Assembly: GCF_000308695.1 (NCBI RefSeq)
Contig: NZ_BAGG01000002.1
Span: 124,001-188,000, forward strand
Origin: Nocardia takedensis NBRC 100417
GTDB taxonomy: Bacteria; Actinomycetota; Actinomycetes; Mycobacteriales; Mycobacteriaceae
Reading direction: 5' to 3'
Length of the DNA: 64,000 nt
This document shows, piece by piece, positions 1-64,000 of the stretch; positions within the stretch are counted from its first letter, which is position 1, and each line of letters begins with the position of its first letter. The position numbers and the translations under genes were made by a program. The notes below the pieces were generated by a model. The model did no database searches. It was not told the origin of the DNA and saw nothing but the letters and a program-made list of their open reading frames with translations.

Positions 1-527
1 AGGATCAGCAGGTAGTCGGTGCGGTCCAGGTCGGGGACCGGCACGACCAGCGGGTCACCGAACATCAGGCCGCTGGCGACCTGTTTGGGCATCTGGTCGG
101 CGGTGCTGGCGGTGAACAGGTTCTTGGTGCCCAACGCGCGGATCAGCGCGGGGCCGTAGAGCGCGCCCGCGACGGTGTGGGCGGTCGGATTGCCCATGTA
201 CAGCCCCGCGGACTGCTTGCCGTGCTCGGCCAGGACGGCGGGCAGACGGTCGGCGATGTAATCGAAAGCCTCCGCCCAGCTCGTCTCGCGCCAGGTGTCG
301 GTCGCGCGGTCGCGGATGAGCGGAGCCGTGACCCGATCGGGGTCGGCGTCCAACTGACCGAGACTGGCTCCCTTGGGGCAGAGGAAGCCTTTGCTGAAGG
401 GGTCGAGTTTGTCCCCGCGCACGGCGGTGACGTGATCGTCCTGGTCGAGGGTGATCTCGAGTCCGCAGACCGCCTCGCACAGCGGGCAGGTACGCAGGAG
501 ATTGCGGGCGGTGGTGACTTCGGCCAT
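1..527 (-). CDS. Molybdopterin-dependent oxidoreductase, N-terminal part (cut by window edge)
   Basis: Only the first 175 residues lie in the window. The reading frame from the ATG at 527 opens with a 4Fe-4S motif, C14-x2-C17-x3-C21 followed by C50 in FLCPKG, which is the N-terminal cluster site of the formate dehydrogenase/nitrate reductase family of bis-MGD enzymes. Further on, conserved family landmarks are visible: an 'APLIR' segment, a TSWAEAFDYIA-like helix and a YMGNPTAHT stretch that normally precedes cofactor binding. No twin-arginine signal is present, so a cytoplasmic enzyme is likely. Substrate cannot be told from the N-terminus; actinobacterial relatives are mostly annotated as FdhF-like or assimilatory nitrate reductase-like. 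The start is placed just upstream of the cluster, as is usual for the family. Confidence 0.85.
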   Translation of the reverse strand, partial: MAEVTTARNLLRTCPLCEAVCGLEITLDQDDHVTAVRGDKLDPFSKGFLCPKGASLGQLDADPDRVTAPLIRDRATDTWRETSWAEAFDYIADRLPAVLAEHGKQSAGLYMGNPTAHTVAGALYGPALIRALGTKNLFTASTADQMPKQVASGLMFGDPLVVPVPDLDRTDYLLI

Positions 528-802
528 ACCCCATCATCGCGCCGCGCGGGGCTGCGTCAATAGTGGCTGGGACAGATTCGGCCGGTATCCGCGGGGAGGC
601 GGAGACCGGCCGTCGATCCAGTTGACCGCGAGCTATCGACTCGGCGGTGGGTCGCCGTGCGGTTCCGGCGCGGGCCGTGAACGCGGGACCCGACGCCACG
701 TGGGCGTCGAGCGGCCGCCCGCTGTGCCGCGGGCAGGCCGGAACCGTTCGGCTGGTGGCGCTACCGGCGGACCGGTAGCACTTGGTGCGTGGTGCGGGTG
801 AC

Positions 803-1306
803 TCAGCAGGCGACGCTGGTGAGGGTCTCGCCGGTGCGGCGACGCGACAGCGACGAGCGCACGGCCGCCGCGATCGCGACCACCGGGGGCAACCAGCGGG
901 CATCCTGCGGGGCGACGCTCCACTCGGCGGCGCCCGCCGCGGAGATCTGGGTGGGCGGCAGGGCGATGCCCGCGCCGTCGGTGTGCACGATCGCGCCCGC
1001 CTCGCGCAGCGCCTCGATCGCCATCGCGGCCTTGCGCAGGCCGGTGACGAGGTGGATCTCGCGGCGCTCGGCGCCGGGGATCACGATGACCGGGCCGGAC
1101 AGGTTGTTCGAGCGGAGGAACCGGCGCACATCGCCCGCGAGCTTCCCGCTGACCTCGACACCGGCCACTTCGTCGTCGGTGATCAGGCACAGACCGTTGG
1201 CCGTTTCGGCGACCGTCCACCCACGCGCGGTGTAGTCCTGCGCTGCGGCGGTCATGTCGGCCGCCGAGACGGAAGTCGGAAACGTGGTGCGCACTGTTTT
1301 CTCCAT
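803..1306 (-). CDS. Hypothetical actinobacterial protein, 167 aa
   Basis: I do not recognise this protein with confidence. It is a soluble, alanine-rich alpha/beta-looking protein. The N-terminal third reads like a compact domain (GWTVAETANGLCLITDD), there is a GPVIVIPGAERREIHLV strand pair in the middle, a DGAGIALPPT turn near residue 112, and an Arg-rich tail that ends in Cys. The general pattern (a Trp near the start, an LPPT/LPPS motif late) recalls short Prim-Pol-like proteins of actinobacteria, but the acidic metal-binding residues of a primase are not evident. Codon use is typical of its neighbours, so it is probably a real gene. It stands alone, 275 bp from the oxidoreductase and divergent from the DUF4282 gene. 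Confidence 0.6.
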   Translation of the reverse strand: MEKTVRTTFPTSVSAADMTAAAQDYTARGWTVAETANGLCLITDDEVAGVEVSGKLAGDVRRFLRSNNLSGPVIVIPGAERREIHLVTGLRKAAMAIEALREAGAIVHTDGAGIALPPTQISAAGAAEWSVAPQDARWLPPVVAIAAAVRSSLSRRRTGETLTSVAC

Positions 1307-1505
1307 TCCCCGATAGATCTTTGGGTCCTGCGTTCACGGGGGGTATCGACAGCAGGTGGGTGCGGCGTTACGGATGTTTCCGAAGAAGTTTCGGTTTGTA
1401 TGACGCGTCTCACTTCATAGAATCCGGCTATGACCGGGAGAACTTCTCCCGAAGTGGGTATCTCCTGCGGTTGGCCGGACGACGGGATGCGGGAAGGATC
1501 GCGCC

Positions 1506-2060
1506 ATGAGCGACGAAACCGGTGGCGCGGCGGGCGAGAACGTCCCCGACCCCGAGACCGAATCCCGTTGGATCGCCTGGAAAGCCCTGCCCGCGCGGGA
1601 GCGGACACCGGCGATGGAGGCCGATCGGCCCGCCGAACCCTTCGCGAGTCCGCGCGCATTCCGCACCTGGGCGGTCCAGGCCGCCCGCGGTCTGCTCGAC
1701 GTGCAGTTCCACCGTCCGGTCACCCGGACCTTGTTGCCGCTGGCCTACATGCTCGGTCTGGCCTTCGCGATCGGCGTCCCGATCGCGGTGACGGTGTTGA
1801 TGTGGCAGGTGTCGGCGGTGCTGGGGGTGGCGGCGGCGCTGATCGCGGTCCCGCTCGGCCTGACCATCGCGGCCGTGGTGCGACTGCTGTTGGAGTTCCT
1901 GGTGAACGCCTCGCGGTTGGCGGCGCGCGTCGAGCACATCAGCGATCTGGCCGACGATCTGTTCCAGGCGCTCTCGGATGTGGCCGAACCGGTCAATCAA
2001 CTGTCCGAGGATGTGCGCGCGGTGCAGTTCTGGCGCTTCCGCGGACGCGGGCGCAAGTAG
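1506..2060 (+). CDS. DUF4282 domain-containing membrane protein
   Basis: A 184-residue protein with an acidic, polar N-terminus of about 60 residues, then a short amphipathic segment and two hydrophobic helices (about residues 78-101 and 105-130), followed by a soluble C-terminal helix. The order 'LLDVQFHRPVTRTLLPLAYMLG' then two close membrane helices is the DUF4282 layout. The family is common in actinobacteria and has no established activity. The C-terminal stretch (about 130-175) is predicted to be helical and could form a coiled coil. It stands alone, in front of an XRE regulator gene. Confidence 0.7.
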   Translation: MSDETGGAAGENVPDPETESRWIAWKALPARERTPAMEADRPAEPFASPRAFRTWAVQAARGLLDVQFHRPVTRTLLPLAYMLGLAFAIGVPIAVTVLMWQVSAVLGVAAALIAVPLGLTIAAVVRLLLEFLVNASRLAARVEHISDLADDLFQALSDVAEPVNQLSEDVRAVQFWRFRGRGRK

Positions 2061-2307
2061 GTCCGCGCGTGGCTTTCGGGCGCGGCCCAACTCTGCTGTA
2101 TTGCCGAAAAAGACCACCCGTGAACCAGTTCGGCGCGAAAGGGACAATGGCCTGAATGTGCCGGCGGATGTGCACTATGTCAGATCAGCTGTGAAACAAT
2201 GCTGTCCGGGTGGCCGACCGACCGCGGGCATCCGGTTGGAAGCGCGTCGCGCCGGGGGCCCTGGAGGAGCGCCGGGTCGAGTCGACGCATGGCGCGAGGG
2301 GGTAAGC

Positions 2308-3165
2308 ATGGCTCTACCGAACGGAACTACGGGGTCGACCATGCCACGGCGGCAATTGGGCCGCCACCTGCGAGAACTGCGGAACCGAGCCAGGATGACC
2401 ACCCGCACGGCCGCGCAGCGGCTGGAGTGGTCGGAGGCCAAGATCTGGCGTATCGAGACCGGGCAGACCTCGTTGCGCAGCCTCGATGTCGAGGCGATGT
2501 GCAAGGTCTACGACGCACCCGGCGATTTGGTGGGCACCTTGACCGCGCTGGCGCGCGAGACAAAGGCGCGTGGGTGGTGGACCACCTTCGGTGACGTCGT
2601 CTCGGAGGGTTTCGACGTCTACATCGGCCTCGAGGAGGCGGCCCGGCGGCTGTCGACCTACGAGAACGAGGTGATCCCCGGTCTGTTGCAGACCGAGTCC
2701 TACATCCGGGCGCTGCACGCGGCCGCGCGGCCCGACGCCTCGCCGGGCGAGCTCGATCGACGCACGCAGTTGCGGCTGACCAGGCAGAAGCTGGTGACCC
2801 GCGCCGAGGCGCCGCTGCATCTGGACGTCGTGATCGGCGAGTCGGCGCTGTGGCACACCGTCGGCGGGCCCGAGGTGGCCGCCGAGCAGCGCGCGCATCT
2901 GCGCCGGATGGCCGAATCGCCGAACCTGCGTATCCAGGCGGTGCCCACCGAGGCGGGTTACCACGACGGCATGGATTCCGGGCGTTTCGTGCTGCTGGAG
3001 TTCCCCGAGGATCTCGCGGGAGAGCAGTCCGAGCCGTCGGTGGTCTACGTCGAGGCGTTCACCGGGCCGGTGTACCTGGAGAAGGATTCCGAGATCGAGC
3101 GCTACCGCAAGGCTTTCGCGGGCATCAAGGCCGCCGCGGTGGACGTTCGCACGCTGCTGGACTGA
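2308..3165 (+). CDS. XRE-family regulator with DUF5753 domain
   Basis: A 285-residue regulator. Residues about 15-70 form an XRE helix-turn-helix (RRQLGRHLRELRNRARMTTRTAAQRL, then WSEAKIWRIETG). The rest is the DUF5753 domain usual in actinobacteria, with landmarks YENEVIPGLLQTE, a late VVIGESALW strand and a final VYLE-x-YRKAF helix. Proteins of this type act as DNA-binding regulators, and in Streptomyces they are often partnered with a small DUF397 protein. No DUF397 gene adjoins it here. The start is the ATG at 2308, chosen for the purine-rich GAGGGGG about 6 nt upstream; the frame stays open much further upstream but without family similarity. The gene converges on and overlaps the marR gene by 41 bp. 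Confidence 0.85.
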   Translation: MALPNGTTGSTMPRRQLGRHLRELRNRARMTTRTAAQRLEWSEAKIWRIETGQTSLRSLDVEAMCKVYDAPGDLVGTLTALARETKARGWWTTFGDVVSEGFDVYIGLEEAARRLSTYENEVIPGLLQTESYIRALHAAARPDASPGELDRRTQLRLTRQKLVTRAEAPLHLDVVIGESALWHTVGGPEVAAEQRAHLRRMAESPNLRIQAVPTEAGYHDGMDSGRFVLLEFPEDLAGEQSEPSVVYVEAFTGPVYLEKDSEIERYRKAFAGIKAAAVDVRTLLD

Positions 3166-3565
3166 GTTCGCCGGGGCCGTCCCAGCATTCGGCGAGTACG
3201 CGCCGATGGGTGGGGACGGCCTCGGCGTGTACCTGCCTGCCCTTGTCGGTGAGGCAGACGAACAGCGCGCGCCTGTCCTCGACGCACATGTCCCGGCGCA
3301 CCAGGCCGTCGCGTTCGAGGCGGGCCACCGCGCGGGAGAGCGCGCTCTGACTCAGGTGGATGTCACCGGCCAGTTCGCTCATGGGGTATTTGCCGCACGC
3401 CGCGTCGACCAGGCGATCGAGGGTCTCGAATTCGCTGAGGCCGATCCGGTGGTCCTGGAGTGCCTTGTCCAAGGCGCAACTGACGAAGGCGTGCCGGTCG
3501 AGCAGTCGACGCCACTCGCCGACCAGCGCCTGCGGCGCGGTGTCCGACGGTGCCGTGTTCGACAT
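3125..3565 (-). CDS. MarR-family transcriptional regulator
   Basis: A 146-residue winged-helix regulator. The HTH (HLSQSALSRAVARLERDGLVRR, about residues 70-92) and wing (VEDRRALFVCLTDKGRQ) are canonical MarR. It is divergent from the MFS exporter gene, with an 85-bp gap that contains three evenly spaced near-palindromes, so it most probably represses both itself and the exporter until a ligand binds. The C-terminus overlaps the convergent XRE gene by 41 bp, and the final 15 residues (ELSPAACERPPRRP) look like a read-through tail rather than a conserved helix. Ligand unknown; MarR/MFS pairs usually respond to small phenolic or antibiotic-like compounds. Confidence 0.9.
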   Translation of the reverse strand: MSNTAPSDTAPQALVGEWRRLLDRHAFVSCALDKALQDHRIGLSEFETLDRLVDAACGKYPMSELAGDIHLSQSALSRAVARLERDGLVRRDMCVEDRRALFVCLTDKGRQVHAEAVPTHRRVLAECWDGPGELSPAACERPPRRP

Positions 3566-3586
3566 GACGTCATCCTAGTCGTCCGG

Positions 3587-3642
3587 GCATGTCCATGCAA
3601 CCGCATTAAATGTGTTGGCATTAAATGCACGCGCATGTAATG
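3587..3642. promoter_or_regulatory. Triple palindromic operator between marR and the MFS gene
   Basis: Three copies of an 11-bp near-palindrome lie in direct order exactly 15 bp apart, at 3603 (GCATTAAATGT), 3618 (GCATTAAATGC, a perfect palindrome) and 3633 (GCATGTAATGT). A fourth, weaker copy (GCATGTCCATGC) sits at 3587-3598. The block ends 8 bp before the MFS start codon and lies 22-77 bp upstream of marR, so occupancy would cover the promoters of both. The regular spacing is visible directly; that MarR binds here is inferred. Confidence 0.65.
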
Positions 3643-3650
3643 TCCTCCGC

Positions 3651-5111
3651 ATGACTTCACCGGCACCGCTAGCGACCGCCAGATCGGCGGTCGATCCGAC
3701 CATCTGGTCCGCCCGGCTCTGGGGCATGCTCATCACCCTGTGCATCGTGCTGTTCCTCGACGGCCTCGATGTCTCGATGATCGGCGTCGCCCTCCCCTCC
3801 ATCGGTTCCGAACTCGACCTGTCCACCTCGACCCTGCAATGGCTGATCAGCGGATACGTCCTCGGCTACGGCGGCCTGCTGCTGCTCGGCGGTCGCACCG
3901 CGGACCTGCTCGGCCGCCGCAAGGTCTTCCTCATCGCGCTGGCCGTGTTCGCCGCGGCCTCCCTGCTCGGCGGCCTGGTCAGCTCGGGTCCGCTGCTGAT
4001 CCTGACCCGCTTCGTCAAGGGTCTGGCCGCCGCGTTCACCGCGCCGACCGGGTTGTCGATCATCACCACCAACTTCGCCGAGGGCCCGGCCCGCAACAAG
4101 GCGCTCTCGATCTACACGGTGTTCGGCGCGGGCGGCTACTCCATGGGCCTGCTCTTCGGCGGACTGATGACCGGCGTCGGCTGGCGCTGGACCTTCCTGC
4201 TCCCCGTGCCCATCGCGCTGGCCGCGCTGGTCGCCGCGTTCTACCTGGTCCCGAAGGACGAGGGGGCCGAGGAGGGCGGTCACGACCTGTTCGGCGCGCT
4301 GCTGTCCACCGCGGGCATGTTGCTGCTGGTCTACACCGTGGTCGCCGCCCCGGAGGCGGGCTGGGGCTCGGCCCGAACCATCGGCTCGTTCGTCCTGGTC
4401 GCCGCCCTGTTCGCCGCCTTCGTCGCGGTGGAGAAGCGGGTGAGGTATCCGCTGGTGCGCCTGGGCATCCTGCGCAAGACCACGCTGGTCCGGGCGAGTC
4501 TGGCCATCGTCGCCGTGGCGGGCTCCTACTTCAGTTGGCAGTTCATCGTCACCCTGTACATGCAGGACTCGCTCGGCTGGTCGCCGCTGAAGTTGTCGAT
4601 GGCGCTGCTGCCCGTGGGCCTGCTCGTGGTGGCCTCGGCCTTCGTCTCCGACAAGCTGGTCGACCGCTTCGGCACCGCGCCGATCATCGCGATCACCATG
4701 GCCGTGATGGGCGTCGGCTACCTGCTGTTCCTGCGCCTGGACACCGACCCGTCCTACCTGACGATGCTGCTGCCCGCGGTCCTGCTGATCGGCATCGGCT
4801 GGGTCGGCTTCCCTGCCATCAACATCCAGGCCACCAACGGCATCGACGACGAGGAACAAGGTCTGGCCGCGGGCGTGCTCCAGACCTCCATGCAGGTCGG
4901 CGCGGCCATCGTGCTGGCCGTGACCACCGCGATCGTCACCTCCGGCGCCCCGGAGCAGTCCTCGCCGCGGGCGGTGCTCGACGCGTTCCGTCCCGGCCTG
5001 GAATTCGCGGCGGGCGTGGCCATCGTCGGCGCGCTCGTGGCGCTGACCGCCTTCCTCCCGCGCACCCGCAAGCAGCGGGTCGTGGAACCGGAACTCGAAC
5101 CGGTCGGCTGA
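3651..5111 (+). CDS. MFS drug/metabolite efflux transporter (DHA2, 14-TM type)
   Basis: A 486-residue integral membrane protein with about 14 hydrophobic helices. It carries the DHA2-family motif A between TM2 and TM3 (GGRTADLLGRRKVF), LDGLDVSMIGVALPSI in TM1 (motif D1) and a TM5-like GPARNKALSIYTVFGAGGYSMG segment. Proteins of this family export drugs or endogenous metabolites using the proton gradient. The ATG at 3651 is preferred: the frame is open from 3612, but the extra residues would run through the operator repeats. It is divergent from marR and probably its main target. A strong hairpin follows the stop codon. Substrate unknown. Confidence 0.9.
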   Translation: MTSPAPLATARSAVDPTIWSARLWGMLITLCIVLFLDGLDVSMIGVALPSIGSELDLSTSTLQWLISGYVLGYGGLLLLGGRTADLLGRRKVFLIALAVFAAASLLGGLVSSGPLLILTRFVKGLAAAFTAPTGLSIITTNFAEGPARNKALSIYTVFGAGGYSMGLLFGGLMTGVGWRWTFLLPVPIALAALVAAFYLVPKDEGAEEGGHDLFGALLSTAGMLLLVYTVVAAPEAGWGSARTIGSFVLVAALFAAFVAVEKRVRYPLVRLGILRKTTLVRASLAIVAVAGSYFSWQFIVTLYMQDSLGWSPLKLSMALLPVGLLVVASAFVSDKLVDRFGTAPIIAITMAVMGVGYLLFLRLDTDPSYLTMLLPAVLLIGIGWVGFPAINIQATNGIDDEEQGLAAGVLQTSMQVGAAIVLAVTTAIVTSGAPEQSSPRAVLDAFRPGLEFAAGVAIVGALVALTAFLPRTRKQRVVEPELEPVG

Positions 5112-5121
5112 CCCCGGCCAC

Positions 5122-5157
5122 CCGGCACCCCGTCGCGATCACGCGTCGGGGTGCCGG
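5122..5157. terminator. Hairpin between convergent MFS and rmlC genes
   Basis: An 11-bp perfect stem (CCGGCACCCCG at 5122-5132 pairing with 5147-5157) closes a 14-nt loop. It lies 10 bp after the MFS stop and 21 bp after the rmlC stop on the other strand, so it can serve both. There is no T-tract, as is usual for high-GC actinobacteria. Confidence 0.6.
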
Positions 5158-5178
5158 CGCGTGCGGGCGGCCGATCCT

Positions 5179-5730
5179 TCAGAGCCGCGGGGCGGCGGAA
5201 TCCTTGGCCGACCGGAGGAATTCCAGCGGCCTGCCGTCGCGGCCTGCCTTCGGCCAGTCGATACCGAGCCGGGGGTCGAAGGCGTCCAGATCGCGGTCGT
5301 GCTCGGGGGTGTACTCCAGCGAGCACAGGTACGTGACGGTGGAGTCGTCCTCGAGGGACAGGATCGCGTGACCCAGCCCTTCGGAAAGGAACACCGACCG
5401 GCGGTCGACGTCGTCGAGCAGCACGCTGTCCCAGCGACCGAAGGTCGGCGAGCCCGGCCGCAGGTCCACCACCACGTCGAAGAACGCGCCGCGCGCGCAG
5501 GTCACGTATTTGGCCTGGCCGGGCGGGTCCTCGGTGTAGTGGATGCCGCGCAGCACCCCGGCCGCCGACACCGAGGTGTTGACCTGGCACAACTCGAACG
5601 GCCGTCCGGTCGCCTTCTCGAACTCCGAGGATTTGAAGGTCTCGGCGAAGGCGCCGCGGGCATCGCCGAGCAGGCGCGGGGTGATCACCCACGCGCCCGG
5701 TACCGCCAGTTCGCGAAAGTGCATCCTCAC
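5179..5730 (-). CDS. rmlC: dTDP-4-dehydrorhamnose 3,5-epimerase
   Basis: A 183-residue cupin that converts dTDP-4-keto-6-deoxyglucose to dTDP-4-keto-rhamnose, the third step of dTDP-rhamnose synthesis. The RmlC hallmarks are in place: FAETFK near residue 30, the catalytic-histidine segment [12 protein letters not shown] near residue 62, [15 protein letters not shown], and the loop [22 protein letters not shown] with the second catalytic-region residues. Rhamnose is the first sugar of the linker that joins arabinogalactan to peptidoglycan in this order, so the gene should be essential. It overlaps rmlA by 4 bp and is co-transcribed with it; rmlB is 3 kb away on the other strand. Confidence 0.95.
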
Positions 5731-6599
5731 CCGTCCCGTCCGCGCTCGAGCAGGCCGAGCAGGTAGTCGCCGTACCCGGAGCGTACGAGCGGTTCGGCTC
5801 GCGCGCGCAGGTCCTCGTCGTCGATATACCCCATTCGCCAGGCGACTTCCTCCGGGACGCCGATCTTGAGTCCCTGCCGCTGTTCGATGGTGCGCACGTA
5901 GTTGGCGGCGTCGAGCAGCGAGTCGAAAGTGCCGGTGTCGAGCCAGGCGCTGCCGCGCGCGAGCACGTCGACGCGCAACCGGTCCTGTTCCAGGTAGGCA
6001 CGGTTGATGTCGGTGATCTCGTATTCGCCGCGCGCGGAAGGACGCAGCGTGCGGGCGATCTCCAGGACGTCGTTGTCGTAGAAGTACAGCCCGGGGATGG
6101 CGTAGTTGGAACGCGGCCGCCGCGGTTTCTCCTCGATGGAGACCGCGCGTCCGCTGTCGAATTCGACCACGCCGTAGGCGGTGGGGTCGGACACCCAGTA
6201 GGCGAAGATCGCGCCGCCTTCCAGGCCCTTGAAGCGGTCAAGGCCGGTGCCGAGCCCCGGGCCGTGGAAGATGTTGTCGCCCAGGACGAGTGCGGCGCAT
6301 TCGTTGCCGATGTGGTCCGCGCCGAGGACGAAGGCGCGGGCCAGGCCGTCGGGTTCGGGTTGCACGACATAGGTGATCGAGAGGCCGAACTGGCTGCCGT
6401 CGCCGAGCAGTCGGGCGAAGGCCGAGGCGTCCTCGGGCGTGGTGATGACGAGGATGTCCCTGATTCCCGCGAGCATGAGGGTGGACAGGGGGTAGTAGAT
6501 CATCGGTTTGTCGTAGACCGGGACCAGTTGTTTGCTGACCCCGCGCGTGATGGGGTGCAGCCGGGAACCGGTGCCGCCCGCCAAGATGATTCCGCGCAT
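5727..6599 (-). CDS. rmlA: Glucose-1-phosphate thymidylyltransferase
   Basis: A 290-residue nucleotidyltransferase that makes dTDP-glucose from glucose-1-phosphate and dTTP, the first committed step to dTDP-rhamnose. The protein starts directly with the Rossmann-like signature [16 protein letters not shown], followed by [16 protein letters not shown], the product-binding [12 protein letters not shown] and [10 protein letters not shown]. Length and motif order match the short RmlA class. It is the first gene of the rmlA-rmlC operon. The 221 bp upstream are shared with a divergent hydrolase gene and contain an inverted repeat. Confidence 0.95.
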
Positions 6600-6723
6600 G
6601 ACCAGGAGTCTGCCAGCCCGGTCGGTTCGGGAGTCGGGGAGGTTCCGAACGGCCTACGAAATCATCACGAGGGTTCCTTCGACGTTCATTTACCCCGATT
6701 CTGTTGCATAGGTCACGTTCACG

Positions 6724-6741
6724 TGCTGTTCTGAAACAGCA
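6724..6741. promoter_or_regulatory. Inverted repeat upstream of rmlA and the hydrolase gene
   Basis: Seven-base arms, TGCTGTT and AACAGCA, around a CTGA spacer give an 18-bp operator-like dyad between the divergent rmlA (starts at 6599) and hydrolase (starts at 6821) genes. Which regulator would bind is unknown, and no regulator gene is adjacent. Confidence 0.3.
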
Positions 6742-6820
6742 TTGTGTGAGATGTCAGCGCCGACATCGCTCCGGGTGACCGCCGGTCCGGTGCGGCGCGC
6801 CGAGATGAGGGTGGTGCGCG

Positions 6821-7798
6821 ATGAGCGAACCCGGCGTAGTGATGAACCCGGCCGGCCCGAGCGTGACGGCCCGGATGCTGTCGGTGACCTGCCGCGGCGT
6901 GCTCCGCCCGCTGCTGCGGGCGGCCCCGATCACCAGGACCACCATCCCGATCGGCGCGTTCGCCATCGACAGCCTCGCCCGGTTGCGGCCGCAACCGCGG
7001 GGCGTCGACCGGGAACAGGTCAGCATGGGCGGTTTCCGGATGGAGATCCTGCGGCCCGCGGGCGCGTCCAGGGCGCTGCGCCACGGCGTGGTCCTCTACA
7101 TGCACGGCGGCGGCTTCGCGATCTGCGGACTCGAGACGCACCGACCGGTCGCGGCCAGCCTGGCGCGGCGCACCGGACTCGCGGTCGTCAACGTCGAATA
7201 CCGGCAACTGCCCGCACAGTCGATCAGCCAGTCCGTCCAGGACTGTCTGACCGCCTACCGCTGGCTGCTCTCGCACGGCGCGGACCCGGCGCGGATCGTG
7301 TTCGCGGGCGACTCCGCGGGCGGTTACCTGGCCTTCGCGACCGCGCTGAGCGCGGTGGAATCGGCGCTGCCGGTCCCGGCGGGGTTGGTCGGCCTGAGTC
7401 CGCTGCTCGACCTGGACTACGTCGCCAAACAGGGCTACGAATTCGTCGACCGCGACCCCTACATCCCGCTGACCGCGCTGCGGGCGGTCGCGCGTCTCGG
7501 CGCGGAGGTCGACGGGGTCATCGATCCGATGATGTCGCCGGTCAACGGCGCGCTGGCCGGACTGCCGCCGGTGCTGCTGATCGCGGCCGAGGAGGAGGTG
7601 CTGCGCTACGACTGCGAGTTGATGGCGCGGCGGCTCACCGCGGCGGGCGTGCCCAACGGGCTGGAGTTGTGGCGCGGACAGGTGCACGCGTTCATGAGCA
7701 TCGCGCCGAACCTGCCCGAGGGGCGCGCGGCGCTGGGTAGGGTGGCACGGTTCGTGCGCGATGTCGTCGCGCCCGCCGAGCGGGCTCGGACGGCCTGA
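6821..7798 (+). CDS. Alpha/beta hydrolase of the hormone-sensitive-lipase family
   Basis: A 325-residue esterase/lipase. The oxyanion-hole motif HGGGF is at about residue 95, the nucleophile elbow GDSAGG near 165 supplies the catalytic Ser, an AAEEEVL segment near 255 contains the acid, and VHAFM near 288 the catalytic His, so the triad looks complete. The order is that of family IV (HSL-type) esterases such as the mycobacterial LipW/LipN group. No signal peptide is evident. Natural substrate unknown, probably a short- to medium-chain ester. The ATG at 6821 gives a length typical of the family. It is divergent from rmlA and is followed by a strong terminator. Confidence 0.85.
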   Translation: MSEPGVVMNPAGPSVTARMLSVTCRGVLRPLLRAAPITRTTIPIGAFAIDSLARLRPQPRGVDREQVSMGGFRMEILRPAGASRALRHGVVLYMHGGGFAICGLETHRPVAASLARRTGLAVVNVEYRQLPAQSISQSVQDCLTAYRWLLSHGADPARIVFAGDSAGGYLAFATALSAVESALPVPAGLVGLSPLLDLDYVAKQGYEFVDRDPYIPLTALRAVARLGAEVDGVIDPMMSPVNGALAGLPPVLLIAAEEEVLRYDCELMARRLTAAGVPNGLELWRGQVHAFMSIAPNLPEGRAALGRVARFVRDVVAPAERARTA

Positions 7799-7819
7799 TC
7801 ACGGTCGGCCGGACGAGTC

Positions 7820-7850
7820 GAACCCCGCCCCGGAATCCGGGGCGGGGTTC
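7820..7850. terminator. Strong hairpin between convergent genes
   Basis: A perfect 14-bp GC-rich stem (7820-7833 with 7837-7850) closed by a 3-nt AAT loop. It lies 21 bp after the hydrolase stop and 50 bp after the stop of the convergent secreted-protein gene. Confidence 0.85.
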
Positions 7851-7900
7851 TCTGTACTCACTGTCCGATTGTCACCCGGCGAACCGGGCGTCGGCCGAGA

Positions 7901-8605
7901 TTACTTGGCCGGAGCGACGAACGGCTGGTTGATGGTGGTGAAGTACTGGATCGCCGCACCGATGGCCACCGGAGCGGTGATGAGGATCTGGCCCACCAGG
8001 GTGCCGATCGCACCGACGGCCAGGACGCCGGCGACGCAGCCCACCGCGGCAGCCGGGATGAACGGGCCGAACAGGCCGACGATGGTCGCCGAGGCGACGC
8101 CGGCGCCCGCGATGCCACCGAGCACGCAGCCCAGCGCGCCGCCGGACAGGCCGCCGACCAGGGTGCCGATGGTGGCGCCCATGCCGATGGTGTCCTTCAG
8201 GCGGTTGAACGCCGCGAGCTCACGGTCGTACTCGTTCTTCCACGGCGCCTTGTCCTCGTAGGGGAGGGCGACGGGCTTGTAGACGGCACGGTCCATGTCG
8301 AGCTGCGGGGTCAGCGTGGCGGTGTTGCCCGCGATCTCGGCGGCGATCGGGAACTCGAACTCGTCGACGCGGAAGGTCAGGAGGGTGCCCGCGACGGTGG
8401 CGCCGTTGGCGGCCTTGATCTTCAGGGCGTTGTCTTCGACGACCAGCGAGCCGGAGTCGGTGGTGATGATCGACTGGGTGTCGGTGGCGTGGGCGGAGAA
8501 GTTGATCGCCTCGGCCTCGGCCGGCGCCGCGTTGACAGCACCCGCGGTGACGCCGAGAGCGGCGATCAGCAGCGCCGAGGTGGCGGCGAATTTCCTCATC
8601 AGCAT
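7901..8605 (-). CDS. Secreted protein with glycine/alanine-rich hydrophobic C-terminus
   Basis: A 234-residue protein. Residues 1-27 form a clear Sec signal peptide (RKF, a hydrophobic core, then AVNAAPA). The mature N-terminal half (about 30-140) is a polar beta-rich domain. From about residue 145 it becomes a Gly/Ala-rich, strongly hydrophobic stretch with two cysteines (GALGCVLGG, AVGCVAGV), resembling a membrane-inserting or pore-like tail. Homologous small exported proteins of this design are frequent in Nocardia and are annotated as hypothetical. Function unknown; surface or outer-membrane association is an inference from composition. The gene is a single transcription unit with its own hairpin downstream and an imperfect dyad upstream. 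Confidence 0.75.
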   Translation of the reverse strand: MLMRKFAATSALLIAALGVTAGAVNAAPAEAEAINFSAHATDTQSIITTDSGSLVVEDNALKIKAANGATVAGTLLTFRVDEFEFPIAAEIAGNTATLTPQLDMDRAVYKPVALPYEDKAPWKNEYDRELAAFNRLKDTIGMGATIGTLVGGLSGGALGCVLGGIAGAGVASATIVGLFGPFIPAAAVGCVAGVLAVGAIGTLVGQILITAPVAIGAAIQYFTTINQPFVAPAK

Positions 8606-8698
8606 TTTCTGGAACCTCGATGTGAAGCGTTCGGAGGGGACTGGTCGATAGAAATGCAGACCAGCTAACGACCGGTGAACCGGTCATGACCGCGAATT

Positions 8699-8724
8699 CA
8701 AATCTTGTTCACCATCAAGACTTG
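8699..8724. promoter_or_regulatory. Imperfect inverted repeat upstream of the secreted-protein gene
   Basis: Arms CAAATCTTG (8699-8707) and CAAGACTTG (8716-8724) match at 8 of 9 positions around an 8-bp spacer. The dyad lies about 95 bp upstream of the secreted-protein start and about 190 bp upstream of rmlB in the 305-bp divergent gap. The rest of the gap shows no convincing ORF. Confidence 0.3.
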
Positions 8725-8901
8725 CGGCACGGTGAGATGACGGAAACCAACGCTGCGAGCTGGGTTTTCCGGAACGAACCAGACCGCGCGTTTCCCACTA
8801 CGCCGAGGTGGTGAGACGAAGATCACAGTGCCTCAGGACGTTTGAAAATCGGACATCGGCGGTCGGGGCGGACGTATCGGAACTGCGGGCACGCGACGTA
8901 A

Positions 8902-9924
<1,023 letters not shown>

Positions 9925-9951
9925 GCGATTCGGTCGAAAAGTCCGAAAAAG

Positions 9952-11535
9952 TCAGCCCCACACGATGGTGTGATATTTGGCCACGGCCGCGACCAGCGCG
10001 ATCGTCGTCGCGCCGATCACCGTCACCGCGGGCGCGAGGGTCGGGGTGCGGCCCTCGGCGTCGGTGAGCCGCAACGGCATCCACCGCAACACCACGGCAA
10101 GCCCGACGATCGCCAACGGCACGAAATACCGACCCTGTACGCCGTCGATGATGTAGTAGCCGACCGGCGTGAACGACATGTACAGCGTCACATAGATCAT
10201 CGCCACGCTCGCCGCCACGACCAGCGCCACGATCAGGGTGCGCCGGAAGGTGGCGGAGGTCGCGTCCATCCGGTCCGCGACGCCCACGCCGACGGCGAAG
10301 GCCAGCAGGCAGGCCAGGATCGACAGCGCGGGCACATCGATGTAGGCGAAGCCGAGTTCGCCGAAGAACTGGGTGAACCAGCGCTGGTCACGGTAGGTGA
10401 TGCTGTCGCCGAACACCCCGACGAAACCGGGCAGGTCCCCGAGGATCTTCTCGCTCAACTGGTCACCGGGCCGCACCGAGGTCCACTGGTGTTCCGGACG
10501 CATCAGGCCCATGCCCTCGCCGGTCGGCGCGGCCACCTTCATCCAGAGCGCGAACACCGCCGCGCCCACCGCCGCGAACCCCCACGGGAGCAACCGCCAC
10601 CGGCCCGCGAAACCGAACCGGTCGGCGGGAACGACGACGATCAGCATCGCCAGCAACACGTAGGTCGGTTTGCTGATCGGCAGCAGCAACGTCGCGGCCA
10701 ACAGCGCCGCCGTCTCCACCGGACGCAGGCGCTCACCAAGGAACAGGCTCTTGACCAGTAGCGCCGACACCATGATCGCGAGTGCGTTGGTCAACGTGTC
10801 GGCGGTGACCGTGCCCGCCTGGAACACCGCGATCGGCAGCACCGCCACGGTGAAGGCCACCCACTGCATCCGGTGCGCGCGCAACGCCCACAGTCCGAAA
10901 CCGACCACCGCGAGATAGGCCAGCAGTCCGGCCAGGCGGGTCAGCAGCACGAGTCCGCCGACCTCCAGGCCGGTCGCCTCGGCGATCCGGATGCCCAGCG
11001 CGGCGGGGATATAGGGGATGGGGGAGTAGGCGGCGGTGTTGGTGAACCAGACCGGCTCGACCTGATCGGAGACCGCCGCGCCCTTGAACCGGTCGTAGTC
11101 GGCCGGATCGGCCACCATCGGATCGGGTTCGCTCGGGTTGGTGGTGTAGTCGCGCAGGGCGTAACCCATCAACTCGGTCACGCTGACCGGCACGTCACCG
11201 CCGTAGGCGACACCGCGATCGTCGTGGATGCGCTGGGGCAGCACGCCACCGTGCGCGACCTGGTAGGCCCGGCCGAACTGGGTGATCTCGTCGTGTCCCC
11301 AGAAGGGGGGTGTGACCACGCTGAACACCGCGCCGAAGACGCCCGCGAGCACGACGAACGCCAGAGTGGCCGCGCCGAAGCGGGCGACCAGGGCGGACCC
11401 GATCAGTCCCACGGAGCCCCGAACACCGGACCCGGCGTCGGTGGACTCGGGAGCCTTGTCGCTCCGAGCGGGTTCGGTGGCGGTGTCGACCGTCGCCCCC
11501 GCGCCGCGTTCGGCGGGGTCGGCGGCGGTCGTCAT
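9952..11535 (-). CDS. DUF2142 family multi-spanning membrane protein
   Basis: A 527-residue protein with a polar N-terminus of about 50 residues and then 11-13 hydrophobic helices. A first extracytoplasmic loop holds the family signature PPFWGHDEITQFGRAYQVAHGG, with the acidic pair of a GT-C-like fold, and LPIAVFQAGTVTADTLTNALA lies downstream. DUF2142 proteins are integral membrane proteins, some encoded in polysaccharide clusters, and are thought to be polyprenyl-phosphate-sugar-dependent glycosyltransferases, though no activity is firmly assigned. The ATG at 11535 overlaps the GT2 stop by 4 bp, so the pair is an operon. It could be the acceptor-specific transferase that uses the sugar-lipid made by the GT2 enzyme. 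Confidence 0.8.
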   Translation of the reverse strand: MTTAADPAERGAGATVDTATEPARSDKAPESTDAGSGVRGSVGLIGSALVARFGAATLAFVVLAGVFGAVFSVVTPPFWGHDEITQFGRAYQVAHGGVLPQRIHDDRGVAYGGDVPVSVTELMGYALRDYTTNPSEPDPMVADPADYDRFKGAAVSDQVEPVWFTNTAAYSPIPYIPAALGIRIAEATGLEVGGLVLLTRLAGLLAYLAVVGFGLWALRAHRMQWVAFTVAVLPIAVFQAGTVTADTLTNALAIMVSALLVKSLFLGERLRPVETAALLAATLLLPISKPTYVLLAMLIVVVPADRFGFAGRWRLLPWGFAAVGAAVFALWMKVAAPTGEGMGLMRPEHQWTSVRPGDQLSEKILGDLPGFVGVFGDSITYRDQRWFTQFFGELGFAYIDVPALSILACLLAFAVGVGVADRMDATSATFRRTLIVALVVAASVAMIYVTLYMSFTPVGYYIIDGVQGRYFVPLAIVGLAVVLRWMPLRLTDAEGRTPTLAPAVTVIGATTIALVAAVAKYHTIVWG

Positions 11536-12491
11536 CGCGAGGCCCCGTCGTCCGCCGGGCCGCCGACCGCGCGGTAACGCAGGTAGACCAAGCGCGCGGC
11601 CTCGTGGCGGGAGCGGCGGATGCCGTCCAGGATCAGCCCTGCCGTCCAGGCCAGGCTGCCCAGCAGCAACAACGTGAACGCCAGGAACAGCGTTGGGAAG
11701 CGCGGCACCTCGCCGGTGTTGTAGAACTCGATGACGATCGGGATGCTCAGCACCACCGACACCAGCCACGCGAAGGTGCCCGCGAGACCGTAGAAGGCGA
11801 CCGGGCGTTCGTGGCGGGCCAGTCCGAAGATCAACGCCAGGATCTTGAAACCGTCGTGATAGGTGCGCAATTTCGATTCACTGCCCGCCGGCCGGTCACG
11901 GAAACCCACCGGCACCGCCGTGCGCGGCACCCGCAGATGCAGGGAATGCACGGTCAGTTCGGTTTCGATCTCGAACTCGCGCGACACCGCCGGGAAACTC
12001 TTGACGAACCGTCGGGAGAACACCCGGAAACCGCTGAGCATATCTTCGACGTTCTCGCCGAAAACCTTGCCGACCACACCGTTGAGCACCCGATTGCCGG
12101 TTTCGTGACCCGCGCGATAGGCCGTCCCGGTCTCATCCTGTCGCCGCACGCCGAGCACGTGATCGTAGGGCCCGTCCACCAGTGTCTTGATCATCAAGGG
12201 GGCGGCCGACGCCTCGTAGGTGTCGTCGCCGTCGATCATCAGATAGATATCGGCGTCGATATCGGCGAAGGCGCGGCGGACCACGTTTCCTTTGCCTTTG
12301 GTGTGCTCGTACCGGACGATCGCGCCCGCCGCACGGGCCTGTTCGGCGGTCTTGTCGGTACTGAGATTGTCGTAGACGTAGACGACGATTCCCGGCACGG
12401 CGGCCTGCAGGTCGGCGACGACCTTGGCGACCGAAGCCTCCTCGTTGTGGCACGGGACCACGGCGGCAATGCGAAGCTCGGTGGAGTCCAC
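11532..12491 (-). CDS. GtrB-like polyprenyl-phosphate glycosyltransferase (GT2)
   Basis: A 319-residue family-2 glycosyltransferase. The N-terminal GT-A domain has AAVVPCHNEEASV, YDNLSTDKT, GKGNVVRRAF, and the metal-binding MIDGDDTYE in place of a DxD. SGFRVFSRRFVKSFP and a final pair of membrane helices (about 235-257 and 270-292) match bactoprenol/decaprenyl-phosphate sugar transferases such as GtrB and dolichol-phosphate mannosyltransferase. It should load a sugar onto a polyprenyl phosphate at the cytoplasmic face. The GTG at 12491 is preferred over a TTG three codons earlier because of its spacing to GAGGA. It is first in an operon with the DUF2142 gene and divergent from a GtrA gene. 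Confidence 0.8.
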   Translation of the reverse strand: MDSTELRIAAVVPCHNEEASVAKVVADLQAAVPGIVVYVYDNLSTDKTAEQARAAGAIVRYEHTKGKGNVVRRAFADIDADIYLMIDGDDTYEASAAPLMIKTLVDGPYDHVLGVRRQDETGTAYRAGHETGNRVLNGVVGKVFGENVEDMLSGFRVFSRRFVKSFPAVSREFEIETELTVHSLHLRVPRTAVPVGFRDRPAGSESKLRTYHDGFKILALIFGLARHERPVAFYGLAGTFAWLVSVVLSIPIVIEFYNTGEVPRFPTLFLAFTLLLLGSLAWTAGLILDGIRRSRHEAARLVYLRYRAVGGPADDGASR

Positions 12492-12644
12492 CCGGGTCAA
12501 TCCTCGATGTCGGCGATGAATGGGGAACACCGGGAGGGTACAGGGCTGTGATGTGGTGCGCTCATCCGGATCTCGCCGTCCGGTGGCGTGGACCACTCGA
12601 CCGCGGCCCGTCCGCGCGGCCGTCGGTGGGGTACCGTCGCCCGG

Positions 12645-13142
12645 GTGTCCAACCCCGACCTGCCCGCGCCGTCGCTGACCGCGCGACTGATCACCGGCCT
12701 GCGTCAGGGTGCGGCATTCCTCGTCGTCGGCGCGATCGGATTCCTGGTCGACGCGGGCACCTACAACCTGCTGGTGTTCTGGGGCGGGGAGGGTGTTCTC
12801 TATCACGCGCCGTTGCAGGCGAAGATCATCGCGATCGGCGTCGCCACGGTCGTCACCTACTTCGGCAACAAATGGTGGACCTTCTCACACAAGCGGACCG
12901 ACAATCCCGCCCGCGAATACCTCCGCTACGCGGTATTCAATGTCGTCGCGATCGGATTGCAACTCGGCTGCCTCGGTTTCTCGCGGTATGTGCTGGATCT
13001 GTCCACCCCCCTGTCGGACAACATCTCCGGAACACTGATCGGGCAGATCGTGGCCGTGGTGTTCCGCTACTGGGCCTACGACAAATTCGTGTTCACCGGG
13101 AAATCGGCTTCGCCTCCCCCCGGGTCCCCGAATCCGGCCTAG
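12645..13142 (+). CDS. GtrA-family membrane protein
   Basis: A 165-residue protein with four hydrophobic helices. GtrA landmarks are clear: FLVVGAIGFLVDAGTYNLLVF in TM1, the conserved ATVVTYFGNKWWTF after TM2, and a last helix ending in FRYWAYDKFVF. GtrA proteins are proposed flippases for polyprenyl-phosphate sugars; the mycobacterial member Rv3789 has been linked to decaprenyl-phosphoryl-arabinose supply or to anchoring of arabinosyltransferases. Here it faces the GtrB-like/DUF2142 operon across 153 bp, so a Gtr-type partnership is plausible, and it precedes glfT2. The GTG at 12645 fits the family; an upstream in-frame ATG at 12588 would add an unconserved Arg-rich leader. Confidence 0.8.
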   Translation: MSNPDLPAPSLTARLITGLRQGAAFLVVGAIGFLVDAGTYNLLVFWGGEGVLYHAPLQAKIIAIGVATVVTYFGNKWWTFSHKRTDNPAREYLRYAVFNVVAIGLQLGCLGFSRYVLDLSTPLSDNISGTLIGQIVAVVFRYWAYDKFVFTGKSASPPPGSPNPA

Positions 13143-13303
13143 GCTGAACGCGGTGCACGAGTGCGAGGTATGTCGTGGGGCGACCGGCGGGCCCGGTTGC
13201 CGGCCCAGCAGGCAGCGCCTCGGATTGATATCCTCGGCCCCGCCGCGAACGGTATCCAGGGGCGTATCTGTCCCGTCGGCACAGTAAGGATTTCGAGGAC
13301 TTC

Positions 13304-15202
13304 ATGGAGCAGTCGGCTACCCAGGCCGTTACCGACCCGAACGACCAGGCCGAATCCGCGCCCGCCTCGCTGCGCGTCGACCACCGCGCGCCCGATCGGC
13401 TGGTGCTGCAACGCGGCATCTTCACGGGACCGTCGGCCAAGATCAGCGACGAGTTGTACGCCGTGGTCAAGGGCAGAGCCCACCGCGAACGGATGACGCT
13501 GCGACTGGACAAGGGCGCCACCGCCCACACCAACACCTACTTCGGACGTTTCGCCGCCGCCTACTGGCAGCGCTGGACCACCGTCACCGAGGTGCGCGCC
13601 TCGATGGTGCTCGACGTCGCCGACCGCGCCCGCGTGCGCGTCGTCGCCTCCGACATCGCGGGCCACCGCCGCATCATCGGCTCCACCGATGTCGCCGCGA
13701 GCGGACCGGTCACCCTCACCGCCCCGCTGGACCAGTACGTCGACGGCGGCGCGCTGTGGCTCGAGTTCGACGCCGTCGGGGGCGAACTGGGCATCGCCGA
13801 ACTCACCTGGACCTCCGTTGCCCCGGAACGGGTGCGGCCGGTCGCCATCGCCATCTGCACGTTCAACCGCGCCGACGACTGCGCGGAGACAGTCGCCGCA
13901 CTGGCCTCCGATCCGACGGTGCTGGCCGCCATCGACGCCGTCTACGTCGTCGACCAGGGCACCGACCTGGTGCAGGACCGGGCGCGCTACCGGGAGACCG
14001 AGCCCGCCTTCGGCGACAAACTGCGCTACATCCGCCAGCCCAACCTCGGCGGCGCGGGCGGGTTCACCCGCGGCCTCTACGAGGTCTCCGCGGTCAAAGA
14101 GCACGCCGACGTCATCCTGATGGACGACGACATCCTGTGCGAACCGGAGACGGTGCTGCGCCTGAACGCCTTCGCCAACTCCACGGTGGAACCCACCCTG
14201 GTCGGCGCGCAGATGCTGTTCCTGCTCAACCCCGACTACCTCAACGTCGGGGCCGAGGAGGTGCATCTGCACGAACTCAAGCACGGCCAGCGGGTCGCCA
14301 AGGCGCTGCGTAACACCAGCATGCTCAAGAAGAACCAGGAACGCCGCGTCGACGCGGGCTACAACGCCTGGTGGACCTGCCTGATCCCGGCCGAGGTGGT
14401 CGCCGAGATCGGTCTGCCGCTGCCGATCTTCTTCCAATGGGACGACGTCGAATACGGCGTGCGCGCCAAGCAGCACGGATTCACCACCGTCACGCTGCCC
14501 AACGCCGCGGTGTGGCACGCCGATTTCTACTGGAAGGACTACGACGACTGGGCGCGCTATTTCAGCACGCGCAACTCGCTCATCGTCGGCGCGCTGCACG
14601 CGGACCTGGACGGCAAGGCCATCACCAAGCAGTTGTTCCGCAACATGTCCGAACAGTTGGTCGCCATGCAATACGGCCTGGTGCACACCACCCTGCAAGG
14701 CATCGAGGATTTCCTCGACGGGCCGAAGATCCTGCGCGACGGCGGTATCGCGGCGTTGGCCGCGGCTCGCACCAGCCGCGCCGACTACGCCGAGACGATC
14801 AAACATCCGGCGGCCACCCCGCCCGTGCCCTCCGGTGAGATCCAGTTGCGGCGGGCGGGCGGCGAACCCAGCCGCGCCCTGCTCGTGCTGATCAAGCGGG
14901 CCATCAACCAGTGGTTCGGCCGCACCCAGCACGGTCTGATCGGCGTCACCCGCGAGGACGCCTACTGGTGGCACGTCGCCCTGTTCGATCACGTGGTCGT
15001 CACCGACGCCTCGCAGTCGGGTGTGCGGGTGCGCCGCCGCGACAAGGCCCGCGCCCGTGCCCTGCTGCTGCGCATGGTCCGTGTGCTGCGCAGGCTGCGC
15101 CGTGAACTGCCCACGCTGCAACAGCAGTACCGCGCCGCCGCGCCGGAACTCACCAGCCGCGCCAACTGGGAACGCCTCTACGGCATCTCCGCGAACGACT
15201 GA
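13304..15202 (+). CDS. glfT2: Galactofuranosyltransferase GlfT2
   Basis: A 632-residue GT2 enzyme that polymerises the galactan by adding alternating beta-1,5 and beta-1,6 galactofuranose from UDP-Galf at the cytoplasmic face. A beta-sandwich domain (about 30-175) precedes the GT-A domain, which carries ICTFNR (185), the metal-binding D274-D275-D276, the WDD motif (W379-D380-D381) with the catalytic-base region, and the metal-ligand H405 in VWH. A helical C-terminal domain follows. Length and motif spacing match the mycobacterial enzyme closely. Unlike M. tuberculosis, where it follows glf, it sits here alone after a GtrA gene. An in-frame stop-flanked hairpin terminates it. Confidence 0.95.
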   Translation: MEQSATQAVTDPNDQAESAPASLRVDHRAPDRLVLQRGIFTGPSAKISDELYAVVKGRAHRERMTLRLDKGATAHTNTYFGRFAAAYWQRWTTVTEVRASMVLDVADRARVRVVASDIAGHRRIIGSTDVAASGPVTLTAPLDQYVDGGALWLEFDAVGGELGIAELTWTSVAPERVRPVAIAICTFNRADDCAETVAALASDPTVLAAIDAVYVVDQGTDLVQDRARYRETEPAFGDKLRYIRQPNLGGAGGFTRGLYEVSAVKEHADVILMDDDILCEPETVLRLNAFANSTVEPTLVGAQMLFLLNPDYLNVGAEEVHLHELKHGQRVAKALRNTSMLKKNQERRVDAGYNAWWTCLIPAEVVAEIGLPLPIFFQWDDVEYGVRAKQHGFTTVTLPNAAVWHADFYWKDYDDWARYFSTRNSLIVGALHADLDGKAITKQLFRNMSEQLVAMQYGLVHTTLQGIEDFLDGPKILRDGGIAALAAARTSRADYAETIKHPAATPPVPSGEIQLRRAGGEPSRALLVLIKRAINQWFGRTQHGLIGVTREDAYWWHVALFDHVVVTDASQSGVRVRRRDKARARALLLRMVRVLRRLRRELPTLQQQYRAAAPELTSRANWERLYGISAND

Positions 15203-15217
15203 GTCGCGTCACGTGCC

Positions 15218-15256
15218 GAAACGGGCCGGGCACCGCAATGGTGCCCGGCCCGTTTC
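15218..15256. terminator. Terminator between glfT2 and convergent SDR gene
   Basis: A 16-bp perfect stem (15218-15233 with 15241-15256) and a 7-nt loop, 15 bp after the glfT2 stop and 20 bp after the SDR stop. It is one of the strongest hairpins in the window. Confidence 0.85.
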
Positions 15257-15275
15257 GCGTTCGTCGGCGGCGCGG

Positions 15276-16127
15276 TCAGAGGAACAGGTCGGTGCTGAGG
15301 GGGCCGTCGCCGGGGACGGCGCGGTATTTGTCCAGGTCGGTGATGCCGTGGGCGGCCAGGACTTCGTCGTCGAGGAAGAAGTTGCCTGTGGTCTCCCGCG
15401 CCGGCGAGGTGAGCACCAGGTAGGCGGAGTCGGCGTAGATCGCGGGGGTGCGCGAGGTGGCCATCATCTCCGGGCCGCCGAGCAGGTTCTCCACCGCGGC
15501 GGTGGCGATGGTGGTGCGCGGCCACAGCGAGTTGACGCCGATCCCGTCGCCCTTCAATTCCTCGGCCAGACCGAGCGTGGTCAGCGACATGCCGTACTTG
15601 GCGATGGTGTAGCCGAGCGAGGCTCCCGCCCACTTGGGGTCGAGGTTCAGCGGCGGGGACAGCGTCAGGATGTGCGGGTTGCGGCCCGCGGCGGCCGAGG
15701 CGCGCAGGTGCGGGATGCTCAGCTTGGACAGCAGGAAACTGCCGCGGCAGTTGATGTCCTGCATGAGGTCGTACTTCTTCATCGGTAGCGCGTCGGTGGG
15801 CGACAGGTCGATCGCGGAGGCGTTGTTGACGACGATGTCGATGCCGCCGAAACGGTCCACGGTCTGTCGCACGGCTTCGGCCACCGACTCGTCGTCGCGC
15901 ACGTCGCCGACGAAGGCCAGGACCTGACCGCCGGTCTGCTCGAGTTCGGCGGCCGCGGTGTGGATGGTGCCGGGCAGTTTGGGATGCGGCTTGTCGGTCT
16001 TGGCGATGAGGGTGATGTTCGCGCCGTCGGCGGCGGCCCGTTTGGCGATCTCGAGACCGATGCCGCGGCTGCCGCCCGACATGATCACCGTCTTGCCCGC
16101 GAGCGGTGTGGATGCCGGTTCCGTCAT
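15276..16127 (-). CDS. Short-chain dehydrogenase of the HSDL2-like group
   Basis: A 283-residue NAD(P)-dependent oxidoreductase. It has the cofactor motif GGSRGIG, the AKTDKPHPKLPGTIHTAA segment that marks the hydroxysteroid-dehydrogenase-like protein 2 group, NNASAI, HILTLSPPLNL with the catalytic Ser region, YTIAKYGMS (Tyr-x3-Lys) and NSLWPRTTIATAA. Members act on fatty-acyl or steroid-like alcohols; the natural substrate is not established. It is monocistronic. A 22-bp palindrome about 75 bp upstream suggests control by a TetR-type repressor that is not encoded nearby. Confidence 0.9.
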   Translation of the reverse strand: MTEPASTPLAGKTVIMSGGSRGIGLEIAKRAAADGANITLIAKTDKPHPKLPGTIHTAAAELEQTGGQVLAFVGDVRDDESVAEAVRQTVDRFGGIDIVVNNASAIDLSPTDALPMKKYDLMQDINCRGSFLLSKLSIPHLRASAAAGRNPHILTLSPPLNLDPKWAGASLGYTIAKYGMSLTTLGLAEELKGDGIGVNSLWPRTTIATAAVENLLGGPEMMATSRTPAIYADSAYLVLTSPARETTGNFFLDDEVLAAHGITDLDKYRAVPGDGPLSTDLFL

Positions 16128-16201
16128 GACGTGCTCCTGTCGTCGAGGTCGCGGGCGATCGCCGCCCGCGGGCGTGTGCCTATGACCGAGCCTAACCCAT
16201 A

Positions 16202-16223
16202 CCTATGCAACTGGTTGCATAGG
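16202..16223. promoter_or_regulatory. 22-bp palindromic operator upstream of the SDR gene
   Basis: Ten-base arms CCTATGCAAC and GTTGCATAGG are perfectly complementary around a TG centre. The site is 75-96 bp upstream of the SDR ATG at 16127. Size and symmetry fit a TetR-family operator. The regulator is not identifiable from the window. Confidence 0.6.
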
Positions 16224-16242
16224 GTGGTCTACGGAGACGAGA

Positions 16243-16275
16243 AAGGGCGTCGGACCGCACCGGTCCGACGCCCTT
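16243..16275. terminator. Hairpin after the proline/glutamine-rich protein gene
   Basis: A 15-bp perfect stem (16243-16257 with 16261-16275) with a 3-nt loop, starting 12 bp after the stop at 16288 of the minus-strand gene. It separates that gene from the SDR operator. Confidence 0.85.
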
Positions 16276-16287
16276 CCCGAGCCGTGA

Positions 16288-17097
16288 CTACGCGCCCGCC
16301 ACCAGCGCGAGGATCAGGATCAACAGCACGAACACCGCGATGATCACGAACGGCAGGAACACGAACAGCACACCCGGCGTCTTCTGCGGGCCCAGGCCGA
16401 TCGCCCCGTTCAGGAAGACCACCGCAGGCGGCTTGTAGTACACCCGCGCCCCCGGGCCCGGCGTCACCTGCACCAGCAACTGCGCCGCGCCCATGTCGAA
16501 CAACCACGGCGTCGCCACCCACACGTGATGGGTGCCCGGCCCCACCGGGATGTGGTTCTCACCCCAGCGTGTGATCGGCACCTGGTGGCCGTTCACCCGG
16601 ATCTTCGGCTTGGTCAACAGCCCCAACATGAACGAGAACCACTCGTAGGAGGCGTCCACGGTGATCCCCGGCGGCGCGGGCGGCACATGCTGCGGAACCT
16701 GCCCGTACTGCGGCTGCGCACCATACGGCGGTTGCTGCCCGTAGGACTGCGGCCCGTACGGCTGCGGCATCGGCTGCCGCGGCGCGGCCCCATACGGCTG
16801 CTGCGGCGCCGCCTGACCGTACGGAGGTTGCGGCACTTGCTGATTCGCCCCCGACTGTCCGTACGGGTGACCCGCCTGACTCGCCCCGGGCTGCCCGTAA
16901 GGCTGCGGGACCTGGGGGTTCGACCCGGACCCGCTGTACGGCTGCTGTGGTACCTGCTGGTGCGGCCCCGACTGACCGTATGTCGGCGGAACCTGCTGGT
17001 GCGGCGCCGATCCGCCGTGCGGCTGCGCGGGCTGACCCGGCCCTGGCCACTGTCCGGGCTGTGCGCCCTGAGGCGGATTGCCGCCGGGGTAACTCAT
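16288..17097 (-). CDS. Membrane protein with Pro/Gln/Gly-rich N-terminal domain
   Basis: A 269-residue protein. Residues 1-145 are low-complexity and intrinsically disordered, built from loose repeats of the type PYGQ and HQQVP. A compact domain follows (about 150-225; DASYEWFSFMLGLLTKPKIRVNG, then VGPGTHHVWVATPWLF), beta-rich in appearance, and then one C-terminal membrane helix (about 240-266) ending at AGA. Many mycobacterial and nocardial tail-anchored proteins have this architecture (disordered head, small sensor-like domain, single helix). Function unknown. The disordered head may bind cell-division or envelope partners, but this is inference. It lies directly downstream of rsgA (55 bp). 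Confidence 0.75.
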   Translation of the reverse strand: MSYPGGNPPQGAQPGQWPGPGQPAQPHGGSAPHQQVPPTYGQSGPHQQVPQQPYSGSGSNPQVPQPYGQPGASQAGHPYGQSGANQQVPQPPYGQAAPQQPYGAAPRQPMPQPYGPQSYGQQPPYGAQPQYGQVPQHVPPAPPGITVDASYEWFSFMLGLLTKPKIRVNGHQVPITRWGENHIPVGPGTHHVWVATPWLFDMGAAQLLVQVTPGPGARVYYKPPAVVFLNGAIGLGPQKTPGVLFVFLPFVIIAVFVLLILILALVAGA

Positions 17098-17152
17098 CCA
17101 TCTCTCCCAGGATCGTGAGTGTGCGAGGCGAATCTACCGTGACACGGCCTGG

Positions 17153-18199
17153 TCATCGCCGCGAGTCGCGGTCACGGTACAGCCGCCGCACCTCCCGGGA
17201 GATCTCGCGGTGCGCCTTGGCCCGCTCGGCCTGCAAGCGCTTGTCGGTGCGGGCCTGCATCCACTCGTTCTCCTTGGCGAGTTTGCGGTAGCTGTCGAGG
17301 CGGCGCCGCGGGAGTTCGCCACTGTCCAGGGCGGCCAGCACCGCGCACCCCGGCTCGGTGGAGTGCGCGCAGTCATCGAAACGGCAGGCGGCGGCGAGGG
17401 ATTCGACGTCGCTGAAGGTGCGTTCGATGCCCTCGGCGGCGTCCCACAGTCCGACCCCGCGCAGTCCGGGGGTGTCGATGAGGGTCTGTCCGCCCGGCAG
17501 CGGACGCAGTTCCCGGTGCACCGTGGTGTGCCGGCCCTTCTGGTCGACCGAGCGCACCGCCCGCGTCGCGAAGACCTCCGCGCCGAGCAGCGCGTTGGCG
17601 AGCGTGGATTTCCCCGCGCCGGATTGTCCGATGAGCGCGACGGTGCCCACGAGCAGCGCGGTGAGCACGTCGAGCCCCGCGCTCGTGTCGGCGCTCACCG
17701 CGACCACGGCGGCGCCGGGCGCCACGGCCCGCACCTCCTCGATCGGGATCCATTGCGCCGCGTCCGCTTTGGTGAGCACGACGACGGGAGTGGCGCCGCT
17801 CTCCCAGGTCAGGGCGAGCATGCGTTCGATCCGGCCCAGGTCGACATCGCCGTCACAGGCCGTGCAGATCAACACCGTGTCGACGTTGGCGGCCAAGGTC
17901 TGCGCCTCGGAGCGGCGCGAGGCCGTCGAACGCCGGATCGCGGTGCGTCGGGGCAGCAGGGCGCGCACATTCGCCTCGGCGTCGACGCACACCCAGTCGC
18001 CGGTGCACAGGCCGTGGAGTTCGGAATCGGCGCGCGGACAGCGGGCGCGCATCGGGCCGGACGGGCCCGCCACATCGCATTCGCCGCGGTCCACGCGCAG
18101 CACCCGCGCGGGCACACAACCGTCGGGGAGGAGCGGAAGATAGTCGCGGGCGAGGTTTTCGGTCCAGCCGTAAGGTACGAGCAGGTCGTAATCGACCAT
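17153..18199 (-). CDS. rsgA: Ribosome small-subunit-dependent GTPase A
   Basis: A 348-residue circularly permuted GTPase that helps late 30S maturation. An N-terminal OB-fold (about 25-85) is followed by the permuted G motifs: G4 TKAD (143-146), G1 GQSGAGKST (191-199), and G3 DTPG (242-245). The C-terminal zinc site is C272, C277, H279 and C285, and a long basic helix ends the protein. The order G4-G1-G3 is diagnostic. Upstream is a 29-codon ORF with a strong Shine-Dalgarno, then an 8-bp hairpin, which may control its translation. Confidence 0.95.
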   Translation of the reverse strand: MVDYDLLVPYGWTENLARDYLPLLPDGCVPARVLRVDRGECDVAGPSGPMRARCPRADSELHGLCTGDWVCVDAEANVRALLPRRTAIRRSTASRRSEAQTLAANVDTVLICTACDGDVDLGRIERMLALTWESGATPVVVLTKADAAQWIPIEEVRAVAPGAAVVAVSADTSAGLDVLTALLVGTVALIGQSGAGKSTLANALLGAEVFATRAVRSVDQKGRHTTVHRELRPLPGGQTLIDTPGLRGVGLWDAAEGIERTFSDVESLAAACRFDDCAHSTEPGCAVLAALDSGELPRRRLDSYRKLAKENEWMQARTDKRLQAERAKAHREISREVRRLYRDRDSRR

Positions 18200-18214
18200 G
18201 TCGGAGACGTCCTT

Positions 18215-18235
18215 CGTCGGGCGCTGGGCCCGACG
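18215..18235 (-). promoter_or_regulatory. Hairpin in the rsgA leader
   Basis: CGTCGGGC (18215-18222) pairs with GCCCGACG (18228-18235) around a 5-nt loop. The hairpin lies between the stop of a putative leader ORF (18241) and the rsgA start (18199), 16 nt upstream of the ATG and close to its AAGGA ribosome-binding site. Confidence 0.4.
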
Positions 18236-18240
18236 TGGGC

Positions 18241-18330
18241 TCAGCGCAGGAGATTCGAGGGGGAGGTTCGGGCGGCGACACGCGCCGCCGCGGCGCGGGC
18301 GGGCACGACGAACCGAATCGTTGTCTGCAC
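18241..18330 (-). CDS. Putative 29-aa leader peptide upstream of rsgA
   Basis: A GTG-started ORF encoding VQTTIRFVVPARAAAARVAA and nine more residues ending NLLR. It is preceded at 10 nt by a perfect AGGAGG, one of the strongest ribosome-binding sites in the window. The peptide is basic and alanine-rich with no recognisable domain. It ends 41 nt before rsgA, with a hairpin in the gap. It could be a translated uORF controlling rsgA or a small basic protein. Coding status is uncertain because the ORF is short, and it needs conservation evidence. Confidence 0.4.
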   Translation of the reverse strand: MQTTIRFVVPARAAAARVAARTSPSNLLR

Positions 18331-18423
18331 GGTCACCTCACCTCCTCGTCTCATTCCACTTCCGTCGGTTTCCCACACCCTGCCGGAACGCGCGCACGGG
18401 CGCAACGTATTTTCCGGGGGAGC

Positions 18424-19395
18424 TCAGTCCTTGTCGGGCGGGCCGAACTGTTCCTGCCTGCCGAGGGAGTGCAGGTGGAACCACTCGCGCAACCCGGCCG
18501 GATCGCGCCTGGTCACCAGGAAGAACCAGGAGAAGCGAATCCACTCCTGCGGCAACAGTTTCCGCATACCGGGCTGGGCCATCAGGTAGCCGCGGTTGCG
18601 GTAGGTGAAATACCGCTTGATCGGGTCGTCCGGGTACTGCGTGTGCATCCGGCCGCCCAGGATCGGCTTGAACTCCGCCGAACCGTTGGGATGCAGGTAG
18701 GCGGTCTGCAAGCAGGTGCCGAACGGCAACCCGGAACGCACCAGCCTGCGGTGCACCTCGACCTCGTCGCCGCGCACGAACAGCCGCAGATCGGGAACGC
18801 CGATCAGATCGATCGCCTTCGCCGAGATCAGCGCGCCGTTGAACAGCGACGCGATACCGGGCAGGAAATCCTCCTCGCCCAGTTCCGACCGCAGTCGACG
18901 CCACACCACGCCGCGCCGCAGCGGGAAGGCCAACCGGTCCGGCTCGTCGATGTCGCACACCACCGGCGACACCTCGGCCAGACCGTGCCGGTCGGCGCAG
19001 TCCAGCAGGGTGGCCAGCACCTCGGGACCTTCCGGCCTGCCGTCGTCGTCGGCAAGCCACACCCAGTCCGCGCCCTGACTCAGCGCGTGCAGGATGCCGA
19101 GCGCGAACCCGCCCGCACCGCCCAGATTGTGCGCCGAACCCAGATAGGTCGCCTCGATGGGCTGATCGTTCACCAAGTCGGCGACCTCGGTCTCGTTGCC
19201 GTTGTCGATGACGATGAGATGGTCGACCCGACGGGACTGGGAGGCGAGCACCTTCAACGATTCGGCGAGCAGATCGCGTCGCCGGTGGGTGACCACGACC
19301 GCGATGATCCGCGCCTCCGGACCCGTACCCGCCGCGGGTTGCACGGCCGCCGCGTCCAGCAGCGGGGGGATCGGGTCGTCGGCCTGCGAACTCAT
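18424..19395 (-). CDS. glfT1: Galactofuranosyltransferase GlfT1
   Basis: A 323-residue GT2 enzyme that adds the first two galactofuranose residues to the rhamnosyl-GlcNAc lipid linker, before GlfT2 extends the chain. The GT-A domain shows IIAVVVTHRRRDLL, VIDNGN, HNLGGAGGFALG and the metal-binding D116-D117-D118; FLPGIASLFNGALI and LFVRGDEVEVHRRL supply the acceptor-side acidic residues. It is the last gene of wzm-wzt-glfT1, overlapping wzt by 4 bp, the same order as Rv3783-Rv3781-Rv3782 neighbours in M. tuberculosis. So galactan priming and export are co-expressed. Confidence 0.93.
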   Translation of the reverse strand: MSSQADDPIPPLLDAAAVQPAAGTGPEARIIAVVVTHRRRDLLAESLKVLASQSRRVDHLIVIDNGNETEVADLVNDQPIEATYLGSAHNLGGAGGFALGILHALSQGADWVWLADDDGRPEGPEVLATLLDCADRHGLAEVSPVVCDIDEPDRLAFPLRRGVVWRRLRSELGEEDFLPGIASLFNGALISAKAIDLIGVPDLRLFVRGDEVEVHRRLVRSGLPFGTCLQTAYLHPNGSAEFKPILGGRMHTQYPDDPIKRYFTYRNRGYLMAQPGMRKLLPQEWIRFSWFFLVTRRDPAGLREWFHLHSLGRQEQFGPPDKD

Positions 19396-20243
19396 GCCTG
19401 GTTCCGCTCCAGTTCTCGTTGCTCGGCCGTCGCGGCGTCCGCCGACCGTTCCGTCTCCAGTTCACGCAGCACCGTCGCGACGTGATTTCCGGCGTCGGGG
19501 CCCTCGTAGGCCCGGACCACCTCCTCGATTCCGCCACGCTGCCGGATCTGACCGTGGTCGATCCACAATGCGGAATCGCAGAGTTGGGCGAGGAATTCGT
19601 TGGAATGACTCGCGAACACCAGGATGCCAGACCGGGCGACCAGTTCCCGGAGCCGCAGTCGGGCCTTCTTCATGAATTCCGCGTCGACCGCGCCGATGCC
19701 CTCGTCCAACAGCAGGATCTCGGGGTCGATCGAGGTGACCACACCCATCGCCAAGCGCACCCGCATACCGGTGGAATAGGTGCGCAACGGCATCGACAGG
19801 TATTCGCCGAGTTCGGTGAAATCGGCGATCTCGTCGATCTTGGCGAGCATCTGTTTGCGGGTCTGCCCGAGGAACAGTCCGCGGATGATGATGTTCTCGT
19901 ACCCGGAGATCTCCGGGTCCATGCCGACGCCGAGATCGAACACCGGCGCGACCCGTCCGCGAATGCGGGCGCTGCCGCGCGAGGGTTCGTAGATTCCCGA
20001 CAGCAGGCGCAGCAGCGTCGATTTGCCCGCGCCGTTGTGACCGACCAGGCCGACGCGATCGCCTTCCTTGAGCGACAGGTTGATGTCGCGCAGCGCCTCG
20101 ACCACCACGACATCGGATTGGTTGCGACCGATCGCGCCGCCCGCCTTGCCCAGGAACGCTTTCTTCAGCGACCGGGATTTGGCGTCGAAGATCGGGAACT
20201 CCACCCACGCCTGGTGGGTTTCGATGCTCACTCCAGAGCTCAC
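19392..20243 (-). CDS. wzt: Galactan ABC exporter, ATP-binding protein
   Basis: A 283-residue ABC ATPase that powers export of the lipid-linked galactan with the Wzm permease. The Walker A is G68-HNGAGKST, the signature is YSTGMRVRLAMG, and Walker B with the catalytic Glu is ILLLDEGIGAVDAEF. An N-terminal strand extension before the ATPase core and the GYENIIIRGLFLG loop are typical of O-antigen/teichoic-acid type Wzt/TagH proteins. There is no C-terminal carbohydrate-binding domain, so export probably needs no specific terminal cap, as expected for the mycobacterial RfbE. A 12-bp gap separates it from wzm, and it overlaps glfT1. Confidence 0.93.
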   Translation of the reverse strand: MSSGVSIETHQAWVEFPIFDAKSRSLKKAFLGKAGGAIGRNQSDVVVVEALRDINLSLKEGDRVGLVGHNGAGKSTLLRLLSGIYEPSRGSARIRGRVAPVFDLGVGMDPEISGYENIIIRGLFLGQTRKQMLAKIDEIADFTELGEYLSMPLRTYSTGMRVRLAMGVVTSIDPEILLLDEGIGAVDAEFMKKARLRLRELVARSGILVFASHSNEFLAQLCDSALWIDHGQIRQRGGIEEVVRAYEGPDAGNHVATVLRELETERSADAATAEQRELERNQA

Positions 20244-20255
20244 GCGGGAGCCTCC

Positions 20256-21335
20256 TCAGACCCAGTACGGGACGCGGGAACGGAACTGTTTCATCGCCAG
20301 CACCGCGACGATCCAGCCGATGACGGTGATGGCGCCGACCACGACCCAGTGCCGCAGCGCCTGCGGTTCGCCCAGCAACGGCGCGCGCACGATCTCGAGG
20401 TAGTGGAAGGTGGGGATGATCTCCACCAGTCGGGCCCGGTCACCCGCGCCGACCTGCGATTGCAGCGTCTTGGTCGTCCACATGACCGGGGTGAGCACGA
20501 ACAGCATCAGCGTGGTGCTGCTCAGGATCGGGGCGATGTCGCGGTAGCGGGTGGCGAAGATGCCGAACACGATCGAGACCCACATCGCGTTCAGGAACAA
20601 CAGGAGCATGGCGGGAATCGCGAGCAGACTCGACCAGCTCAGGTTCTCCCACACGCTGAACGCGACGAGCAGCGCCAGATAGATGACCATGTTGTGGGCG
20701 AAGAACAGGAACTGCCGCCACACCATCCGGTAGATGTGCACGCTCAGCGCGGACGGGAGTTGTTTGATCAACCCCTCGTTGGCGATGAACACGTCCGAAC
20801 CCTCGAGAATGCTGGCCTGGATCACGTTCCACACGATCAGGCCGACCGTCACATAGGGCAGATATTCGCGCAGCGGCTGATCGAGCAGCGTCGCGTAGAG
20901 AATGCCCATCGCGGCGGCTTGCAGACCGGTGGCGATGGTGATCCAGAACGGGCCGAGCACCGAGCGGCGATAGCGCTGTTTGATGTCCTGCCAGCCCAGC
21001 GACAGCCACAGTTCGCGCTGGGAGAATCCGTCGCGGAAATCCTTGAACGCGCGACGGAAGGTCTGCGAGTCGGACACGATCGGCCCGTCGGGGACGCCGG
21101 GACCGACCGTGGTCGTCGTTTCGTCTTTCCCGGATTCGGCCGGATCGCTCACCGTGGCGGATTCCTCCGAGGATAGTGAGCGCGATTCCGCGGGCACCGG
21201 GCTCTGGTCTGAATGCACTGAGCTCTCATCCGAACGCACTGAGCTGTCTTCCGAACGCACCGGGCTTTCTTCAGGACGCGCCGGACTCACATCGGAGTCG
21301 GGGCGAGCGGCAGCGGAGGGCACGGTCCCCGACAC
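20256..21335 (-). CDS. wzm: Galactan ABC exporter, permease, with Ser-rich repeat head
   Basis: A 359-residue ABC-2 type permease. Residues about 90-359 hold the conserved amphipathic gate (LWLSLGWQDIKQRYRRSVLGPFW) and six membrane helices, the usual Wzm/RfbD core that carries lipid-linked galactan across the membrane. Residues 1-85 are an extra acidic, Ser-rich extension containing tandem 7-residue repeats (SPVRSED, SSVRSDE, SSVHSDQ, SPVPAES) encoded by 21-bp DNA repeats. The start is the GTG at 21335. No internal ATG would remove the head cleanly, so it may be real, but its repeat number probably varies among strains. First gene of the wzm-wzt-glfT1 operon. Confidence 0.9.
   Translation of the reverse strand: MSGTVPSAAARPDSDVSPARPEESPVRSEDSSVRSDESSVHSDQSPVPAESRSLSSEESATVSDPAESGKDETTTTVGPGVPDGPIVSDSQTFRRAFKDFRDGFSQRELWLSLGWQDIKQRYRRSVLGPFWITIATGLQAAAMGILYATLLDQPLREYLPYVTVGLIVWNVIQASILEGSDVFIANEGLIKQLPSALSVHIYRMVWRQFLFFAHNMVIYLALLVAFSVWENLSWSSLLAIPAMLLLFLNAMWVSIVFGIFATRYRDIAPILSSTTLMLFVLTPVMWTTKTLQSQVGAGDRARLVEIIPTFHYLEIVRAPLLGEPQALRHWVVVGAITVIGWIVAVLAMKQFRSRVPYWV
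21189..21293. repeat. Five 21-bp tandem repeats in the 5' end of wzm
   Basis: Units start at 21189, 21210, 21231, 21252 and 21273. The three central ones are most alike (xGAAxGCACxGxGCTxTCxTC); the outer two are degenerate. Each encodes a 7-residue S-[PS]-V-[RH]-S-[ED]-x unit in the N-terminal extension of Wzm. An exact multiple of three keeps the frame when units are gained or lost. Confidence 0.75.
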
Positions 21336-21427
21336 TACCCGCCCTTATTCCCGCACGGCGTCGCCGGTGCACAGGGCTACCGCCAACTCCGCGACCCGCC
21401 GACACGGCACGCCGAAGGCCCGGTTTC

Positions 21428-22033
21428 CTACAGGTACTGGCCCGAACCGCCGGTGACGTGGTCGGCGCGCCCGCCGCGTGGGTCGACGGCGTGGATCCCC
21501 GGTGGCAGCGCGCCCTGCCGCATCTGCTCGAGCTGGGCGCGCGCGGCCATCTGCTGGGCGAACAACGCGGTCTGGATGCCGTGGAACAGCCCCTCCAGCC
21601 AGCCGACCAGCTGCGCTTGGGCGATGCGCAGTTCGGCGTCGCTGGGCACGCCGTCCTCGGTGAACGGCAGGGTCAGCCGTTCGAGTTCGTCGCGCAACTC
21701 CGGGGCCAGGCCCTGTTCGAGTTCGCGCACCGAGGATTTGTGGATCTCGCGCAACCGCGTGCGACTGGCGTCGTCGAGGGGAGCCGCGCGCACCTCCTCT
21801 AGCAACTGCTTGATCATGGTGCCGATCCGCATGACCTTGGCGGGCTGCTCGACCATGTCCGCCAGCGATTCGCCCGCGCCGCCCTCGGCGTCGTCGGATT
21901 TCTCGCCGCGCTCACCGAGCACCTGACCGGTCAGCGGGGTGCCCGCGTCGGCGGGGATGACCAGCGGCTGTCCGTCCGGGCCGACGACGACGATGGAATC
22001 GGGTGCCTCGTCCGAGTGCGTCATGGCTTCCAT
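21428..22033 (-). CDS. bpa: Bacterial proteasome activator Bpa
   Basis: A 201-residue ATP-independent activator of the 20S proteasome, orthologous to Rv3780. The conserved four-helix core spans LADMVEQPAKVMRIGTMIKQ through WLEGLFHGIQTALFAQQMAA, with QMRQGALPPGI just after it, and the protein ends in GQYL, the motif that docks into the proteasome alpha-ring. Its presence implies a Pup-proteasome system elsewhere in the genome. ATGs at 22036, 22033 and 22024 are possible; 22033 fits the GAGAGG best. The acidic N-terminus is variable in the family. Next to wzm in M. tuberculosis as well. Confidence 0.93.
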   Translation of the reverse strand: MEAMTHSDEAPDSIVVVGPDGQPLVIPADAGTPLTGQVLGERGEKSDDAEGGAGESLADMVEQPAKVMRIGTMIKQLLEEVRAAPLDDASRTRLREIHKSSVRELEQGLAPELRDELERLTLPFTEDGVPSDAELRIAQAQLVGWLEGLFHGIQTALFAQQMAARAQLEQMRQGALPPGIHAVDPRGGRADHVTGGSGQYL

Positions 22034-22275
22034 CATGTCCTCTCCGCGGCCCGCGCGCCGAACCGGGCGGTCGCCGGTCGGTGTCTGCGCGCGGTCGCGG
22101 CGTCCTAAACTGTTCGGGTCGTCGTGTGGTTCGGATTCGCTCGAAAGTCGGTCGCCATGCAGAGTCCCCGTTGCCCGCGTCCCCGGTCGCGCCCCCGGGA
22201 GCTGTCGCGCGCGCATCCGGCGGTCGGAGGGAACACGGTTACGCCGCCCCGGCCACTGCCCTTAGAGTGGCCAGC

Positions 22276-23478
22276 ATGACTTACGACGTCGCGAGGGTTC
22301 GGGGCCTGATACCGTCCCTGGGCGACGGGTGGATCCATCTGGACCCCCAGGCGGGCATGCTGGTCCCCGACGCGGTATCGCGCGCGGTGTCAACGGGTTT
22401 CCGCACCTCCTCGTTCTCCCACATCGGTCGGCACGGCGCCGCCGTGCGCAGCGCCGCGGTCCTGGACGCGGCCCGCGAAGCCGTCGCGGATCTGGTCGGC
22501 GGCGATCCGGCGGGCGTGGTCCTCGGCCCCGACCGGGCGGTGCTGCTGGCCTGGCTGGCCGAATCGCTGAGCTCCCGGCTCGGGCTCGGCACCGGCATCG
22601 TGCTGTCCCGGCTGGACGACGAAGCCAATGTCGCTCCCTGGTTGCGGATCGCCAACCGCTACGGCGCGCACGTGCGCTGGGCCGAGGTCGAGATCGAGAC
22701 CTGCGAGATGCCCTCCTGGCAGTTCGAGGAGCTGATCGGACCCACCGCCCGCCTGGTCGCGCTCACCGCCGCGTCACCGATCGTCGGCTCGGCCCCCGCG
22801 GTGCGGGTCGCCGCCGACCGGGTGCACGAAGTCGGCGGGCTGCTCGTGGCCGACGCGTTCGGCGCCGCCCCCTACGCGCTGATCGACATCGACGAACTCA
22901 ACGCCGACGTGGTCGCCCTGAGCGCGCCCGCGTGGGGCGGCCCGCAGATCGGCGCGCTGGTCTTCCGCGATCCCGCCTTCCTCGACCGCATCCCGTCGAT
23001 GTCGCTGAACCCCTACGCCAAGGGGGCCGAACGCCTCGAGGTCGGCGGTCACCAGTACGCGCTGCTGGCCGGGCTCACCACCTCGATCGATTTCCTCGCC
23101 GGCCTCGACGAACGCGCCACCGGCACCCGCCGCGAGCGGCTCGAGATCTCCATCACCTCGTTGCAGGACTACCACGATCAACTGTTCGAGCATCTGATGG
23201 ACACCCTGGACAAGATCCCCAACCTGACGGTGATCGGCCGCGCCTCCACCCGCATCCCCACCGTGAGTTTCACCCTCGCGGGCATGCAGGCGGAGAAGGT
23301 CGCCGCGAAACTGGCCGACGCCAGGATCGGCACCGTCAGCGGCGTGCACGGCGGCAGCAGACTGCTCGACGCGCTCGGCGTCAACGACGAGGGCGGCGCG
23401 GTGACGGTCGGTCTGGCCCCGTACACCACCCGGTTCGAGATCGACCAACTCGGCCGCGCCCTCGGCGCGCTGGAGTAA
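22276..23478 (+). CDS. Cysteine-desulfurase-like protein lacking the PLP lysine
   Basis: A 400-residue fold-type I protein of the class V aminotransferase/SufS group, orthologous by position to Rv3778c. Most of the fold is visible: HLDPQAGMLVPDAV at the start, a DDEANVAPW segment where cysteine desulfurases have EHHAN, the PLP-pyridine Asp D193 in LLVADAFG, and a C-terminal ETVSFTL-type strand (IPTVSFTLAG). The Schiff-base position, normally SxHK before a glycine run, reads SAPAWGGPQIGALV with A219 in place of Lys and Pro for His. It is therefore unlikely to be a normal PLP enzyme. It may bind another ligand or act as a regulator. Confidence 0.8.
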   Translation: MTYDVARVRGLIPSLGDGWIHLDPQAGMLVPDAVSRAVSTGFRTSSFSHIGRHGAAVRSAAVLDAAREAVADLVGGDPAGVVLGPDRAVLLAWLAESLSSRLGLGTGIVLSRLDDEANVAPWLRIANRYGAHVRWAEVEIETCEMPSWQFEELIGPTARLVALTAASPIVGSAPAVRVAADRVHEVGGLLVADAFGAAPYALIDIDELNADVVALSAPAWGGPQIGALVFRDPAFLDRIPSMSLNPYAKGAERLEVGGHQYALLAGLTTSIDFLAGLDERATGTRRERLEISITSLQDYHDQLFEHLMDTLDKIPNLTVIGRASTRIPTVSFTLAGMQAEKVAAKLADARIGTVSGVHGGSRLLDALGVNDEGGAVTVGLAPYTTRFEIDQLGRALGALE

Positions 23479-23483
23479 TCCGC

Positions 23484-24467
23484 TCAGTCCCGCACGCGCA
23501 GCACGACCTTGCCGAACGCCTCGGAGGAATCCAACAACCGGTGCGCCTCGGCCGCCTGCGCGATCGGCACCTCGGCGTGCACGATCGGCGCGACCGTCCC
23601 GTCGGCCACCAGCGGCCACACGTGCTCGCGCACCTGCGCGACGATCGCGCCCTTGCCGTCCGGGCCGTCGGTCGGTCGCCCGCGCAGGTTCGTCGCGTGC
23701 ACGCTGCCCCACTTGCGCAGCAGCACACCGAGATCCAGTTCGCCGCGCACCCCGCCCTGCATCCCGATCACCACCAGGTGACCGTGCGGGGCCAGCGCCG
23801 CCACATTGCGGCCCAGGTAGGCCGCGCCCATGTTGTCGAGGATGACGTCCGCGCCGCCGCGCTCGCGCACCACCTCCACGAAATCCTGTTCGCGATAGTT
23901 GATCAGCACCGTCGCGCCCAATTCGGCGCAGCGGCGCAGCTTCTCGTCCGACCCCGCGGTGACCGCGACCGTCGCGCCGAGTCGCCGCGCGACCTGGATG
24001 GCGTGCGTGCCGATCCCGCTGCCGCCGCCGTGCAGCAGCACCAACTGACCCGCGCGCAGGCCCGCCGTCATCACCAGATTCGACCAGACCGTCGCCGCCA
24101 CCTCGGGCAGCGCCGCGGCCGCCGCGAGATCCAGCCCGTCGGGCGCCGGAAGCACCTGCTCGGCCGGCGCCGCGACCCGTTCGGCGTAGCCGCCGCCCGA
24201 CAGCAGCGCGCACACCCGGTCACCCTTCGAGAAACCGGACACCTCCGCGCCGACCTCGGCCACGATCCCGGCGCACTCCAGACCCATGATCCGCGTCGCC
24301 CCCGGCGGCGGATCGTAGAAACCCTGCCGTTGCAGCAGATCCGCCCGGTTCACTCCCGCCGCCACCACATCGATCAGCACATCGCCCGGACCGGGCGCCG
24401 GCTCCGCGGTCTCCCGCCACCGCAGGACCTCCGGGCCGCCTGCCTCGTCCATTTCGATTGCGTGCAC
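23484..24467 (-). CDS. NAD(P)H-quinone oxidoreductase, zeta-crystallin type
   Basis: A 327-residue medium-chain reductase without the zinc-binding cysteines of alcohol dehydrogenases, orthologous by position to Rv3777. Landmarks are VAAGVNRADLLQRQGFYDPPPGAT, GLECAGIVAEVG, LHGGGSGIGTHAIQVARRLGA for NADPH, and INYREQDF. It probably reduces quinones or other electrophiles, a detoxifying role. The start is a GTG at 24467 (VHAIEMDE), supported by GAGAGGA 7 nt upstream; an earlier in-frame start would add an unconserved basic leader. Its stop is only 5 bp from the convergent desulfurase-like gene. Confidence 0.88.
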   Translation of the reverse strand: MHAIEMDEAGGPEVLRWRETAEPAPGPGDVLIDVVAAGVNRADLLQRQGFYDPPPGATRIMGLECAGIVAEVGAEVSGFSKGDRVCALLSGGGYAERVAAPAEQVLPAPDGLDLAAAAALPEVAATVWSNLVMTAGLRAGQLVLLHGGGSGIGTHAIQVARRLGATVAVTAGSDEKLRRCAELGATVLINYREQDFVEVVRERGGADVILDNMGAAYLGRNVAALAPHGHLVVIGMQGGVRGELDLGVLLRKWGSVHATNLRGRPTDGPDGKGAIVAQVREHVWPLVADGTVAPIVHAEVPIAQAAEAHRLLDSSEAFGKVVLRVRD

Positions 24468-24628
24468 TGGGATGTCCTCTCCGTGACGGCGCGACCGGTC
24501 GTCGGCCAGGCTACTCGACGGGCGGGTGCCCACAGCTGGACAGAACCGTTCACCGATCGTGACCGCGCGCCGATCCCGTCGCGTCCCGATAACGATTTCC
24601 CCAGCTCAGAGGGGCCTACAATGGCCGA

Positions 24629-25120
24629 GTGCACCCCGAAACGAACGGAAGCGTCCGCGTCGAGCCGCGCTGGCTCGACCCGGCACAGCAGCGGGCGTGG
24701 CGGGCCTACATGGACGGTCACCAGCGTCTGGCGACCGAGCTCAACCGGCAATTGCAGCGCGATTCGGAACTCAGCCTCGCCGAATACCGCATCCTCGTCC
24801 TGCTGTCGGAGGCCCCCGAGCGTTCGCTGCGCATGAGCGAACTCGCCGACGGCGTCCTGTCCTCTCGCAGCCGCCTCACCCACCAGATCCGCCGCTTGGA
24901 AGCCGACGGCCTGGTCAGCCGCAGCACCTGCCTCGAAGACGGTCGCGGCGTCGTCGCCGAACTCACCGACGAGGGCTACCGCCGTCTCGAGGCCGCCGCC
25001 CCCGGCCACGTCGAAGCCGTCCGCAAAGGCTTCATCGACCTGCTGACCCCGGCGCAACTCGAACTGGTCGCCGACATCTTCACCCGCATAGACACCGCCC
25101 TCACCGACCCCCGCCCCTGA
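24629..25120 (+). CDS. MarR-family transcriptional regulator
   Basis: A 163-residue winged-helix repressor with the HTH RMSELADGVLSSRSRLTHQIRRLEADGLV and wing TCLEDGRGVVAELTDEGYRRL. The N-terminal helix AWRAYMDGHQRLATELNRQLQ and late DLLTPAQLELVADIFTRI helix form the dimer interface. It starts with GTG at 24629 and is divergent from the quinone oxidoreductase across 161 bp, so that gene is a likely target. Such a pair would respond to quinones or oxidants. No clear palindrome was found in the gap. Confidence 0.9.
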   Translation: MHPETNGSVRVEPRWLDPAQQRAWRAYMDGHQRLATELNRQLQRDSELSLAEYRILVLLSEAPERSLRMSELADGVLSSRSRLTHQIRRLEADGLVSRSTCLEDGRGVVAELTDEGYRRLEAAAPGHVEAVRKGFIDLLTPAQLELVADIFTRIDTALTDPRP

Positions 25121-25190
25121 CCCACACATTGGGCAGCCCCCACCCCGCAAGGTAGAGTCCCCGGACGGGTCACCCACCTTCGACCCGCCG

Positions 25191-25275
25191 GGAGACGTGG
25201 CAGAGCGGCCGAATGCACTCGCCTTGAAAGCGAGCGTCGCGAGAGCGACCGGGGGTTCAAATCCCTCCGTCTCCG
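25191..25275 (+). tRNA. tRNA-Ser (anticodon UGA)
   Basis: An 85-nt class II tRNA. The acceptor stem GGAGACG pairs with CGTCTCC, the anticodon loop CTTGAAA reads UGA, a long variable arm follows (GCGTCGCGAGAGCGAC), and the T-loop is GTTCAAAT. The CCA end is not encoded. A decayed copy of its 3' part lies 0.65 kb downstream. Confidence 0.95.
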
Positions 25276-25290
25276 CCCTTCTGTCGAGGT

Positions 25291-25590
25291 CTATTTCAGA
25301 TCGAACGCGAGTCGCAGAGCCTCGCTCAGATCTTGTTCCTGTTCAGGGTGGAACCATCCGATCTGCGCTCCCAGATCGGCGACCGGAATCGTGTACACCA
25401 AGTCACAGTTCACCACGGAGTTCTTCGCCAGGCCGTTGCGCCGGCCCACGGATACCTCGGTGGACAGGCCGCGGATGGTCGAGGTGATCGCGGCGACCGT
25501 GACTTGATTCAGATGCGGTCGGATGATCTCGCGAGTGAGGACCAACACGGGCCTGACCTTGCCCAAGCGGGCGCTGTGGATAGGTCGCAT
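25291..25590 (-). CDS. mazF: MazF/PemK-family endoribonuclease toxin
   Basis: A 99-residue toxin that cleaves RNA at short motifs. The core is recognisable: KVRPVLVLTRE near the start, VTVAAITSTIRGLSTEV for the second strand pair, and SVVNCDLVYTIP for the active-site-facing strand. The N-terminal strand is slightly short (no GDVWWADL segment), so the start at 25590 may be the only one available. It overlaps the antitoxin stop as TGATG. The pair lies between tRNA-Ser and a partial copy of that tRNA. Confidence 0.85.
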   Translation of the reverse strand: MRPIHSARLGKVRPVLVLTREIIRPHLNQVTVAAITSTIRGLSTEVSVGRRNGLAKNSVVNCDLVYTIPVADLGAQIGWFHPEQEQDLSEALRLAFDLK

Positions 25591-25811
25591 CAGTCGATAT
25601 CGGGGAACGCTTGACGGGTACCGGTCGTGATCTCCTCGATCTCGGCGTGCGCCTCGTCGCTGGCCTGGGCCAATGCCAAGATGTCGGCTTCGGCCAGGCG
25701 ATGGCGGCGCTCTCGTTCGAGGGCCTCCAGGACGTAGGCGGTGCGGTTGGATGTTTGGCCGTCGATGAAGGCCAAGACCTCATCCGGTACGCGGATCGTG
25801 ATCTGTGACAT
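25590..25811 (-). CDS. mazE: MazE-like ribbon-helix-helix antitoxin
   Basis: A 73-residue protein with an N-terminal RHH fold (SQITIRVPDEVLAFIDG, then NRTAYVLEALERERRHR), expected to bind its own promoter as a dimer, and an acidic C-terminal tail (AHAEIEEITTGTRQAFPDID) that wraps the toxin. It is the first gene of the pair. The AT-rich stretch upstream (CATACCAAAATGGTATG at about 25819-25835, a perfect dyad) is a good candidate operator. Confidence 0.87.
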   Translation of the reverse strand: MSQITIRVPDEVLAFIDGQTSNRTAYVLEALERERRHRLAEADILALAQASDEAHAEIEEITTGTRQAFPDID

Positions 25812-25818
25812 GCATTAA

Positions 25819-25835
25819 GCATACCAAAATGGTAT
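25819..25835. promoter_or_regulatory. Palindrome upstream of the mazEF pair
   Basis: CATACCA and TGGTATG are perfectly complementary around AAA, 8 bp upstream of the antitoxin start codon. This is the position expected for autorepression by the RHH antitoxin. Confidence 0.55.
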
Positions 25836-25920
25836 GCACTGCGGCGGTCGCGGTGATCCGATATGAGCTCGATGCCAGTTCGCCCATGCCACCGACAGAT
25901 TCGATTCGAGAGCGTGTGTC

Positions 25921-25960
25921 GCGAGACAGCCGGGGTTCAAATCGCTCCGTCTCCGTCTTT
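25921..25960 (+). repeat. Decayed copy of the tRNA-Ser(UGA) 3' end
   Basis: The stretch GCGAGACAGCCGGGGTTCAA, then ATCGCTCCGTCTCCGTCTTT, matches the variable arm, T-arm and acceptor end of the tRNA at about 25240-25279 with only a few changes. It includes the GTTCAAAT T-loop and CTCCGTCTCCG. It has the size and position of an attachment-site remnant left by an element that used the tRNA as its target. Confidence 0.7.
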
Positions 25961-26040
25961 GCCTTCGAAGGGCCCCGAATTGATTCCCGCTGAACAGAAT
26001 TCAGCGGAGACTGTGCACCTCGGGTGGCTTTGTCCACGGC

Positions 26041-26310
26041 TCAGGTTCGATAGATATCACTTCTGTGTCCGACGTCCACCACCGTCACGACCATTCTCTT
26101 GTCGTCCACCCGGTAGATGATTCGGTAGGTGCCGCGTCTCGCCGAGAATCTGTCGTCGAGCGGTGGCGCCAGTCGCTTCCCCACTCGGTACGGGTTGTCG
26201 AGTAGCGGACCGGTCATGAATTCGTAGGCCGCGACCGCGATCGATTCGGGTAAGCGTGTAGTCAACATGCGCCGCACTGTCGGAGTGGTCTCCAGGCGGT
26301 ACGGAGTCAC
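26041..26310 (-). CDS. RelE/ParE-superfamily toxin
   Basis: An 89-residue toxin with the RelE pattern: an N-terminal strand, VRRMLTTRLPESIAVAAYEFM helices, NPYRVGKRL, then RRGTYRIIYRVDDKRMVVTVVDVGHRSDIY. The 'R-x-G-x-YR-IIY' strand and the final VGHRxDIY motif are typical of ribosome-dependent mRNA interferases of the YoeB/RelE type. It overlaps its antitoxin gene by 4 bp. It lies outside the tRNA repeat that encloses mazEF, so it probably arrived separately. Confidence 0.87.
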   Translation of the reverse strand: MTPYRLETTPTVRRMLTTRLPESIAVAAYEFMTGPLLDNPYRVGKRLAPPLDDRFSARRGTYRIIYRVDDKRMVVTVVDVGHRSDIYRT

Positions 26311-26576
26311 CGGCGGTTCGCCATGGCTTCGGCCAACTCGTCGTCGGTCACGATCTCACCGCGCGCCAATTCGGCGTCGGAGCTGATGAGCCGAGCCACG
26401 GTTTCGTTGTCGGTGAGAATCGCGATCGTTTCCTCGAGTGCTTCGAGGTCCTCGGGGGCGATGAGCACCGCCGCGGGCTCGCCGTGCACGGTGATGGTGA
26501 CGCGCTCGTGTTGGGTGTGGACGCGGCTCACGACCTCGGACAGGGTCGCTTTGACTTCAGCGAGCTTCATAGTCAT
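26307..26576 (-). CDS. Phd/YefM-like (RelB-type) antitoxin
   Basis: An 89-residue antitoxin from the ATG at 26576 (MTMKLAEVKATLSEVVSRV). The segment ERVTITVHGEPAAVLIAPEDLEALEETI is the Phd/YefM dimerisation and DNA-binding domain, and the C-terminal acidic helix (ELARGEIVTDDELAEAMANRR) is the toxin-binding part. An ATG at 26570 is equally possible. A 14-bp dyad overlaps the start codons, and no Shine-Dalgarno is visible, so the mRNA may be leaderless. Confidence 0.85.
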   Translation of the reverse strand: MTMKLAEVKATLSEVVSRVHTQHERVTITVHGEPAAVLIAPEDLEALEETIAILTDNETVARLISSDAELARGEIVTDDELAEAMANRR

Positions 26577-26585
26577 AAGTATGAC
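26572..26585. promoter_or_regulatory. Operator dyad over the antitoxin start
   Basis: GTCATA and TATGAC flank an AG centre. The palindrome covers the ATG at 26576. Binding of the antitoxin here would block initiation directly. Confidence 0.5.
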
Positions 26586-26620
26586 CAATTCTGGGGGGCG
26601 GTCAAGTTTCTCGCTGGGAT

Positions 26621-27226
26621 TCAGGTGGCGGAGTGGGAGGTCGTGGTGAGGTGGGTGAGCAGGTCTATGGCCTGGTCGAGGCGTTGTTCTTCGAGGGCGG
26701 GGCGGGGGTAGGTGTGGCGGAAGATGGATTCGCCGTCGAACATGTGCAGCAGTGAGGTGGTGATCAGGCGGGTGAGGTCCGGGGGGACGGTGTCGGGGAG
26801 GGCTTCGATCGCGGCGGTCTCGACGTCGTCGATGAGGGCGCGGGCGACGGGCGCGAGACGTTCGCGCAGGTCGGGTTCGGTGCGGGCGGCGACGAGGAGT
26901 TCGAACCAGACGACGTTGGTTTCGTGGCGGATGGCCGAGCGGGCGTAGCGGACCAGGTCGGCCGGGCCCGGTGGTGTGGTGGCGAGGTCGCGGAAGGCGG
27001 CCATGTGGCGGCGGCCGACTTCTTCGGCGGCGGCGACCACCACGTCGAGTCGGGTGTCGAAGTGCCGGAACATCCCGCCTTTGGAAATGCCGGAGCGGGC
27101 GCAGATCTCGTTGAGGGAGGTGCGGTGGTAGCCGACTTCCTCGATCGCCTCGATGGTGGCGGTTACGAGTTTCGCGATGGTGGCTTCGCGGCGTTCGGCT
27201 TGGGTGCGTCGGGTGGGTGCGGTCAC
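26621..27226 (-). CDS. TetR-family transcriptional regulator
   Basis: A 201-residue TetR repressor. The N-terminal HTH is RREATIAKLVTATIEAIEEVGYHRTSLNEICARSGISKGGMFRHF. The rest is a helical ligand domain (about 60-195) with no recognised ligand pocket. The GTG at 27226 overlaps the upstream amidohydrolase stop by 4 bp, so the regulator is the second gene of that operon and may control it or the adjacent divergent genes. Confidence 0.9.
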   Translation of the reverse strand: MTAPTRRTQAERREATIAKLVTATIEAIEEVGYHRTSLNEICARSGISKGGMFRHFDTRLDVVVAAAEEVGRRHMAAFRDLATTPPGPADLVRYARSAIRHETNVVWFELLVAARTEPDLRERLAPVARALIDDVETAAIEALPDTVPPDLTRLITTSLLHMFDGESIFRHTYPRPALEEQRLDQAIDLLTHLTTTSHSAT

Positions 27227-28968
27227 CTCGCGCCCGCGCGCAGGAACTGTCCGGTGCGGCGGCGGCCGAGGACTTCGGTCGGTGTGCCGTCGCCGAAGAC
27301 CTGTTCGCCGCCGATGAAGACGGCGCTGACGGCGGCGTCGTTGCGATTGACCATGCGGGGCAGGTTATCGAATGCGGGGACGGGGCTCTCGGCGTAGGCG
27401 TCGAGGCTGTCGTCGAGGTGTTCGGGGTCGATCACGACCAGGTCGGCGCGGTCGCCTTCGCGCAGGTGACCCGCGTCGATGTCGTACCACTGCCCGAGTT
27501 CGCCGGTGAGTCGGTGCACGGCCTGTTCCAGGGTGAGGAAAGGGCGGCCTGCCTGTTCGGCGTCGCGGACGCGGCGCAGGAAGCGCAGCCCGAAGTTGTA
27601 GAAGGCCATGTTGCGCAGGTGCGCGCCCGCGTCGGAGAAACCGATCTGCACGCCGGGGTCCGCGCCGAGTTTTTCCAGGTATTCCGGCCGGTGGTTGGAA
27701 ATGGTGGTGCGCCAACGCAGTTTGGTGCCGTGTTCGACCACGAGGTCGAGGAAGGCGTCGACGGGATGGATTCCGCCGCGGGCGATGCCGACCTGTCCGA
27801 AGGTCTGTCCGATGACGGTCTCGTCGGGGCAGTCGACGATCTCGGCGTCGAAGAAATCCCGATGCCAGACGCGCATACCGAATTTCGCGTCGTATTGGCG
27901 GCGGAATCGGCGGCGGTAGTTCTCGTCCTGCATGAGCGCGTTCCGCGCGACCTGGTCGGACAGGTGCAGTGCCGCCGCGCCCGCCCCGAATTCCTCGAAG
28001 ATGACCAGGTCGATGCCGTCGGCGTAGACCTCGAACGGTACGGGGAGGTGTTGCCAGCGGAAGTCGCCGCCGAATCGGTTGAGGAAGCGCGCGATCGGTC
28101 CCATGATGTGCACGATCAGCGGGTTGGCTTTGATGTCGGCGGCCGAGAGCAGGGTGGTCTTGAGTTTGCGGCGGCCGATGCCGAGGCTGCTGGTGGTCAT
28201 GGCGATGATGCTGCGCGGTGAGGTGATGTCGGGGCCCGCTTGCAGGACGCGGCCGCGTTCGCGCAGGATCGCGTTGAGCCGGCGTCGTTCTCGCGCTTTG
28301 GCGTAGGTGGAGGGCAGGGTGCGCGAGCGGCAGGTGTCGCCGTCGAGTTTGTCGAACAGCAGTTGCTGGGCGGACATGCCGACGAATCCGGCGTCGAGCG
28401 CGTCGACGAGCGCGGTCTCCATGGCGGCGAGTTCGGCGGGGTCGGGCCGCACGTCCTTGCGGGTGGCGCGGTCGAGCCCGAGTCGGGCGGCGCGCAGGTC
28501 GGAGTGGCCGAGGAAGGCGGCGATATTGGGGCCGAGGGGCAGGTCCTCGAGCGCCGCGACGTATTCGGCGGCGCAAGTCCAGGTCTTCTGTTCGGCGATG
28601 GCGTCTATGACGTGGCGGCGCGGGATCGCTTCGACCCGGCCGAAGATGTCGCCGGCGACGACCGGGTCGACGTGCACGGTGGACAGCGAGCAGGAGCCGA
28701 GCAGCACGGTGGTGACGCCGTGCCGCACCGATTCGGTGAGCGCGGGCGCGCGCAGCACCTCGATGTCGTAGTGGGTGTGGATGTCGACCATGCCGGGGAT
28801 GACCCACCGGCCTGTCGCGTCGATGACGCGCGGGCAGCCGGTGGTGTCGAGGGGTTCGGCGCTGACGGCCGCGACACGTCCATCGCGCAGGCCGAGGGTG
28901 CGGATCGCCGACGCCGCGCCGGTCCCGTCGAACCACCGCCCGTTCTCGATGATTGTGTCGTAGCTCAC
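27223..28968 (-). CDS. Amidohydrolase of the N-acyl-D-amino-acid deacylase family
   Basis: A 581-residue metal-dependent hydrolase of the amidohydrolase-3 group. The N-terminal beta-sandwich (ENGRWFDGTG...VIDATGRWVIPGMVDIHTHYD) supplies the HxH metal motif. GVTTVLLGSCSLS has the position of the bridging-residue strand seen in D-aminoacylases, HSDLRAA follows, and FSDAGAHLRNM has the second-shell Asp. HLREGDRADLVVIDPEHL closes the sandwich. It should cleave an amide or cyclic urea-like bond in a D-amino-acid or related N-acyl compound. It starts an operon with a TetR gene and stands 32 bp after the nitric oxide synthase gene, so the three may be one transcript. Confidence 0.85.
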   Translation of the reverse strand: MSYDTIIENGRWFDGTGAASAIRTLGLRDGRVAAVSAEPLDTTGCPRVIDATGRWVIPGMVDIHTHYDIEVLRAPALTESVRHGVTTVLLGSCSLSTVHVDPVVAGDIFGRVEAIPRRHVIDAIAEQKTWTCAAEYVAALEDLPLGPNIAAFLGHSDLRAARLGLDRATRKDVRPDPAELAAMETALVDALDAGFVGMSAQQLLFDKLDGDTCRSRTLPSTYAKARERRRLNAILRERGRVLQAGPDITSPRSIIAMTTSSLGIGRRKLKTTLLSAADIKANPLIVHIMGPIARFLNRFGGDFRWQHLPVPFEVYADGIDLVIFEEFGAGAAALHLSDQVARNALMQDENYRRRFRRQYDAKFGMRVWHRDFFDAEIVDCPDETVIGQTFGQVGIARGGIHPVDAFLDLVVEHGTKLRWRTTISNHRPEYLEKLGADPGVQIGFSDAGAHLRNMAFYNFGLRFLRRVRDAEQAGRPFLTLEQAVHRLTGELGQWYDIDAGHLREGDRADLVVIDPEHLDDSLDAYAESPVPAFDNLPRMVNRNDAAVSAVFIGGEQVFGDGTPTEVLGRRRTGQFLRAGAR

Positions 28969-29000
28969 TCAAACATAGAAACCTTTCGGTCGCTAAGTTG

Positions 29001-30140
29001 TCAAGACTGGTCTTCCCGCCGGACGAAATTGGGGCGCAGATCGTCATCCGGCGCGTCGAAATAGCGGTGGAAGGTCGGGGTCAGACCGGAGGAGATCGGC
29101 GGATTCACCCAGGACCAGTCGGTCGGACAGGTGCGTCCCGCGCTCTGCTCGCGCGTGACGTGATCGCAGAACTGCTTGGCCACCGTGTGGTGGTCCACGA
29201 TGTGCACGCCGGCCTTGCGATAGCTGAACAACACCGCTTTGTTCAATTCGATCAACGCCTGATCGCGCCACAGCGTGCGGGCGTGCGAGGTGTCCAGTTC
29301 CATCATGTCGGCGATCAGCGGCAGCATGTTGTAGCGATTGGTGTCGGCGAGATTGCGCGCGCCGATCTCGGTGCCCACATACCACCCGTTGAACGGCGCG
29401 AATGGATAGGTCACCCCGCCGATCTCCAGATTCATGTTCGAGACCGCCGGAACCGCGTGCCATTTGAGTCCAAGACCGGCGAACCAGTCGAAATCGGGGT
29501 GTTCCAGGTCGACTTCGCGATTGAGTTCGGTCGGCACGTCGAACCAGCGGATCGGCTCGTCGGGGGTGCTGATCAGCACGGGCAACACGTCGAAAGGCGT
29601 TCGCGCGCCGCGCCATCCGAGTTTCATCGCGAATTCGGTGATCGCGATGTGGGCGGCGTCCCCGGTGACGGTGCCGTCGCCGTTGCGATATCCGGCGTAG
29701 CGGATCAACTGCGGGCTGATGATGCGGTGTTCGCCGCCGTCGAGTGCGCGCGGCGGGCCGACCGAGATCGTGGACTGCACCGCGCCGCCATTGGTGGCGA
29801 GTTCGAGATGCTGCCAGCACACTTCCGCGAGATCGCGGGCGGTGCGGACCTGGCGGGCGTCGACGAGTTTGAGGGAGCGCCAATGTTTGCGGCCGACGCA
29901 GCGGGCGTGATTGCGCCAGGCGAGTTTGGCTCCGACCAGGATTTCCTCACTGGTCTGTGAATAGTCGCCGTGCTGTTCGAGCAGGGCCAGGGCATTGCGC
30001 CTGCGACGGTCGGGCAGGTGCGCCAATTCGGGCTGTCGGAAGAATTCGTCGCACTCGCGCAGGCGTCGGCGTAGTTCGACTCCGGAAAGCTGTGTGTCGG
30101 TGCTGTTCTCGGGCTGCGGAACGGGTAACACAGGGTTCAA
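29001..30140 (-). CDS. nos: Bacterial nitric oxide synthase, oxygenase domain
   Basis: A 379-residue oxygenase-only NOS that makes nitric oxide and citrulline from arginine. The haem-thiolate ligand is C81 in AWRNHARCVGR, the arginine-binding Glu is E258 in NGWYVGTEIGARNL, and DTNRYNML and DHHTVAKQF follow as in other bNOS. No reductase domain is fused, so it borrows electrons from cellular reductases. The start is a TTG at 30140, supported by GGAGAAG 6 nt upstream; there is no ATG or GTG near that gives the conserved N-terminus. In other actinobacteria bNOS protects against oxidants or serves nitration. No nitrating P450 is adjacent. Confidence 0.93.
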   Translation of the reverse strand: MNPVLPVPQPENSTDTQLSGVELRRRLRECDEFFRQPELAHLPDRRRRNALALLEQHGDYSQTSEEILVGAKLAWRNHARCVGRKHWRSLKLVDARQVRTARDLAEVCWQHLELATNGGAVQSTISVGPPRALDGGEHRIISPQLIRYAGYRNGDGTVTGDAAHIAITEFAMKLGWRGARTPFDVLPVLISTPDEPIRWFDVPTELNREVDLEHPDFDWFAGLGLKWHAVPAVSNMNLEIGGVTYPFAPFNGWYVGTEIGARNLADTNRYNMLPLIADMMELDTSHARTLWRDQALIELNKAVLFSYRKAGVHIVDHHTVAKQFCDHVTREQSAGRTCPTDWSWVNPPISSGLTPTFHRYFDAPDDDLRPNFVRREDQS

Positions 30141-30756
30141 TTTTTCTTCTCCGGGCTGGCATCGGTGGTGCGGCCGAACGGGCGGATATCTACTTCGCTC
30201 AGGAATCGACGCGATGCCGCCGCGGGTGGTCCGCGCCCGCCGATGCCGGGCAATTGCCCGCCGGGTCTCCGCGGTTCGGCGGGTGGCGCTGTCCGGTCCG
30301 GGCGACCGGTGCTCGCGCGACCGCGCACAGTGCCGTGACCTGGTGGCACGGCAGTGGTGTGTGCGGTCATCTGAATCCCCATCGACGCCGGAACGGCCCG
30401 TTCAGCAGACTAGGCGGGGTGTGCTGACCATGTGCCCGGATTCGCGGTTATTCCACCGGTTTCGACACTGTAGAAAATGGCATCGACCGGTCGGTATGCA
30501 TAGGGGAGCAAACCGGGAAACGGAAGAATGCCCATCGGTCTCGACCGGCGCGGATGCGTGGGATATCCGCCGGTGAATTCCTACCGCCCCGTTTATGCGG
30601 TCGGAAACGGGGAGGCAACCCGTTATTACACGGAAGTGCTGCGGCGGATGAGCGAACAGTGTCGGTTGACACCATCGTCGACAGTCTGTTGTGGTCGATG
30701 ACGAAACGTTCTCCAGTGCCCGGGGAACACCGGTACTCGTCAGTATCGTGGGCGAG
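30141..30756. other. Divergent intergenic region between nos and the mycolyltransferase
   Basis: About 616 bp with no convincing gene. A 57-codon frame at 30528-30701 is open, but its third-position GC is clearly below that of neighbouring genes. A TTGAC hexamer at 30666 could be a -35 element, but no matching -10 box is clear. Base composition is a little more AT-rich than the flanks, as usual for a double promoter region. Confidence 0.5.
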
Positions 30757-31824
30757 ATGACGAGCAAGCTGTTCCGACGGGACGCGCGACGTCGGTTCGG
30801 CATCGCCGCGACGACCACGCTGATCCTGCTCGGTGGCGCGCTCCCAGCGGCGTCCGCCGACCCGGTCGTGCCGCCCACCGGATCTTCGACCGAGCAGGAC
30901 ACGCCACCGCCCGCCGAGCCCACCACCCCCGCCCCGCTGCACTCCCGGATCGCCCGCGTCGAACCGATCGATGATCGTTGGCTGCGCGTCTTCGTGGACT
31001 CGCCCGCCATGCGCCGCACCGTCGAGGTCCAAGTTCTGCTCCCGCGCGATCAGTCGACCTCGCGGCCCACGGTCTACACGCTCGACGGGCGCAGCGCCAA
31101 ACCGGACAGCAACAACTGGACCAACCGCGGCGGGGCCGCCGAGTTCTTCGAGGACAAGGCCGTCAACGTCGTGCTGACCGTCGGCGGCCCCGCGAGCTTC
31201 TACACCGACTGGCGCGCCGACGACCCCGTGCTCGGCACCAACAAGTGGGAGACCTTCCTCACCCGCGAACTCCCGCCGTTGCTCGACGAACGCTTCCGGG
31301 GCGACGGCCGCAACGCGGTCATGGGCGTCTCCATGGGCGCGGAGGCGGCGATGATGCTGGCCGTGCGGGCGCCCGCCCTGTACAGGTCCGTCGCCGCGCA
31401 CAGCGGGTGCTACTCCATGAGCACCGAACCAGGCCAAGCCCAAGCCCGCGCGATCGTGGCGACCTACCGGGGCGACCCGGACAACATGTTCGGCGAACCG
31501 GACGACCCGCAATGGGCGGCCCACGACGTGGTCGAACACGCCGACGCGCTGCGCGGCAAGGCCCTGTACGTGTCCACCGGCAGCGGCCTGCCCGGCAAAT
31601 TCGAGACCCCGGACAACCCGGACACCCCGAACAGCATCGCCTTCGGCGGTCCGCTCGAAGCGGGCGCGGGAGTGTGCACGCGCAGACTGGTCGACCGCTT
31701 GGACGAACTCGACATCCCCGTCACCGCGCACTTCCGCGGCACCGGCACCCACTCGTGGCTGTACTGGGCCGAGGAGTTGGGGCTGTCGTGGCCGACGGTG
31801 GCACGTGGGCTCGGACTGACCTAA
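30757..31824 (+). CDS. Secreted mycolyltransferase (antigen 85/corynomycolyltransferase type)
   Basis: A 355-residue exported esterase-fold protein that transfers mycolate between trehalose monomycolates or onto arabinogalactan. A signal peptide ends near residue 34 (AASADP). A Pro-rich linker leads to the alpha/beta domain, where S192 in GVSMGAE is the nucleophile and H332 in THSWLYW is the catalytic His that precedes the usual HSWxxW motif. WTNRGGAAEFF and VGGPASFYTDW are typical of the family. The ATG at 30757 sits after GGGCGAG; a longer open frame lacks a signal. Most nocardiae have several such paralogues. Confidence 0.9.
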   Translation: MTSKLFRRDARRRFGIAATTTLILLGGALPAASADPVVPPTGSSTEQDTPPPAEPTTPAPLHSRIARVEPIDDRWLRVFVDSPAMRRTVEVQVLLPRDQSTSRPTVYTLDGRSAKPDSNNWTNRGGAAEFFEDKAVNVVLTVGGPASFYTDWRADDPVLGTNKWETFLTRELPPLLDERFRGDGRNAVMGVSMGAEAAMMLAVRAPALYRSVAAHSGCYSMSTEPGQAQARAIVATYRGDPDNMFGEPDDPQWAAHDVVEHADALRGKALYVSTGSGLPGKFETPDNPDTPNSIAFGGPLEAGAGVCTRRLVDRLDELDIPVTAHFRGTGTHSWLYWAEELGLSWPTVARGLGLT

Positions 31825-31860
31825 TTCCGCGGACCCGGGCAGACCTCGGTCGAGCGGTCC

Positions 31861-32937
31861 TCAGGCGAAGCGGGCCGCGACCGCCGGATCGGTGGCGAAG
31901 GCGAGGAATTGGTCGTTCTCGTGCGGGTCTCCGATGGTCACCCGGACGCCGTCGACACCGTAGGGCCGCACCAGCACACCGGCCGCCGCGCTCGCCTCAC
32001 CGAAATCGACGCTGCGCGCACCCAGCGGCAGCCACACGAAATTGGTCTCACTCGGCGGCACCCGGTAGCCGGCGGCCAGCAGCGCGTCGCGCACACGGTG
32101 CCGTTCGACCACCAGCGCGTGCGTGCGGTCCAGCAGTTCGCCTCTGGCCTCGAGCGAGGCGATGGCCGCCGCCTGGGCCACCCGGTTGACGCTGAACGGG
32201 ATGTGCACCTTCAGCAGGGCCGTGATCACCTCGGGGTCGCCGACCGCGTAGCCCACCCGCAGCCCGGCCAGCCCGTACGCCTTGGAGAACGTCCGCAGCA
32301 CGAGGACGTTGGGGCGGTCGCGGCCGAGTTCGACGCCGTCGGGGCGGTCCTCGGGGGTGAGCCGCAGGTACTCGTAGTACGCCTCGTCCAGGACAACCAG
32401 CACGTGCGGCGGGATCCGGTCCAGGAAGGCCACCAGCGCCGCGCGGCCGACCGCCGTGCCGGTGGGATTGTTCGGATTGCAGACGAAGACCAGGCGCGTG
32501 CGTTCGGTCACCGCGTCGGCCAGGGCGTCCAGGTCGTGCACGTCGCCCTCGGCCAGCGGCACCGGCACCGAGGTGGCGTTGCCGACCTGGGTGACGATCG
32601 GATACGCCTCGAAGGACCGCCACGCGTAGACGACCTCGTCGGTGGGGGAATCGCAGGTGATCTGCACCAGTTCCTGCAACAGCGCCACGCTGCCGCAGCC
32701 GACGGCCACGTTGGCCACCGTCACCCCGAGGAATTCCGCCAGTGCCGCGCGCAGTTCGCCGGACTGGTTGTCCGGGTAGCGGTGCGCGAGTTCGGCGGCT
32801 TCGCCGATCGCCTTGGCGGCGGTGGGCAGCGGCGGCAGCGTCGTCTCGTTGCTGGCCAGCTTGACCGCGCCGGGGTTGCTGCGGCCCGGGGTGTACGCCG
32901 GGATCGAGGCGAGATCCGGCCGGATGTGCGGTGTCAC
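31861..32937 (-). CDS. hisC: Histidinol-phosphate/aromatic amino-acid aminotransferase
   Basis: A 358-residue fold-type I aminotransferase, corresponding to Rv3772 (hisC2/pat). The PLP lysine is in TFSKAYGLAGLRVGY; VCNPNNPTGT, DEAYYEY and the late TNFVWLP complete the active site. The AYTPGR start and a short SNETTLPP loop are typical of the actinobacterial paralogue, which tends to prefer aromatic keto acids. The start is a GTG at 32937. It is monocistronic. Whether histidine or phenylalanine is the main substrate cannot be told from sequence alone; no his genes are near. Confidence 0.9.
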   Translation of the reverse strand: MTPHIRPDLASIPAYTPGRSNPGAVKLASNETTLPPLPTAAKAIGEAAELAHRYPDNQSGELRAALAEFLGVTVANVAVGCGSVALLQELVQITCDSPTDEVVYAWRSFEAYPIVTQVGNATSVPVPLAEGDVHDLDALADAVTERTRLVFVCNPNNPTGTAVGRAALVAFLDRIPPHVLVVLDEAYYEYLRLTPEDRPDGVELGRDRPNVLVLRTFSKAYGLAGLRVGYAVGDPEVITALLKVHIPFSVNRVAQAAAIASLEARGELLDRTHALVVERHRVRDALLAAGYRVPPSETNFVWLPLGARSVDFGEASAAAGVLVRPYGVDGVRVTIGDPHENDQFLAFATDPAVAARFA

Positions 32938-33094
32938 CCCCTCACCCTAGGCCGCGGCCCGAGACCCGCCGCACCCGAACCCCGGTAGCGCGAATATGTC
33001 CCGAAGCCGACGGCGGGGCGGAAAAATCGGCGGCGATCAGCCGCTCTACAGGGAATTTCTCGCGAATTCCGAGCCCGCGACCTAGGCTGGTTCC

Positions 33095-33805
33095 ATGTCG
33101 GGCGTCTATGACGATATTGCCCCGCTACGTGGTGGCGAGGACCGCGCCGAGCAGGCCACCGCGAACACCAGGGTGCCCGTCACGGTGGTCGAACCGGAGG
33201 GCAACGCGCGTGGCGGCATCGTCCTGCTGCACGAATCCCGGGAGTTCACCGGATCGCTGTCGGAACTGATGAAAGCGCTCGCCGCCGAGGGGTGGACCGT
33301 GATCGCCCCGAACCTGTTCCACCGCGCCGAGACGGGCCCCGGGCGCGAAGTCTTCGGCGATGACCTGTTCGACGATTTCGACGCCGCCTTCGACTGGCTC
33401 GTCGACCACGGGGTCTTCCCCGACTGCATCGGCGTGCTCGGCTTCGACCACGCGGGCACCGCGGCCTTCCTCGTCGCCACCAACCGTCCCGTCGGCGCGG
33501 CCGTCAGCGTCGCCGCCGCGGGCATCGTCGAACCGCTCACCGAGACCGCCGAGGCGCTCGTCCAGGTCGCCCCGGATCTGCAAGCCCCGTGGCTCGGCCT
33601 GTTCGGCGCCGACGATCCCGCCACCCCGCCCGACGACATCGACAAACTGCGCGACGCCGCGGCCCGCGCCTCGGTCGCCAGTCTGGTCGTGAGCTACCCC
33701 GGTCCGCGCCACCGCGCCGACGCCCCCGACAGCGGCGAGGAAGACCTCGTCGGCATCGACTCCCAGACACGCATCTTCGACTGGTTCGACAGCAATTTAC
33801 GCTGA
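33095..33805 (+). CDS. Dienelactone-hydrolase-like alpha/beta protein with altered nucleophile
   Basis: A 236-residue protein of the dienelactone hydrolase family. The core matches well: GGIVLLHESREFTGSLSELMKALAAEGW, APNLFHR, a nucleophile elbow G-F-D-H-A-G near residue 123, FGADDPATPP with the acid Asp near 172, and GPRHRAD with the catalytic His near 208. The elbow has Asp where family members have Cys or Ser. Asp nucleophiles exist in dehalogenases and epoxide hydrolases, so either the chemistry has changed or the protein is inactive. Monocistronic, just upstream of two tRNA genes. Confidence 0.8.
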   Translation: MSGVYDDIAPLRGGEDRAEQATANTRVPVTVVEPEGNARGGIVLLHESREFTGSLSELMKALAAEGWTVIAPNLFHRAETGPGREVFGDDLFDDFDAAFDWLVDHGVFPDCIGVLGFDHAGTAAFLVATNRPVGAAVSVAAAGIVEPLTETAEALVQVAPDLQAPWLGLFGADDPATPPDDIDKLRDAAARASVASLVVSYPGPRHRADAPDSGEEDLVGIDSQTRIFDWFDSNLR

Positions 33806-33899
33806 ACAACCAGGCGTTTTGTTATCTCGCACCACGCTCAGGTAACCTTTCTGCTCGGCGGTTCGGAAAGGAACCGGTGCCCTCGAACAGAAGGCTCCA

Positions 33900-33989
33900 G
33901 GAGGCGTGCCAGAGCGGCCGAATGGGACTCACTGCTAATGAGTTGTCCCTTCACGGGGACCGGAGGTTCAAATCCTCTCGCCTCCGCCA
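33900..33989 (+). tRNA. tRNA-Ser (anticodon GCU)
   Basis: A class II tRNA with acceptor GGAGGCG/CGCCTCC, anticodon loop CTGCTAA (GCU), a long variable arm (TTGTCCCTTCACGGGGAC) and T-loop GTTCAAAT, with the CCA encoded at 33987-33989. It is 35 bp upstream of tRNA-Arg, likely in one transcript. Confidence 0.95.
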
Positions 33990-34024
33990 CCACCCGGTCC
34001 GCCGGGTGACAACTGAATAACCAT

Positions 34025-34100
34025 GCGCCCGTAGCTCAACGGATAGAGCATCTGACTACGGATCAGAAGGTTAGGGGTTCGAATCCCTTCGGGCGCACCA
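34025..34100 (+). tRNA. tRNA-Arg (anticodon ACG), attachment site of the AICE
   Basis: A 73-nt tRNA plus encoded CCA. The acceptor GCGCCCG pairs with CGGGCGC, and the anticodon loop is CTACGGA. Positions 34061-34098 (anticodon-arm 3' side to the first C of CCA) are repeated at 47766-47803, so the 3' half of the present gene was supplied by the integrated element and restores a full tRNA. Confidence 0.97.
34061..34098 (+). repeat. Left attachment core (38-bp direct repeat, inside tRNA-Arg)
   Basis: It begins GATCAGAAGG and ends CGGGCGCAC and is identical to 47766-47803. It lies within the tRNA and rebuilds its 3' half. Confidence 0.95.
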
Positions 34101-34102
34101 CG

Positions 34103-34140
34103 AAGTGCCTCCCACCAGCAAGTCCCGGTGGGAGGCACTT
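34103..34140 (+). terminator. Element-encoded terminator after tRNA-Arg
   Basis: A 14-bp perfect stem (34103-34116 with 34127-34140) and a 10-nt loop start 3 bp after the CCA. It belongs to the element, because the host's own terminator now lies past the right repeat at 47809. It replaces the displaced terminator of the tRNA transcript and shields the int end. Confidence 0.8.
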
Positions 34141-34167
34141 TCGTATCCGAGCCAGCGGCCCCGGATT

Positions 34168-34188
34168 CCTTACTTTCCCCGTACAAAC
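34168..34188 (+). repeat. Putative integrase arm-type site, left
   Basis: A 21-bp stretch starting CCTTACTTTC and ending CAAAC matches 18 of 21 bases with 47633-47653 in the same orientation. It is 70 bp inside the left core. A partial third copy (GTTACTTTCCG) overlaps the int stop at 34193. Confidence 0.55.
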
Positions 34189-34194
34189 GAGCCG

Positions 34195-35346
34195 TTACTT
34201 TCCGTCCGCGTACCGGTCGAGGGTCCCCCGAACGTCCGGCCCCTGAGTCTGGCGCTGGAGGTAGTGGTCCTCGGTGGTCGAGAGCTTCGCATGGGACAGC
34301 TGGGCCTGAGCCTGCGCCGGACCGAGAGCATCGCGCACGACCGTGGCGACCGTCCGGCGGAAGCTGTACGGAGTCACCCAGCGCAACTCCTCGGGCAGCG
34401 CCGCGCGCAGCGAACGCCGCATGTTCGCCAGACTCACCCAGCCGCCATCCCGATTGCCGAACACCGGAGAGTCCGGCCCCGCAGCATCACCGAACAGCAC
34501 CGTGAGCGCCTCCACGGCCAGCCGAGGCAGAACCACGGTATGAGGTGGCGCGTCCCCCTTCCGCTTCTCCTGGCGATGCACAGCCACCTTCTCGGCCTTG
34601 CCGTGGTCGACCAGCGTCCCCGAGACCGTCATGGTCGGCGGATCGGACAGCAGATCGACATCCGACCACCGCAGCCCCAGAACCTCATTCGGTCGGCACC
34701 CGGTCGAACCGATCACGTCCACGAACTCACACAGCAACCGCCCTGGCTTCGGACCGCTGACGCCCGGACGATCCCGGTAGGCCCGAACCGCCGAACGAAC
34801 CGCGGTGAACTGCTCGGCCGTCAACGCCCGCGCCGGAACCTTCTTGCCCTTCTTGCGGGCGACCTCCCGGAGCGGATTGACCGGAAGCACCTCATGGCGC
34901 ACCGCCAGCGAGTACATCTGGAGCAGCATCGTTCGCAGCGAGCGAGCCTGCGACTTAGGCAACGTCGACAGATACCGATCGGCGCGACTGGTCGACAGTT
35001 CCCGCACCCTCAGCGAGCCGAGTTTCTCGGTGCCGTGCCGCTCCCATGTGTCCCGGTAGGCCCTGACCGACTGCCGGACCAACTCATCCTTGGTCGACAA
35101 CCAGAACTCGAAAAGCTCATCCAACGACGTCTTCTCGGTGATCACAGCCCCGGTGACAGGCGCGGTCCGCCGCTTCAGATGACGCAGCAGGTTCCGGCGC
35201 GCGTCCTCCTCGCTGGAGCCGCCACGTTCGACCTGCCGACGCTTGCCGTCCTCATCGCGGACGTACGCCGACGCCACGAACTTGCCGCCCGAGGGAGTGA
35301 CCGTGATCTTGCCCCACTCACCAGGGGCCATCCTCTGACGCGGCAT
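34195..35346 (-). CDS. int: Site-specific tyrosine recombinase (integrase)
   Basis: A 383-residue integrase that recombines attP with the tRNA-Arg site. An N-terminal AP2-like arm-binding domain (about 10-60) and SAM-like core-binding domain (about 70-165) precede the catalytic domain. Catalytic residues are R218 (STGCRPNEVLGL), R330 (PYSFRR, with Tyr at the usual box-II His), H352 (LSHAKLSTTEDHY) and nucleophile Y362. It overlaps xis by one base (TGATG) and ends 94 bp from the core site. Length and layout match AICE integrases. Confidence 0.95.
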   Translation of the reverse strand: MPRQRMAPGEWGKITVTPSGGKFVASAYVRDEDGKRRQVERGGSSEEDARRNLLRHLKRRTAPVTGAVITEKTSLDELFEFWLSTKDELVRQSVRAYRDTWERHGTEKLGSLRVRELSTSRADRYLSTLPKSQARSLRTMLLQMYSLAVRHEVLPVNPLREVARKKGKKVPARALTAEQFTAVRSAVRAYRDRPGVSGPKPGRLLCEFVDVIGSTGCRPNEVLGLRWSDVDLLSDPPTMTVSGTLVDHGKAEKVAVHRQEKRKGDAPPHTVVLPRLAVEALTVLFGDAAGPDSPVFGNRDGGWVSLANMRRSLRAALPEELRWVTPYSFRRTVATVVRDALGPAQAQAQLSHAKLSTTEDHYLQRQTQGPDVRGTLDRYADGK

Positions 35347-35519
35347 CAGGCAGCTTGGTCGAGTCCGGCGATGTAGTCGGTCACGGCCTGTTCGGTGACG
35401 AATCGGCGGCGTCCGATCTTCACCGAACGCAGCGCGCCGGACCCGATGAGTTCGTAGTACTTGCTGTGCCCGATCGGGATCAGCTTGCGGACCTCGGTCT
35501 CGTTGAGCAGTTTCGACAT
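35346..35519 (-). CDS. xis: Excisionase (MerR-like winged HTH)
   Basis: A 57-residue protein: MSKLLNETEVRKLIPIG, then KYYELIGSGALRSVKIGRRR and a short C-terminal helix. It is the short excisionase type with a MerR-like HTH and the KIGRRRFV wing typical of AICE and phage Xis. The start ATG at 35519 follows GGGGGC; the stop overlaps the int start. It should bend attachment DNA and drive excision with Int. Confidence 0.9.
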   Translation of the reverse strand: MSKLLNETEVRKLIPIGHSKYYELIGSGALRSVKIGRRRFVTEQAVTDYIAGLDQAA

Positions 35520-35532
35520 GATGTGCCCCCTT

Positions 35533-37218
35533 CTAGGCTGCCTGTGGGATGGCTGGAAGGTCGTGGGTGCCGGGTGGTCCGGCGGCGAGGAGGGCGCGGT
35601 CGTATTCGGCGCGCCAAGCGATGCGTTGAGCGATCGCGGACATGATCAGGTGGTCGCGGGGTGGCACGTTCTTGTCGCCGTTCTCGACCGGGGTCACGAT
35701 GACGTGGGAGCGGTCCGGTTTGACGATCCCGACCGCGCGGAGCAGTTGCCGGACGAACTCGGCGCGATCGGCTTTGTGGTCGGGCAGGGTCTTGTTGGAC
35801 CAGCGGCGCGAGACCAGCACCCGCCGACCGGGAAGCCCGAGGGTGTCGCGGCGGTGCGCTTTGGACTTGCAGCGACCCGCCACGGTCTTCGCGGTCGCGC
35901 CTTTGGGGGTGATGCCGTAGCGCAGCCACACCCCGCAGCGCGGGGAGCACGGGGTCCGGCACAACTCGTCGTGGAGCCGGTCGTAGTGGATCGCGGTGCG
36001 GGTGGAGTCGGTGTCGAGGACTTCGGACACCGATTTGGTGAGGTATTTGGTGACGTAGCCGATGGCCCGGTCGGCTTTGGGGCCGGGGATATAGCCCTTC
36101 ATGTGGCCGGGGTCCATGTGCTCGCCGAAGCGCACCACGTACGCGGGTTCGAGGTCGTCTACGGAGTCCATGACGTCGAGGGCCTGATCCCAGGTCGGCA
36201 GAAGTGCCCCGGAGTCGGGGTCAACGAATCCGCCCGCCGTGTGGTCCCAGACCGGCATCCGGTCGCCGCTGTAGACCTCTCGGTCGTGGTGGGGCCACCA
36301 CACCTGGTGGTAGGTCGCCGCCGTCACCAACCGAAGGATGTCGCGGCTGATGGCCGAGCGCAGCAACAGGTGAAGGTGTGGCGCGCCCCGGCGTTGGGGT
36401 TCGACGGTGGCGAAGTACTGGACGTCGTAGCCGACCACGCGGCGCAGGTTCTGGATCCAGCGGTCGACCAGCTTGGAGAAGTGCACGATGTCGCGGGCGG
36501 CGCGGGCGTAGTCGTAGGTGGAGGGGTCGCGGGGCGAACCGTCGCCACAGACCTTCCCCTCGGCGTCGGTCGCGCCGTCACGGTTCATCGGCCCGTAGGA
36601 GGGCATGGTCAGGGTGACCATCATCGAGGACCGGTACCCGCCGATCTCTCTGCCGACCGTGGTCTTCTCGACCTTCTTCCTGGGCAGGTCCGGGGCGTCC
36701 TGGCGTCGACGGGTGGAGCGCTGACGCCGGTCGGTGGGGGTGGCGTCGAAGGCGGGCAGCCGTCCCCGGAAGCCGGTCTCGCGCAACTCGGCGTCGAGAC
36801 TGGTGGCGATGTCGCGGATGGCCTCGGCCGATTCGATGTCCCCGATCTCGGTGGCTTCGCGGTACTGGACGTACAGGTCCGAGCGCGCCCGCAGCAGATC
36901 CTTCTGCGCGTCGCTGGCCGCATCGGGGGTGTTGACCGGTTCACGGTCGAGGTGCCAGCCCTCCCGGCACTGCGTCATCCGCAGATAGCGGGCCTTGGCT
37001 GCACACGACGGGCACACCGAGGCCACGGTGGATTTGCAGGGTGAGCCGACGTAGGAGACGGTCAGGGTCTTGGGGTCCTCAGTGCGCATCGGGACCGGGC
37101 GACGGCACACGGTGTGCTCGTCGGCGAGGTCTTGGGCGACGGACCGGAAGTCCGGCAGGGCACGACGCTGGGCCGCAGTCTGCCGGACCGGCACCGACGC
37201 ATCGTCGGTCGAGTTCAC
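35533..37218 (-). CDS. rep: Rolling-circle replication initiator (RepSA-like)
   Basis: A 561-residue HUH endonuclease that nicks the element's origin. The metal-binding HUH motif is H281-L-H283 in GAPHLHLLL; the catalytic Tyr region is GYVTKYLTK (Y388 and Y392 with K391). A zinc-like cluster near the N-terminus (SPCKSTVASVCPSCAAKARYL) is typical of RepSA proteins. The start is a GTG at 37218 with AGGAGG 5 nt upstream; the frame is open further but without family similarity. It is 13 bp upstream of xis and overlaps the PP-loop gene by 4 bp. Confidence 0.9.
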   Translation of the reverse strand: MNSTDDASVPVRQTAAQRRALPDFRSVAQDLADEHTVCRRPVPMRTEDPKTLTVSYVGSPCKSTVASVCPSCAAKARYLRMTQCREGWHLDREPVNTPDAASDAQKDLLRARSDLYVQYREATEIGDIESAEAIRDIATSLDAELRETGFRGRLPAFDATPTDRRQRSTRRRQDAPDLPRKKVEKTTVGREIGGYRSSMMVTLTMPSYGPMNRDGATDAEGKVCGDGSPRDPSTYDYARAARDIVHFSKLVDRWIQNLRRVVGYDVQYFATVEPQRRGAPHLHLLLRSAISRDILRLVTAATYHQVWWPHHDREVYSGDRMPVWDHTAGGFVDPDSGALLPTWDQALDVMDSVDDLEPAYVVRFGEHMDPGHMKGYIPGPKADRAIGYVTKYLTKSVSEVLDTDSTRTAIHYDRLHDELCRTPCSPRCGVWLRYGITPKGATAKTVAGRCKSKAHRRDTLGLPGRRVLVSRRWSNKTLPDHKADRAEFVRQLLRAVGIVKPDRSHVIVTPVENGDKNVPPRDHLIMSAIAQRIAWRAEYDRALLAAGPPGTHDLPAIPQAA

Positions 37219-38240
37219 GCGGCCTCCTGATGATCGGTGACGGCAGGCCCCGAAACGCAGCCGTACGGGGAGCAGCCCGGACCCTCGTCGTCTTCTTCTT
37301 CGGCGAGGTCGGCGGCATAGTCGAACAGGTCGAGTTGCCGGTCTTTCCATTCGGTGCGGGTGATCCGGTCGATGGGCGCGATGTCGAGCGGCAGGCAGGA
37401 GCGGTGCAGGAACGCCTGGCCGCGCAACGGTTCGGCGGAGGCCCCGCCCGAACGAATCGACCGGTCGAAGGCGACCGCGTCGGCCCATTCGGTGGGGTGG
37501 TTGTCGCGCAGGTCGCGCCAGTAGGGGTTGCGGTGGTGAGGGCAGCCGATGCACGCCGATTTCACGGTGTGGCCCCATCCGGTGCGGCGTAGGTAGCGTT
37601 CGCAGTCGGTGCGGGACATGCCGAGTTCGAGCAGTGGGAATCGTTTGGTCGTGTATTTGTTCTCGCGGCGGTCGTTGACCCGCTGGATCTCGTCGGTGGA
37701 GAACCCGATCCACTGTTCGGCGTAGCGGCCTTTGGGGACTCGCAGGTAGCGGGGTGCGGGCGCGCCGAGCAGCATCCGGACCGCGCGGTTGATGGGGGCG
37801 ATCTTGTACTCCGATGTGCACTGCCGCCGTCCGAGCCCTTCTCGCTCCCGGCGGGTGGCCAGGCGTTCACGGTGCCCGACGATCACGGTGTAGCCGTCGG
37901 GGTCGGTTTCGGTGATCTCCTCGCGAATGGTCGTGCCCTCGGGGGCCAGGGTGTAGTAGGGGATCGAGACGAACCGGTGATCCGGATCGAGGGAGTCTCT
38001 GCGCAGGTTGCCGTTACCGACCCGGTGCAGGGGGATACCGACCTGGCCGAACTCGGCCTCCAGACGCTCGACCTGGGAGTAGACGGCCGGGGGTTCCCAC
38101 CCGGTATCGGCGAAGATCGCCCCATCCAACCGACCGAAATCATCGAGTTCACCACGCACGGCCATCAACGCCAGGGTGGTCGATTGGACACCGGCCCCGA
38201 GCGAGAGCAACCGCAACATGGGAGTAACGGTGTCGGTCAT
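37215..38240 (-). CDS. PP-loop ATPase of the PAPS-reductase family
   Basis: A 341-residue protein. The N-terminal PP-loop SLGAGVQST (13-21) binds ATP. Conserved downstream elements are IFADTGWEPP, RRQCTSEYKIAPI and the cysteine motif SACIGCPHHRNPYW, arranged as in phage and mobile-element PAPS-reductase-like proteins and in DndC. Family members adenylate a substrate and often transfer sulfur; here the substrate is unknown. No dnd genes are present, so DNA phosphorothioation is unlikely as such. It is placed between transfer and replication genes with 4-bp overlaps on both sides, so it is part of the core operon, not loose cargo. Confidence 0.85.
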   Translation of the reverse strand: MTDTVTPMLRLLSLGAGVQSTTLALMAVRGELDDFGRLDGAIFADTGWEPPAVYSQVERLEAEFGQVGIPLHRVGNGNLRRDSLDPDHRFVSIPYYTLAPEGTTIREEITETDPDGYTVIVGHRERLATRREREGLGRRQCTSEYKIAPINRAVRMLLGAPAPRYLRVPKGRYAEQWIGFSTDEIQRVNDRRENKYTTKRFPLLELGMSRTDCERYLRRTGWGHTVKSACIGCPHHRNPYWRDLRDNHPTEWADAVAFDRSIRSGGASAEPLRGQAFLHRSCLPLDIAPIDRITRTEWKDRQLDLFDYAADLAEEEDDEGPGCSPYGCVSGPAVTDHQEAA

Positions 38241-38410
38241 CGTCGGTCCTCCTCGCTCGGAGCATCGAATAACGACATCTGACCTTCGGTCGGGGCGTAG
38301 AGCTTGGCCGGGACAGGCCCCGCCACCGCGCCGCGCCGCTTGCGAACACCGGCCGCAGCCTTGGCGACGATCGGGTTCGTTCGCGGGGCGGTAGGTTCCG
38401 GGGTACTCAT
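38237..38410 (-). CDS. Small basic protein of the AICE operon, 57 aa
   Basis: The sequence starts MSTPEPTAPRTNPIVAKAAA and has a basic centre (GVRKRRGAV), then LYAPTEGQMSLFDAPSEEDRR. The QMSLFD motif resembles the sliding-clamp-binding pentapeptide QL[SD]LF, which could recruit the replication clamp. Overlaps of 4 bp with both neighbours show translational coupling. No known family recognised. Confidence 0.65.
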   Translation of the reverse strand: MSTPEPTAPRTNPIVAKAAAGVRKRRGAVAGPVPAKLYAPTEGQMSLFDAPSEEDRR

Positions 38411-38745
38411 GCCGTCCACCTGTCGGAACCGGCGAGGTCCGTGCGGACCGGGGCGGTCGGGACAGTGGAGCGCCCGGACCGGGTCAGGGCATCGGAGATC
38501 ACGCCCCGCAGCACACCGACGAGGGCGGTCGCGTCCGCCAGTGTCATGTCCAGGTGGACCACGGCGGCGAATCCCTGTTCCGTGTGGACGGTCACCTGGA
38601 CCATGTCCGTGCCGTCGGGGCTGGTGTAGTGGCTGGCGAAGACTTCGCCGGTATCGCGGAGACGGCCCCGATCGGCCGAGACGGTGACACGTCCGAAGTC
38701 GGGCAGGTGACTCGGTCGCCAGGAGACGCGGACCGGTGTGTTCAT
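38407..38745 (-). CDS. Small AICE operon protein, 112 aa
   Basis: From the ATG at 38745 after GGAGGGTG. The C-terminal half (VHLDMTLADATALVGVLRGVI) resembles the C-termini of two other small proteins in the same operon (40796-41032 and 41894-42136), which share the pattern L-x-x-x-DA-x-x-L-[LV]-x-x-L. The N-terminal half is a predicted beta-rich region. Function unknown. Coupled on both sides by 4-bp overlaps. Confidence 0.7.
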   Translation of the reverse strand: MNTPVRVSWRPSHLPDFGRVTVSADRGRLRDTGEVFASHYTSPDGTDMVQVTVHTEQGFAAVVHLDMTLADATALVGVLRGVISDALTRSGRSTVPTAPVRTDLAGSDRWTA

Positions 38746-38942
38746 GCCGCCCACCCTCCGTCGTCGTCGGTGGTGTCGAGATCCCAGACCGGCAGGTGAC
38801 CGGTCTCCGCGACCAGGGCGACCGCGACCGCCAGCGGGTCGGCACCGCGCCGTTCGAGGTGTCCGCGACGACGGGAGGCGAGGTCGATCACGTTGTCGAC
38901 GTAGGCGGTATCGGCGGTTCGGGTGTTGTTGTGGCGCTTCAC
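38742..38942 (-). CDS. Small AICE operon protein, 66 aa
   Basis: From the GTG at 38942, with GGAGG 8 nt upstream. It begins VKRHNNTRTADTAYVDNVID, has a basic patch (SRRRGHLERRG), and ends with a Trp-containing acidic tail. No family recognised. Its start overlaps the previous gene's stop (TAGTG). Confidence 0.65.
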   Translation of the reverse strand: MKRHNNTRTADTAYVDNVIDLASRRRGHLERRGADPLAVAVALVAETGHLPVWDLDTTDDDGGWAA

Positions 38943-39184
38943 TATTCGGTTCCTCCGGTCGGATCGTTGTCGTGTTCGTCGCGTTCGATGGCGCGGCAGC
39001 AGTCGCACAGGACGCGGTCGCCGTCGTAGAACCAGCCGACCTGTGCGGAGCGGTCGTTGAGGTAGCTCACGGCCTGGGGGATGGAGTCGAAGCAGATGCC
39101 CTCGGCCTCGTGTTCGCTGTAGATGTCGCCGCAGCAGTCGCAGTAGACGACCACGTGAATCTCGGCCACGAATCCCCGCTTCAC
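38942..39184 (-). CDS. Small Cys-rich (zinc-ribbon-like) AICE protein, 80 aa
   Basis: Two CDCC motifs (about residues 15-18 and 60-63; VVYCDCCGD and VLCDCCRAIE) are separated by about 42 residues, the pattern of a structural zinc ribbon. The middle contains a helix (SIPQAVSYLNDR) and an aromatic strand. It may bind DNA or a protein partner in transfer. It overlaps tra by 4 bp. Confidence 0.7.
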   Translation of the reverse strand: MKRGFVAEIHVVVYCDCCGDIYSEHEAEGICFDSIPQAVSYLNDRSAQVGWFYDGDRVLCDCCRAIERDEHDNDPTGGTE

Positions 39185-40548
39185 GCCGCCACCGAGCCCT
39201 GTCCGTCACCGGGGATGCCGTCGGCGGCGAACTCGTCCGCGACGCCAAGCGGTTCGGATTCCTCGACGGGGGCGGGAGTGGCTTCGGGGACGGGCGCGGC
39301 GAGTACCGGGGTGGGGGTGTAGGTGTCGACGATGGCGTCGGCGGTGTCGTCGGACACCCAGAACGCCCGGACGCGGACGAACTCGTTCGAGCCGTCGTGC
39401 CCGACGTAACCGACACCTGGTGTGTGAGCGTCGATCTTGTCGCAGCGGGCACCGCGCGCCCGAGCGCCTTGGCCGTGAACCATGGCGACCTGTGAGGGTT
39501 CGTCCAACCGGAGCCCGATGCGGACCGGGAACAACTGCCGGACCGGCATGGTCTCCTTGGAGGGGTCCTGCAACGCCGCGATCACCGACACTGCTGCCGC
39601 CCGGCCCTGCGACAACAGGACACCCATGACGCGTTTGAACTCGGCCTGTTCCTCACGCGAGGCATACGCCGACAGCGCCGCCGCCTCATCAATCACGATC
39701 ACGATCAGCGGCGCGTCCGGCGTCGGGACGTGCTTGCGGACACCGGTCGACCGCATCAGCGCCAACCGTTCCCGCAGGGTCTTCTCCGCCTCGGCCAGCA
39801 ACGTCAGGATGTCGGGGACATCGGTGGCGAACTCGGCGAAGAGCCGGTCTTCCCCGCGCCCGAACTCCGCGCCGCCCTTCGGATCGGCCATCAGCACCCG
39901 GACGAGTCCGGCGAGGATGGCGGGTCCGAGTCCGGCCAGCACCGACCACAGGACCGAGCCTTTTCCGGCTCCGGTGGCCCCGGCGAGCAGGATGTGTCCG
40001 TAGAGGACCCGCAGCCGCCACAGGTCGTGGTCTTCGGTCACCCCGACCGGTATCGCCTCGAGATCCACCGGGACGGAGGAGTCGACCGGTGGGAGCGGTA
40101 CAGGGGCCGCGAGGGTGTCGAAGGTCCGCAGGTCCAGGCGGACCGCGCCGGGGTGCGGGAACGACACCGACACCTCCGGCACCGCGAGGGCCTTGGAGAG
40201 CTTGTCGCAGACGGTCTCGCTGGCCCAGTCCTCCGACGAATGGCCCGCCAGCATCAGCAGATCAACGCGCAGGCCGTGGGCGGTGTACACCCAGTCCTCC
40301 ACCGGCGGGAACCCGACATCGAGCGACCCGAGTTTCAGCGTCTTGAACAGGTGGGCGCGGCGCTGGGGATCGGCCAGCACCGCCACCGCCAACCGCAGAT
40401 CCAGCGGAGCGAGCTCGACCGCTTCGGCGACCTCGGCGGACTGCGCCGAGTGCGAGACGCCCTCGGAGGCGATCGTGCGCAGCCACCACAGGCCCGAGGC
40501 CCCCGTGGCCAGGCCGCTGGCCAGCATGACGGTTTCGGCGATACTCAT
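39181..40548 (-). CDS. tra: FtsK/SpoIIIE-type conjugative DNA translocase (TraSA-like)
   Basis: A 455-residue ATPase that moves double-stranded DNA between mycelia, the only protein needed for transfer in this class. An N-terminal hydrophobic segment is short (about 5-24). The motor has Walker A GATGAGKGS (190-198), MADPKGGAEF, Walker B VIVIDEAAALS and a late GARGARCDKI loop. No separate gamma (DNA-reading) domain is obvious, but the C-terminal 80 residues could hold it. The ATG at 40548 is used; the frame upstream is not similar. Overlapping its neighbours by 4 bp. Confidence 0.9.
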   Translation of the reverse strand: MSIAETVMLASGLATGASGLWWLRTIASEGVSHSAQSAEVAEAVELAPLDLRLAVAVLADPQRRAHLFKTLKLGSLDVGFPPVEDWVYTAHGLRVDLLMLAGHSSEDWASETVCDKLSKALAVPEVSVSFPHPGAVRLDLRTFDTLAAPVPLPPVDSSVPVDLEAIPVGVTEDHDLWRLRVLYGHILLAGATGAGKGSVLWSVLAGLGPAILAGLVRVLMADPKGGAEFGRGEDRLFAEFATDVPDILTLLAEAEKTLRERLALMRSTGVRKHVPTPDAPLIVIVIDEAAALSAYASREEQAEFKRVMGVLLSQGRAAAVSVIAALQDPSKETMPVRQLFPVRIGLRLDEPSQVAMVHGQGARARGARCDKIDAHTPGVGYVGHDGSNEFVRVRAFWVSDDTADAIVDTYTPTPVLAAPVPEATPAPVEESEPLGVADEFAADGIPGDGQGSVAA

Positions 40549-40796
40549 CGTGCGCTCCCATCGAATTCGGTTGCCCGGCAGAACATCACGCACCCCGACA
40601 CCACCGGCGCGACAGACGCGGCGGTCGGGACGGGGGCGGTCGGGGCGGTGGTGTCCACCGGGGCGGGGGTCGGGTTTTCGGTCGCGGTCGCGGCGGGGCG
40701 GACCGGTTCGCGGGCGGGCGGGGTCGCCAGGACCCCGGCACCGGCGATCACGGTCACCGACGCGCACACCGCCGTCACCAGAGCGGGAGTACGCAT
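40545..40796 (-). CDS. Small exported or membrane protein, 83 aa
   Basis: An N-terminal hydrophobic segment (ALVTAVCASVTVIAGAGVLA) is followed by a Pro/Thr/Ala-rich linker and a short tail with two Cys (SGCVMFCRA). It resembles the small Spd-type proteins of AICEs that act in plasmid spread. A GTG at 40799 would give a 4-bp overlap and the ATG at 40796 a one-base overlap with the preceding gene. Function not established. Confidence 0.65.
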   Translation of the reverse strand: MRTPALVTAVCASVTVIAGAGVLATPPAREPVRPAATATENPTPAPVDTTAPTAPVPTAASVAPVVSGCVMFCRATEFDGSAR

Positions 40797-41032
40797 CACA
40801 CCACCGCCTTCACAGCGGCGCGCAGGTCGTGTTCGGCCACCGCATCGGCCAACCCGGCGAGCAGGGTCCGGGCATCGGTGATCGTGAGCGAGAGCGCCGA
40901 GCCGAGCCCGCCGAGTTCGGCGACGACTCGCGGCGGCGAAGCCGGGTCCTCGGCCAGGGCGTGGGGACGGTAGACGACCTGCCCGATGTGGATGTCGGGC
41001 ATCGCGGTCAGCATCGAGGGAAGCGAGTACAT
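40796..41032 (-). CDS. Small AICE operon protein, 78 aa
   Basis: From the ATG at 41032. The second half (ELGGLGSALSLTITDARTLL then LADAVAEHD) is clearly similar to the 80-residue product at 41894-42136 and more distantly to that at 38407-38745. Predicted fold: a beta-hairpin and one long helix. No known family recognised. Confidence 0.7.
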   Translation of the reverse strand: MYSLPSMLTAMPDIHIGQVVYRPHALAEDPASPPRVVAELGGLGSALSLTITDARTLLAGLADAVAEHDLRAAVKAVV

Positions 41033-41033
41033 G

Positions 41034-41897
41034 TCAGTGACTCCCAGCAGGGATGGCGATCGGCAACATCGGTTGCGTCGGTCGCGAGGAACGAACAGGA
41101 ACCACCGGCACCGGGACCGCAGCGGCCACCCGCAACGGCGCGGGTTCAGGCACAGGAGTGGATTCGGGAGCCGAGACCGGCTCAGCGACAGCAGATTTCG
41201 GGGTAGCGGACTTGGCGTACTTCGCCGCCGTCGCGGCCGACACCCCGAGTTCCCGAGCGATCTCGGCGAACGATTTCCCGGCGGCGCGCAGTTCGACAGC
41301 GCGAGCCACCACCGCCGGATCACGCCGAGACGACGACGGCTTACGGGCAGGCTTCGCACGACGCACCAGCACCGGAGCGGGAACGGATTCGACAGGAGGA
41401 ACCGGGACGGGATCGGTCGAGACAGGCTCACCCGCAACCGACACCGGCACCACCACCGACTCCCCGACCGAGCGTTGCGAGGCCCGGAACAGCAGCGCCA
41501 ACCCGTGCGTATCCGCCAGCAGCGATATCGGAGCCACCGCCGCGACGATCGCAGCCGCCCACCCCGGCAGCGGGTGACCCGAGGCGACCGCGTGCAGGGA
41601 ATTGCCCGCCACGCTCACCGCCGCGCCGATCACCAACACCGCCAGGAAGAACCGACGCTCCGACCGGCCCGGCGAGACCAGGACACCGAACGTCGCCAAC
41701 AGGATCGTTCCGTCAACGATCAACGGGAACAGCCACGCATCACGCGCCGGGACCCGCGCCAACACGGCCAGATCCGCCAGGGTACTGAAGGACAGCCGGA
41801 ACGCCGCCACCCCGACCGCCACGATGATGACAGCGGCGGACCAGCGCGCCCAACGCATACCCGCCCCCGACAACCGCTGATCCGCCGCCATGATCAC
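41034..41897 (-). CDS. DUF2637 (SpdB-like) membrane protein with C-terminal HTH
   Basis: A 287-residue protein. Four membrane helices (about 15-135) include the DUF2637 motif RVPARDAWLFPLIVDGTILLATF; a Pro/Val-rich linker follows; then a Hin-like HTH (RDPAVVARAVELRAAGKSFAEIARELGVSAATAAKYA) at about 190-230; then a Pro-rich tail. DUF2637 proteins are usual in AICE transfer regions and are compared with the Spd spread proteins that help DNA pass along septate hyphae. The HTH suggests it can touch DNA. Start ATG at 41897 gives a 4-bp overlap; the ATG at 41891 is also possible. Confidence 0.8.
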   Translation of the reverse strand: MIMAADQRLSGAGMRWARWSAAVIIVAVGVAAFRLSFSTLADLAVLARVPARDAWLFPLIVDGTILLATFGVLVSPGRSERRFFLAVLVIGAAVSVAGNSLHAVASGHPLPGWAAAIVAAVAPISLLADTHGLALLFRASQRSVGESVVVPVSVAGEPVSTDPVPVPPVESVPAPVLVRRAKPARKPSSSRRDPAVVARAVELRAAGKSFAEIARELGVSAATAAKYAKSATPKSAVAEPVSAPESTPVPEPAPLRVAAAVPVPVVPVRSSRPTQPMLPIAIPAGSH

Positions 41898-42136
41898 GCC
41901 GCCCTATCCGACGACGACACAGCCTCAGCGGCGTCGTGCTCGGCCAGGATCGCGGGCAACTGTTCCAGCAGCGAACGAGCGTCGGCGACATCGAGAAGCA
42001 TGTACGCCTTCGCGTCGGTCAACTCCACGACCACCCCCGCCGGCAGCGAGGTGTACTCACCCTCACGCGCGGGCCAGTACTTCGCGGTGATCCCGTCACG
42101 CCCGGACACGCTGGTGCTGAAGTAGGACATGATCAC
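41894..42136 (-). CDS. Small AICE operon protein, 80 aa
   Basis: It begins MIMSYFSTSVSGRDGITAKY. The C-terminal LTDAKAYMLLDVADARSLLE then LPAILAEHD repeats the pattern of two other small proteins of the operon. It overlaps pra and the DUF2637 gene by 4 bp each. No known family recognised. Confidence 0.7.
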   Translation of the reverse strand: MIMSYFSTSVSGRDGITAKYWPAREGEYTSLPAGVVVELTDAKAYMLLDVADARSLLEQLPAILAEHDAAEAVSSSDRAA

Positions 42137-42567
42137 GCCGCCTTACCGGCCGGAGCCGACTTCGCACCCGAGTTGTCGCCCTGGATACCGGTCGCACGGA
42201 CCACGAACCCGATCGACTTGAACTCACCGTTACCCGTCACACGCGGCTTGACCTGCAAGCCTTCCAGGACGATCGGCGTCATCCCCGGCGAGACCGGAGC
42301 CGCCGAGGGAACCGGCTGCACGTCGGCCACGAACGTCAGATCGATCGCGGTGTTCTTCGACCCCATCCCGGTCGGATCGACCACCGTCGCCTTCCACAGC
42401 CGCTTACCGGTGCCGTTGCCCTCAGCGTCCAGGTCCAACCGCTGACGCTTCGGCGCGTTGCGATCCGAGGAGAACTCCGTCGCGGGCGCGATCTCGCCCA
42501 TCAGCAACAAACCCATCGGAAACGCCTCAGCAAAGTCCGGGCGGAACCACACATCCTTCAAAGCCAT
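42133..42567 (-). CDS. pra: Pra-like activator of replication, integration and excision
   Basis: A 144-residue protein resembling the 'plasmid replication, integration and excision activator' family of Streptomyces AICEs, named after Pra of pSAM2, which switches on the rep-xis-int operon. Matching landmarks are FAEAFPMGLLLMGEIAPATEF near the start, a KRLWKATVVDP strand, VQPVPSAAPVSPGMTPIVLEGL, and a VRATGI end. It is the first gene of the long minus-strand operon, so it would raise expression of its own downstream genes. The ATG at 42567 has AAGGGG 6 nt upstream. Confidence 0.75.
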   Translation of the reverse strand: MALKDVWFRPDFAEAFPMGLLLMGEIAPATEFSSDRNAPKRQRLDLDAEGNGTGKRLWKATVVDPTGMGSKNTAIDLTFVADVQPVPSAAPVSPGMTPIVLEGLQVKPRVTGNGEFKSIGFVVRATGIQGDNSGAKSAPAGKAA

Positions 42568-42589
42568 CTGTAACCCCTTGTCTAGGTGG

Positions 42590-42702
42590 GCATTACGCGG
42601 CCCGATGGACCTCGCAACTTCCGACACATCAAGGTTCTCGCGACACATAGGGACGAAATAACCCAAGAATTAGGACACTTAGGGACACTTTTGGGCTAAG
42701 AT
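42590..42702. promoter_or_regulatory. Divergent promoter/operator region between pra and the XRE gene
   Basis: For the XRE gene, TAAGAT at 42697-42702 is a good -10 box only 6 bp before its ATG, which suggests a leaderless mRNA. Upstream are two GGACACTT repeats 10 bp apart (42673 and 42683). For pra, TTGCGA (complement of 42612-42617) and TAATGC (complement of 42590-42595) are 16 bp apart. Two CGACACAT repeats (42622 and 42641) lie next to that -35 box. The four GACAC elements probably bind the XRE protein. Confidence 0.5.
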
Positions 42703-42708
42703 GGAAGC

Positions 42709-43440
42709 ATGACGAACGAACGACTTCGGGGCGCAATGGCCGCCGCGAACCTCACGAAACATGCTCTAGCGGAAAGGCTCGAGGTCAGCACGAAGACCGT
42801 CGAACGGTGGATCACCCAGGACCGATGCCCGCACCCCGGTTTACGGTTGAAAGTCGCCGAAGTTTTGGACCGCGACGAGACCTACCTTTGGCCCGAGCTG
42901 CTGGCAGGCAGCAGATCAGCGACCGCGTCGCTGTCAGAACTGGTCCAAATATGGCCGACTCGCCCCGAAGTGCCGCATGAGGTTTGGCGTTCCCTTATGA
43001 AGCAGGCCAACGACCACATCGACGTCCTGGTCTACGCAGGGGGCTTCTTGGTTGAGTCGCTGGACTTCGTAAATATCGTCCGCGCCAAAGCGCAGGTCGG
43101 CGTCCAAGTTCGAGTCCTGCTCGGTGAGAGTGATGCACCAGAGGTCATAGCCCGCGGGCGCGAGGAAGGCTTGCCGTCGCTACCGCAGCGCTGCGAATCG
43201 ACGCTGGAATATCTCCGGGAGACGATGGACCTGCCGATGGTGGACATACGGACCCATCGCACAACCCTCTACAACAGCATCTACCGCTTCGGCGACTCAA
43301 TGTTGGTGAACACCCACAGCTACGGCGCGTATGCGGCGAGGTCGCCGGTTCAGCACCTCCAGAAGGTGCCCGGTGGGCAACTGTTCTCCTACTACATGGA
43401 CTCGTTCGAGGCTGTCTGGAAGACCGGGCGACCCGCGTAG
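42709..43440 (+). CDS. XRE-family regulator with PLD-like C-terminal domain
   Basis: A 243-residue protein. The HTH is in residues 1-60 (AMAAANLTKHALAERLEVSTKTVERWI). The rest (about 80-243) reads as a single phospholipase-D-like half-domain (HIDVLVYAGGFLVES, then VRVLLGESDAP, then DSMLVNTHSYGAYAARSPVQHL), with the HKD-type catalytic residues not intact. XRE proteins of this type are frequent neighbours of Nudix genes in AICEs and are assumed to be the element's main repressor. Divergent from pra across repeat-containing DNA. Probably leaderless. Confidence 0.8.
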   Translation: MTNERLRGAMAAANLTKHALAERLEVSTKTVERWITQDRCPHPGLRLKVAEVLDRDETYLWPELLAGSRSATASLSELVQIWPTRPEVPHEVWRSLMKQANDHIDVLVYAGGFLVESLDFVNIVRAKAQVGVQVRVLLGESDAPEVIARGREEGLPSLPQRCESTLEYLRETMDLPMVDIRTHRTTLYNSIYRFGDSMLVNTHSYGAYAARSPVQHLQKVPGGQLFSYYMDSFEAVWKTGRPA

Positions 43441-43449
43441 CCTAGCCAC

Positions 43450-43932
43450 ATGGGACGCCGAATCGACTACCACCAAGACCCCGACGCGCCAGCGGCGAAC
43501 AGTGTCCGACCCAGCGCTGCCGCTTTCGTACTGGAAGACGGCAAAGTTCTGTTGATATGCAGGTCTGACAACGGAAACTGGTCGATGCCGGGAGGCGCGC
43601 ACGACCCTGGCGAATCGCTCAGTCACACGGCAGTCCGTGAGACGTTGGAAGAGACTGGGGTGAACATCCACGTCACCGGGATAGTTGGCATCTTCACGGA
43701 CCCGACACACGTCATCCACTACACGAGCAACGACGAGGTTCGACAAGAGTTCACCGTGGTCTATCGCGGCGAGCCAATCGGCGGACAACCAACGACCAGC
43801 AGTGAGAGCACACGTGTTGAATGGGTGCCGATCGAACGAATCCCTGAGTTGACGATGGACCGGAGCCAACGCAAGCGAATTGATTGGGCTGTGAACGAGA
43901 GCGAGCCCTACATCGATCCCGACGCCCGCTGA
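43450..43932 (+). CDS. Nudix hydrolase, Pif-like
   Basis: A 160-residue Nudix protein; the box G49-x5-E55-x7-R63-E-x2-E67-E68-x-G is complete, so hydrolysis of a nucleoside diphosphate derivative is possible. In pSAM2 the Nudix protein Pif gives immunity against redundant transfer between cells that already carry the element; the gene's position in this AICE suggests the same. It is 9 bp after the XRE gene and overlaps the convergent HD gene by 25 bp. Confidence 0.85.
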   Translation: MGRRIDYHQDPDAPAANSVRPSAAAFVLEDGKVLLICRSDNGNWSMPGGAHDPGESLSHTAVRETLEETGVNIHVTGIVGIFTDPTHVIHYTSNDEVRQEFTVVYRGEPIGGQPTTSSESTRVEWVPIERIPELTMDRSQRKRIDWAVNESEPYIDPDAR

Positions 43933-44435
43933 GCCGCCGCACGTAACCGTGGCTCCGCCCGTGTGATCGCCGTGTGAACCACGCTGCCCGGCTCATACCG
44001 CCTCAGAATTTCCGCCAGCCGCTCATCCACCGTGAATTGCTCGCCGTTCGGCCCCGTTGACAGGTCAGACCACCACAGGAAGTCGTCAGCCTGTTCGATC
44101 CCAGGAACACCCGAGAGTCGGAACTCATCGAAAATTCCGACATCGAGACCTCGTACGCCAGCCTCTACCTCAGCCGCCGTGTGAAACGCGACCATATGGC
44201 AGACGACCGGTGAGTAGCCGAGCGAGCGCAGCAAGCGGGCCCCGTCGATGGGGTGAAATCCCAGCACGGAATGTCCGTAGCCGACATCGTGCAGGTAGGC
44301 AGCGGTCACCGCGTCCACCCGAACCTCGTCGTGCAGCAGCTCTGCGATCGTCTCCATCCGTTGCCCCACAGCCAGCGAGTGAGCCCGGCGCGATTCCGTC
44401 AGGGGAGCCAGCAGGTCGGCCATAGCATCATCCAT
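43908..44435 (-). CDS. HD-domain phosphohydrolase
   Basis: A 175-residue HD protein. H19 (RRAHSLAVG), H49-D50 (AAYLHDVGYGH), and later HTAAEVEAGVRGLD give the metal ligands of a small HD hydrolase. Substrates of this type are nucleotides or cyclic nucleotides, not defined here. The ATG at 44435 with GAAGGTG upstream is preferred to the GTG at 44444. HD genes often accompany the XRE-Nudix pair in AICEs. Its promoter region carries overlapping TGATG dyads. Confidence 0.8.
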   Translation of the reverse strand: MDDAMADLLAPLTESRRAHSLAVGQRMETIAELLHDEVRVDAVTAAYLHDVGYGHSVLGFHPIDGARLLRSLGYSPVVCHMVAFHTAAEVEAGVRGLDVGIFDEFRLSGVPGIEQADDFLWWSDLSTGPNGEQFTVDERLAEILRRYEPGSVVHTAITRAEPRLRAAAQRASGSM

Positions 44436-44492
44436 GCAGGTCACACCTTCGATAGCGGCAACACTATTGTTTACACGCTACACAAGCTTCTA

Positions 44493-44517
44493 TGATGAAA
44501 TCATCACGCAAGTGATG
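44493..44517. promoter_or_regulatory. Overlapping dyads upstream of the HD gene
   Basis: TGATGA-AA-TCATCA (44493-44506) and CATCAC-GCAA-GTGATG (44502-44517) share a half-site, giving three alternating TGATG elements. They are 58-82 bp upstream of the HD start codon. Regulator unknown. Confidence 0.4.
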
Positions 44518-44564
44518 CCGAGAAGGTGAGAGCGACGGGCCAACGCCGCCCTCACCGGTGGGAA

Positions 44565-44681
44565 TTACCTAGCCCGCACTCGGCGGACCGCAACGAGCGC
44601 CCCGGCGATCACGGCAGCAACCGTCAAGACGATGCCGTAATCGACCGGGGCCTTGCTCTTTCTCCGGCGATGTTTCGCCAT
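44565..44681 (-). CDS. 38-aa single-pass membrane protein
   Basis: A very basic N-terminus (MAKHRRRKSKAPVDYG), one membrane helix (IVLTVAAVIAGALVAV) and a basic C-terminus (RRVRAR). AGGAGG lies about 9 nt upstream of the ATG at 44681, which supports translation. No family recognised. A small tail-anchored or Spd-type helper protein is a possible role. Confidence 0.6.
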   Translation of the reverse strand: MAKHRRRKSKAPVDYGIVLTVAAVIAGALVAVRRVRAR

Positions 44682-45397
44682 CCCCACCACCTCCTCCCTG
44701 GGCGCGATGTCTGGACCAACGTCCATCGCCCCTCGGCAGGAGGTTCACACAGCCTACGTCACAGCCACGCCGAGACATCAAGCGCCGCAGAACGTTCGCC
44801 ACACCTAGCGTGAGTGATTGCCGAATTTCGCCATACAGGATCAAGAGCGCCCCGGCGGCGCTCCGCGCCGCCGCCGCGCACGCCACGCAACGGCACCCTC
44901 CTCGCAGGCTCGTCGGGCACCGGCGCGGCGGTGCGTCGGCGGACGGAATCGCCGCCAGGGCGCGAACTGGTCCCTGTCGAGCCGATATCGTCGGCGCCCT
45001 ACCCCGATCGACTCCTATACGGGCTGCCGCACGAGCTTCGCTCGCTTGCCTTCTGGCCTTCCTGCCGCACTGGACAGCCGTGGCCCCTTCATCGCTGTCG
45101 TAGCGGAGGATCGGCCGTCAAGGACTGGGCAGACGTGGTCGTGTTCGTCACCGGGGACGGGACAGGTTGGTCACCAGCGGAATTCGGGGCCGTCGATTCG
45201 CGCTCAGGGATGGTGACGGTCCGGGTTCCTGTCCGGTCGGGGTGGCCTGACAGTGATCGAGGGCTATCACGACCGCGGCGGGAGTCAACAGCGCCTACGG
45301 CGTCCCTACGGGATTGCTGCGCACCTGTTGACACCCACCACGATCGTGATCTTTCAGCCCCCGATCAGGCCACCCCGACCGGAGAGGAACCCTCGAC
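44682..45397. other. Largely noncoding AICE segment
   Basis: No convincing gene. A 195-codon plus-strand frame (44814-45401) ends in a 4-bp overlap with the next small gene, but its first part is Arg/Pro/Ala shadow sequence; a real gene could occupy only its last third. A 9-bp GC hairpin (CGGCGGCGC, TCC, GCGCCGCCG) lies at 44853-44873. AICEs keep their transfer locus (clt) in noncoding DNA, and this segment or the next one is a candidate; I could not find the tandem 8-bp motifs that would prove it. Confidence 0.4.
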
Positions 45398-45553
45398 ATG
45401 ACCGTCACCACCGCCCCCCAGTGCATCAACTGCCCGAACCCCGCCATCGCAGTCCTGCCCTACCTCGCCCCCGGCGACGAACACGACCACGTCTGCCCCG
45501 AATGCCTGGCCGCCTACCACGAGGCCATCCGCGCCCAGACCGACAGCGAGTGA
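45398..45553 (+). CDS. 51-aa zinc-ribbon protein
   Basis: It starts MTVTTAPQCINCPNPAIAVL and continues to HVCPECLAAYHEAIR. CINC and CPEC, about 25 residues apart, form a compact zinc ribbon. GGAGAGG lies 9 nt upstream of the ATG at 45398, and third-position GC is high, so it is probably real. Small zinc-ribbon proteins of this kind are common in actinobacterial plasmids; function unknown. Confidence 0.65.
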   Translation: MTVTTAPQCINCPNPAIAVLPYLAPGDEHDHVCPECLAAYHEAIRAQTDSE

Positions 45554-45890
45554 CCGTAGGGGGCTTCGGCCCCCGCCCTCGACCGTCTCAACCCTGATCG
45601 AGGCGCTCATTGGAGGAGCGTGGTCGAAGCGTCCTTTCGGCCGCTTGGCCCTGGACTGTGGTGGCCTGCATTATGATCCCGCGCCCCTCACACCTCAAGG
45701 GCGCGACAAGTCGCGTCGGCACGCCGATGGCCCAAGGGCCACCCTTGACCTGTAAGCCTCTGCGCGTGACGGGCAGGCCCTATGGGGCAGGCGGGTAGCC
45801 AGCCCCCGTCATGCGCAACCCACCACCGACCAGGGCCGTTCCGCCGCGCGGTCGCGACAGGCTCTCGCCAATTAGACGGTGACGCACAGG
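45554..45890. other. Noncoding AICE segment
   Basis: No supported gene. The DNA contains two GGGCAGG motifs (near 45771 and 45786) and short inverted repeats, but no clear terminator for the zinc-ribbon gene. It marks the change from GC-rich backbone to the AT-richer cargo. Confidence 0.4.
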
Positions 45891-46424
45891 TCAGTCGTCA
45901 ATTGCAACCCCGTCCCGAAACTGGTCGAAGGTAACGTACATGCGGTCGGTTCCTTCCATTGTCTGGAAGCCATATCCCTCATACATCGACCGCAGTTTAG
46001 GGTTGTTATCCATCGGATCGATGACCAGGTGTAGACCGCCGATGAGTAGCGCTGCTTCATTGGCCATCAAAAAAGCTTCTGCGAAAAGCTCAATCCCGAG
46101 ATCTCTGCCGCGAAGCGACCGATCTAGTGCAATCTTTCCAATCAAGACCCCATAGGCTTCTTTGCTCCAAAACTTCGGAGGTTTCAATAGCTTGAGTAGC
46201 CCGCGATCGCTGTCGGAATCTTCGCGGAGGATGGTTGGCAACAATGTGTAGTATCCCACCACCATATCGCCAGCATCTGCCCAGACGTGAGTGGCCGAGA
46301 GGCCCAAATTCTGATCTTTAAGGGCGTGATTATCGAGCCATTGATCTAGCTTAGGAACACCGCAATTGAGAAAGTTAGTGTGATGCTCAGCGGTCAGTCG
46401 GACCGCCGTGTATGGCGCGTTCAC
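45891..46424 (-). CDS. GNAT-family acetyltransferase toxin, TacT-like
   Basis: A 177-residue GNAT protein. It follows the TacT pattern: an N-terminal FLNCGVPKLDQWLDNHALKDQNLG, VVGYYTLLPT strand, the acetyl-CoA loop RSLRGRDLGIELF (normally RxxGxG/A), and a C-terminal YEGYGFQTM. Such toxins acetylate aminoacyl-tRNA and stop translation. Base composition is clearly more AT-rich than the AICE backbone, so it was acquired from another source. A small upstream gene overlaps by 4 bp and is the candidate antitoxin. Confidence 0.82.
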   Translation of the reverse strand: MNAPYTAVRLTAEHHTNFLNCGVPKLDQWLDNHALKDQNLGLSATHVWADAGDMVVGYYTLLPTILREDSDSDRGLLKLLKPPKFWSKEAYGVLIGKIALDRSLRGRDLGIELFAEAFLMANEAALLIGGLHLVIDPMDNNPKLRSMYEGYGFQTMEGTDRMYVTFDQFRDGVAIDD

Positions 46425-46576
46425 CGCTGACGGATAGCCGCCCGGTCGATAGCAGCACGTAGCTTGCCGCTGGGTGCGGCCTTTTTCTCGGTCATTCGCA
46501 CGATCTGTCCGCGCTTGACGCTCGTCACATCGACGCTCTTGCGTGATGTTCTCTGCGCTGCCTGATCTTTGCTCAC
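46421..46576 (-). CDS. Small basic protein, candidate antitoxin partner of the GNAT
   Basis: A 51-residue protein from the GTG at 46576 (VSKDQAAQRTSRKSVDVTSV), with an AGAAG upstream; longer forms starting up to 46648 are open. It is strongly basic and does not show the RHH fold of the usual DUF1778/TacA antitoxins. It overlaps the GNAT gene by 4 bp (ATGA), which is the arrangement of toxin-antitoxin pairs. A different antitoxin family or a DNA-binding accessory is possible. Confidence 0.5.
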   Translation of the reverse strand: MSKDQAAQRTSRKSVDVTSVKRGQIVRMTEKKAAPSGKLRAAIDRAAIRQR

Positions 46577-46670
46577 GGCTTCTACGATAGCGGTTTGAGG
46601 GACCGATAGCGCTGTAAGCTGGCAGTAAGGACCATCCTCGCTGCTCAAGAGCGTGTCGAAACGCCGGACG

Positions 46671-47510
46671 CTAGTCCGCTGTCATTGCTTCTATCGGCGG
46701 CGAGATGTCCCAGAGGGTGTGACGTCCGTCTGGCTGGATCAAGGGCACCGCCATCCTGGGGCCCCGGCTACGCGGCAGCGCGAAATCCGCTGGGGCATCT
46801 CTAAGGCATGCGGCGCGGAGGTCGTCTAGCAATCTGCGTGCCGTAGCATTCATTGCGGTCAAGAGTGCCTGGATTACAACGATTTGTCCATTGCACAGCA
46901 CGAAGCCATCTACAATGCCGTTATTCAGAAGATAATCGGATGATCCTGCATCTATTAATGGTTGGCCTGGGTCGCCAATTGCTACTCGAATTTCCGTCAA
47001 AGAATGTGATATTGCGGGCTTCGGGATCCACCGTACTAATTCCGGGGACTCTATTCCCGCTCCGGATATCGGTAGAATGTCTTGCGTGGGAATCATGAAG
47101 CTCACCAGATGGGTCCATCCCGGCACGAATGTCTCAGGTTTCTTCCAGGTGTCAATACGGCGATTGTTTGGATCGGCGCGTTTTACCCATTTGGCGTTCT
47201 CGTGATCGGTCGAGGACAGATGATAGATGTATGTTCCACTCTCGTGAAATGAAAACTTCGCCAGTCCTTTCCAGGTTCTTATGGAAGCATATACATCATA
47301 TTTGTCTTTATTAGCCCAAACTCTGAATATGCTGGAGCACTCTCCGGGGCGGCCCACGGCGAACCTAGATGCGGTACGTTTGCCGACCGGCCGGAGAGTC
47401 ACCATGGGCTCGCGGCCGCGCGGCGGAAGATGATAAAGGTCGGCGCAGCGGGTATCGGGATCAAGCGCTGCGACGAAACCGCCCATTGCTGGTTCGGGTC
47501 GAGGACTCAT
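46671..47510 (-). CDS. Orphan AICE cargo protein, 279 aa
   Basis: Not recognised. From the ATG at 47510 (MSPRPEPAMGGFVAALDPDT) it reads as a mixed alpha/beta protein: an aromatic-rich central region (FRVWANKDKYDVYASIRTWKGLAKFSFH), GTYIYHLSSTDHENAKWVK, a WTHLVSFMIPT strand, and a late helix (QALLTAMNATARRLLDDLRAA). No membrane segment or signal peptide. Composition is AT-rich relative to the backbone. It is the last gene before the right end, the usual cargo position, and may serve defence or host adaptation; there is no motif to support either. Confidence 0.6.
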   Translation of the reverse strand: MSPRPEPAMGGFVAALDPDTRCADLYHLPPRGREPMVTLRPVGKRTASRFAVGRPGECSSIFRVWANKDKYDVYASIRTWKGLAKFSFHESGTYIYHLSSTDHENAKWVKRADPNNRRIDTWKKPETFVPGWTHLVSFMIPTQDILPISGAGIESPELVRWIPKPAISHSLTEIRVAIGDPGQPLIDAGSSDYLLNNGIVDGFVLCNGQIVVIQALLTAMNATARRLLDDLRAACLRDAPADFALPRSRGPRMAVPLIQPDGRHTLWDISPPIEAMTAD

Positions 47511-47632
47511 GCTGAGGGATCGTAGATCGCATCGGTGTGACTCTGCCCGCTCGTCCGAAGCGAGAACCTGTGTCGGCCCGTCCAGGCTGGCTGGATGAAT
47601 CGCCGGACGAGCAGAGGCATTGATTGCTGCAC

Positions 47633-47653
47633 CCTTACTTTGCCCGCATAAAC
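47633..47653 (+). repeat. Putative integrase arm-type site, right
   Basis: A 21-bp stretch starting CCTTACTTTG and ending TAAAC matches the left copy at 34168-34188 at 18 of 21 bases, same orientation. It is 113 bp inside the right core. The 255 bp from 47511 to 47765 hold no other feature. Confidence 0.55.
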
Positions 47654-47765
47654 GCCCGCGTACCTCAGTGGATCGCCGCAGACATAGGAATGTATTCGTG
47701 ATCGAGTTGCTATGCGGGGCAGCATCTTCAACGCATTCTGGCGGATCTATGCATACGTTCGGAGT

Positions 47766-47803
47766 GATCAGAAGGTTAGGGGTTCGAATCCCTTCGGGCG
47801 CAC
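47766..47803 (+). repeat. Right attachment core (38-bp tRNA-Arg 3' copy)
   Basis: A perfect copy of 34061-34098. It is the original host tRNA 3' end that was displaced by integration. The flanking base differs on both sides (T/G before, T/C after), which fixes the repeat at 38 bp. Confidence 0.95.
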
Positions 47804-47808
47804 TCATT

Positions 47809-47838
47809 CGAGGCCCCCTCCAGCTGGAGGGGGCCTCG
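47809..47838. terminator. Original tRNA-Arg terminator, now past the AICE
   Basis: A fully self-complementary 30-bp stretch (15-bp arms 47809-47823 and 47824-47838), starting 6 bp after the right core. Before integration it followed tRNA-Arg directly. It now also terminates the convergent isomerase gene whose stop is at 47846. Confidence 0.85.
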
Positions 47839-47845
47839 AAGTGTT

Positions 47846-48592
47846 TCAGCGCCAGGCGGGGAGGGTGGGGAGTGGGGTGGGGAGGTCGGTGCCGGGGGAG
47901 CGGCCGAGGAGCCAGGCGGCGAGGGCGGGGGCGGGGCCGCGGATGGTGCGGGTGGGGGTGGTCGCGCCGATGGTGGCGGTGAAGGGGGTGTCGGTGGCTT
48001 CGACGGTGAACGTCGGTGTGGCGGCGGGTGACCCGGTGGTGGCGGCGGCGGTGAGGTCGGCGGCGACGGCGGGGAGCAGGTCGATGAGAAAGGGGGCGGG
48101 CCAGTCGGCGGGGGTGTAGGCGGCGGCGACGTCGACGTGGTGGATTTCGACTTCCTGTAGTCGCATCCACGGAACGGCGCTCGCGGGGATCTCGCGGCCG
48201 CCCCTGGTGCGGACCCGCGCGTGCCACGCGTCGTCGGGCAGCGTGCCCGCGAGGGTGGCGAAACGGGCGGCTGAGGTCTCCAGGTCGGTGATCTGTTCGG
48301 CGAGGGGGCGCGTGGAGCCCGCTTCGATGTCGTGGTCGCGCAGGAATTGGCTGGCGTACTGCGGGGTTTCGATGCCGGTGCGCGCCCACAGCAGCAGGTT
48401 CACCAGGCTGTCGGCGTTGCGCGCGAGGTGCGCGAGGACGTGGCCGCGGGTCCAGCCCGGCAGCAGGGACGGTTCCGGGAGGTCGGCGTCGGCGAGGTTC
48501 TTCGCGGTGCGGAGGAGGCGTTCGGTCGCTTCGGCCACTCGGTCCAGGACGGCGTGCGGAGTCGCGGTGGGCTCCTGCGTGGGGCTGGTCAC
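47846..48592 (-). CDS. Mycothiol-dependent maleylpyruvate isomerase-like protein
   Basis: A 248-residue DinB-fold protein. GWTRGHVLAHLARNADSLVNLL contains the first metal-ligand His; the motif RLQEVEIHHVDVAAAY provides the other ligands (E, H). A C-terminal domain (about 165-248) is the sterol-carrier-like part of MDMPI. The family includes mycothiol-dependent enzymes that use mycothiol, the actinobacterial thiol. The start is a GTG at 48592. Monocistronic and convergent to the AICE right end. Confidence 0.87.
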   Translation of the reverse strand: MTSPTQEPTATPHAVLDRVAEATERLLRTAKNLADADLPEPSLLPGWTRGHVLAHLARNADSLVNLLLWARTGIETPQYASQFLRDHDIEAGSTRPLAEQITDLETSAARFATLAGTLPDDAWHARVRTRGGREIPASAVPWMRLQEVEIHHVDVAAAYTPADWPAPFLIDLLPAVAADLTAAATTGSPAATPTFTVEATDTPFTATIGATTPTRTIRGPAPALAAWLLGRSPGTDLPTPLPTLPAWR

Positions 48593-48651
48593 GGCCCCGA
48601 GCCTATCCGCGACCGAGGACGGTCACGCGTGAATTTCTCGGTGGCGCAGCC

Positions 48652-49044
48652 TCATCCGACGACCGCGTCCGCTTCGATCTCGACCAGCAGGGCGGGGGTG
48701 ATGAAGCCGCTGACCTGGTACATCGACGCCGCGGGCCGGATGTCGCCGAAGATTTCGCGGTGCGCTTCGGCGACCTCGGGCCAGCGGGTGATGTCGGTGA
48801 CGAAGATCCGCGTGCGCAGGACGTCGTGTGCCGTGGCGCCCGCTTCGGCGAGCGCGGCGAGGATGCGGCGCAGCGCTTCGCGGGTCTGCGCGCCGAGGTC
48901 GTCGCCGCCGACGGCTGTGCCACCGGGTGCGGCGGCGGTGGTGCCGCTGACTGCGACGATGTTCCCGATGCGCACCGCGCGGGAGTAGCCGACGACGGCT
49001 TCGAATTCGGAGTCGGAGGCGATGGTCACCCGGGGGTTGGTCAT
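48652..49044 (-). CDS. RidA/YjgF-family enamine/imine deaminase
   Basis: A 130-residue Rid protein. VGYSRAVRIGNIVAVSGTTA, LAQTREALRRILAALAEAGA, the substrate-binding Arg in VLRTRIFVTDI, and the end ALLVEIEADAVV follow the family closely. It removes reactive enamines produced by PLP enzymes. The ATG at 49044 is supported by family length. It is the second gene after the DUF998 gene, with a 14-bp gap. Confidence 0.9.
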   Translation of the reverse strand: MTNPRVTIASDSEFEAVVGYSRAVRIGNIVAVSGTTAAAPGGTAVGGDDLGAQTREALRRILAALAEAGATAHDVLRTRIFVTDITRWPEVAEAHREIFGDIRPAASMYQVSGFITPALLVEIEADAVVG

Positions 49045-49058
49045 GGTCCCAGCATCGG

Positions 49059-49751
49059 TCACTCGCGGGCTTCGAGCACTACCGCGACGCCGAGGGTGAT
49101 CAGCCACAGCGACATCGCGCCGACCTGGATGCGCTGGGCGATGCCGAGGGCGTAGTCGCCGGGGAGGTTGTCGGCGATCAGCATCCACGCCGTGGCGGCC
49201 GCGCCGACCGCGAGGAACACCGCGCCCGCTTCGCGCAGGACGCGCCAGCGGCGGTAGCGGAAGGCGGCGAGGGTGAAGGCCAGGATCGCGACGGCGATGG
49301 AGGTGACGGCGAGGGTGCTGGTGAGCGCGTGGGGTTGGTGCAGTTGCGGGAAGAGTCCGCCGTTACCGCAGCCCGCTTCGCCGGGGACGCAGTCGTGCAA
49401 GGGCAGCAAGGCGTCGGCGATGGTGGCGGCGCCGAAGCAGAGCAGCGCCACCCAGCCGACGGTGGTGAGGCGGCGACGCGGGAAGACGAGCAGCCCGCCG
49501 AGGCTCGCGGGGATGAGCAGCGCGCCGACGATCTTGTCGGCGACGTCGAAGACCTGCCGGTAGGGCTTGCCTTCGGCGTCGAGTTCGCTGAGGAAGGTGT
49601 CGACCGAGTCGACGTGCAGGGGCAGGACGTATTGGAGCAGCCACGAGGAGTAGCAGAGTCCGGCCACGGCGATGGCCGCCGCGATCGACCACACCGCGAA
49701 CCGAGATACAGCGATCTTCTGGCTATCGGTCACGTCCCCATTCTCCCGCAT
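49059..49751 (-). CDS. DUF998 membrane protein
   Basis: A 230-residue protein with about six hydrophobic helices (WSIAAAIAVAGLCYSSWLLQ; LLIPASLGGLLVF; VGWVALLCFGAATIADALL; LAVTSIAVAILAFTLAAF; AVFLAVGAAATAWMLIA; MSLWLITLGVAVVLEA). The DALLPLHDC loop with a following Cys (AGCGNG) is typical of DUF998. Function unknown. The start is uncertain: ATG at 49751 or GTG a few codons later. Operon with ridA. Confidence 0.75.
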   Translation of the reverse strand: MRENGDVTDSQKIAVSRFAVWSIAAAIAVAGLCYSSWLLQYVLPLHVDSVDTFLSELDAEGKPYRQVFDVADKIVGALLIPASLGGLLVFPRRRLTTVGWVALLCFGAATIADALLPLHDCVPGEAGCGNGGLFPQLHQPHALTSTLAVTSIAVAILAFTLAAFRYRRWRVLREAGAVFLAVGAAATAWMLIADNLPGDYALGIAQRIQVGAMSLWLITLGVAVVLEARE

Positions 49752-49856
49752 AGAAGTGACCTGCCTCGTTTTCTCTTCGCATCGCATTGCCATCGGAAAC
49801 ACAGGTTCCTGTCAGGTTCGTCGCCGAGGGTGGAGGGGAATTGTCGAGGAGGTTCC

Positions 49857-49970
49857 ATGTTCGAGTTCATGACCGCCGCGGGTGGCTTCGCGGTAATGGC
49901 CGTCATCGCGGCGTCCGGCTACTTCGCGGCGACCGCGCCGCGCACCCTCGTTCGCGTGCGCAACCGCTAG
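49857..49970 (+). CDS. 37-aa single-pass membrane protein
   Basis: It starts MFEFMTAAGGFAVMAVIAAS, has one helix followed by a basic end (RTLVRVRNR). A perfect AGGAGG lies 5 nt upstream of the ATG at 49857. No family recognised. It is divergent from the DUF998 gene and ends 5 bp before the vsr stop on the other strand. Confidence 0.6.
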   Translation: MFEFMTAAGGFAVMAVIAASGYFAATAPRTLVRVRNR

Positions 49971-49974
49971 CCGA

Positions 49975-50475
49975 TCACCCGTCCAACGCGGCCTGCACCC
50001 GGTCGGCGGCGGTGACGGGGTCCTCGTGTTCCCAGATCCGCACCACGTGCCAGCCCGCTTCGATCAGTTGCGCGTCGGTCGCGCGATCCCTGGTCACATT
50101 CCCGGCGAGTTTGTCCGCCCACCACGCGGCGTTGTTCTTGGGCGAGGTGGCGTGCACGGGGCAGCGATGCCAGAAACAGCCGTCCACGTAGACGGCGACC
50201 CGGCGGCGCGGAAACACCACGTCGGCCCGGCGACGCTGCCCGGTCAGCGGCGCGCGATCCACGAAATAGCGCAACCCGCGGCGGTGCAGTTCGCGACGCA
50301 ACGCGAGTTCCGGTTTGGTCCCGGTCCGCCGCTGACGCGACATTCGCGCGCTGGTCGCCGCGTCGGTTGGCGGACGGTCGCTCACGCGGCGCACGCCGCC
50401 GGTGTCGCTCACGCCGTCCGCGCTGCCGGAGTGGCTCACGTCGCCCGTGCCGCCGGCCTCGCTCACGCCGCCCAC
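49975..50475 (-). CDS. vsr: Very short patch repair endonuclease
   Basis: A 166-residue Vsr nuclease that nicks at T:G mismatches left by 5-methylcytosine deamination. The core (about 40-166) holds TSARMSRQRRTGTKPELALRR, ADVVFPRRRVAVYVDGCFWHRCPVH with the catalytic Asp and zinc-site Cys/His, NVTRDRATDAQL and VVRIWEHED. Residues 1-36 are an extension of 9-residue repeats (VSEAGGTGD, VSHSGSADG, VSDTGGVRR) with in-frame GTG codons, so the real start may be any of four. It overlaps the methyltransferase gene by 13 bp. Confidence 0.9.
   Translation of the reverse strand: MGGVSEAGGTGDVSHSGSADGVSDTGGVRRVSDRPPTDAATSARMSRQRRTGTKPELALRRELHRRGLRYFVDRAPLTGQRRRADVVFPRRRVAVYVDGCFWHRCPVHATSPKNNAAWWADKLAGNVTRDRATDAQLIEAGWHVVRIWEHEDPVTAADRVQAALDG
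50381..50475. repeat. 27-bp tandem repeats at the 5' end of vsr
   Basis: CTCACG recurs exactly every 27 bp at 50381, 50408, 50435 and 50462. On the coding strand each unit begins with GTGAGC, a possible start codon. The last unit includes the dcm stop. Confidence 0.7.
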
Positions 50476-51614
50476 CCGCCCATGCGGTCGAGGTGGCTCT
50501 CGACGTCATCGAGGAAGCCGGGCGGGAACCGCAGGCTGCCCATGCCGGCGCGCCGCAGGAATCCGGCGGTGGCGCGCGCGGACAGCAGTCGCGACTCGGT
50601 GAGGAAGTTCTTCAGGTCCTCGTAGGGTTCGTGCACCGGCCAGGTGGAGACGGGTACGCGGTGGGCGGCCCCGCGGTGCCCCCACGCCGCGACCGGCCAC
50701 GGCTCGCCCGGGGTGAGTGGCAGTCCGGGCGGCGGGTCGCCCACGGGGGCGGCCAACCGCGCGCCCACCCAGTCGGCCATCCGCACGCTCACCGCGTTGC
50801 CCACCAGCTTCCATCGGTGACCGGCCCGCACACCGGGCACGGTCACCGCGGGGGCGGTCCAGTCGGCGGCGAAGCCCTGGAGTCGTTCCGCGTCGACCAG
50901 TCCCGGGGTGACGATCTCGCCCGAGGGCAGTCGCACGGCGGGCGGACTGGCGATGCCGATCGCCGAACCGCCCTTGAGGGTCGGTACCGCGTTCACCGCC
51001 CACCCGAGTCCGCGCACCCCCTCGGTCCAGTAGAAACCGCACGGGTCGCGGTCCGGATCGCCGATCTCGGCGGGTCCGGCGTCCTCGCCGAACAGCACCG
51101 GACGCGGGTCCTCGGTGCGCGAGGCCAGCATCAGCACCCGCGCCCGCCGCTGCGGCAGTCCGAAGGCGCGCGCGTCGACCACCCGGTAGGCCCAGGTGTA
51201 GCCGAGCTCCTCGAGCGCCGCGGTGATGTGGCGCATCGCCGCGCCCCGGCCCAGTTGCAGCATGAACGGGACGTTCTCGATCAGCAGCCAGCGCGGCCCG
51301 CGTTTGCGGCGCACCAGCCGGAACACCTCGTCGACCAGGCCCGAGCGGTCGCCGGTGATGCCCGCGGTGCGTCCGGCCTGGGACAGGTCCTGACAGGGGA
51401 AGCCCGCCGCGACCAGTTCGGTGTTCGCGGGGATCGACCGCAGTCGGGTGACGTCGATGTGCAGGTCGACCTCGGGAAAGCGGGCGGCGAGCACCGCGCG
51501 CGCCCCGGGGTCGATCTCGCAGAGCAGGTCGGTGCGCCAACCGTGCGCGGCCAAGCCGAGTTCGAGTCCGCCGATCCCGGCGAACAACCCGACCATGCGC
51601 CCCGTCACCGTCAT
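50463..51614 (-). CDS. dcm: DNA (cytosine-5-)-methyltransferase
   Basis: A 383-residue C5 methyltransferase. Motif I GLFAGIGGLELGL, motif IV GFPCQDLSQAG with the catalytic Cys, motif VI ENVPF, motif VIII QRRARVL and motif X GNAVSVRMADWVG are in order; the target-recognition domain is between VIII and IX (about 190-260). The start is not certain: ATG at 51614 (with GGAAGG directly before), ATG at 51596, or GTG at 51638. With vsr it forms a methylation/repair pair. No restriction endonuclease gene adjoins it. Recognition site unknown. Confidence 0.9.
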   Translation of the reverse strand: MTVTGRMVGLFAGIGGLELGLAAHGWRTDLLCEIDPGARAVLAARFPEVDLHIDVTRLRSIPANTELVAAGFPCQDLSQAGRTAGITGDRSGLVDEVFRLVRRKRGPRWLLIENVPFMLQLGRGAAMRHITAALEELGYTWAYRVVDARAFGLPQRRARVLMLASRTEDPRPVLFGEDAGPAEIGDPDRDPCGFYWTEGVRGLGWAVNAVPTLKGGSAIGIASPPAVRLPSGEIVTPGLVDAERLQGFAADWTAPAVTVPGVRAGHRWKLVGNAVSVRMADWVGARLAAPVGDPPPGLPLTPGEPWPVAAWGHRGAAHRVPVSTWPVHEPYEDLKNFLTESRLLSARATAGFLRRAGMGSLRFPPGFLDDVESHLDRMGGWAA

Positions 51615-51873
51615 CCCTTCCGCGTCCGCCGAATCCACGACGGGCCGAGATTACTCGAGTCCGGGGGCGGGAGACATCTCGCCGGCGGGCCGCCGGACCG
51701 GTTGGCGCCCGACCCGGCGCGCGTGTCATGCTTCGGAGCGGATCGACCTGCTCGATAATTGCCACTCGGCCGACTCGTGATCGCGGCCGCTGCTCTTCCT
51801 CCGACGCCCCCCAGGGGTCGTCGCGCAGTTCCGGATTCATCCCCGTTTGCGAGGCCAGGAAAGCGAGCCACCG

Positions 51874-53124
51874 ATGCAGATCCCGTCCACCACCCGTGGG
51901 AACTTCCCGAACGTCGTCGTGACCAGTCTGGCCGCGACCACGTCCCTCGCGGGTGATGTCGATTCCACCTGGAAGGGCCTGCTGAACGGGGAGAGCGGAA
52001 TCGACGTCCTCGAGGACGATTTCGTCGACCAGTTCGAGCTCCCGGTGAAGATCGGCGGGCATCTGAAGGTCCAGCCCGGCACGTGCCTGGCCCCGCACGA
52101 GACGCGCAGCCTGTCCTATGTCGAGCAGATGGCGACGGTGCTGGGTCGGGAGGTGTGGCGCAACGCGGGCAGTCCCGAGGTGGACCGGGATCGGCTGGGT
52201 GTCTCGATCGGCACCGGTCTCGGCGGTGCGGAGGCGTTGATCGACGCCAGGGACAAACTCGCCGACGGCGGCTACCGCAAGGTCTCGCCGCTGACGGTGC
52301 AGGCCCTGATGCCCAACGGGTCGGCCGCCTGCGTCGCGGTGGAACTGGGGGCCCGCGCCGGGGTCTGCACGCCGGTCTCGGCGTGCTCGTCGGGGTCGGA
52401 GGCGATCGCCAACGCCTGGAAGATGATCGTGATGGGCGACGCCGACATGGTGGTCACCGGCGGGGTGGAGGGTTCCATCCAGGCCGTCGCGGTGGCCGCG
52501 TTCACGATGATGCGCGCGATGAGCACCCGCAACGACGATCCCAAATGCGCCTCGCGGCCCTTCGACGTCGACCGCGACGGCTTCGTCTTCGGCGAGGCGG
52601 GCGCGATGATGGTGATCGAGACCGAGGAGCACGCCAAGGCCCGCGGCGCGACGATCCACGCGCGCCTGATGGGCGCGGGGGTCACCTCCGACGGCTTCCA
52701 CCTCGTCGCCCCCGACCCGGAGGGCACGGGCGCGGCCCGGGCGATGACGCGCGCGCTGCACACGGCCGGTCTGGACGCCCGCGACATCGGCCACATCAAC
52801 GCCCACGCCACCGCCACCCCGATCGGCGACACCGCCGAGGCCAGGGCGATCCACCAGGCGATCGGCACGCACGCCTCGGTGTACGCGCCGAAATCCGCGC
52901 TCGGGCATTCGATCGGCGCGGTCGGCGCGCTGGAGTCGGTGCTGACGGTGCTGAGCATCCGCGACGGCGTCGTCCCGCCGACGCTGAACCTGGAGAACCA
53001 GGACCCGGAGATCGAACTGGACATCGTGCGCGGTCAGGCCCGGTCGGGGCGTATCGATTACGCCGTGAACAACTCTTTCGGCTTCGGCGGTCACAACGTC
53101 GCGCTGACCTTCGGAAGGTACTGA
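51874..53124 (+). CDS. KasA-type beta-ketoacyl-ACP synthase
   Basis: A 416-residue FAS-II condensing enzyme. The active site is C171 (SACSSGSEA), H311 ([11 protein letters not shown]), K340 and H345 ([11 protein letters not shown]), the same numbering and length as M. tuberculosis KasA as I recall it. It should elongate acyl chains on an ACP for long meromycolate-like acids. It is outside the fabD-acpM-kasA-kasB operon context and stands before a FadD32-like ligase, so it is probably a paralogue of a dedicated pathway. An upstream in-frame ATG at 51847 is less likely. Confidence 0.9.
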
Positions 53125-53244
53125 GTGATGCCGGAAAGGTATGACGGACAGGCTATTACCTGCTAATGTACCTCGGCGCTCGTGTCGTTCTGTGTTCGGT
53201 GTCACGCGCACCCTCGGGTGCCCGTCGGATGAAGGATATGGCTG

Positions 53245-55155
53245 ATGATCGGCGAGACCTTTGACGATTATGTGGACGAGCAGGGCTTCATCAGGATCCC
53301 GCCCGACAAGACCCTGATCGATTTCGTCGACAAGCACAGCGCGGAGAACGGCGACAAGCTCGCCTACCGCTACATCGATTACTCCCGGGAGCGTGACGGG
53401 GAATACCAGGACCTGACCTGGCGGGAGTTCGGCGTCCGGCTGCGCGCGGTGGCCGCACGGCTGCAACAGGTTTCGCGGCCGGGGGACAGGGTCGCGGTGC
53501 TCGCCCCGCAGGGGCTGGACTACGTGGTGTCGATCTTCGCGGCGGTGTACGCGGGCATGATCGCCGTCCCCCTGTTCGATCCCGACGAGCAGGGCCACAC
53601 CGATCGTCTGCGCACCGTCCTGGACGACTGCACGCCCTCGGCGATCCTGACGGTGTCCTCGGTGGCGGCGGGCGTGCGCGAATTCTTCCGGCACCTGCCC
53701 GCGGCGCGGCGTCCGCGCAGTATCGCGGTGGACGCGATCCCCGACAGCGTCGGCAAGACCTGGGTCCGCCCCGACATCCGCATCGACGACGTCGCGTATC
53801 TGCAGTACACCTCCGGTTCCACCCGGTCGCCCGCGGGCGTGGAGATCACCCATCGCGCGGTCGGCACGAATCTGTTGCAGATGATCGAGGCGATCGGGGT
53901 GAAGGAGAATTCGCGCGGGGTCACCTGGCTGCCGCTGTTCCACGACATGGGCCTGCTGTGCGTGATCCTGCCGACCATCGGCGGCGGCTTCATCACGATC
54001 ATGTCCCCGAGCGCGTTCGTCCGCAGGCCCTACCGCTGGATCAAGGAATTGGCGGCGGCCTCCGACGGCGCGGGCACCTTCGCCGCCGCACCGAATTTCG
54101 CCTTCGAGCACGCCGCCGCGCGCGGTCTGCCCAAGGCGGGCGAGGAACTGGATCTGTCGAATGTGATCGGCCTGATCAACGGCAGCGAACCGGTGTCGCC
54201 CGCGTCGATGCGCAAATTCAACGAGGCGTTCGCGCCCTACGGGCTGCCCGAGACGGCGATCAAGCCCTGCTACGGCATGGCCGAGGCGACGCTGTTCGTC
54301 TCGGCGACCAGGAGCGCCGACCGCGCGAAGGTCGTGCACGTCGACCGCGCCGAATTGAACGCGGGCCGCATCGTGCAGGTCGATCCTGACGACGAGAACG
54401 CGATCGCGCAGGTGTCCTGCGGGTACGTCGCGCATTCGCAGTGGGCCACGATCGTGGACAGCGACAGCGGGACCGAACAGCCCGACGGCACGGTCGGCGA
54501 GATCTGGCTGCACGGCGACAACATGGGCATCGGGTACTGGGGTCGTCGGGAGGAGAGCGAGCGGACCTTCCACAACCGCCTGACGCGTCGTCTGCCGCGG
54601 GGCAGCCACGCCGAGGGGGCCGATCCCGACGGGCGTTGGATGAGCACCGGCGATTTCGGCGTCTACATCGACGGTGAGCTCTATATCACCGGCCGGGTGA
54701 AGGATCTGGTGATCGTGGATGGTCGCAACCACTATCCGCAGGATCTGGAATTCTCGGCGCAGGAGGCCAGTTCGGCGCTGCGGCCCGGTTTCGTGGCGGC
54801 GTTCTCGGTGCCGGCGAACCAGTTGCCCGCCGAGGTTCTCGAGTTCGGGGGAACCCTCGACCCGGAGGACACCTCCGAGCAGTTGGTGGTGGTGGCCGAA
54901 CGCGGAACGGGCGCGGGCAAAGCCGACCCGGGGCCGATCGCCGACACCGTGCGTGCCGCGCTGGCCGCCCGCCACGGCGTGAACGTGCGAGATCTGCTGC
55001 TGGTGCCCGCCGGGTCGATTCCGCGCACCTCCAGCGGAAAGATCGCCCGCCGGGCCTGTCGCGCCGCCTATCTGGAGGGCACGCTGCGCGGCGGCTACCA
55101 GCAGCAGGCGTTCCCCGACGAGGTTCCCGAGCCCGAACGCGCCGGTGTGCGGTGA
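53245..55155 (+). CDS. FadD32-type fatty-acyl-AMP ligase
   Basis: A 636-residue ligase that activates long-chain acids as acyl adenylates for transfer to a PKS. Landmarks are the P-loop [26 protein letters not shown] with the FAAL-specific insertion after it, [57 protein letters not shown], and the end [15 protein letters not shown] with the catalytic Lys. Length and text resemble FadD32 along the whole protein, but pks13 is not adjacent. It is 120 bp after the KasA-like gene in the same direction. Confidence 0.9.
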
Positions 55156-55156
55156 G

Positions 55157-55438
55157 TCAGAGGCGGACTTCGTCGTCGTAGGTGAATTCGCGCACGTCGG
55201 CCCCGACGATGTGGCCGGCGAATTCGTCGCCCGAGGTGCCCTGCCCGCGGAAGGCGTCCACCGACGCCCGGTCGGCCCAGCGCTCGTAGACGTTGACCCG
55301 GTCCGGTGCGGCCAGATCCGCGCCGAGGGCGAAGTCGAGGCAACCGGGCGCCGAACGGGCGGCCTCGACCACCTCGCGGCACTGTTCGAGGTAGCGCTCG
55401 CGGTCTCTGACGGTGAGGTGTCCGGCGACGATCAGCAC
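55157..55438 (-). CDS. ABM-domain monooxygenase-like protein
   Basis: A 93-residue antibiotic-biosynthesis-monooxygenase fold: VLIVAGHLTVRDRERYLEQC, APGCLDFALGAD, VNVYERWADRASVDAF, ending in a short beta tail. Dimeric ferredoxin-like proteins of this type oxidise aromatic or quinone compounds or have no known function. The start is a GTG at 55438. Its stop is within 2 bp of the FadD32-like stop (convergent). Confidence 0.8.
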   Translation of the reverse strand: MLIVAGHLTVRDRERYLEQCREVVEAARSAPGCLDFALGADLAAPDRVNVYERWADRASVDAFRGQGTSGDEFAGHIVGADVREFTYDDEVRL

Positions 55439-55630
55439 GCGGGGCAGTCTAGTCGCGTGGACGGTATCTGCTGGTAGCTCGGAGTTTTCCGGGCGGGGGA
55501 GCGGGTCGTGTCGGTCGAAAAACGGCTTGGCTGATCCCCCGGGGACTGCCACTCTGGAAGGTCGGAGCCCGGTTCGCGCGCGGGCGTTCTGCTCTCGCGT
55601 AGCCGCCGATCACCACACCAGGGGGGAACC

Positions 55631-57475
55631 ATGTCCGTCGTCACGGAGCCGCCGCGCACCGAACCGGAACCCGAACTGTCGCCGCCCGCGGTCGCGCGTC
55701 GACCGGGGCGGCTGCACGCACTGCTGCGGTTCGCGCCCTACCTGCGTCCGCATCGCGGCCCGCTGGTCTGGGCGACGGTGCTCGCGGTGCTGGCCACGCT
55801 CACCGCGATCGTCATCCCGCTGATCATCGCCCGCATCATCGACGGTCCGATCGCCCACGGGAACGTGCCGGGGATCATCGGCCCGGTCGCGCTGGTGCTG
55901 GTGCTCGGCCTGCTCGAGGCGCTGGGGGTGTGGGGCAGGCGCTGGCTGGTCTCGCGGCCCGCCACGGTCTTCGAGATCACCATGCGCGCCAAGATCTACC
56001 GCCAGTTGCAGACGATCGCGATCGGCCGCCACGACGGGTGGGAATCGGGTCAGCTGCTGTCCCGCGCGGTCGACGACCTGGCCACGCTGCGGCGCTTCGT
56101 CGCTTTCGCGGGCCCGTTCCTGTGCACGCACATGGTGGTGATCCCGGTCGGCGTGGTCATCCTGTTCGCGCTGAGCTGGCAGGTCGGGTTGATCTTCGCG
56201 ATCGTGGTGACCCCGCTCGGCTACCTGTGCAACCGCTTCGACCGGCGCTACGGCATCGCGGCGCGGCGCGGTCAGGACCAGGCGGGCGATCTGGCCACCA
56301 CCGCCGAGGAGGCCGCGCAGGGCGTGCGCGTGCTCAAAGCGTTCGGCCGCGGCGCGTTCTTCGGGGCGCGTTTCACCGCCCAGTCGCGGGAACTGCAACG
56401 GACCGAGATGGTCAAGTACCGGCTCGACGCCACCCTGTGGTCGGCGATGGTCGGGCTGCCTCCGCTCGCGATCGCCTTCGCGCTCGGCTACGGCGGGTGG
56501 GCGGTCACGCGCGGTGAGATGACGATGGGCACGTTGGTCGCGGCCATCACGCTGGCGACTTTCGTCCAGTGGCCGATCATCTGGACCGGTTTCCTGCTCG
56601 CCGAGATGAACGACGCCCGCGCCGCCGCCGAACGGTACTGGGAGATCATCGACATTCCCGTCGACATCGCCGATCCGCCGCGCCCCGCGCCGCTGCCCGA
56701 GCGGATCTCGGGGGATCTGCGGCTGACGCACGTGAGTTTCGGGTTCCCGCGCGGCGAGGAACCGGGCGGACCGGAAACGCCGGTGCTGCGCGACATCTCG
56801 CTGCGCGTGGCGCCGGGGGAGACGCTGGCGCTGGTCGGTGCGACGGGCAGCGGCAAGACCGCGCTGCTCACCCTGATCCCGCGCCTGTACGACGTGCGTT
56901 CCGGGCGCATCACCATCGACGGCGTCGATATCACCGACCTGCGCTTGGCCGATCTGCGCGAACTCGTGACGGTCGCGTTCGAGGACCCGGTGCTGTTCTC
57001 GGCGAGCGTCCGGGAGAACGTCGCCTTGGGCGATCCCGAGGCCACCGACGAGGATGTGCGGCGCGCCCTCGACGTCGCCCAGGCCACCGAGTTCGTCGCC
57101 GAACTGCCGTGGGGTCTGGACACCAGGATCGGCGAGCAGGGACTGAGCCTGTCCGGCGGGCAGCGGCAGCGGTTGGCGCTGGCCCGCGCGGTGCTGGGTC
57201 GAGCGGGCGCGCCGCGACGTGGGCGCATCATGGTGCTCGACGACCCGCTCTCGGCGCTGGACGTGGACACCGAGGAGCGGGTGCAGAAGCGACTGCGCGA
57301 GGTGCTGGCCGGTGTCACCACGCTGCTGGTGGCCCACCGCCCGTCGACCGCCGCGCTGGCCGACCGGGTCGCGCTGCTGGCCGACGGCGTGATCGCGGCC
57401 GAGGGCACCCACGAACAACTGCTGCGCACCAGCGCGCGCTACCGGGAACTGATGGGCGGGGAGGACAGGCCGTGA
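55631..57475 (+). CDS. ABC exporter half-transporter, degenerate ATPase site
   Basis: A 614-residue fused TMD-NBD protein. Six helices (about 45-330) precede the NBD: Walker A GATGSGKT (403-410), signature LSGGQ (507-511), and Walker B IMVLDD (D537-D538), where the catalytic Glu is replaced by Asp and the Q-loop Gln by Glu (VAFEDPVLF). So this half supplies the non-hydrolysing site of a heterodimer. Its partner is the next gene, which overlaps by 4 bp. Such pairs export lipids or drugs. Confidence 0.92.
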   Translation: MSVVTEPPRTEPEPELSPPAVARRPGRLHALLRFAPYLRPHRGPLVWATVLAVLATLTAIVIPLIIARIIDGPIAHGNVPGIIGPVALVLVLGLLEALGVWGRRWLVSRPATVFEITMRAKIYRQLQTIAIGRHDGWESGQLLSRAVDDLATLRRFVAFAGPFLCTHMVVIPVGVVILFALSWQVGLIFAIVVTPLGYLCNRFDRRYGIAARRGQDQAGDLATTAEEAAQGVRVLKAFGRGAFFGARFTAQSRELQRTEMVKYRLDATLWSAMVGLPPLAIAFALGYGGWAVTRGEMTMGTLVAAITLATFVQWPIIWTGFLLAEMNDARAAAERYWEIIDIPVDIADPPRPAPLPERISGDLRLTHVSFGFPRGEEPGGPETPVLRDISLRVAPGETLALVGATGSGKTALLTLIPRLYDVRSGRITIDGVDITDLRLADLRELVTVAFEDPVLFSASVRENVALGDPEATDEDVRRALDVAQATEFVAELPWGLDTRIGEQGLSLSGGQRQRLALARAVLGRAGAPRRGRIMVLDDPLSALDVDTEERVQKRLREVLAGVTTLLVAHRPSTAALADRVALLADGVIAAEGTHEQLLRTSARYRELMGGEDRP

Positions 57476-59346
57476 CCGAGTCGGTCGTGACGGACGAGAA
57501 GGCCACCGACGAGAAGACCACCGACGAGCAGGCGGACTGGCGGGGCATCGCCGGCGAGGACCGCGAGGTCGACGTCACCGGAAACCTGGTGCTGGCCGGT
57601 CGATCCCGGCGACTGCTGCTGAGCCTGGTGCGCCCGTATCGACGGCGCGCGCTGCTGGTGCTGCTGCTGATCGTGGTCGACAACGCGGCCAAGGTCTCCG
57701 CGCCGCTGTTCATCGCGCACGGCCTCGACGTCGGCATCGCGTCCGGTCGGGTGGGTGACTGGGCGCCGATGGCGTGGACGGTCGCGGGGTTCGTGGGGAC
57801 CATCGCCCTGAGCGCGCTGACCACCTACCTGTTCATCCGGTTGTCGGGGTCGCTGAGTCAGGCCGTGCTGTTCGATCTGCGGGTGCGCCTGTTCGCGCAC
57901 ACCCAGCGGCTGAGCGTGTCCTTCCACGAGAAGTACACCTCCGGCAAGGTCGTGGCCCGGCTCACCGCCGACGTGGAAACCCTCCAGGAACTGCTGGAGG
58001 GCGCGCTCAACCAGGCGATGAGCGCGATCCTGTCGGTGCTGACCATCGCGGCGCTGCTGATCTACCTGGACCAGATGCTGGCCGCGATCGTGCTCGTCGG
58101 GTTCGTGCCGCTGGCGTTGGTGACCCGCTGGGCCCAGCGCCGTCAGCGCGCGGGCTACCGCCGCACCCGGGGTGCCATCGCCCGGGTGGTGGTGCAGTTC
58201 GTGGAGTCGATGGGTGGGATGCGCGCGGTCCAGGCGTTCCGCCGTGAACAGCGCAACGAGTCGGTGCTCGCGGCCGAGGACGGCGAATACCAGACCGCGA
58301 CGACCGCGGCCATGCGCGGCATGGGCGACTACGCGGGCCTGACCCGCCTGCTGGGCAACCTGACCACGGTGATCGTGTTGGTGGTCGGCGCGTGGCAGGT
58401 CATCGAGGGCAATCTGGCGCTCGGCGTGCTCGCGGCCTATCTGCTCTACCTCAACGAGTTCTACGGCCCGCTGGACGAACTCGCGCAGGTGTTCAACTCC
58501 TACCAGTCCGCCGCGGCGGCGTTGGAGAAGATCTCCGGGGTGCTCGAGGAGGAACCGTTGGTGGCCGAACCGGACGATCCGGCCGTGCCGGACCCGGTGC
58601 GCGGCGCGTTGCGGATGACGGGCGTGCGCTTCGGTTACGACCGGAGCGGCGCGGACGAGCGCACTGTGCTGCCCGAATTCGACCTCGACATCCCGGCGGG
58701 GCAGGTCATCGCGCTGGTCGGGGCGACCGGCGCGGGCAAATCCACCCTCGCCAAGCTGCTGACCCGCTTCTACGACCCCACCGCGGGCACGGTCACCCTC
58801 GACGGCGTCGACCTGCGCCGGATCCCCGACGCGGACCTGCGCAGGCATGTGGTGATGGTCACGCAGGAGTCGTATTTGTTCTCCGGATCGGTCGCCGACA
58901 ACATCCGGTTGGGACGTCCCGGAGCCGCCGACGAGGAGGTGCGCGCCGCCGCCCGCGCGGTCGGACTGCACGATTTCGTCACCACCCTGCCGGGCGGTTA
59001 CGACACCGACGTCCGCAAACGCGGGGGCAGACTGTCCGCCGGACAGCGTCAGTTGGTCGCCTTCGCCCGGGTGTTCCTGGCCGACCCCGCGGTGATCGTG
59101 CTCGACGAAGCCACCTCCAGCCTGGACATTCCCGGCGAACGACAGGTGCAGCGGGCACTGGAGACGGTGCTGCGCGAGCGCACCGCCGTCATCATCGCCC
59201 ACCGCTTGTCCACCGTGTCGATCGCCGACCGGGTGCTGGTGCTGGACCGTGGCCGCGTCGTGGAGGACGGCGCACCGGCGGAGTTGATCGCGGGCGACGG
59301 ACGGTTCGCCGGCCTGCACGCGGCGTGGCAGGAGTCGCTGGTGTGA
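57472..59346 (+). CDS. ABC exporter half-transporter, catalytic partner
   Basis: A 624-residue fused TMD-NBD protein. The N-terminal 30 residues are acidic with ATDEKTTDEQ-type repeats. The NBD has Walker A GATGAGKST, a canonical Q-loop (MVTQESYLFSG), Walker B VIVLDEATSSLD with the catalytic Glu, and H-loop IIAHRLST. Its signature is LSAGQ in place of LSGGQ, which pairs with the degenerate Walker site of the first subunit. The GTG at 57472 overlaps that gene's stop by 4 bp. Confidence 0.92.
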   Translation: MTESVVTDEKATDEKTTDEQADWRGIAGEDREVDVTGNLVLAGRSRRLLLSLVRPYRRRALLVLLLIVVDNAAKVSAPLFIAHGLDVGIASGRVGDWAPMAWTVAGFVGTIALSALTTYLFIRLSGSLSQAVLFDLRVRLFAHTQRLSVSFHEKYTSGKVVARLTADVETLQELLEGALNQAMSAILSVLTIAALLIYLDQMLAAIVLVGFVPLALVTRWAQRRQRAGYRRTRGAIARVVVQFVESMGGMRAVQAFRREQRNESVLAAEDGEYQTATTAAMRGMGDYAGLTRLLGNLTTVIVLVVGAWQVIEGNLALGVLAAYLLYLNEFYGPLDELAQVFNSYQSAAAALEKISGVLEEEPLVAEPDDPAVPDPVRGALRMTGVRFGYDRSGADERTVLPEFDLDIPAGQVIALVGATGAGKSTLAKLLTRFYDPTAGTVTLDGVDLRRIPDADLRRHVVMVTQESYLFSGSVADNIRLGRPGAADEEVRAAARAVGLHDFVTTLPGGYDTDVRKRGGRLSAGQRQLVAFARVFLADPAVIVLDEATSSLDIPGERQVQRALETVLRERTAVIIAHRLSTVSIADRVLVLDRGRVVEDGAPAELIAGDGRFAGLHAAWQESLV

Positions 59347-59412
59347 CCGATCCGCGCGCTCCCGGTGGCCGTGTGATGCGGTCGCCGGGGGTTTGTCGCT
59401 TACGGTAGAGAC

Positions 59413-60009
59413 GTGACCAATCCAGCCCCTGGTTCCGAGAACGCGTCACGGTGGCCGGCGATTCTGACGTGGCGTTCGCACAACGCCACGCGGATGGAGT
59501 CGGTGCGGGTGACCGTGAACGGCAATCGCATCCGCGCCGCCGGGCGCATGATCGGCGGCGCGTGCGACGACCACCCCGCGTTCAGTGCCTCCTACGACCT
59601 GGTCACCGACGAGAACGGCGTCACCAAACGCCTGTCGCTGCGCGCCACCACCGCCGCGGGAGAGCGGCACGCCTCCATCGCCCGCGACGAGGAGGACTAC
59701 TGGTTGGTCGACGCGGGCGGCAGCCACATCCGCTCCACCTTCGGCGGCGCGCTCGACGTGGACGTGGTGCTCAGCCCGTTCTTCAACACCCTGCCGATCC
59801 GGCGGTTCGGCTTGCAGCACGCGGTCGAGGACGTGCACGTCCCCGTCGTCTACGTGCGACTGCCCGATCTGCTCGTGCAGGAGGCCAGCCTCGTCTACAG
59901 CAGCGGAACCGACGGCATCAGCGTGCTCTCGCCGGTGTCCAGCGCCACCGTGACGGTCGACGCCGACGGATTCCTGCTCGACTATCCGGGGCTGGCCGAA
60001 CGCATCTAG
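59413..60009 (+). CDS. Putative glycolipid-binding protein
   Basis: A 198-residue beta-rich protein of the 'putative glycolipid-binding' family (formerly DUF1089). TWRSHNATRMESVRVTVNG, SASYDLVTDENGV, RDEEDYWLVDAGG, DVDVVLSPFFNTLPIRRFGL and VVYVRLPDLLVQEASLVYS follow the usual order. Ligand unproven. The start is a GTG at 59413. It may be linked to the exporter just upstream (67 bp). Confidence 0.8.
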   Translation: MTNPAPGSENASRWPAILTWRSHNATRMESVRVTVNGNRIRAAGRMIGGACDDHPAFSASYDLVTDENGVTKRLSLRATTAAGERHASIARDEEDYWLVDAGGSHIRSTFGGALDVDVVLSPFFNTLPIRRFGLQHAVEDVHVPVVYVRLPDLLVQEASLVYSSGTDGISVLSPVSSATVTVDADGFLLDYPGLAERI

Positions 60010-60015
60010 CGGGGC

Positions 60016-60966
60016 TCACGGCAGTTTCGTGAACACCTCGCCGCGCAGGCCCGCCTCGCGCAGCAGGCGCAGCCAGTCGTGGTCGCCGGGCGCGACGTCG
60101 GTGATCTCCCGCCGTCGCGCCGTCTCGTACTCCACGCGTCCGTCGTGGCCCGCCTGGGTGAGCTCGGCCAGTGACCCTTCTTCGCGCAGGGTGTCGCGGG
60201 CGGCGGCCAGCACCGTCAGGGTGTCCTCGAGCACCTCGAGCAGAGCGTCCCGGTTGGGTTCGCAGATGGCCCTGACCAGGTCCGGCGCGGTGCCCGCCAC
60301 CCGGGTTCCGTCGCGGAACGACCCCGCCGCCAGCCCCAACGCCAGCGCGCCGCCGCCCGCGCCCGACACCGCCAGCGCCTCCGCCAGCACGTGCGGCAGA
60401 TGCGAGACGCGGGCCACCGCGCGGTCGTGGTTGACCGAGGTGACCGGCACCACCACCGAACCGCAGTCCAGCGCCAGGCGCGCCACCCGCGTCCACGCGC
60501 TCGCGTGCGTGCCCTCGTCCACCGTCACCGCCCACACCGCGCCGCGAAACAACTCGGGATCGGTTGCCGACCAACCCGATTCGGCGGTGCCCGCCATCGG
60601 ATGCCCGCCCACGTAGCGTTCGGCCAGTCCGCGCGCGCGCACCGCGTCCGCCACCGGGCCCTTCACACTCACCACATCAGTGAGCACACAATGGGGAGCG
60701 AGGGATTCGATCACCGACAGCAGATGATCCACCGCGGGCATCGGCACCGCGATCACGATCAGCGCGTCGGATTCGGCGGCCCTGGTCAACGCCGCCGCGA
60801 GATCGTCGGTGACGTCGAAGCCGTCGGCCGCCGCGGCCCGCGCCCCCGCCGCGGAACGGTTCCAGCCCCAGGCCGGATACCCGGCCGCCGTGGCGGCGCG
60901 CAGCACCGAACCACCGATCAAACCCACCCCGAGGACGCAAACAGGTGTCTTCTGGTCACGACTCAT
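60016..60966 (-). CDS. tyrA: Prephenate dehydrogenase
   Basis: A 316-residue NAD-dependent enzyme of tyrosine synthesis, orthologous by position to Rv3754. The Rossmann motif GVGLIGGSVLRAA is at the N-terminus; LTDVVSVKGPV, GHPMAGTAESGW with the catalytic His, and NHDRAVARVSHLPH, GTRVAGTAPDL follow. No ACT domain is present, so feedback control must differ. It is divergent from the tadA operon across 58 bp. The ATG at 60966 is the family start. Confidence 0.92.
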   Translation of the reverse strand: MSRDQKTPVCVLGVGLIGGSVLRAATAAGYPAWGWNRSAAGARAAAADGFDVTDDLAAALTRAAESDALIVIAVPMPAVDHLLSVIESLAPHCVLTDVVSVKGPVADAVRARGLAERYVGGHPMAGTAESGWSATDPELFRGAVWAVTVDEGTHASAWTRVARLALDCGSVVVPVTSVNHDRAVARVSHLPHVLAEALAVSGAGGGALALGLAAGSFRDGTRVAGTAPDLVRAICEPNRDALLEVLEDTLTVLAAARDTLREEGSLAELTQAGHDGRVEYETARRREITDVAPGDHDWLRLLREAGLRGEVFTKLP

Positions 60967-61024
60967 GCGAACAGATTCCCATACGACTTCAGTAATCGGG
61001 CTCGAGCAGACTACCGTTGCGGCC

Positions 61025-61567
61025 ATGGCAGCACAGCGCTCGGGCACGAACAGGGCGACGTCGGAGGAAGACTACGACGACGTGGAAGGGTTCGCAGTGG
61101 CGGTTGTCCGCGAAGACGGCAAATGGCGGTGTAGTCCGCTGAGTTCCGCGGCGCTGACCACCCTGTCCGCGGCCGAGGACGAACTGAAGGAACTGCGCAG
61201 CTCGGGAGCCGTGTTCGGCCTGCTCGACGTCGACGACGAATTCTTCGTCGTGCTGCGTCCAGCGCCCAGCGGCACCCGCCTGCTGATCTCCGACGCCACC
61301 GCGGCGATCGACTACGACATCGCCGCCGACGTGCTCGAGGCGCTCAACATCGAGATCCCCGACCTGGACCCCGACGAACTCGATGACATCGAACCCTGGG
61401 AAGAGGGCGACCTGGGCGTGCTGGCCGACCTGGGCCTGCCCGAACCGGTGCTGAGCGTCATCCTCGCCGAAACCGACCTCTACCCGGACGAACAACTCGG
61501 CATGATCGCCCAGCGTCTCGGTTTCGCCAACGAACTCTCCGCGGTGCTGGACAAGCTGCCCCGGTGA
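61025..61567 (+). CDS. tRNA adenosine deaminase-associated protein
   Basis: A 180-residue acidic protein, orthologous by position to Rv3753c. FAVAVVREDGKWRCSPL, ALTTLSAAEDELKELRSSG, FGLLDVDDEFFVVLRP and the acidic PDLDPDELDDIEPWEEGD loop identify the family. It is always encoded with tadA in actinobacteria and overlaps it by 4 bp here. Its role is not established; assistance to the deaminase is inferred from linkage. Confidence 0.88.
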   Translation: MAAQRSGTNRATSEEDYDDVEGFAVAVVREDGKWRCSPLSSAALTTLSAAEDELKELRSSGAVFGLLDVDDEFFVVLRPAPSGTRLLISDATAAIDYDIAADVLEALNIEIPDLDPDELDDIEPWEEGDLGVLADLGLPEPVLSVILAETDLYPDEQLGMIAQRLGFANELSAVLDKLPR

Positions 61568-62037
61568 GTCCGCCGCCCAACCCGGCCGAGGCCGACGCCG
61601 CCATGCTGCGGGTCGCGCTCGCCGCCGCGGCCGCCGCCGACCCACGCGACGTCCCCGTCGGCGCGGCCGTGTTCGATTCGGCCGGAAGGGAACTCGCGCG
61701 CGCCGCGAACGCCAGGGAAGCGCTCGGCGACCCCACCGCGCACGCCGAGATCATCGCGCTGCGCCGCGCCGCCGCGATCGTCGGCGACGGGTGGCGACTG
61801 GAGAACACCACCCTCGCCGTCACCCTGGAACCGTGCACCATGTGCGCGGGCGCGCTGGTCGCCGCCCGCGTCGGCCGACTCGTCTTCGGCGCCTGGGAAC
61901 CCAAGACCGGCGCCGTCGGCTCCCTGTGGGACGTCGTACGCGACCGCCGCCTCAACCACCGCCCCGAAGTCCGCGCGGGCGTCCTGGAACCCGACTGCGT
62001 CGCCCTGCTCGACGCCTTCTTCCGCAGCCAACGCTGA
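61564..62037 (+). CDS. tadA: tRNA-specific adenosine deaminase
   Basis: A 157-residue enzyme that changes A34 to inosine in tRNA-Arg(ACG), whose gene is in this window at 34025. The zinc site is H60-A-E62 (TAHAEI) with C91 and C94 (EPCTMCAG). VPVGAAVF and LEPDCVALLDAFFRSQR are family typical. The GTG at 61564 overlaps the upstream gene by 4 bp. Confidence 0.93.
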   Translation: MSPPPNPAEADAAMLRVALAAAAAADPRDVPVGAAVFDSAGRELARAANAREALGDPTAHAEIIALRRAAAIVGDGWRLENTTLAVTLEPCTMCAGALVAARVGRLVFGAWEPKTGAVGSLWDVVRDRRLNHRPEVRAGVLEPDCVALLDAFFRSQR

Positions 62038-62089
62038 CCCCTCACCAGCCGATTTAGCGATCCCCGGCCCGTCCGGTATCGTTCTTGGC

Positions 62090-62180
62090 GGTGGCGTGTC
62101 CGAGCGGCCTAAGGAGCACGCCTCGAAAGCGTGTGAGGGGTAACCCCCCTCCGAGGGTTCAAATCCCTCCGCCACCGCCA
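62090..62180 (+). tRNA. tRNA-Ser (anticodon CGA)
   Basis: A class II tRNA with acceptor GGTGGCG/CGCCACC, anticodon loop CCTCGAA (CGA), a long variable arm and T-loop GTTCAAAT; CCA is encoded at 62178-62180. It follows tadA by 52 bp. Confidence 0.95.
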
Positions 62181-62182
62181 AG

Positions 62183-62219
62183 AGCCCCTCACTTGAATTG
62201 CCAGGTGAGGGGCTTTTTC
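62183..62219 (+). terminator. Intrinsic terminator after tRNA-Ser(CGA)
   Basis: A 10-bp stem AGCCCCTCAC (62183-62192) with GTGAGGGGCT (62205-62214), followed by TTTTT. A T-run is unusual for this genome and makes this the clearest rho-independent terminator in the window. Confidence 0.9.
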
Positions 62220-62248
62220 TGTGTCTCAGGCCGGTAGGGGTCCGCGTG

Positions 62249-63175
62249 TCATTTGCCCACCATGTCCGGGTCGACGCGACGCAGGGCGGAGGCCAGCCAT
62301 TCGGACCCGCGGTGCTCGGCGGGCATCGCGCCGAGACCGCGGGCGGCTTCCTCGGCGGCCCGGCCGGTGTCGCCGAGCATGGACAACACACCGGCCCGTT
62401 GCACCGCGGCAAATCCCGTGGACCACCAGTACATCGACGGGGGCGCTTCCAGCCCGTCCGCCGATTCCGACGCCGCGTCCGCGAGCACGAGGCAGTGCTG
62501 CGCGTCCCGCCGCTCTCCGTGCGCCGCGAGCAGTTCCGCGCGGCGCATCCTGCCGTAGGCGTCGAGGACCGGATGCGCGGCGGGCACCGCCAAGGCGGCA
62601 TCGGACAGGGCGAGCACTTCGCCGTAATCGCCGCCGGACACGGTGACATACCCCAGGAAACCGAGGCTGTGCGCGAGTCGGTCGGCGTCGTCGGCTTGCT
62701 CGGCGAGGCTCACGGCCGTGCCCACTGTCCGCCGCGCGGTCGCGTCCGCCCCGATCGCGTGCTCCAACCACCCGCGATACTGGGTGATCTCCGAGGCCAG
62801 CGCCGCCGCTTCCCTCCGCGCGTATCGGGATTCGCGGACGAACATCTCGATCATGGTCGACATCCCCCGCACCGTGGGCAATACGGCCGCCGCGCCGACG
62901 GCGTCTTCGACGCGCCGGGTGGAGGCGAGCATCGTGGCGACCTCGGACAGGGCCGCCGGATCTACGGTGGCAGGCGTCCGCACCGCCGCGTTCAGCCGAC
63001 CCAGATCCGCGCCGAGCACCCGCTCGTAAGCCGCGGTCACCCCTGGCGGGACGGGGCGACGGCCGGTCTCGACCAGCGACAGATACGACTTCCCGTAGAA
63101 GGTCCGTTCGGCCATCGCACGCAGGGAGATCCCGGCCGCCGCACGGGCGGCACGGAGAACAGCGCCCGGTTCCAT
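62249..63175 (-). CDS. XRE-family regulator with long helical C-terminal domain
   Basis: A 308-residue protein. The N-terminal HTH (VLRAARAAAGISLRAMAERTFYGKSYLSLVETG) is XRE-like. Residues 70-300 are helix after helix with TPR-like spacing (EVLALSDAALAV; CLVLADAASESAD; AAEEAARGLGAMP). Such HTH-TPR regulators in actinobacteria often sense peptides or sit near antibiotic or development genes. The ATG at 63175 is close to GGAGAG. It is divergent from a series of small coupled ORFs, which may be its targets. Confidence 0.8.
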   Translation of the reverse strand: MEPGAVLRAARAAAGISLRAMAERTFYGKSYLSLVETGRRPVPPGVTAAYERVLGADLGRLNAAVRTPATVDPAALSEVATMLASTRRVEDAVGAAAVLPTVRGMSTMIEMFVRESRYARREAAALASEITQYRGWLEHAIGADATARRTVGTAVSLAEQADDADRLAHSLGFLGYVTVSGGDYGEVLALSDAALAVPAAHPVLDAYGRMRRAELLAAHGERRDAQHCLVLADAASESADGLEAPPSMYWWSTGFAAVQRAGVLSMLGDTGRAAEEAARGLGAMPAEHRGSEWLASALRRVDPDMVGK

Positions 63176-63361
63176 CTCTCCACGGTAGCGCGGTAGTGGA
63201 CGCCTGTGGACGCGAAATCGTTTCGTAGCCGGGGCGTTTCGATGAATGCTCGTCTCGGCCCCACCGCCGCGTCGACACGCGAACGACCGGCACCACGCGG
63301 CATGATCGCGCGGTCCGCGGCGGTGGGTGCCTACCAACTCATCGCAGGGGAGAGGCAGGGG

Positions 63362-63487
63362 ATGAATTCGACGCTCGGTGTGACCGACCTCGATACGAGA
63401 TGCGCCCTCGACGGGGCGCGGTACGGCGTCGGGTGCCGAGGTGCGCACCGTCGGCTGGTTACGGAGGTCCGGGGCGGTGGCCGATGA
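63362..63487 (+). CDS. 41-aa peptide, first of a coupled small-ORF series
   Basis: From the ATG at 63362 (MNSTLGVTDLDTRCALDGAR) with GGGGAGAGGCAGGGG just upstream, an excellent ribosome-binding site. The frame is open from 63206, but longer forms lack such a site. Two Cys and a basic C-terminus; no family recognised. The stop overlaps the next start by 4 bp (ATGA). Confidence 0.5.
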   Translation: MNSTLGVTDLDTRCALDGARYGVGCRGAHRRLVTEVRGGGR

Positions 63488-63591
63488 ACTGGGGTGAGGT
63501 CGGTCTGGTGGCGGTGGTCGCGGTACCGGTCGCCGTGGTCGTCGCGATGATTTTCTGGCCGTCCGACTACGACGGGGGTGGCGACAGGTGA
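63484..63591 (+). CDS. 35-aa single-pass membrane peptide
   Basis: MNWGEVGLVAVVAVPVAVVV then AMIFWPSDYDGGGDR: one helix with an acidic tail. It overlaps the previous stop and the next start by 4 bp each. No family recognised. Confidence 0.6.
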   Translation: MNWGEVGLVAVVAVPVAVVVAMIFWPSDYDGGGDR

Positions 63592-63809
63592 GCACACCAC
63601 GCCGAAAGTCGTGGAACACGAACGACTATGCGGCGATGGCTGACGACTACGCGGACCACTTGGTCCGGCTCGCGGAAGTCGTCGGCCCGCCGCGGGTATT
63701 CGTGCCGATCGCCGAACTCGGACGCACCACCGCGCACCTGCCGTTCCTCGACTATCGCGAGTGGCGTGCGGCGCTGGACGCGATGATCGACCAGGAGATC
63801 GACGGGTGA
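63588..63809 (+). CDS. Hypothetical 73-aa protein
   Basis: From the GTG at 63588 (MSTPRRKSWNTNDYAAMADD). A helix-rich small protein (DYADHLVRLAEVV; DYREWRAALDAMIDQEI) with a PIAELGRTTAHLPFLDY centre. Not recognised. It is third in the coupled series and probably its main product. Confidence 0.65.
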   Translation: MSTPRRKSWNTNDYAAMADDYADHLVRLAEVVGPPRVFVPIAELGRTTAHLPFLDYREWRAALDAMIDQEIDG

Positions 63810-63865
63810 TGATCGAGCATGCGGGCCGAACGAACGGGAAGATTTTCGAGTTCCCGAGGGGGTGA
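63809..63865 (+). CDS. 18-aa coupled micro-ORF
   Basis: MIEHAGRTNGKIFEFPRG, starting inside the stop of the previous gene (TGATG). Too short for independent support; listed because of the coupling pattern. Confidence 0.25.
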   Translation: MIEHAGRTNGKIFEFPRG

Positions 63866-63912
63866 GTTTCGGGCGTGGGTGGGTATCTCGCGAACCAAGA
63901 AGGAGAGCGCGG

Positions 63913-63945
63913 ATGAGTGTGACGCTCTGGGTGTCACCGAACTAG
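63913..63945 (+). CDS. 10-aa micro-ORF with strong ribosome-binding site
   Basis: MSVTLWVSPN followed by TAG. AAGGAGAG lies 5 nt upstream of the ATG. It could be a leader peptide for a gene beyond the window edge. The remaining bases to 64000 hold nothing else I can support. Confidence 0.25.
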   Translation: MSVTLWVSPN

Positions 63946-64000
63946 CCGCGGTAGAACAATGCGCGACAGTTATTCGAGAGTCGGTGGACTGATTGTCCTG

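Follow-up and report, generated by a model that had tools for sequence, protein, structure and literature searches.

Phage and plasmid genes annotated as 'PAPS reductase' are usually interpreted as sulfur-assimilation genes. One such family, PHROG 424, includes copies from Mycobacterium abscessus prophages, Thermus P23-77 and Agrobacterium Ti plasmids, and is placed in the PHROG category 'moron, auxiliary metabolic gene and host takeover'. A resemblance of the M. abscessus prophage members to DndC has already been remarked in an earlier report (PMC8092301), and for Thermus phages the similarity is said in another to 'deserve further investigation' (PMC11437467). In DndC itself, a 4Fe-4S centre is held by three cysteines (PMC10853773). 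Among the papers listed for a clamp link, or for a joint account of mobile elements, DndC and ArdC, titles and abstract openings gave nothing on the mechanism of PHROG 424, and the text of a ParB-CTPase paper did not mention PAPS. Here, we describe a member of this family encoded in an AICE within a 64,000-nucleotide stretch of the Nocardia takedensis NBRC 100417 genome (the window; contig NZ_BAGG01000002.1, positions 124,001 to 188,000).

The SspD-like gene and its operon

The gene lies on the minus strand (37215..38240), starts with ATG, has no internal stop and encodes 341 amino acids. It had been read from the sequence alone as a PP-loop enzyme of the sulfur-transfer type, which was borne out by a match to the phrog_424 profile (residues 6-339, E 9.3e-46), an AlphaFold2 model with a mean pLDDT of 88 and a dN/dS of 0.149 against an 80%-identical copy (L032), indicating purifying selection. 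The label 'PAPS-reductase/DndC-like' in the same sequence-only reading held for the fold but not for the affinity, as the nearest relative among known systems is SspD and not DndC. PADLOC returned a single match, SspD (1.6e-11), and 69 homologues aligned with one SspD sequence in hhalign at a probability of 98.3 (E 2.5e-14, 214 columns), the comparison sets for SspD, DndC and APS reductases all being thin. The predicted fold was similar to those of assimilatory PAPS/APS reductases (Z 10.5-12.5; for a PAPS reductase, Z 12.5, rmsd 3.9, 188 aligned), of the [4Fe-4S] sulfur transferase TtuA (Z 11.6, rmsd 3.9, 168 aligned) and of the tRNA thiolase NcsA (Z 10.9), while Foldseek against the PDB gave only three matches at E <= 0.001, with low TM-scores. 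The only solved chain convincingly matched was PDB 21fy chain C, 'PptA' (E 2e-5), a remote match running through and past the CxxC; neither the function of this protein nor the meaning of its name was found in the literature.

The canonical PP-loop is SGGxDS. The loop found here (residues 13-20, 38181..38204, minus strand) reads SLGAGVQS and lacks the canonical Asp, so that the loop previously called intact is present and conserved but is a variant. Because no residue of the loop falls below 90% conservation among the 69 homologues, this variant is a trait of the PHROG 424 family and not a sign of decay. The CxxC motif noticed earlier was confirmed as C230-x-x-C233 (37542..37553, minus strand); both cysteines are invariant in the 69 homologues and align with the CxxC of SspD. 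Equally invariant is C141 (37818..37820, minus strand) in the segment RRQCTxEYKxxP, and the three cysteines together probably form an Fe-S site. A C-terminal cysteine pair, C323/C328 (CSPYGC, 37257..37274, minus strand), includes C328, which is also invariant in the 69 homologues.

Both junctions of the ORF, read directly, are 4-base overlaps. At the 5' junction, ATGA combines the end of a 57-aa ORF (38237..38410, minus strand) with the start of the SspD-like gene; at the 3' junction, GTGA combines its end with the start of rep at 37218, which is immediately preceded by AGGAGG and encodes the RepSA replication initiator (35533..37218, minus strand; PF20199, 1.2e-98). These overlaps agree with the tight translational coupling to rep that had been proposed. 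The proposed coupling to small transfer genes stands as far as the overlap with the 57-aa ORF is concerned, but the small upstream genes carry no functional assignment: a Pfam scan gave no family for this ORF, which has homologues in sister AICEs and carries a clamp-motif-like GQMSLFD near its end.

The AICE extends from 34061 to 47803 (13.7 kb) and is flanked by identical 38-bp repeats of tRNA-Arg, one in the 3' part of the tRNA gene (34061..34098; tRNA 34025-34100) and the other at 47766..47803. Its assignment follows from its genes: a tyrosine integrase at the tRNA att site (34195..35346, minus strand; PF00589, 2.4e-8), RepSA, and an FtsK/SpoIIIE-type (TraB-like) DNA translocase (39181..40548, minus strand; PF01580, 6.1e-14). 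An excisionase-like HTH_17 protein (35346..35519, minus strand) was also detected (3.4e-5, 24.5 bits, under the 27-bit cut-off). No SspA, SspB or SspC partner was found in the operon, where the neighbours are RepSA and small ORFs, and no DndA, DndB, DndD or DndE gene was recognised adjoining the SspD-like gene.

An accessory gene of mobile elements

The same genome offers a natural pair of elements with and without the gene. A sister AICE (L149) is about 89% identical on either side and lacks exactly the SspD-like ORF, with the homologous 57-aa ORF overlapping rep directly. The SspD-like gene is therefore a one-gene insert in the rep operon. In a survey of 148 genomes of the genus, it adjoined RepSA in 3 of 162 RepSA matches, a number that includes fragments, and in none of the 34 further RepSA loci inspected. 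The earlier view that the gene is not loose cargo is contradicted by both results, and a survey of AICE operons, which had been suggested as a check, shows the gene to be absent from most related elements as far as sequence can say. Since it is missing from L149 and most RepSA loci, it does not belong to the constant core for replication or transfer, and a core AICE function was rejected.

For AICE biology in general, a gene need not have a core role because it is translationally coupled to rep, as a whole ORF can enter (or leave) a start/stop overlap. The nearest relatives outside AICEs are phage-type copies, and the gene is an accessory (moron-type) gene of mobile elements.

Neighbourhood, tail motif and possible function

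The family is found in actinobacterial AICEs, phages, marine-type viral contigs and Ti plasmids. A set of modification genes (C5 or N4/N6 MTase, VUT, DpdA, Mom-like and ArdC) was counted around 72 deduplicated family loci. At least one lay within 2 kb in 35 of the 72 loci (46 genes in 266 kb) and none in the other 37. The corresponding figures were 7/72 for the 2-4 kb interval (9 genes, 235 kb) and 11/72 for the 4-6 kb interval (12 genes, 213 kb). Selection of the query proteins among near neighbours introduces a bias into these numbers, and distance is the only control. A C5 MTase cluster, one representative of which was confirmed as PF00145, occupied position +1 in 38/95 loci (duplicates included), with a 4-base overlap in 22 of those 38. 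The neighbour label changed 19 times on the tree (a raw count, without a shuffled baseline), and thus the association with these neighbours is not confined to one lineage. Cassettes of the order MTase/MTase/SspD-like/VUT/DpdA were observed, ArdC adjoins the family gene in a Ti plasmid, and replication genes are also recurrent partners, namely RepSA and a DnaB-N cluster at +2 in 41/95 loci. Such elements often carry modification genes in any case, as the 11/72 loci at 4-6 kb illustrate. Since neither an MTase nor a DpdA, Mom or ArdC gene was recognised adjoining the copy in the window AICE, the link to DNA protection rests for this element on its family.

The consensus of beta-clamp-binding peptides is of the QL[SD]LF type. 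The pentapeptide QLDLF (residues 302-306, 37323..37337, minus strand), in a poorly predicted stretch of the tail, fits and resembles it. The occurrence of this type of motif in the PHROG 424 family, adjoining the conserved C-terminal cysteines, is new here. Its loose form, Qx[DNSTH][LMIV][FLW], was present in 44 of 69 homologues against 0.7 expected from shuffles, and the strict form in 11/69 against 0.02, with the pattern having been picked after the sequences were viewed. Across 1742 called proteins outside the family, a slightly wider strict form turned up in just five, a tally that also includes the window protein. In a second family member, motif and cysteines likewise lie in a tail with pLDDT < 50. 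The motif is absent from many Streptomyces members; the coupled Streptomyces MTases were considered as carriers instead and rejected, the strict form being found in one only (L094). A crude regular expression picked out a small ORF ending in a clamp-like motif at 16 of 36 RepSA loci; as this expression misses true positives (e.g. L145, L146 and L149), no rate is taken from it. Clamp tethering is a tentative reading of the motif, with a little under even odds, and the tail could alternatively serve catalysis alone.

Taken with the SspD affinity, the family neighbourhood makes nucleic-acid modification or anti-restriction, one of the roles suggested beforehand, the leading function. We infer that the protein is an orphan SspD-like sulfur transferase, possibly recruited by the clamp, which modifies element DNA against restriction (probability roughly 0.4). 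A host cysteine desulfurase would load sulfur onto the enzyme (five IscS-like matches were found in the host genome, all under the cut-off), and the putative Fe-S site and the mobile C-terminal cysteine pair may take part in sulfur handling. The enzyme would use ATP to activate a group on the element DNA and then insert sulfur, giving a backbone phosphorothioate or a thio-base, and this mark could shield the element from host restriction while it replicates or just after its transfer. Tethering to the replication clamp by the QLDLF-type tail would allow fresh element DNA to be modified during replication and might make the SspB and SspC partners of the Ssp system dispensable. A DNA-directed role in modification or anti-restriction has about an even chance of being correct, and insertion of sulfur into nucleic acid is possible, if somewhat less probable.

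A rather unlikely, broader proposal is that the whole family consists of replisome-tethered, single-protein DNA sulfur-modifying enzymes of mobile elements, in which an SspD-like core is joined by a mobile cysteine pair and a tail that binds the beta clamp. Such enzymes would mark element DNA while it is copied, supplant the multi-protein Dnd/Ssp machinery and protect against restriction, often in partnership with methyltransferases.

The single PADLOC match is to a defence component and the gene is optional and borne by a mobile element, as defence morons are, which would suit a cargo excluding competing phages or elements, alone or with parts borrowed from the host or other elements. However, this is unlikely, as no nuclease, nickase or sensor partner was recognised adjoining the gene in the window, and the recognised neighbours in relatives are largely modification, antirestriction and replication genes. 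Thiolation of tRNA, or a different sulfur modification of RNA that supports the element, could be accommodated by the fold shared with NcsA and TtuA, but the family scans recognised no added RNA-binding domain, the Pfam name of the DpdA at some loci points to action on DNA and the family neighbours are DNA-modification and replication genes, making it improbable. Auxiliary sulfur assimilation, in which a PAPS/APS reductase would feed cysteine synthesis, is to be rated just as low. It draws on the PAPS-reductase fold, the flexible cysteine-bearing C-terminal tail, the PHROG category and the phage phiT46-1 copy, which lies near genes for glutaredoxin and cysteine dioxygenase, but an APS reductase of the host itself scores over the curated cut-off, and hhalign gave probabilities of only 2.9 and 6.0 (two family alignments) against five APS reductases, a set of right-strand sequences ending in ECGLH.

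Two further explanations appear more improbable still. VUT and DpdA(-like) genes are close to the family gene in several arrangements (within 2 kb in L045, L064, L093, L172 and L174; at 2-4 kb in L171), as would be expected if PP-loop chemistry tailored a 7-deazaguanine base inserted by DpdA; against this, only 5 DpdA and 6 VUT matches lie within 2 kb among the 72 loci, and neither gene was recognised adjoining the copy in the window element. Similarly, homology to SspD could permit a non-catalytic inhibitor or decoy to occupy host Ssp complexes and so block phosphorothioation-dependent restriction, in keeping with the ArdC neighbour on the Ti plasmid, but invariant cysteines and conserved PP-loop residues across very diverse members suggest catalysis, and the window genome gave no match to DndC (TIGR03183, E 0.001) and none to a further SspD.

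The evidence therefore favours a DNA-modification or anti-restriction family over the auxiliary-metabolism label given to these phage and plasmid 'PAPS reductases'. If true, the annotation of a gene family widespread in viruses and plasmids would change, and a simple sulfur-based DNA protection enzyme would be added.

Comparison with known systems

DndC shares the PP-loop and an RxCTxxxKIxP segment with PHROG 424 homologues in a weak alignment, and, as DndC holds its Fe-S centre with three cysteines, three (C141, C230 and C233) are invariant here. Membership of DndC was rejected, as hhalign gave a probability of 2.3 and an NCBIfam scan of the protein returned no family up to E 1, including DndC TIGR03183. 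CysH, the assimilatory PAPS/APS reductase, has the same fold, but the SspD-like protein is under the Pfam cut-off and lacks the CC pair and the ECGLH end, with RRQCT and GCSPYGC instead. The PHROG 424 copies of M. abscessus prophages, Thermus P23-77 and Ti plasmids belong to the same family; unlike them, the gene described here resides in a RepSA-type AICE and is coupled to rep. SspD, of the SspABCD phosphorothioation system, aligns through the PP-loop region, DTG, RxCTxxxKxxP and CxxC, and the SspD sequence compared (L246) likewise has two cysteines close to its C-terminus, whereas its PP-loop reads GGKDS and that of the SspD-like protein GAGVQS. Unlike SspD, the protein bears a QLDLF-type tail motif, is carried on phages and conjugative elements and occurs without SspA, SspB or SspC partners.

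The PP-loop gene as a single-gene insert

The PP-loop/PAPS-reductase-fold ORF (341 aa, encoding P0001; 37215-38240, minus strand) was read from the sequence within an AICE. The boundaries of the element are direct repeats of 38 bp in tRNA-Arg (34061-34098 and 47766-47803), and it also carries a tyrosine integrase, an excisionase-like HTH_17 protein (under its cut-off) and an FtsK/TraB-like translocase. Direct reading of the junctions showed that ATGA contains the stop of an upstream 57-aa ORF and the start of the PP-loop gene, and that GTGA, preceded by AGGAGG, contains its end and the start of repSA (PF20199, 1.2e-98). The sequence-only reading had described the gene as translationally coupled to rep and built into the AICE core operon, not as loose cargo. 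The 4-base overlaps support the coupling, but the distribution of the gene does not support a place in the core.

The window genome has four RepSA matches besides the window's own, the five lying on five contigs (C174, C233, C235, C256 and C265), and at least three of these elements are closely related. One of them, L149, aligned with the window at 89.3% identity over 2683 columns upstream and 88.8% over 1219 columns downstream of the PP-loop ORF, and its coordinates continue unbroken (9058, 9056) at the point where that ORF stands in the window; its own 57-aa ORF therefore overlaps rep directly. L151 is likewise empty at this position. The PP-loop ORF is a single-gene insert in the AICE: an accessory SspD-like gene, probably phage-derived, with the whole ORF slotted into the overlap between the 57-aa ORF and rep.

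In the genus, RepSA was found in 79 of 148 genomes (162 matches, fragments counted) and relatives of P0001 at E 0.001 in 16 of 150, four of these as weak partial matches only. By coordinates, the two genes were side by side at only three loci, those of the window, G072 and G069. Of the 36 RepSA loci inspected, 34 lacked the gene, including the four of the window genome, and the remaining two were copies of the loci in G072 and G069. A search of the order gave matches, some of them weak, in 21 of 249 genomes.

Other genes were noted in and around the element. A NUDIX hydrolase and an HD-domain protein are carried as cargo (43450-44444); in pSAM2, the NUDIX protein Pif is described as preventing redundant exchange (PMC3218068). 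An HTH regulator (42709-43440) with a weakly PLD-like C-terminal region (PLDc_2, 0.0021, under cut-off) faces the transfer operon, and a Vsr endonuclease and C5 cytosine methyltransferase (MTase) pair (PF03852, PF00145; 49967-51638) lies about 2 kb outside the right end.

Family, origin and neighbours

P0001 matched PHROG 424 (9.3e-46) and the PADLOC SspD model (1.6e-11), scored under the threshold of Pfam PAPS_reduct (14.1 bits, cut-off 22.5) and had no match in the NCBIfam scan. A profile of 69 homologues gave a probability of 98.3 (E 2.5e-14) with SspD (one sequence, L246), 2.3 with DndC (three sequences) and 2.9 with APS reductase (five sequences), a ranking that is only indicative because the comparison sets are thin; as a yardstick, L246 itself gave 94.9 with DndC and 20.5 with APS reductase. 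The AlphaFold2 model has a confident core (pLDDT 88) whose predicted fold is that of PP-loop/PAPS-reductase proteins; it matched yeast PAPS reductase at Z 12.5 (rmsd 3.9, 188 aligned) and [4Fe-4S] TtuA at Z 11.6 (rmsd 3.9, 168 aligned). Among solved chains, the only convincing sequence relative was 21fy_C 'PptA' (E 2e-5). C141, C230, C233 and C328 are invariant across the 69 homologues, and the SLGAGVQS loop and C213 nearly so.

By tblastn, relatives were found in 174 plasmid records (108 from Agrobacterium, including Ti plasmids) and 44 phage records, all below 60% identity. In the tree, the copies from the three AICEs cluster together (SH-aLRT 84, moderate) within a wider set of phage and prophage-like copies. 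This grouping suggests that AICEs acquired the gene once, from a phage-like source, with loss or spread afterwards; the tree does not separate gain from loss. The dN/dS of the window gene is low (0.149 against L032, an 80% identical copy, and 0.225 against L024), therefore the gene is under purifying selection.

The +1 position is taken by a C5 MTase cluster at 38 of 95 loci, which encode 87 distinct family proteins, and at 22 of the 38 there is a 4-base overlap. A DnaB-N cluster occupies +2 at 41 loci, for the most part in one Streptomyces element type; one representative of each cluster was confirmed by Pfam. Saccharothrix/Kutzneria elements have the order N4/N6 MTase, C5 MTase, family gene, VUT and DpdA (PF23859, 1.8e-85). 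ArdC (PF08401, PF18818) adjoins the family gene on a Ti plasmid, a Mom-family protein (PF25680, 2e-11) is a neighbour at L216, and XF1762-family proteins are neighbours too. In viral contigs, MTases of the Dam-like and C5 types were found. Of 131 viral neighbours called, 122 were scanned, most of them without a match to an informative family; the Pfam families seen most often were each matched by 2-3 neighbours (N6_N4_Mtase 3, WhiB 3).

At least one modification-type gene was present within 2 kb in 35 of 72 deduplicated loci (46 genes in 266 kb), at 2-4 kb in 7 (9 in 235 kb) and at 4-6 kb in 11 (12 in 213 kb), counts that serve as a distance control and not as an unbiased null because near neighbours were the source of the query proteins. 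The window locus was left out of the 72, and none of these genes is seen next to the PP-loop gene in its element. Mapped on the tree, the near/not-near label requires 19 changes, which means that the association has arisen repeatedly.

The C-terminal tail

C-terminal cysteines occur as GCSPYGC in many actinobacterial-type members and as ECEGMCGV in other viral contigs, and in many members Q-x-[DN]-[LMIV]-F directly precedes them. With patterns chosen after the sequences were viewed, 44 of the 69 members had a loose form (Qx[DNSTH][LMIV][FLW]), where shuffling this region would give 0.7, and 11 had a strict form, where it would give 0.02. Allowing A and G as well, the strict form occurred five times in 1742 called proteins (those of the window and of 80 genome loci, without the recognised members of the family but with the window protein): in the window protein, two small AICE ORFs, one family-coupled MTase and one DUF317 protein.

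In L200, a family copy with a confident core, pLDDT stays below 50 throughout the tail (259-275), motif and cysteines included; in P0001, this applies to residues 308-322 and 329-341, and the motif block averages 56. These features fit a short linear motif of the kind of the beta-clamp-binding peptide, whose consensus is QL[SD]LF. The tail may also be a swinging one that serves catalysis alone; the motif is missing from many Streptomyces members, and a limited literature search found no clamp link for the family.

A small ORF upstream of rep (46-61 aa as called) has Q[LM][SAD]LF close to its end, which looks like a canonical beta-clamp-binding terminus, in the window (38237-38410, minus strand) and in L106, L110, L112, L117, L119, L145, L146, L149 and L151. 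This could possibly be a clamp-recruiting microprotein of AICE replication. One viral +/-2 neighbour of a family gene matches PF00712 (3.3e-27), and L028 9210-9956, also adjoining one, matches the beta-clamp-like phrog_947 (4.5e-4), with a stronger match to a PHROG named RusA-like. A few elements may encode a beta-clamp-like DNA polymerase processivity protein beside their copy of the gene.

Proposed function and known systems

An APS reductase that passes the curated cut-off is already encoded in the window genome, and an assimilatory role of P0001 would be redundant in this host. Searches of this genome gave no match for DndC, none for SspD besides P0001, and for DndD only a short N-terminal stretch under cut-off; the DUF4007/SspB search gave no signal, with its controls silent too. 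Five IscS-like desulfurase matches were found, none over the strict cut-off, and a sulfur donor is plausibly present.

On the most likely reading, P0001 would protect the element DNA by modification: an SspD-like PP-loop enzyme would modify the DNA of the AICE, and the replication clamp may recruit it. The family already has a name but is uncharacterised as described in PMC8092301 and PMC11437467; its SspD affinity, tail motif, recurrent modification neighbourhood and the pair of AICEs with and without the gene are new in this analysis. In DndC, as described in PMC10853773, a 4Fe-4S centre is held by three cysteines; in P0001, three of the invariant cysteines, C141, C230 and C233, are putative ligands that, by analogy, would hold such a centre too.
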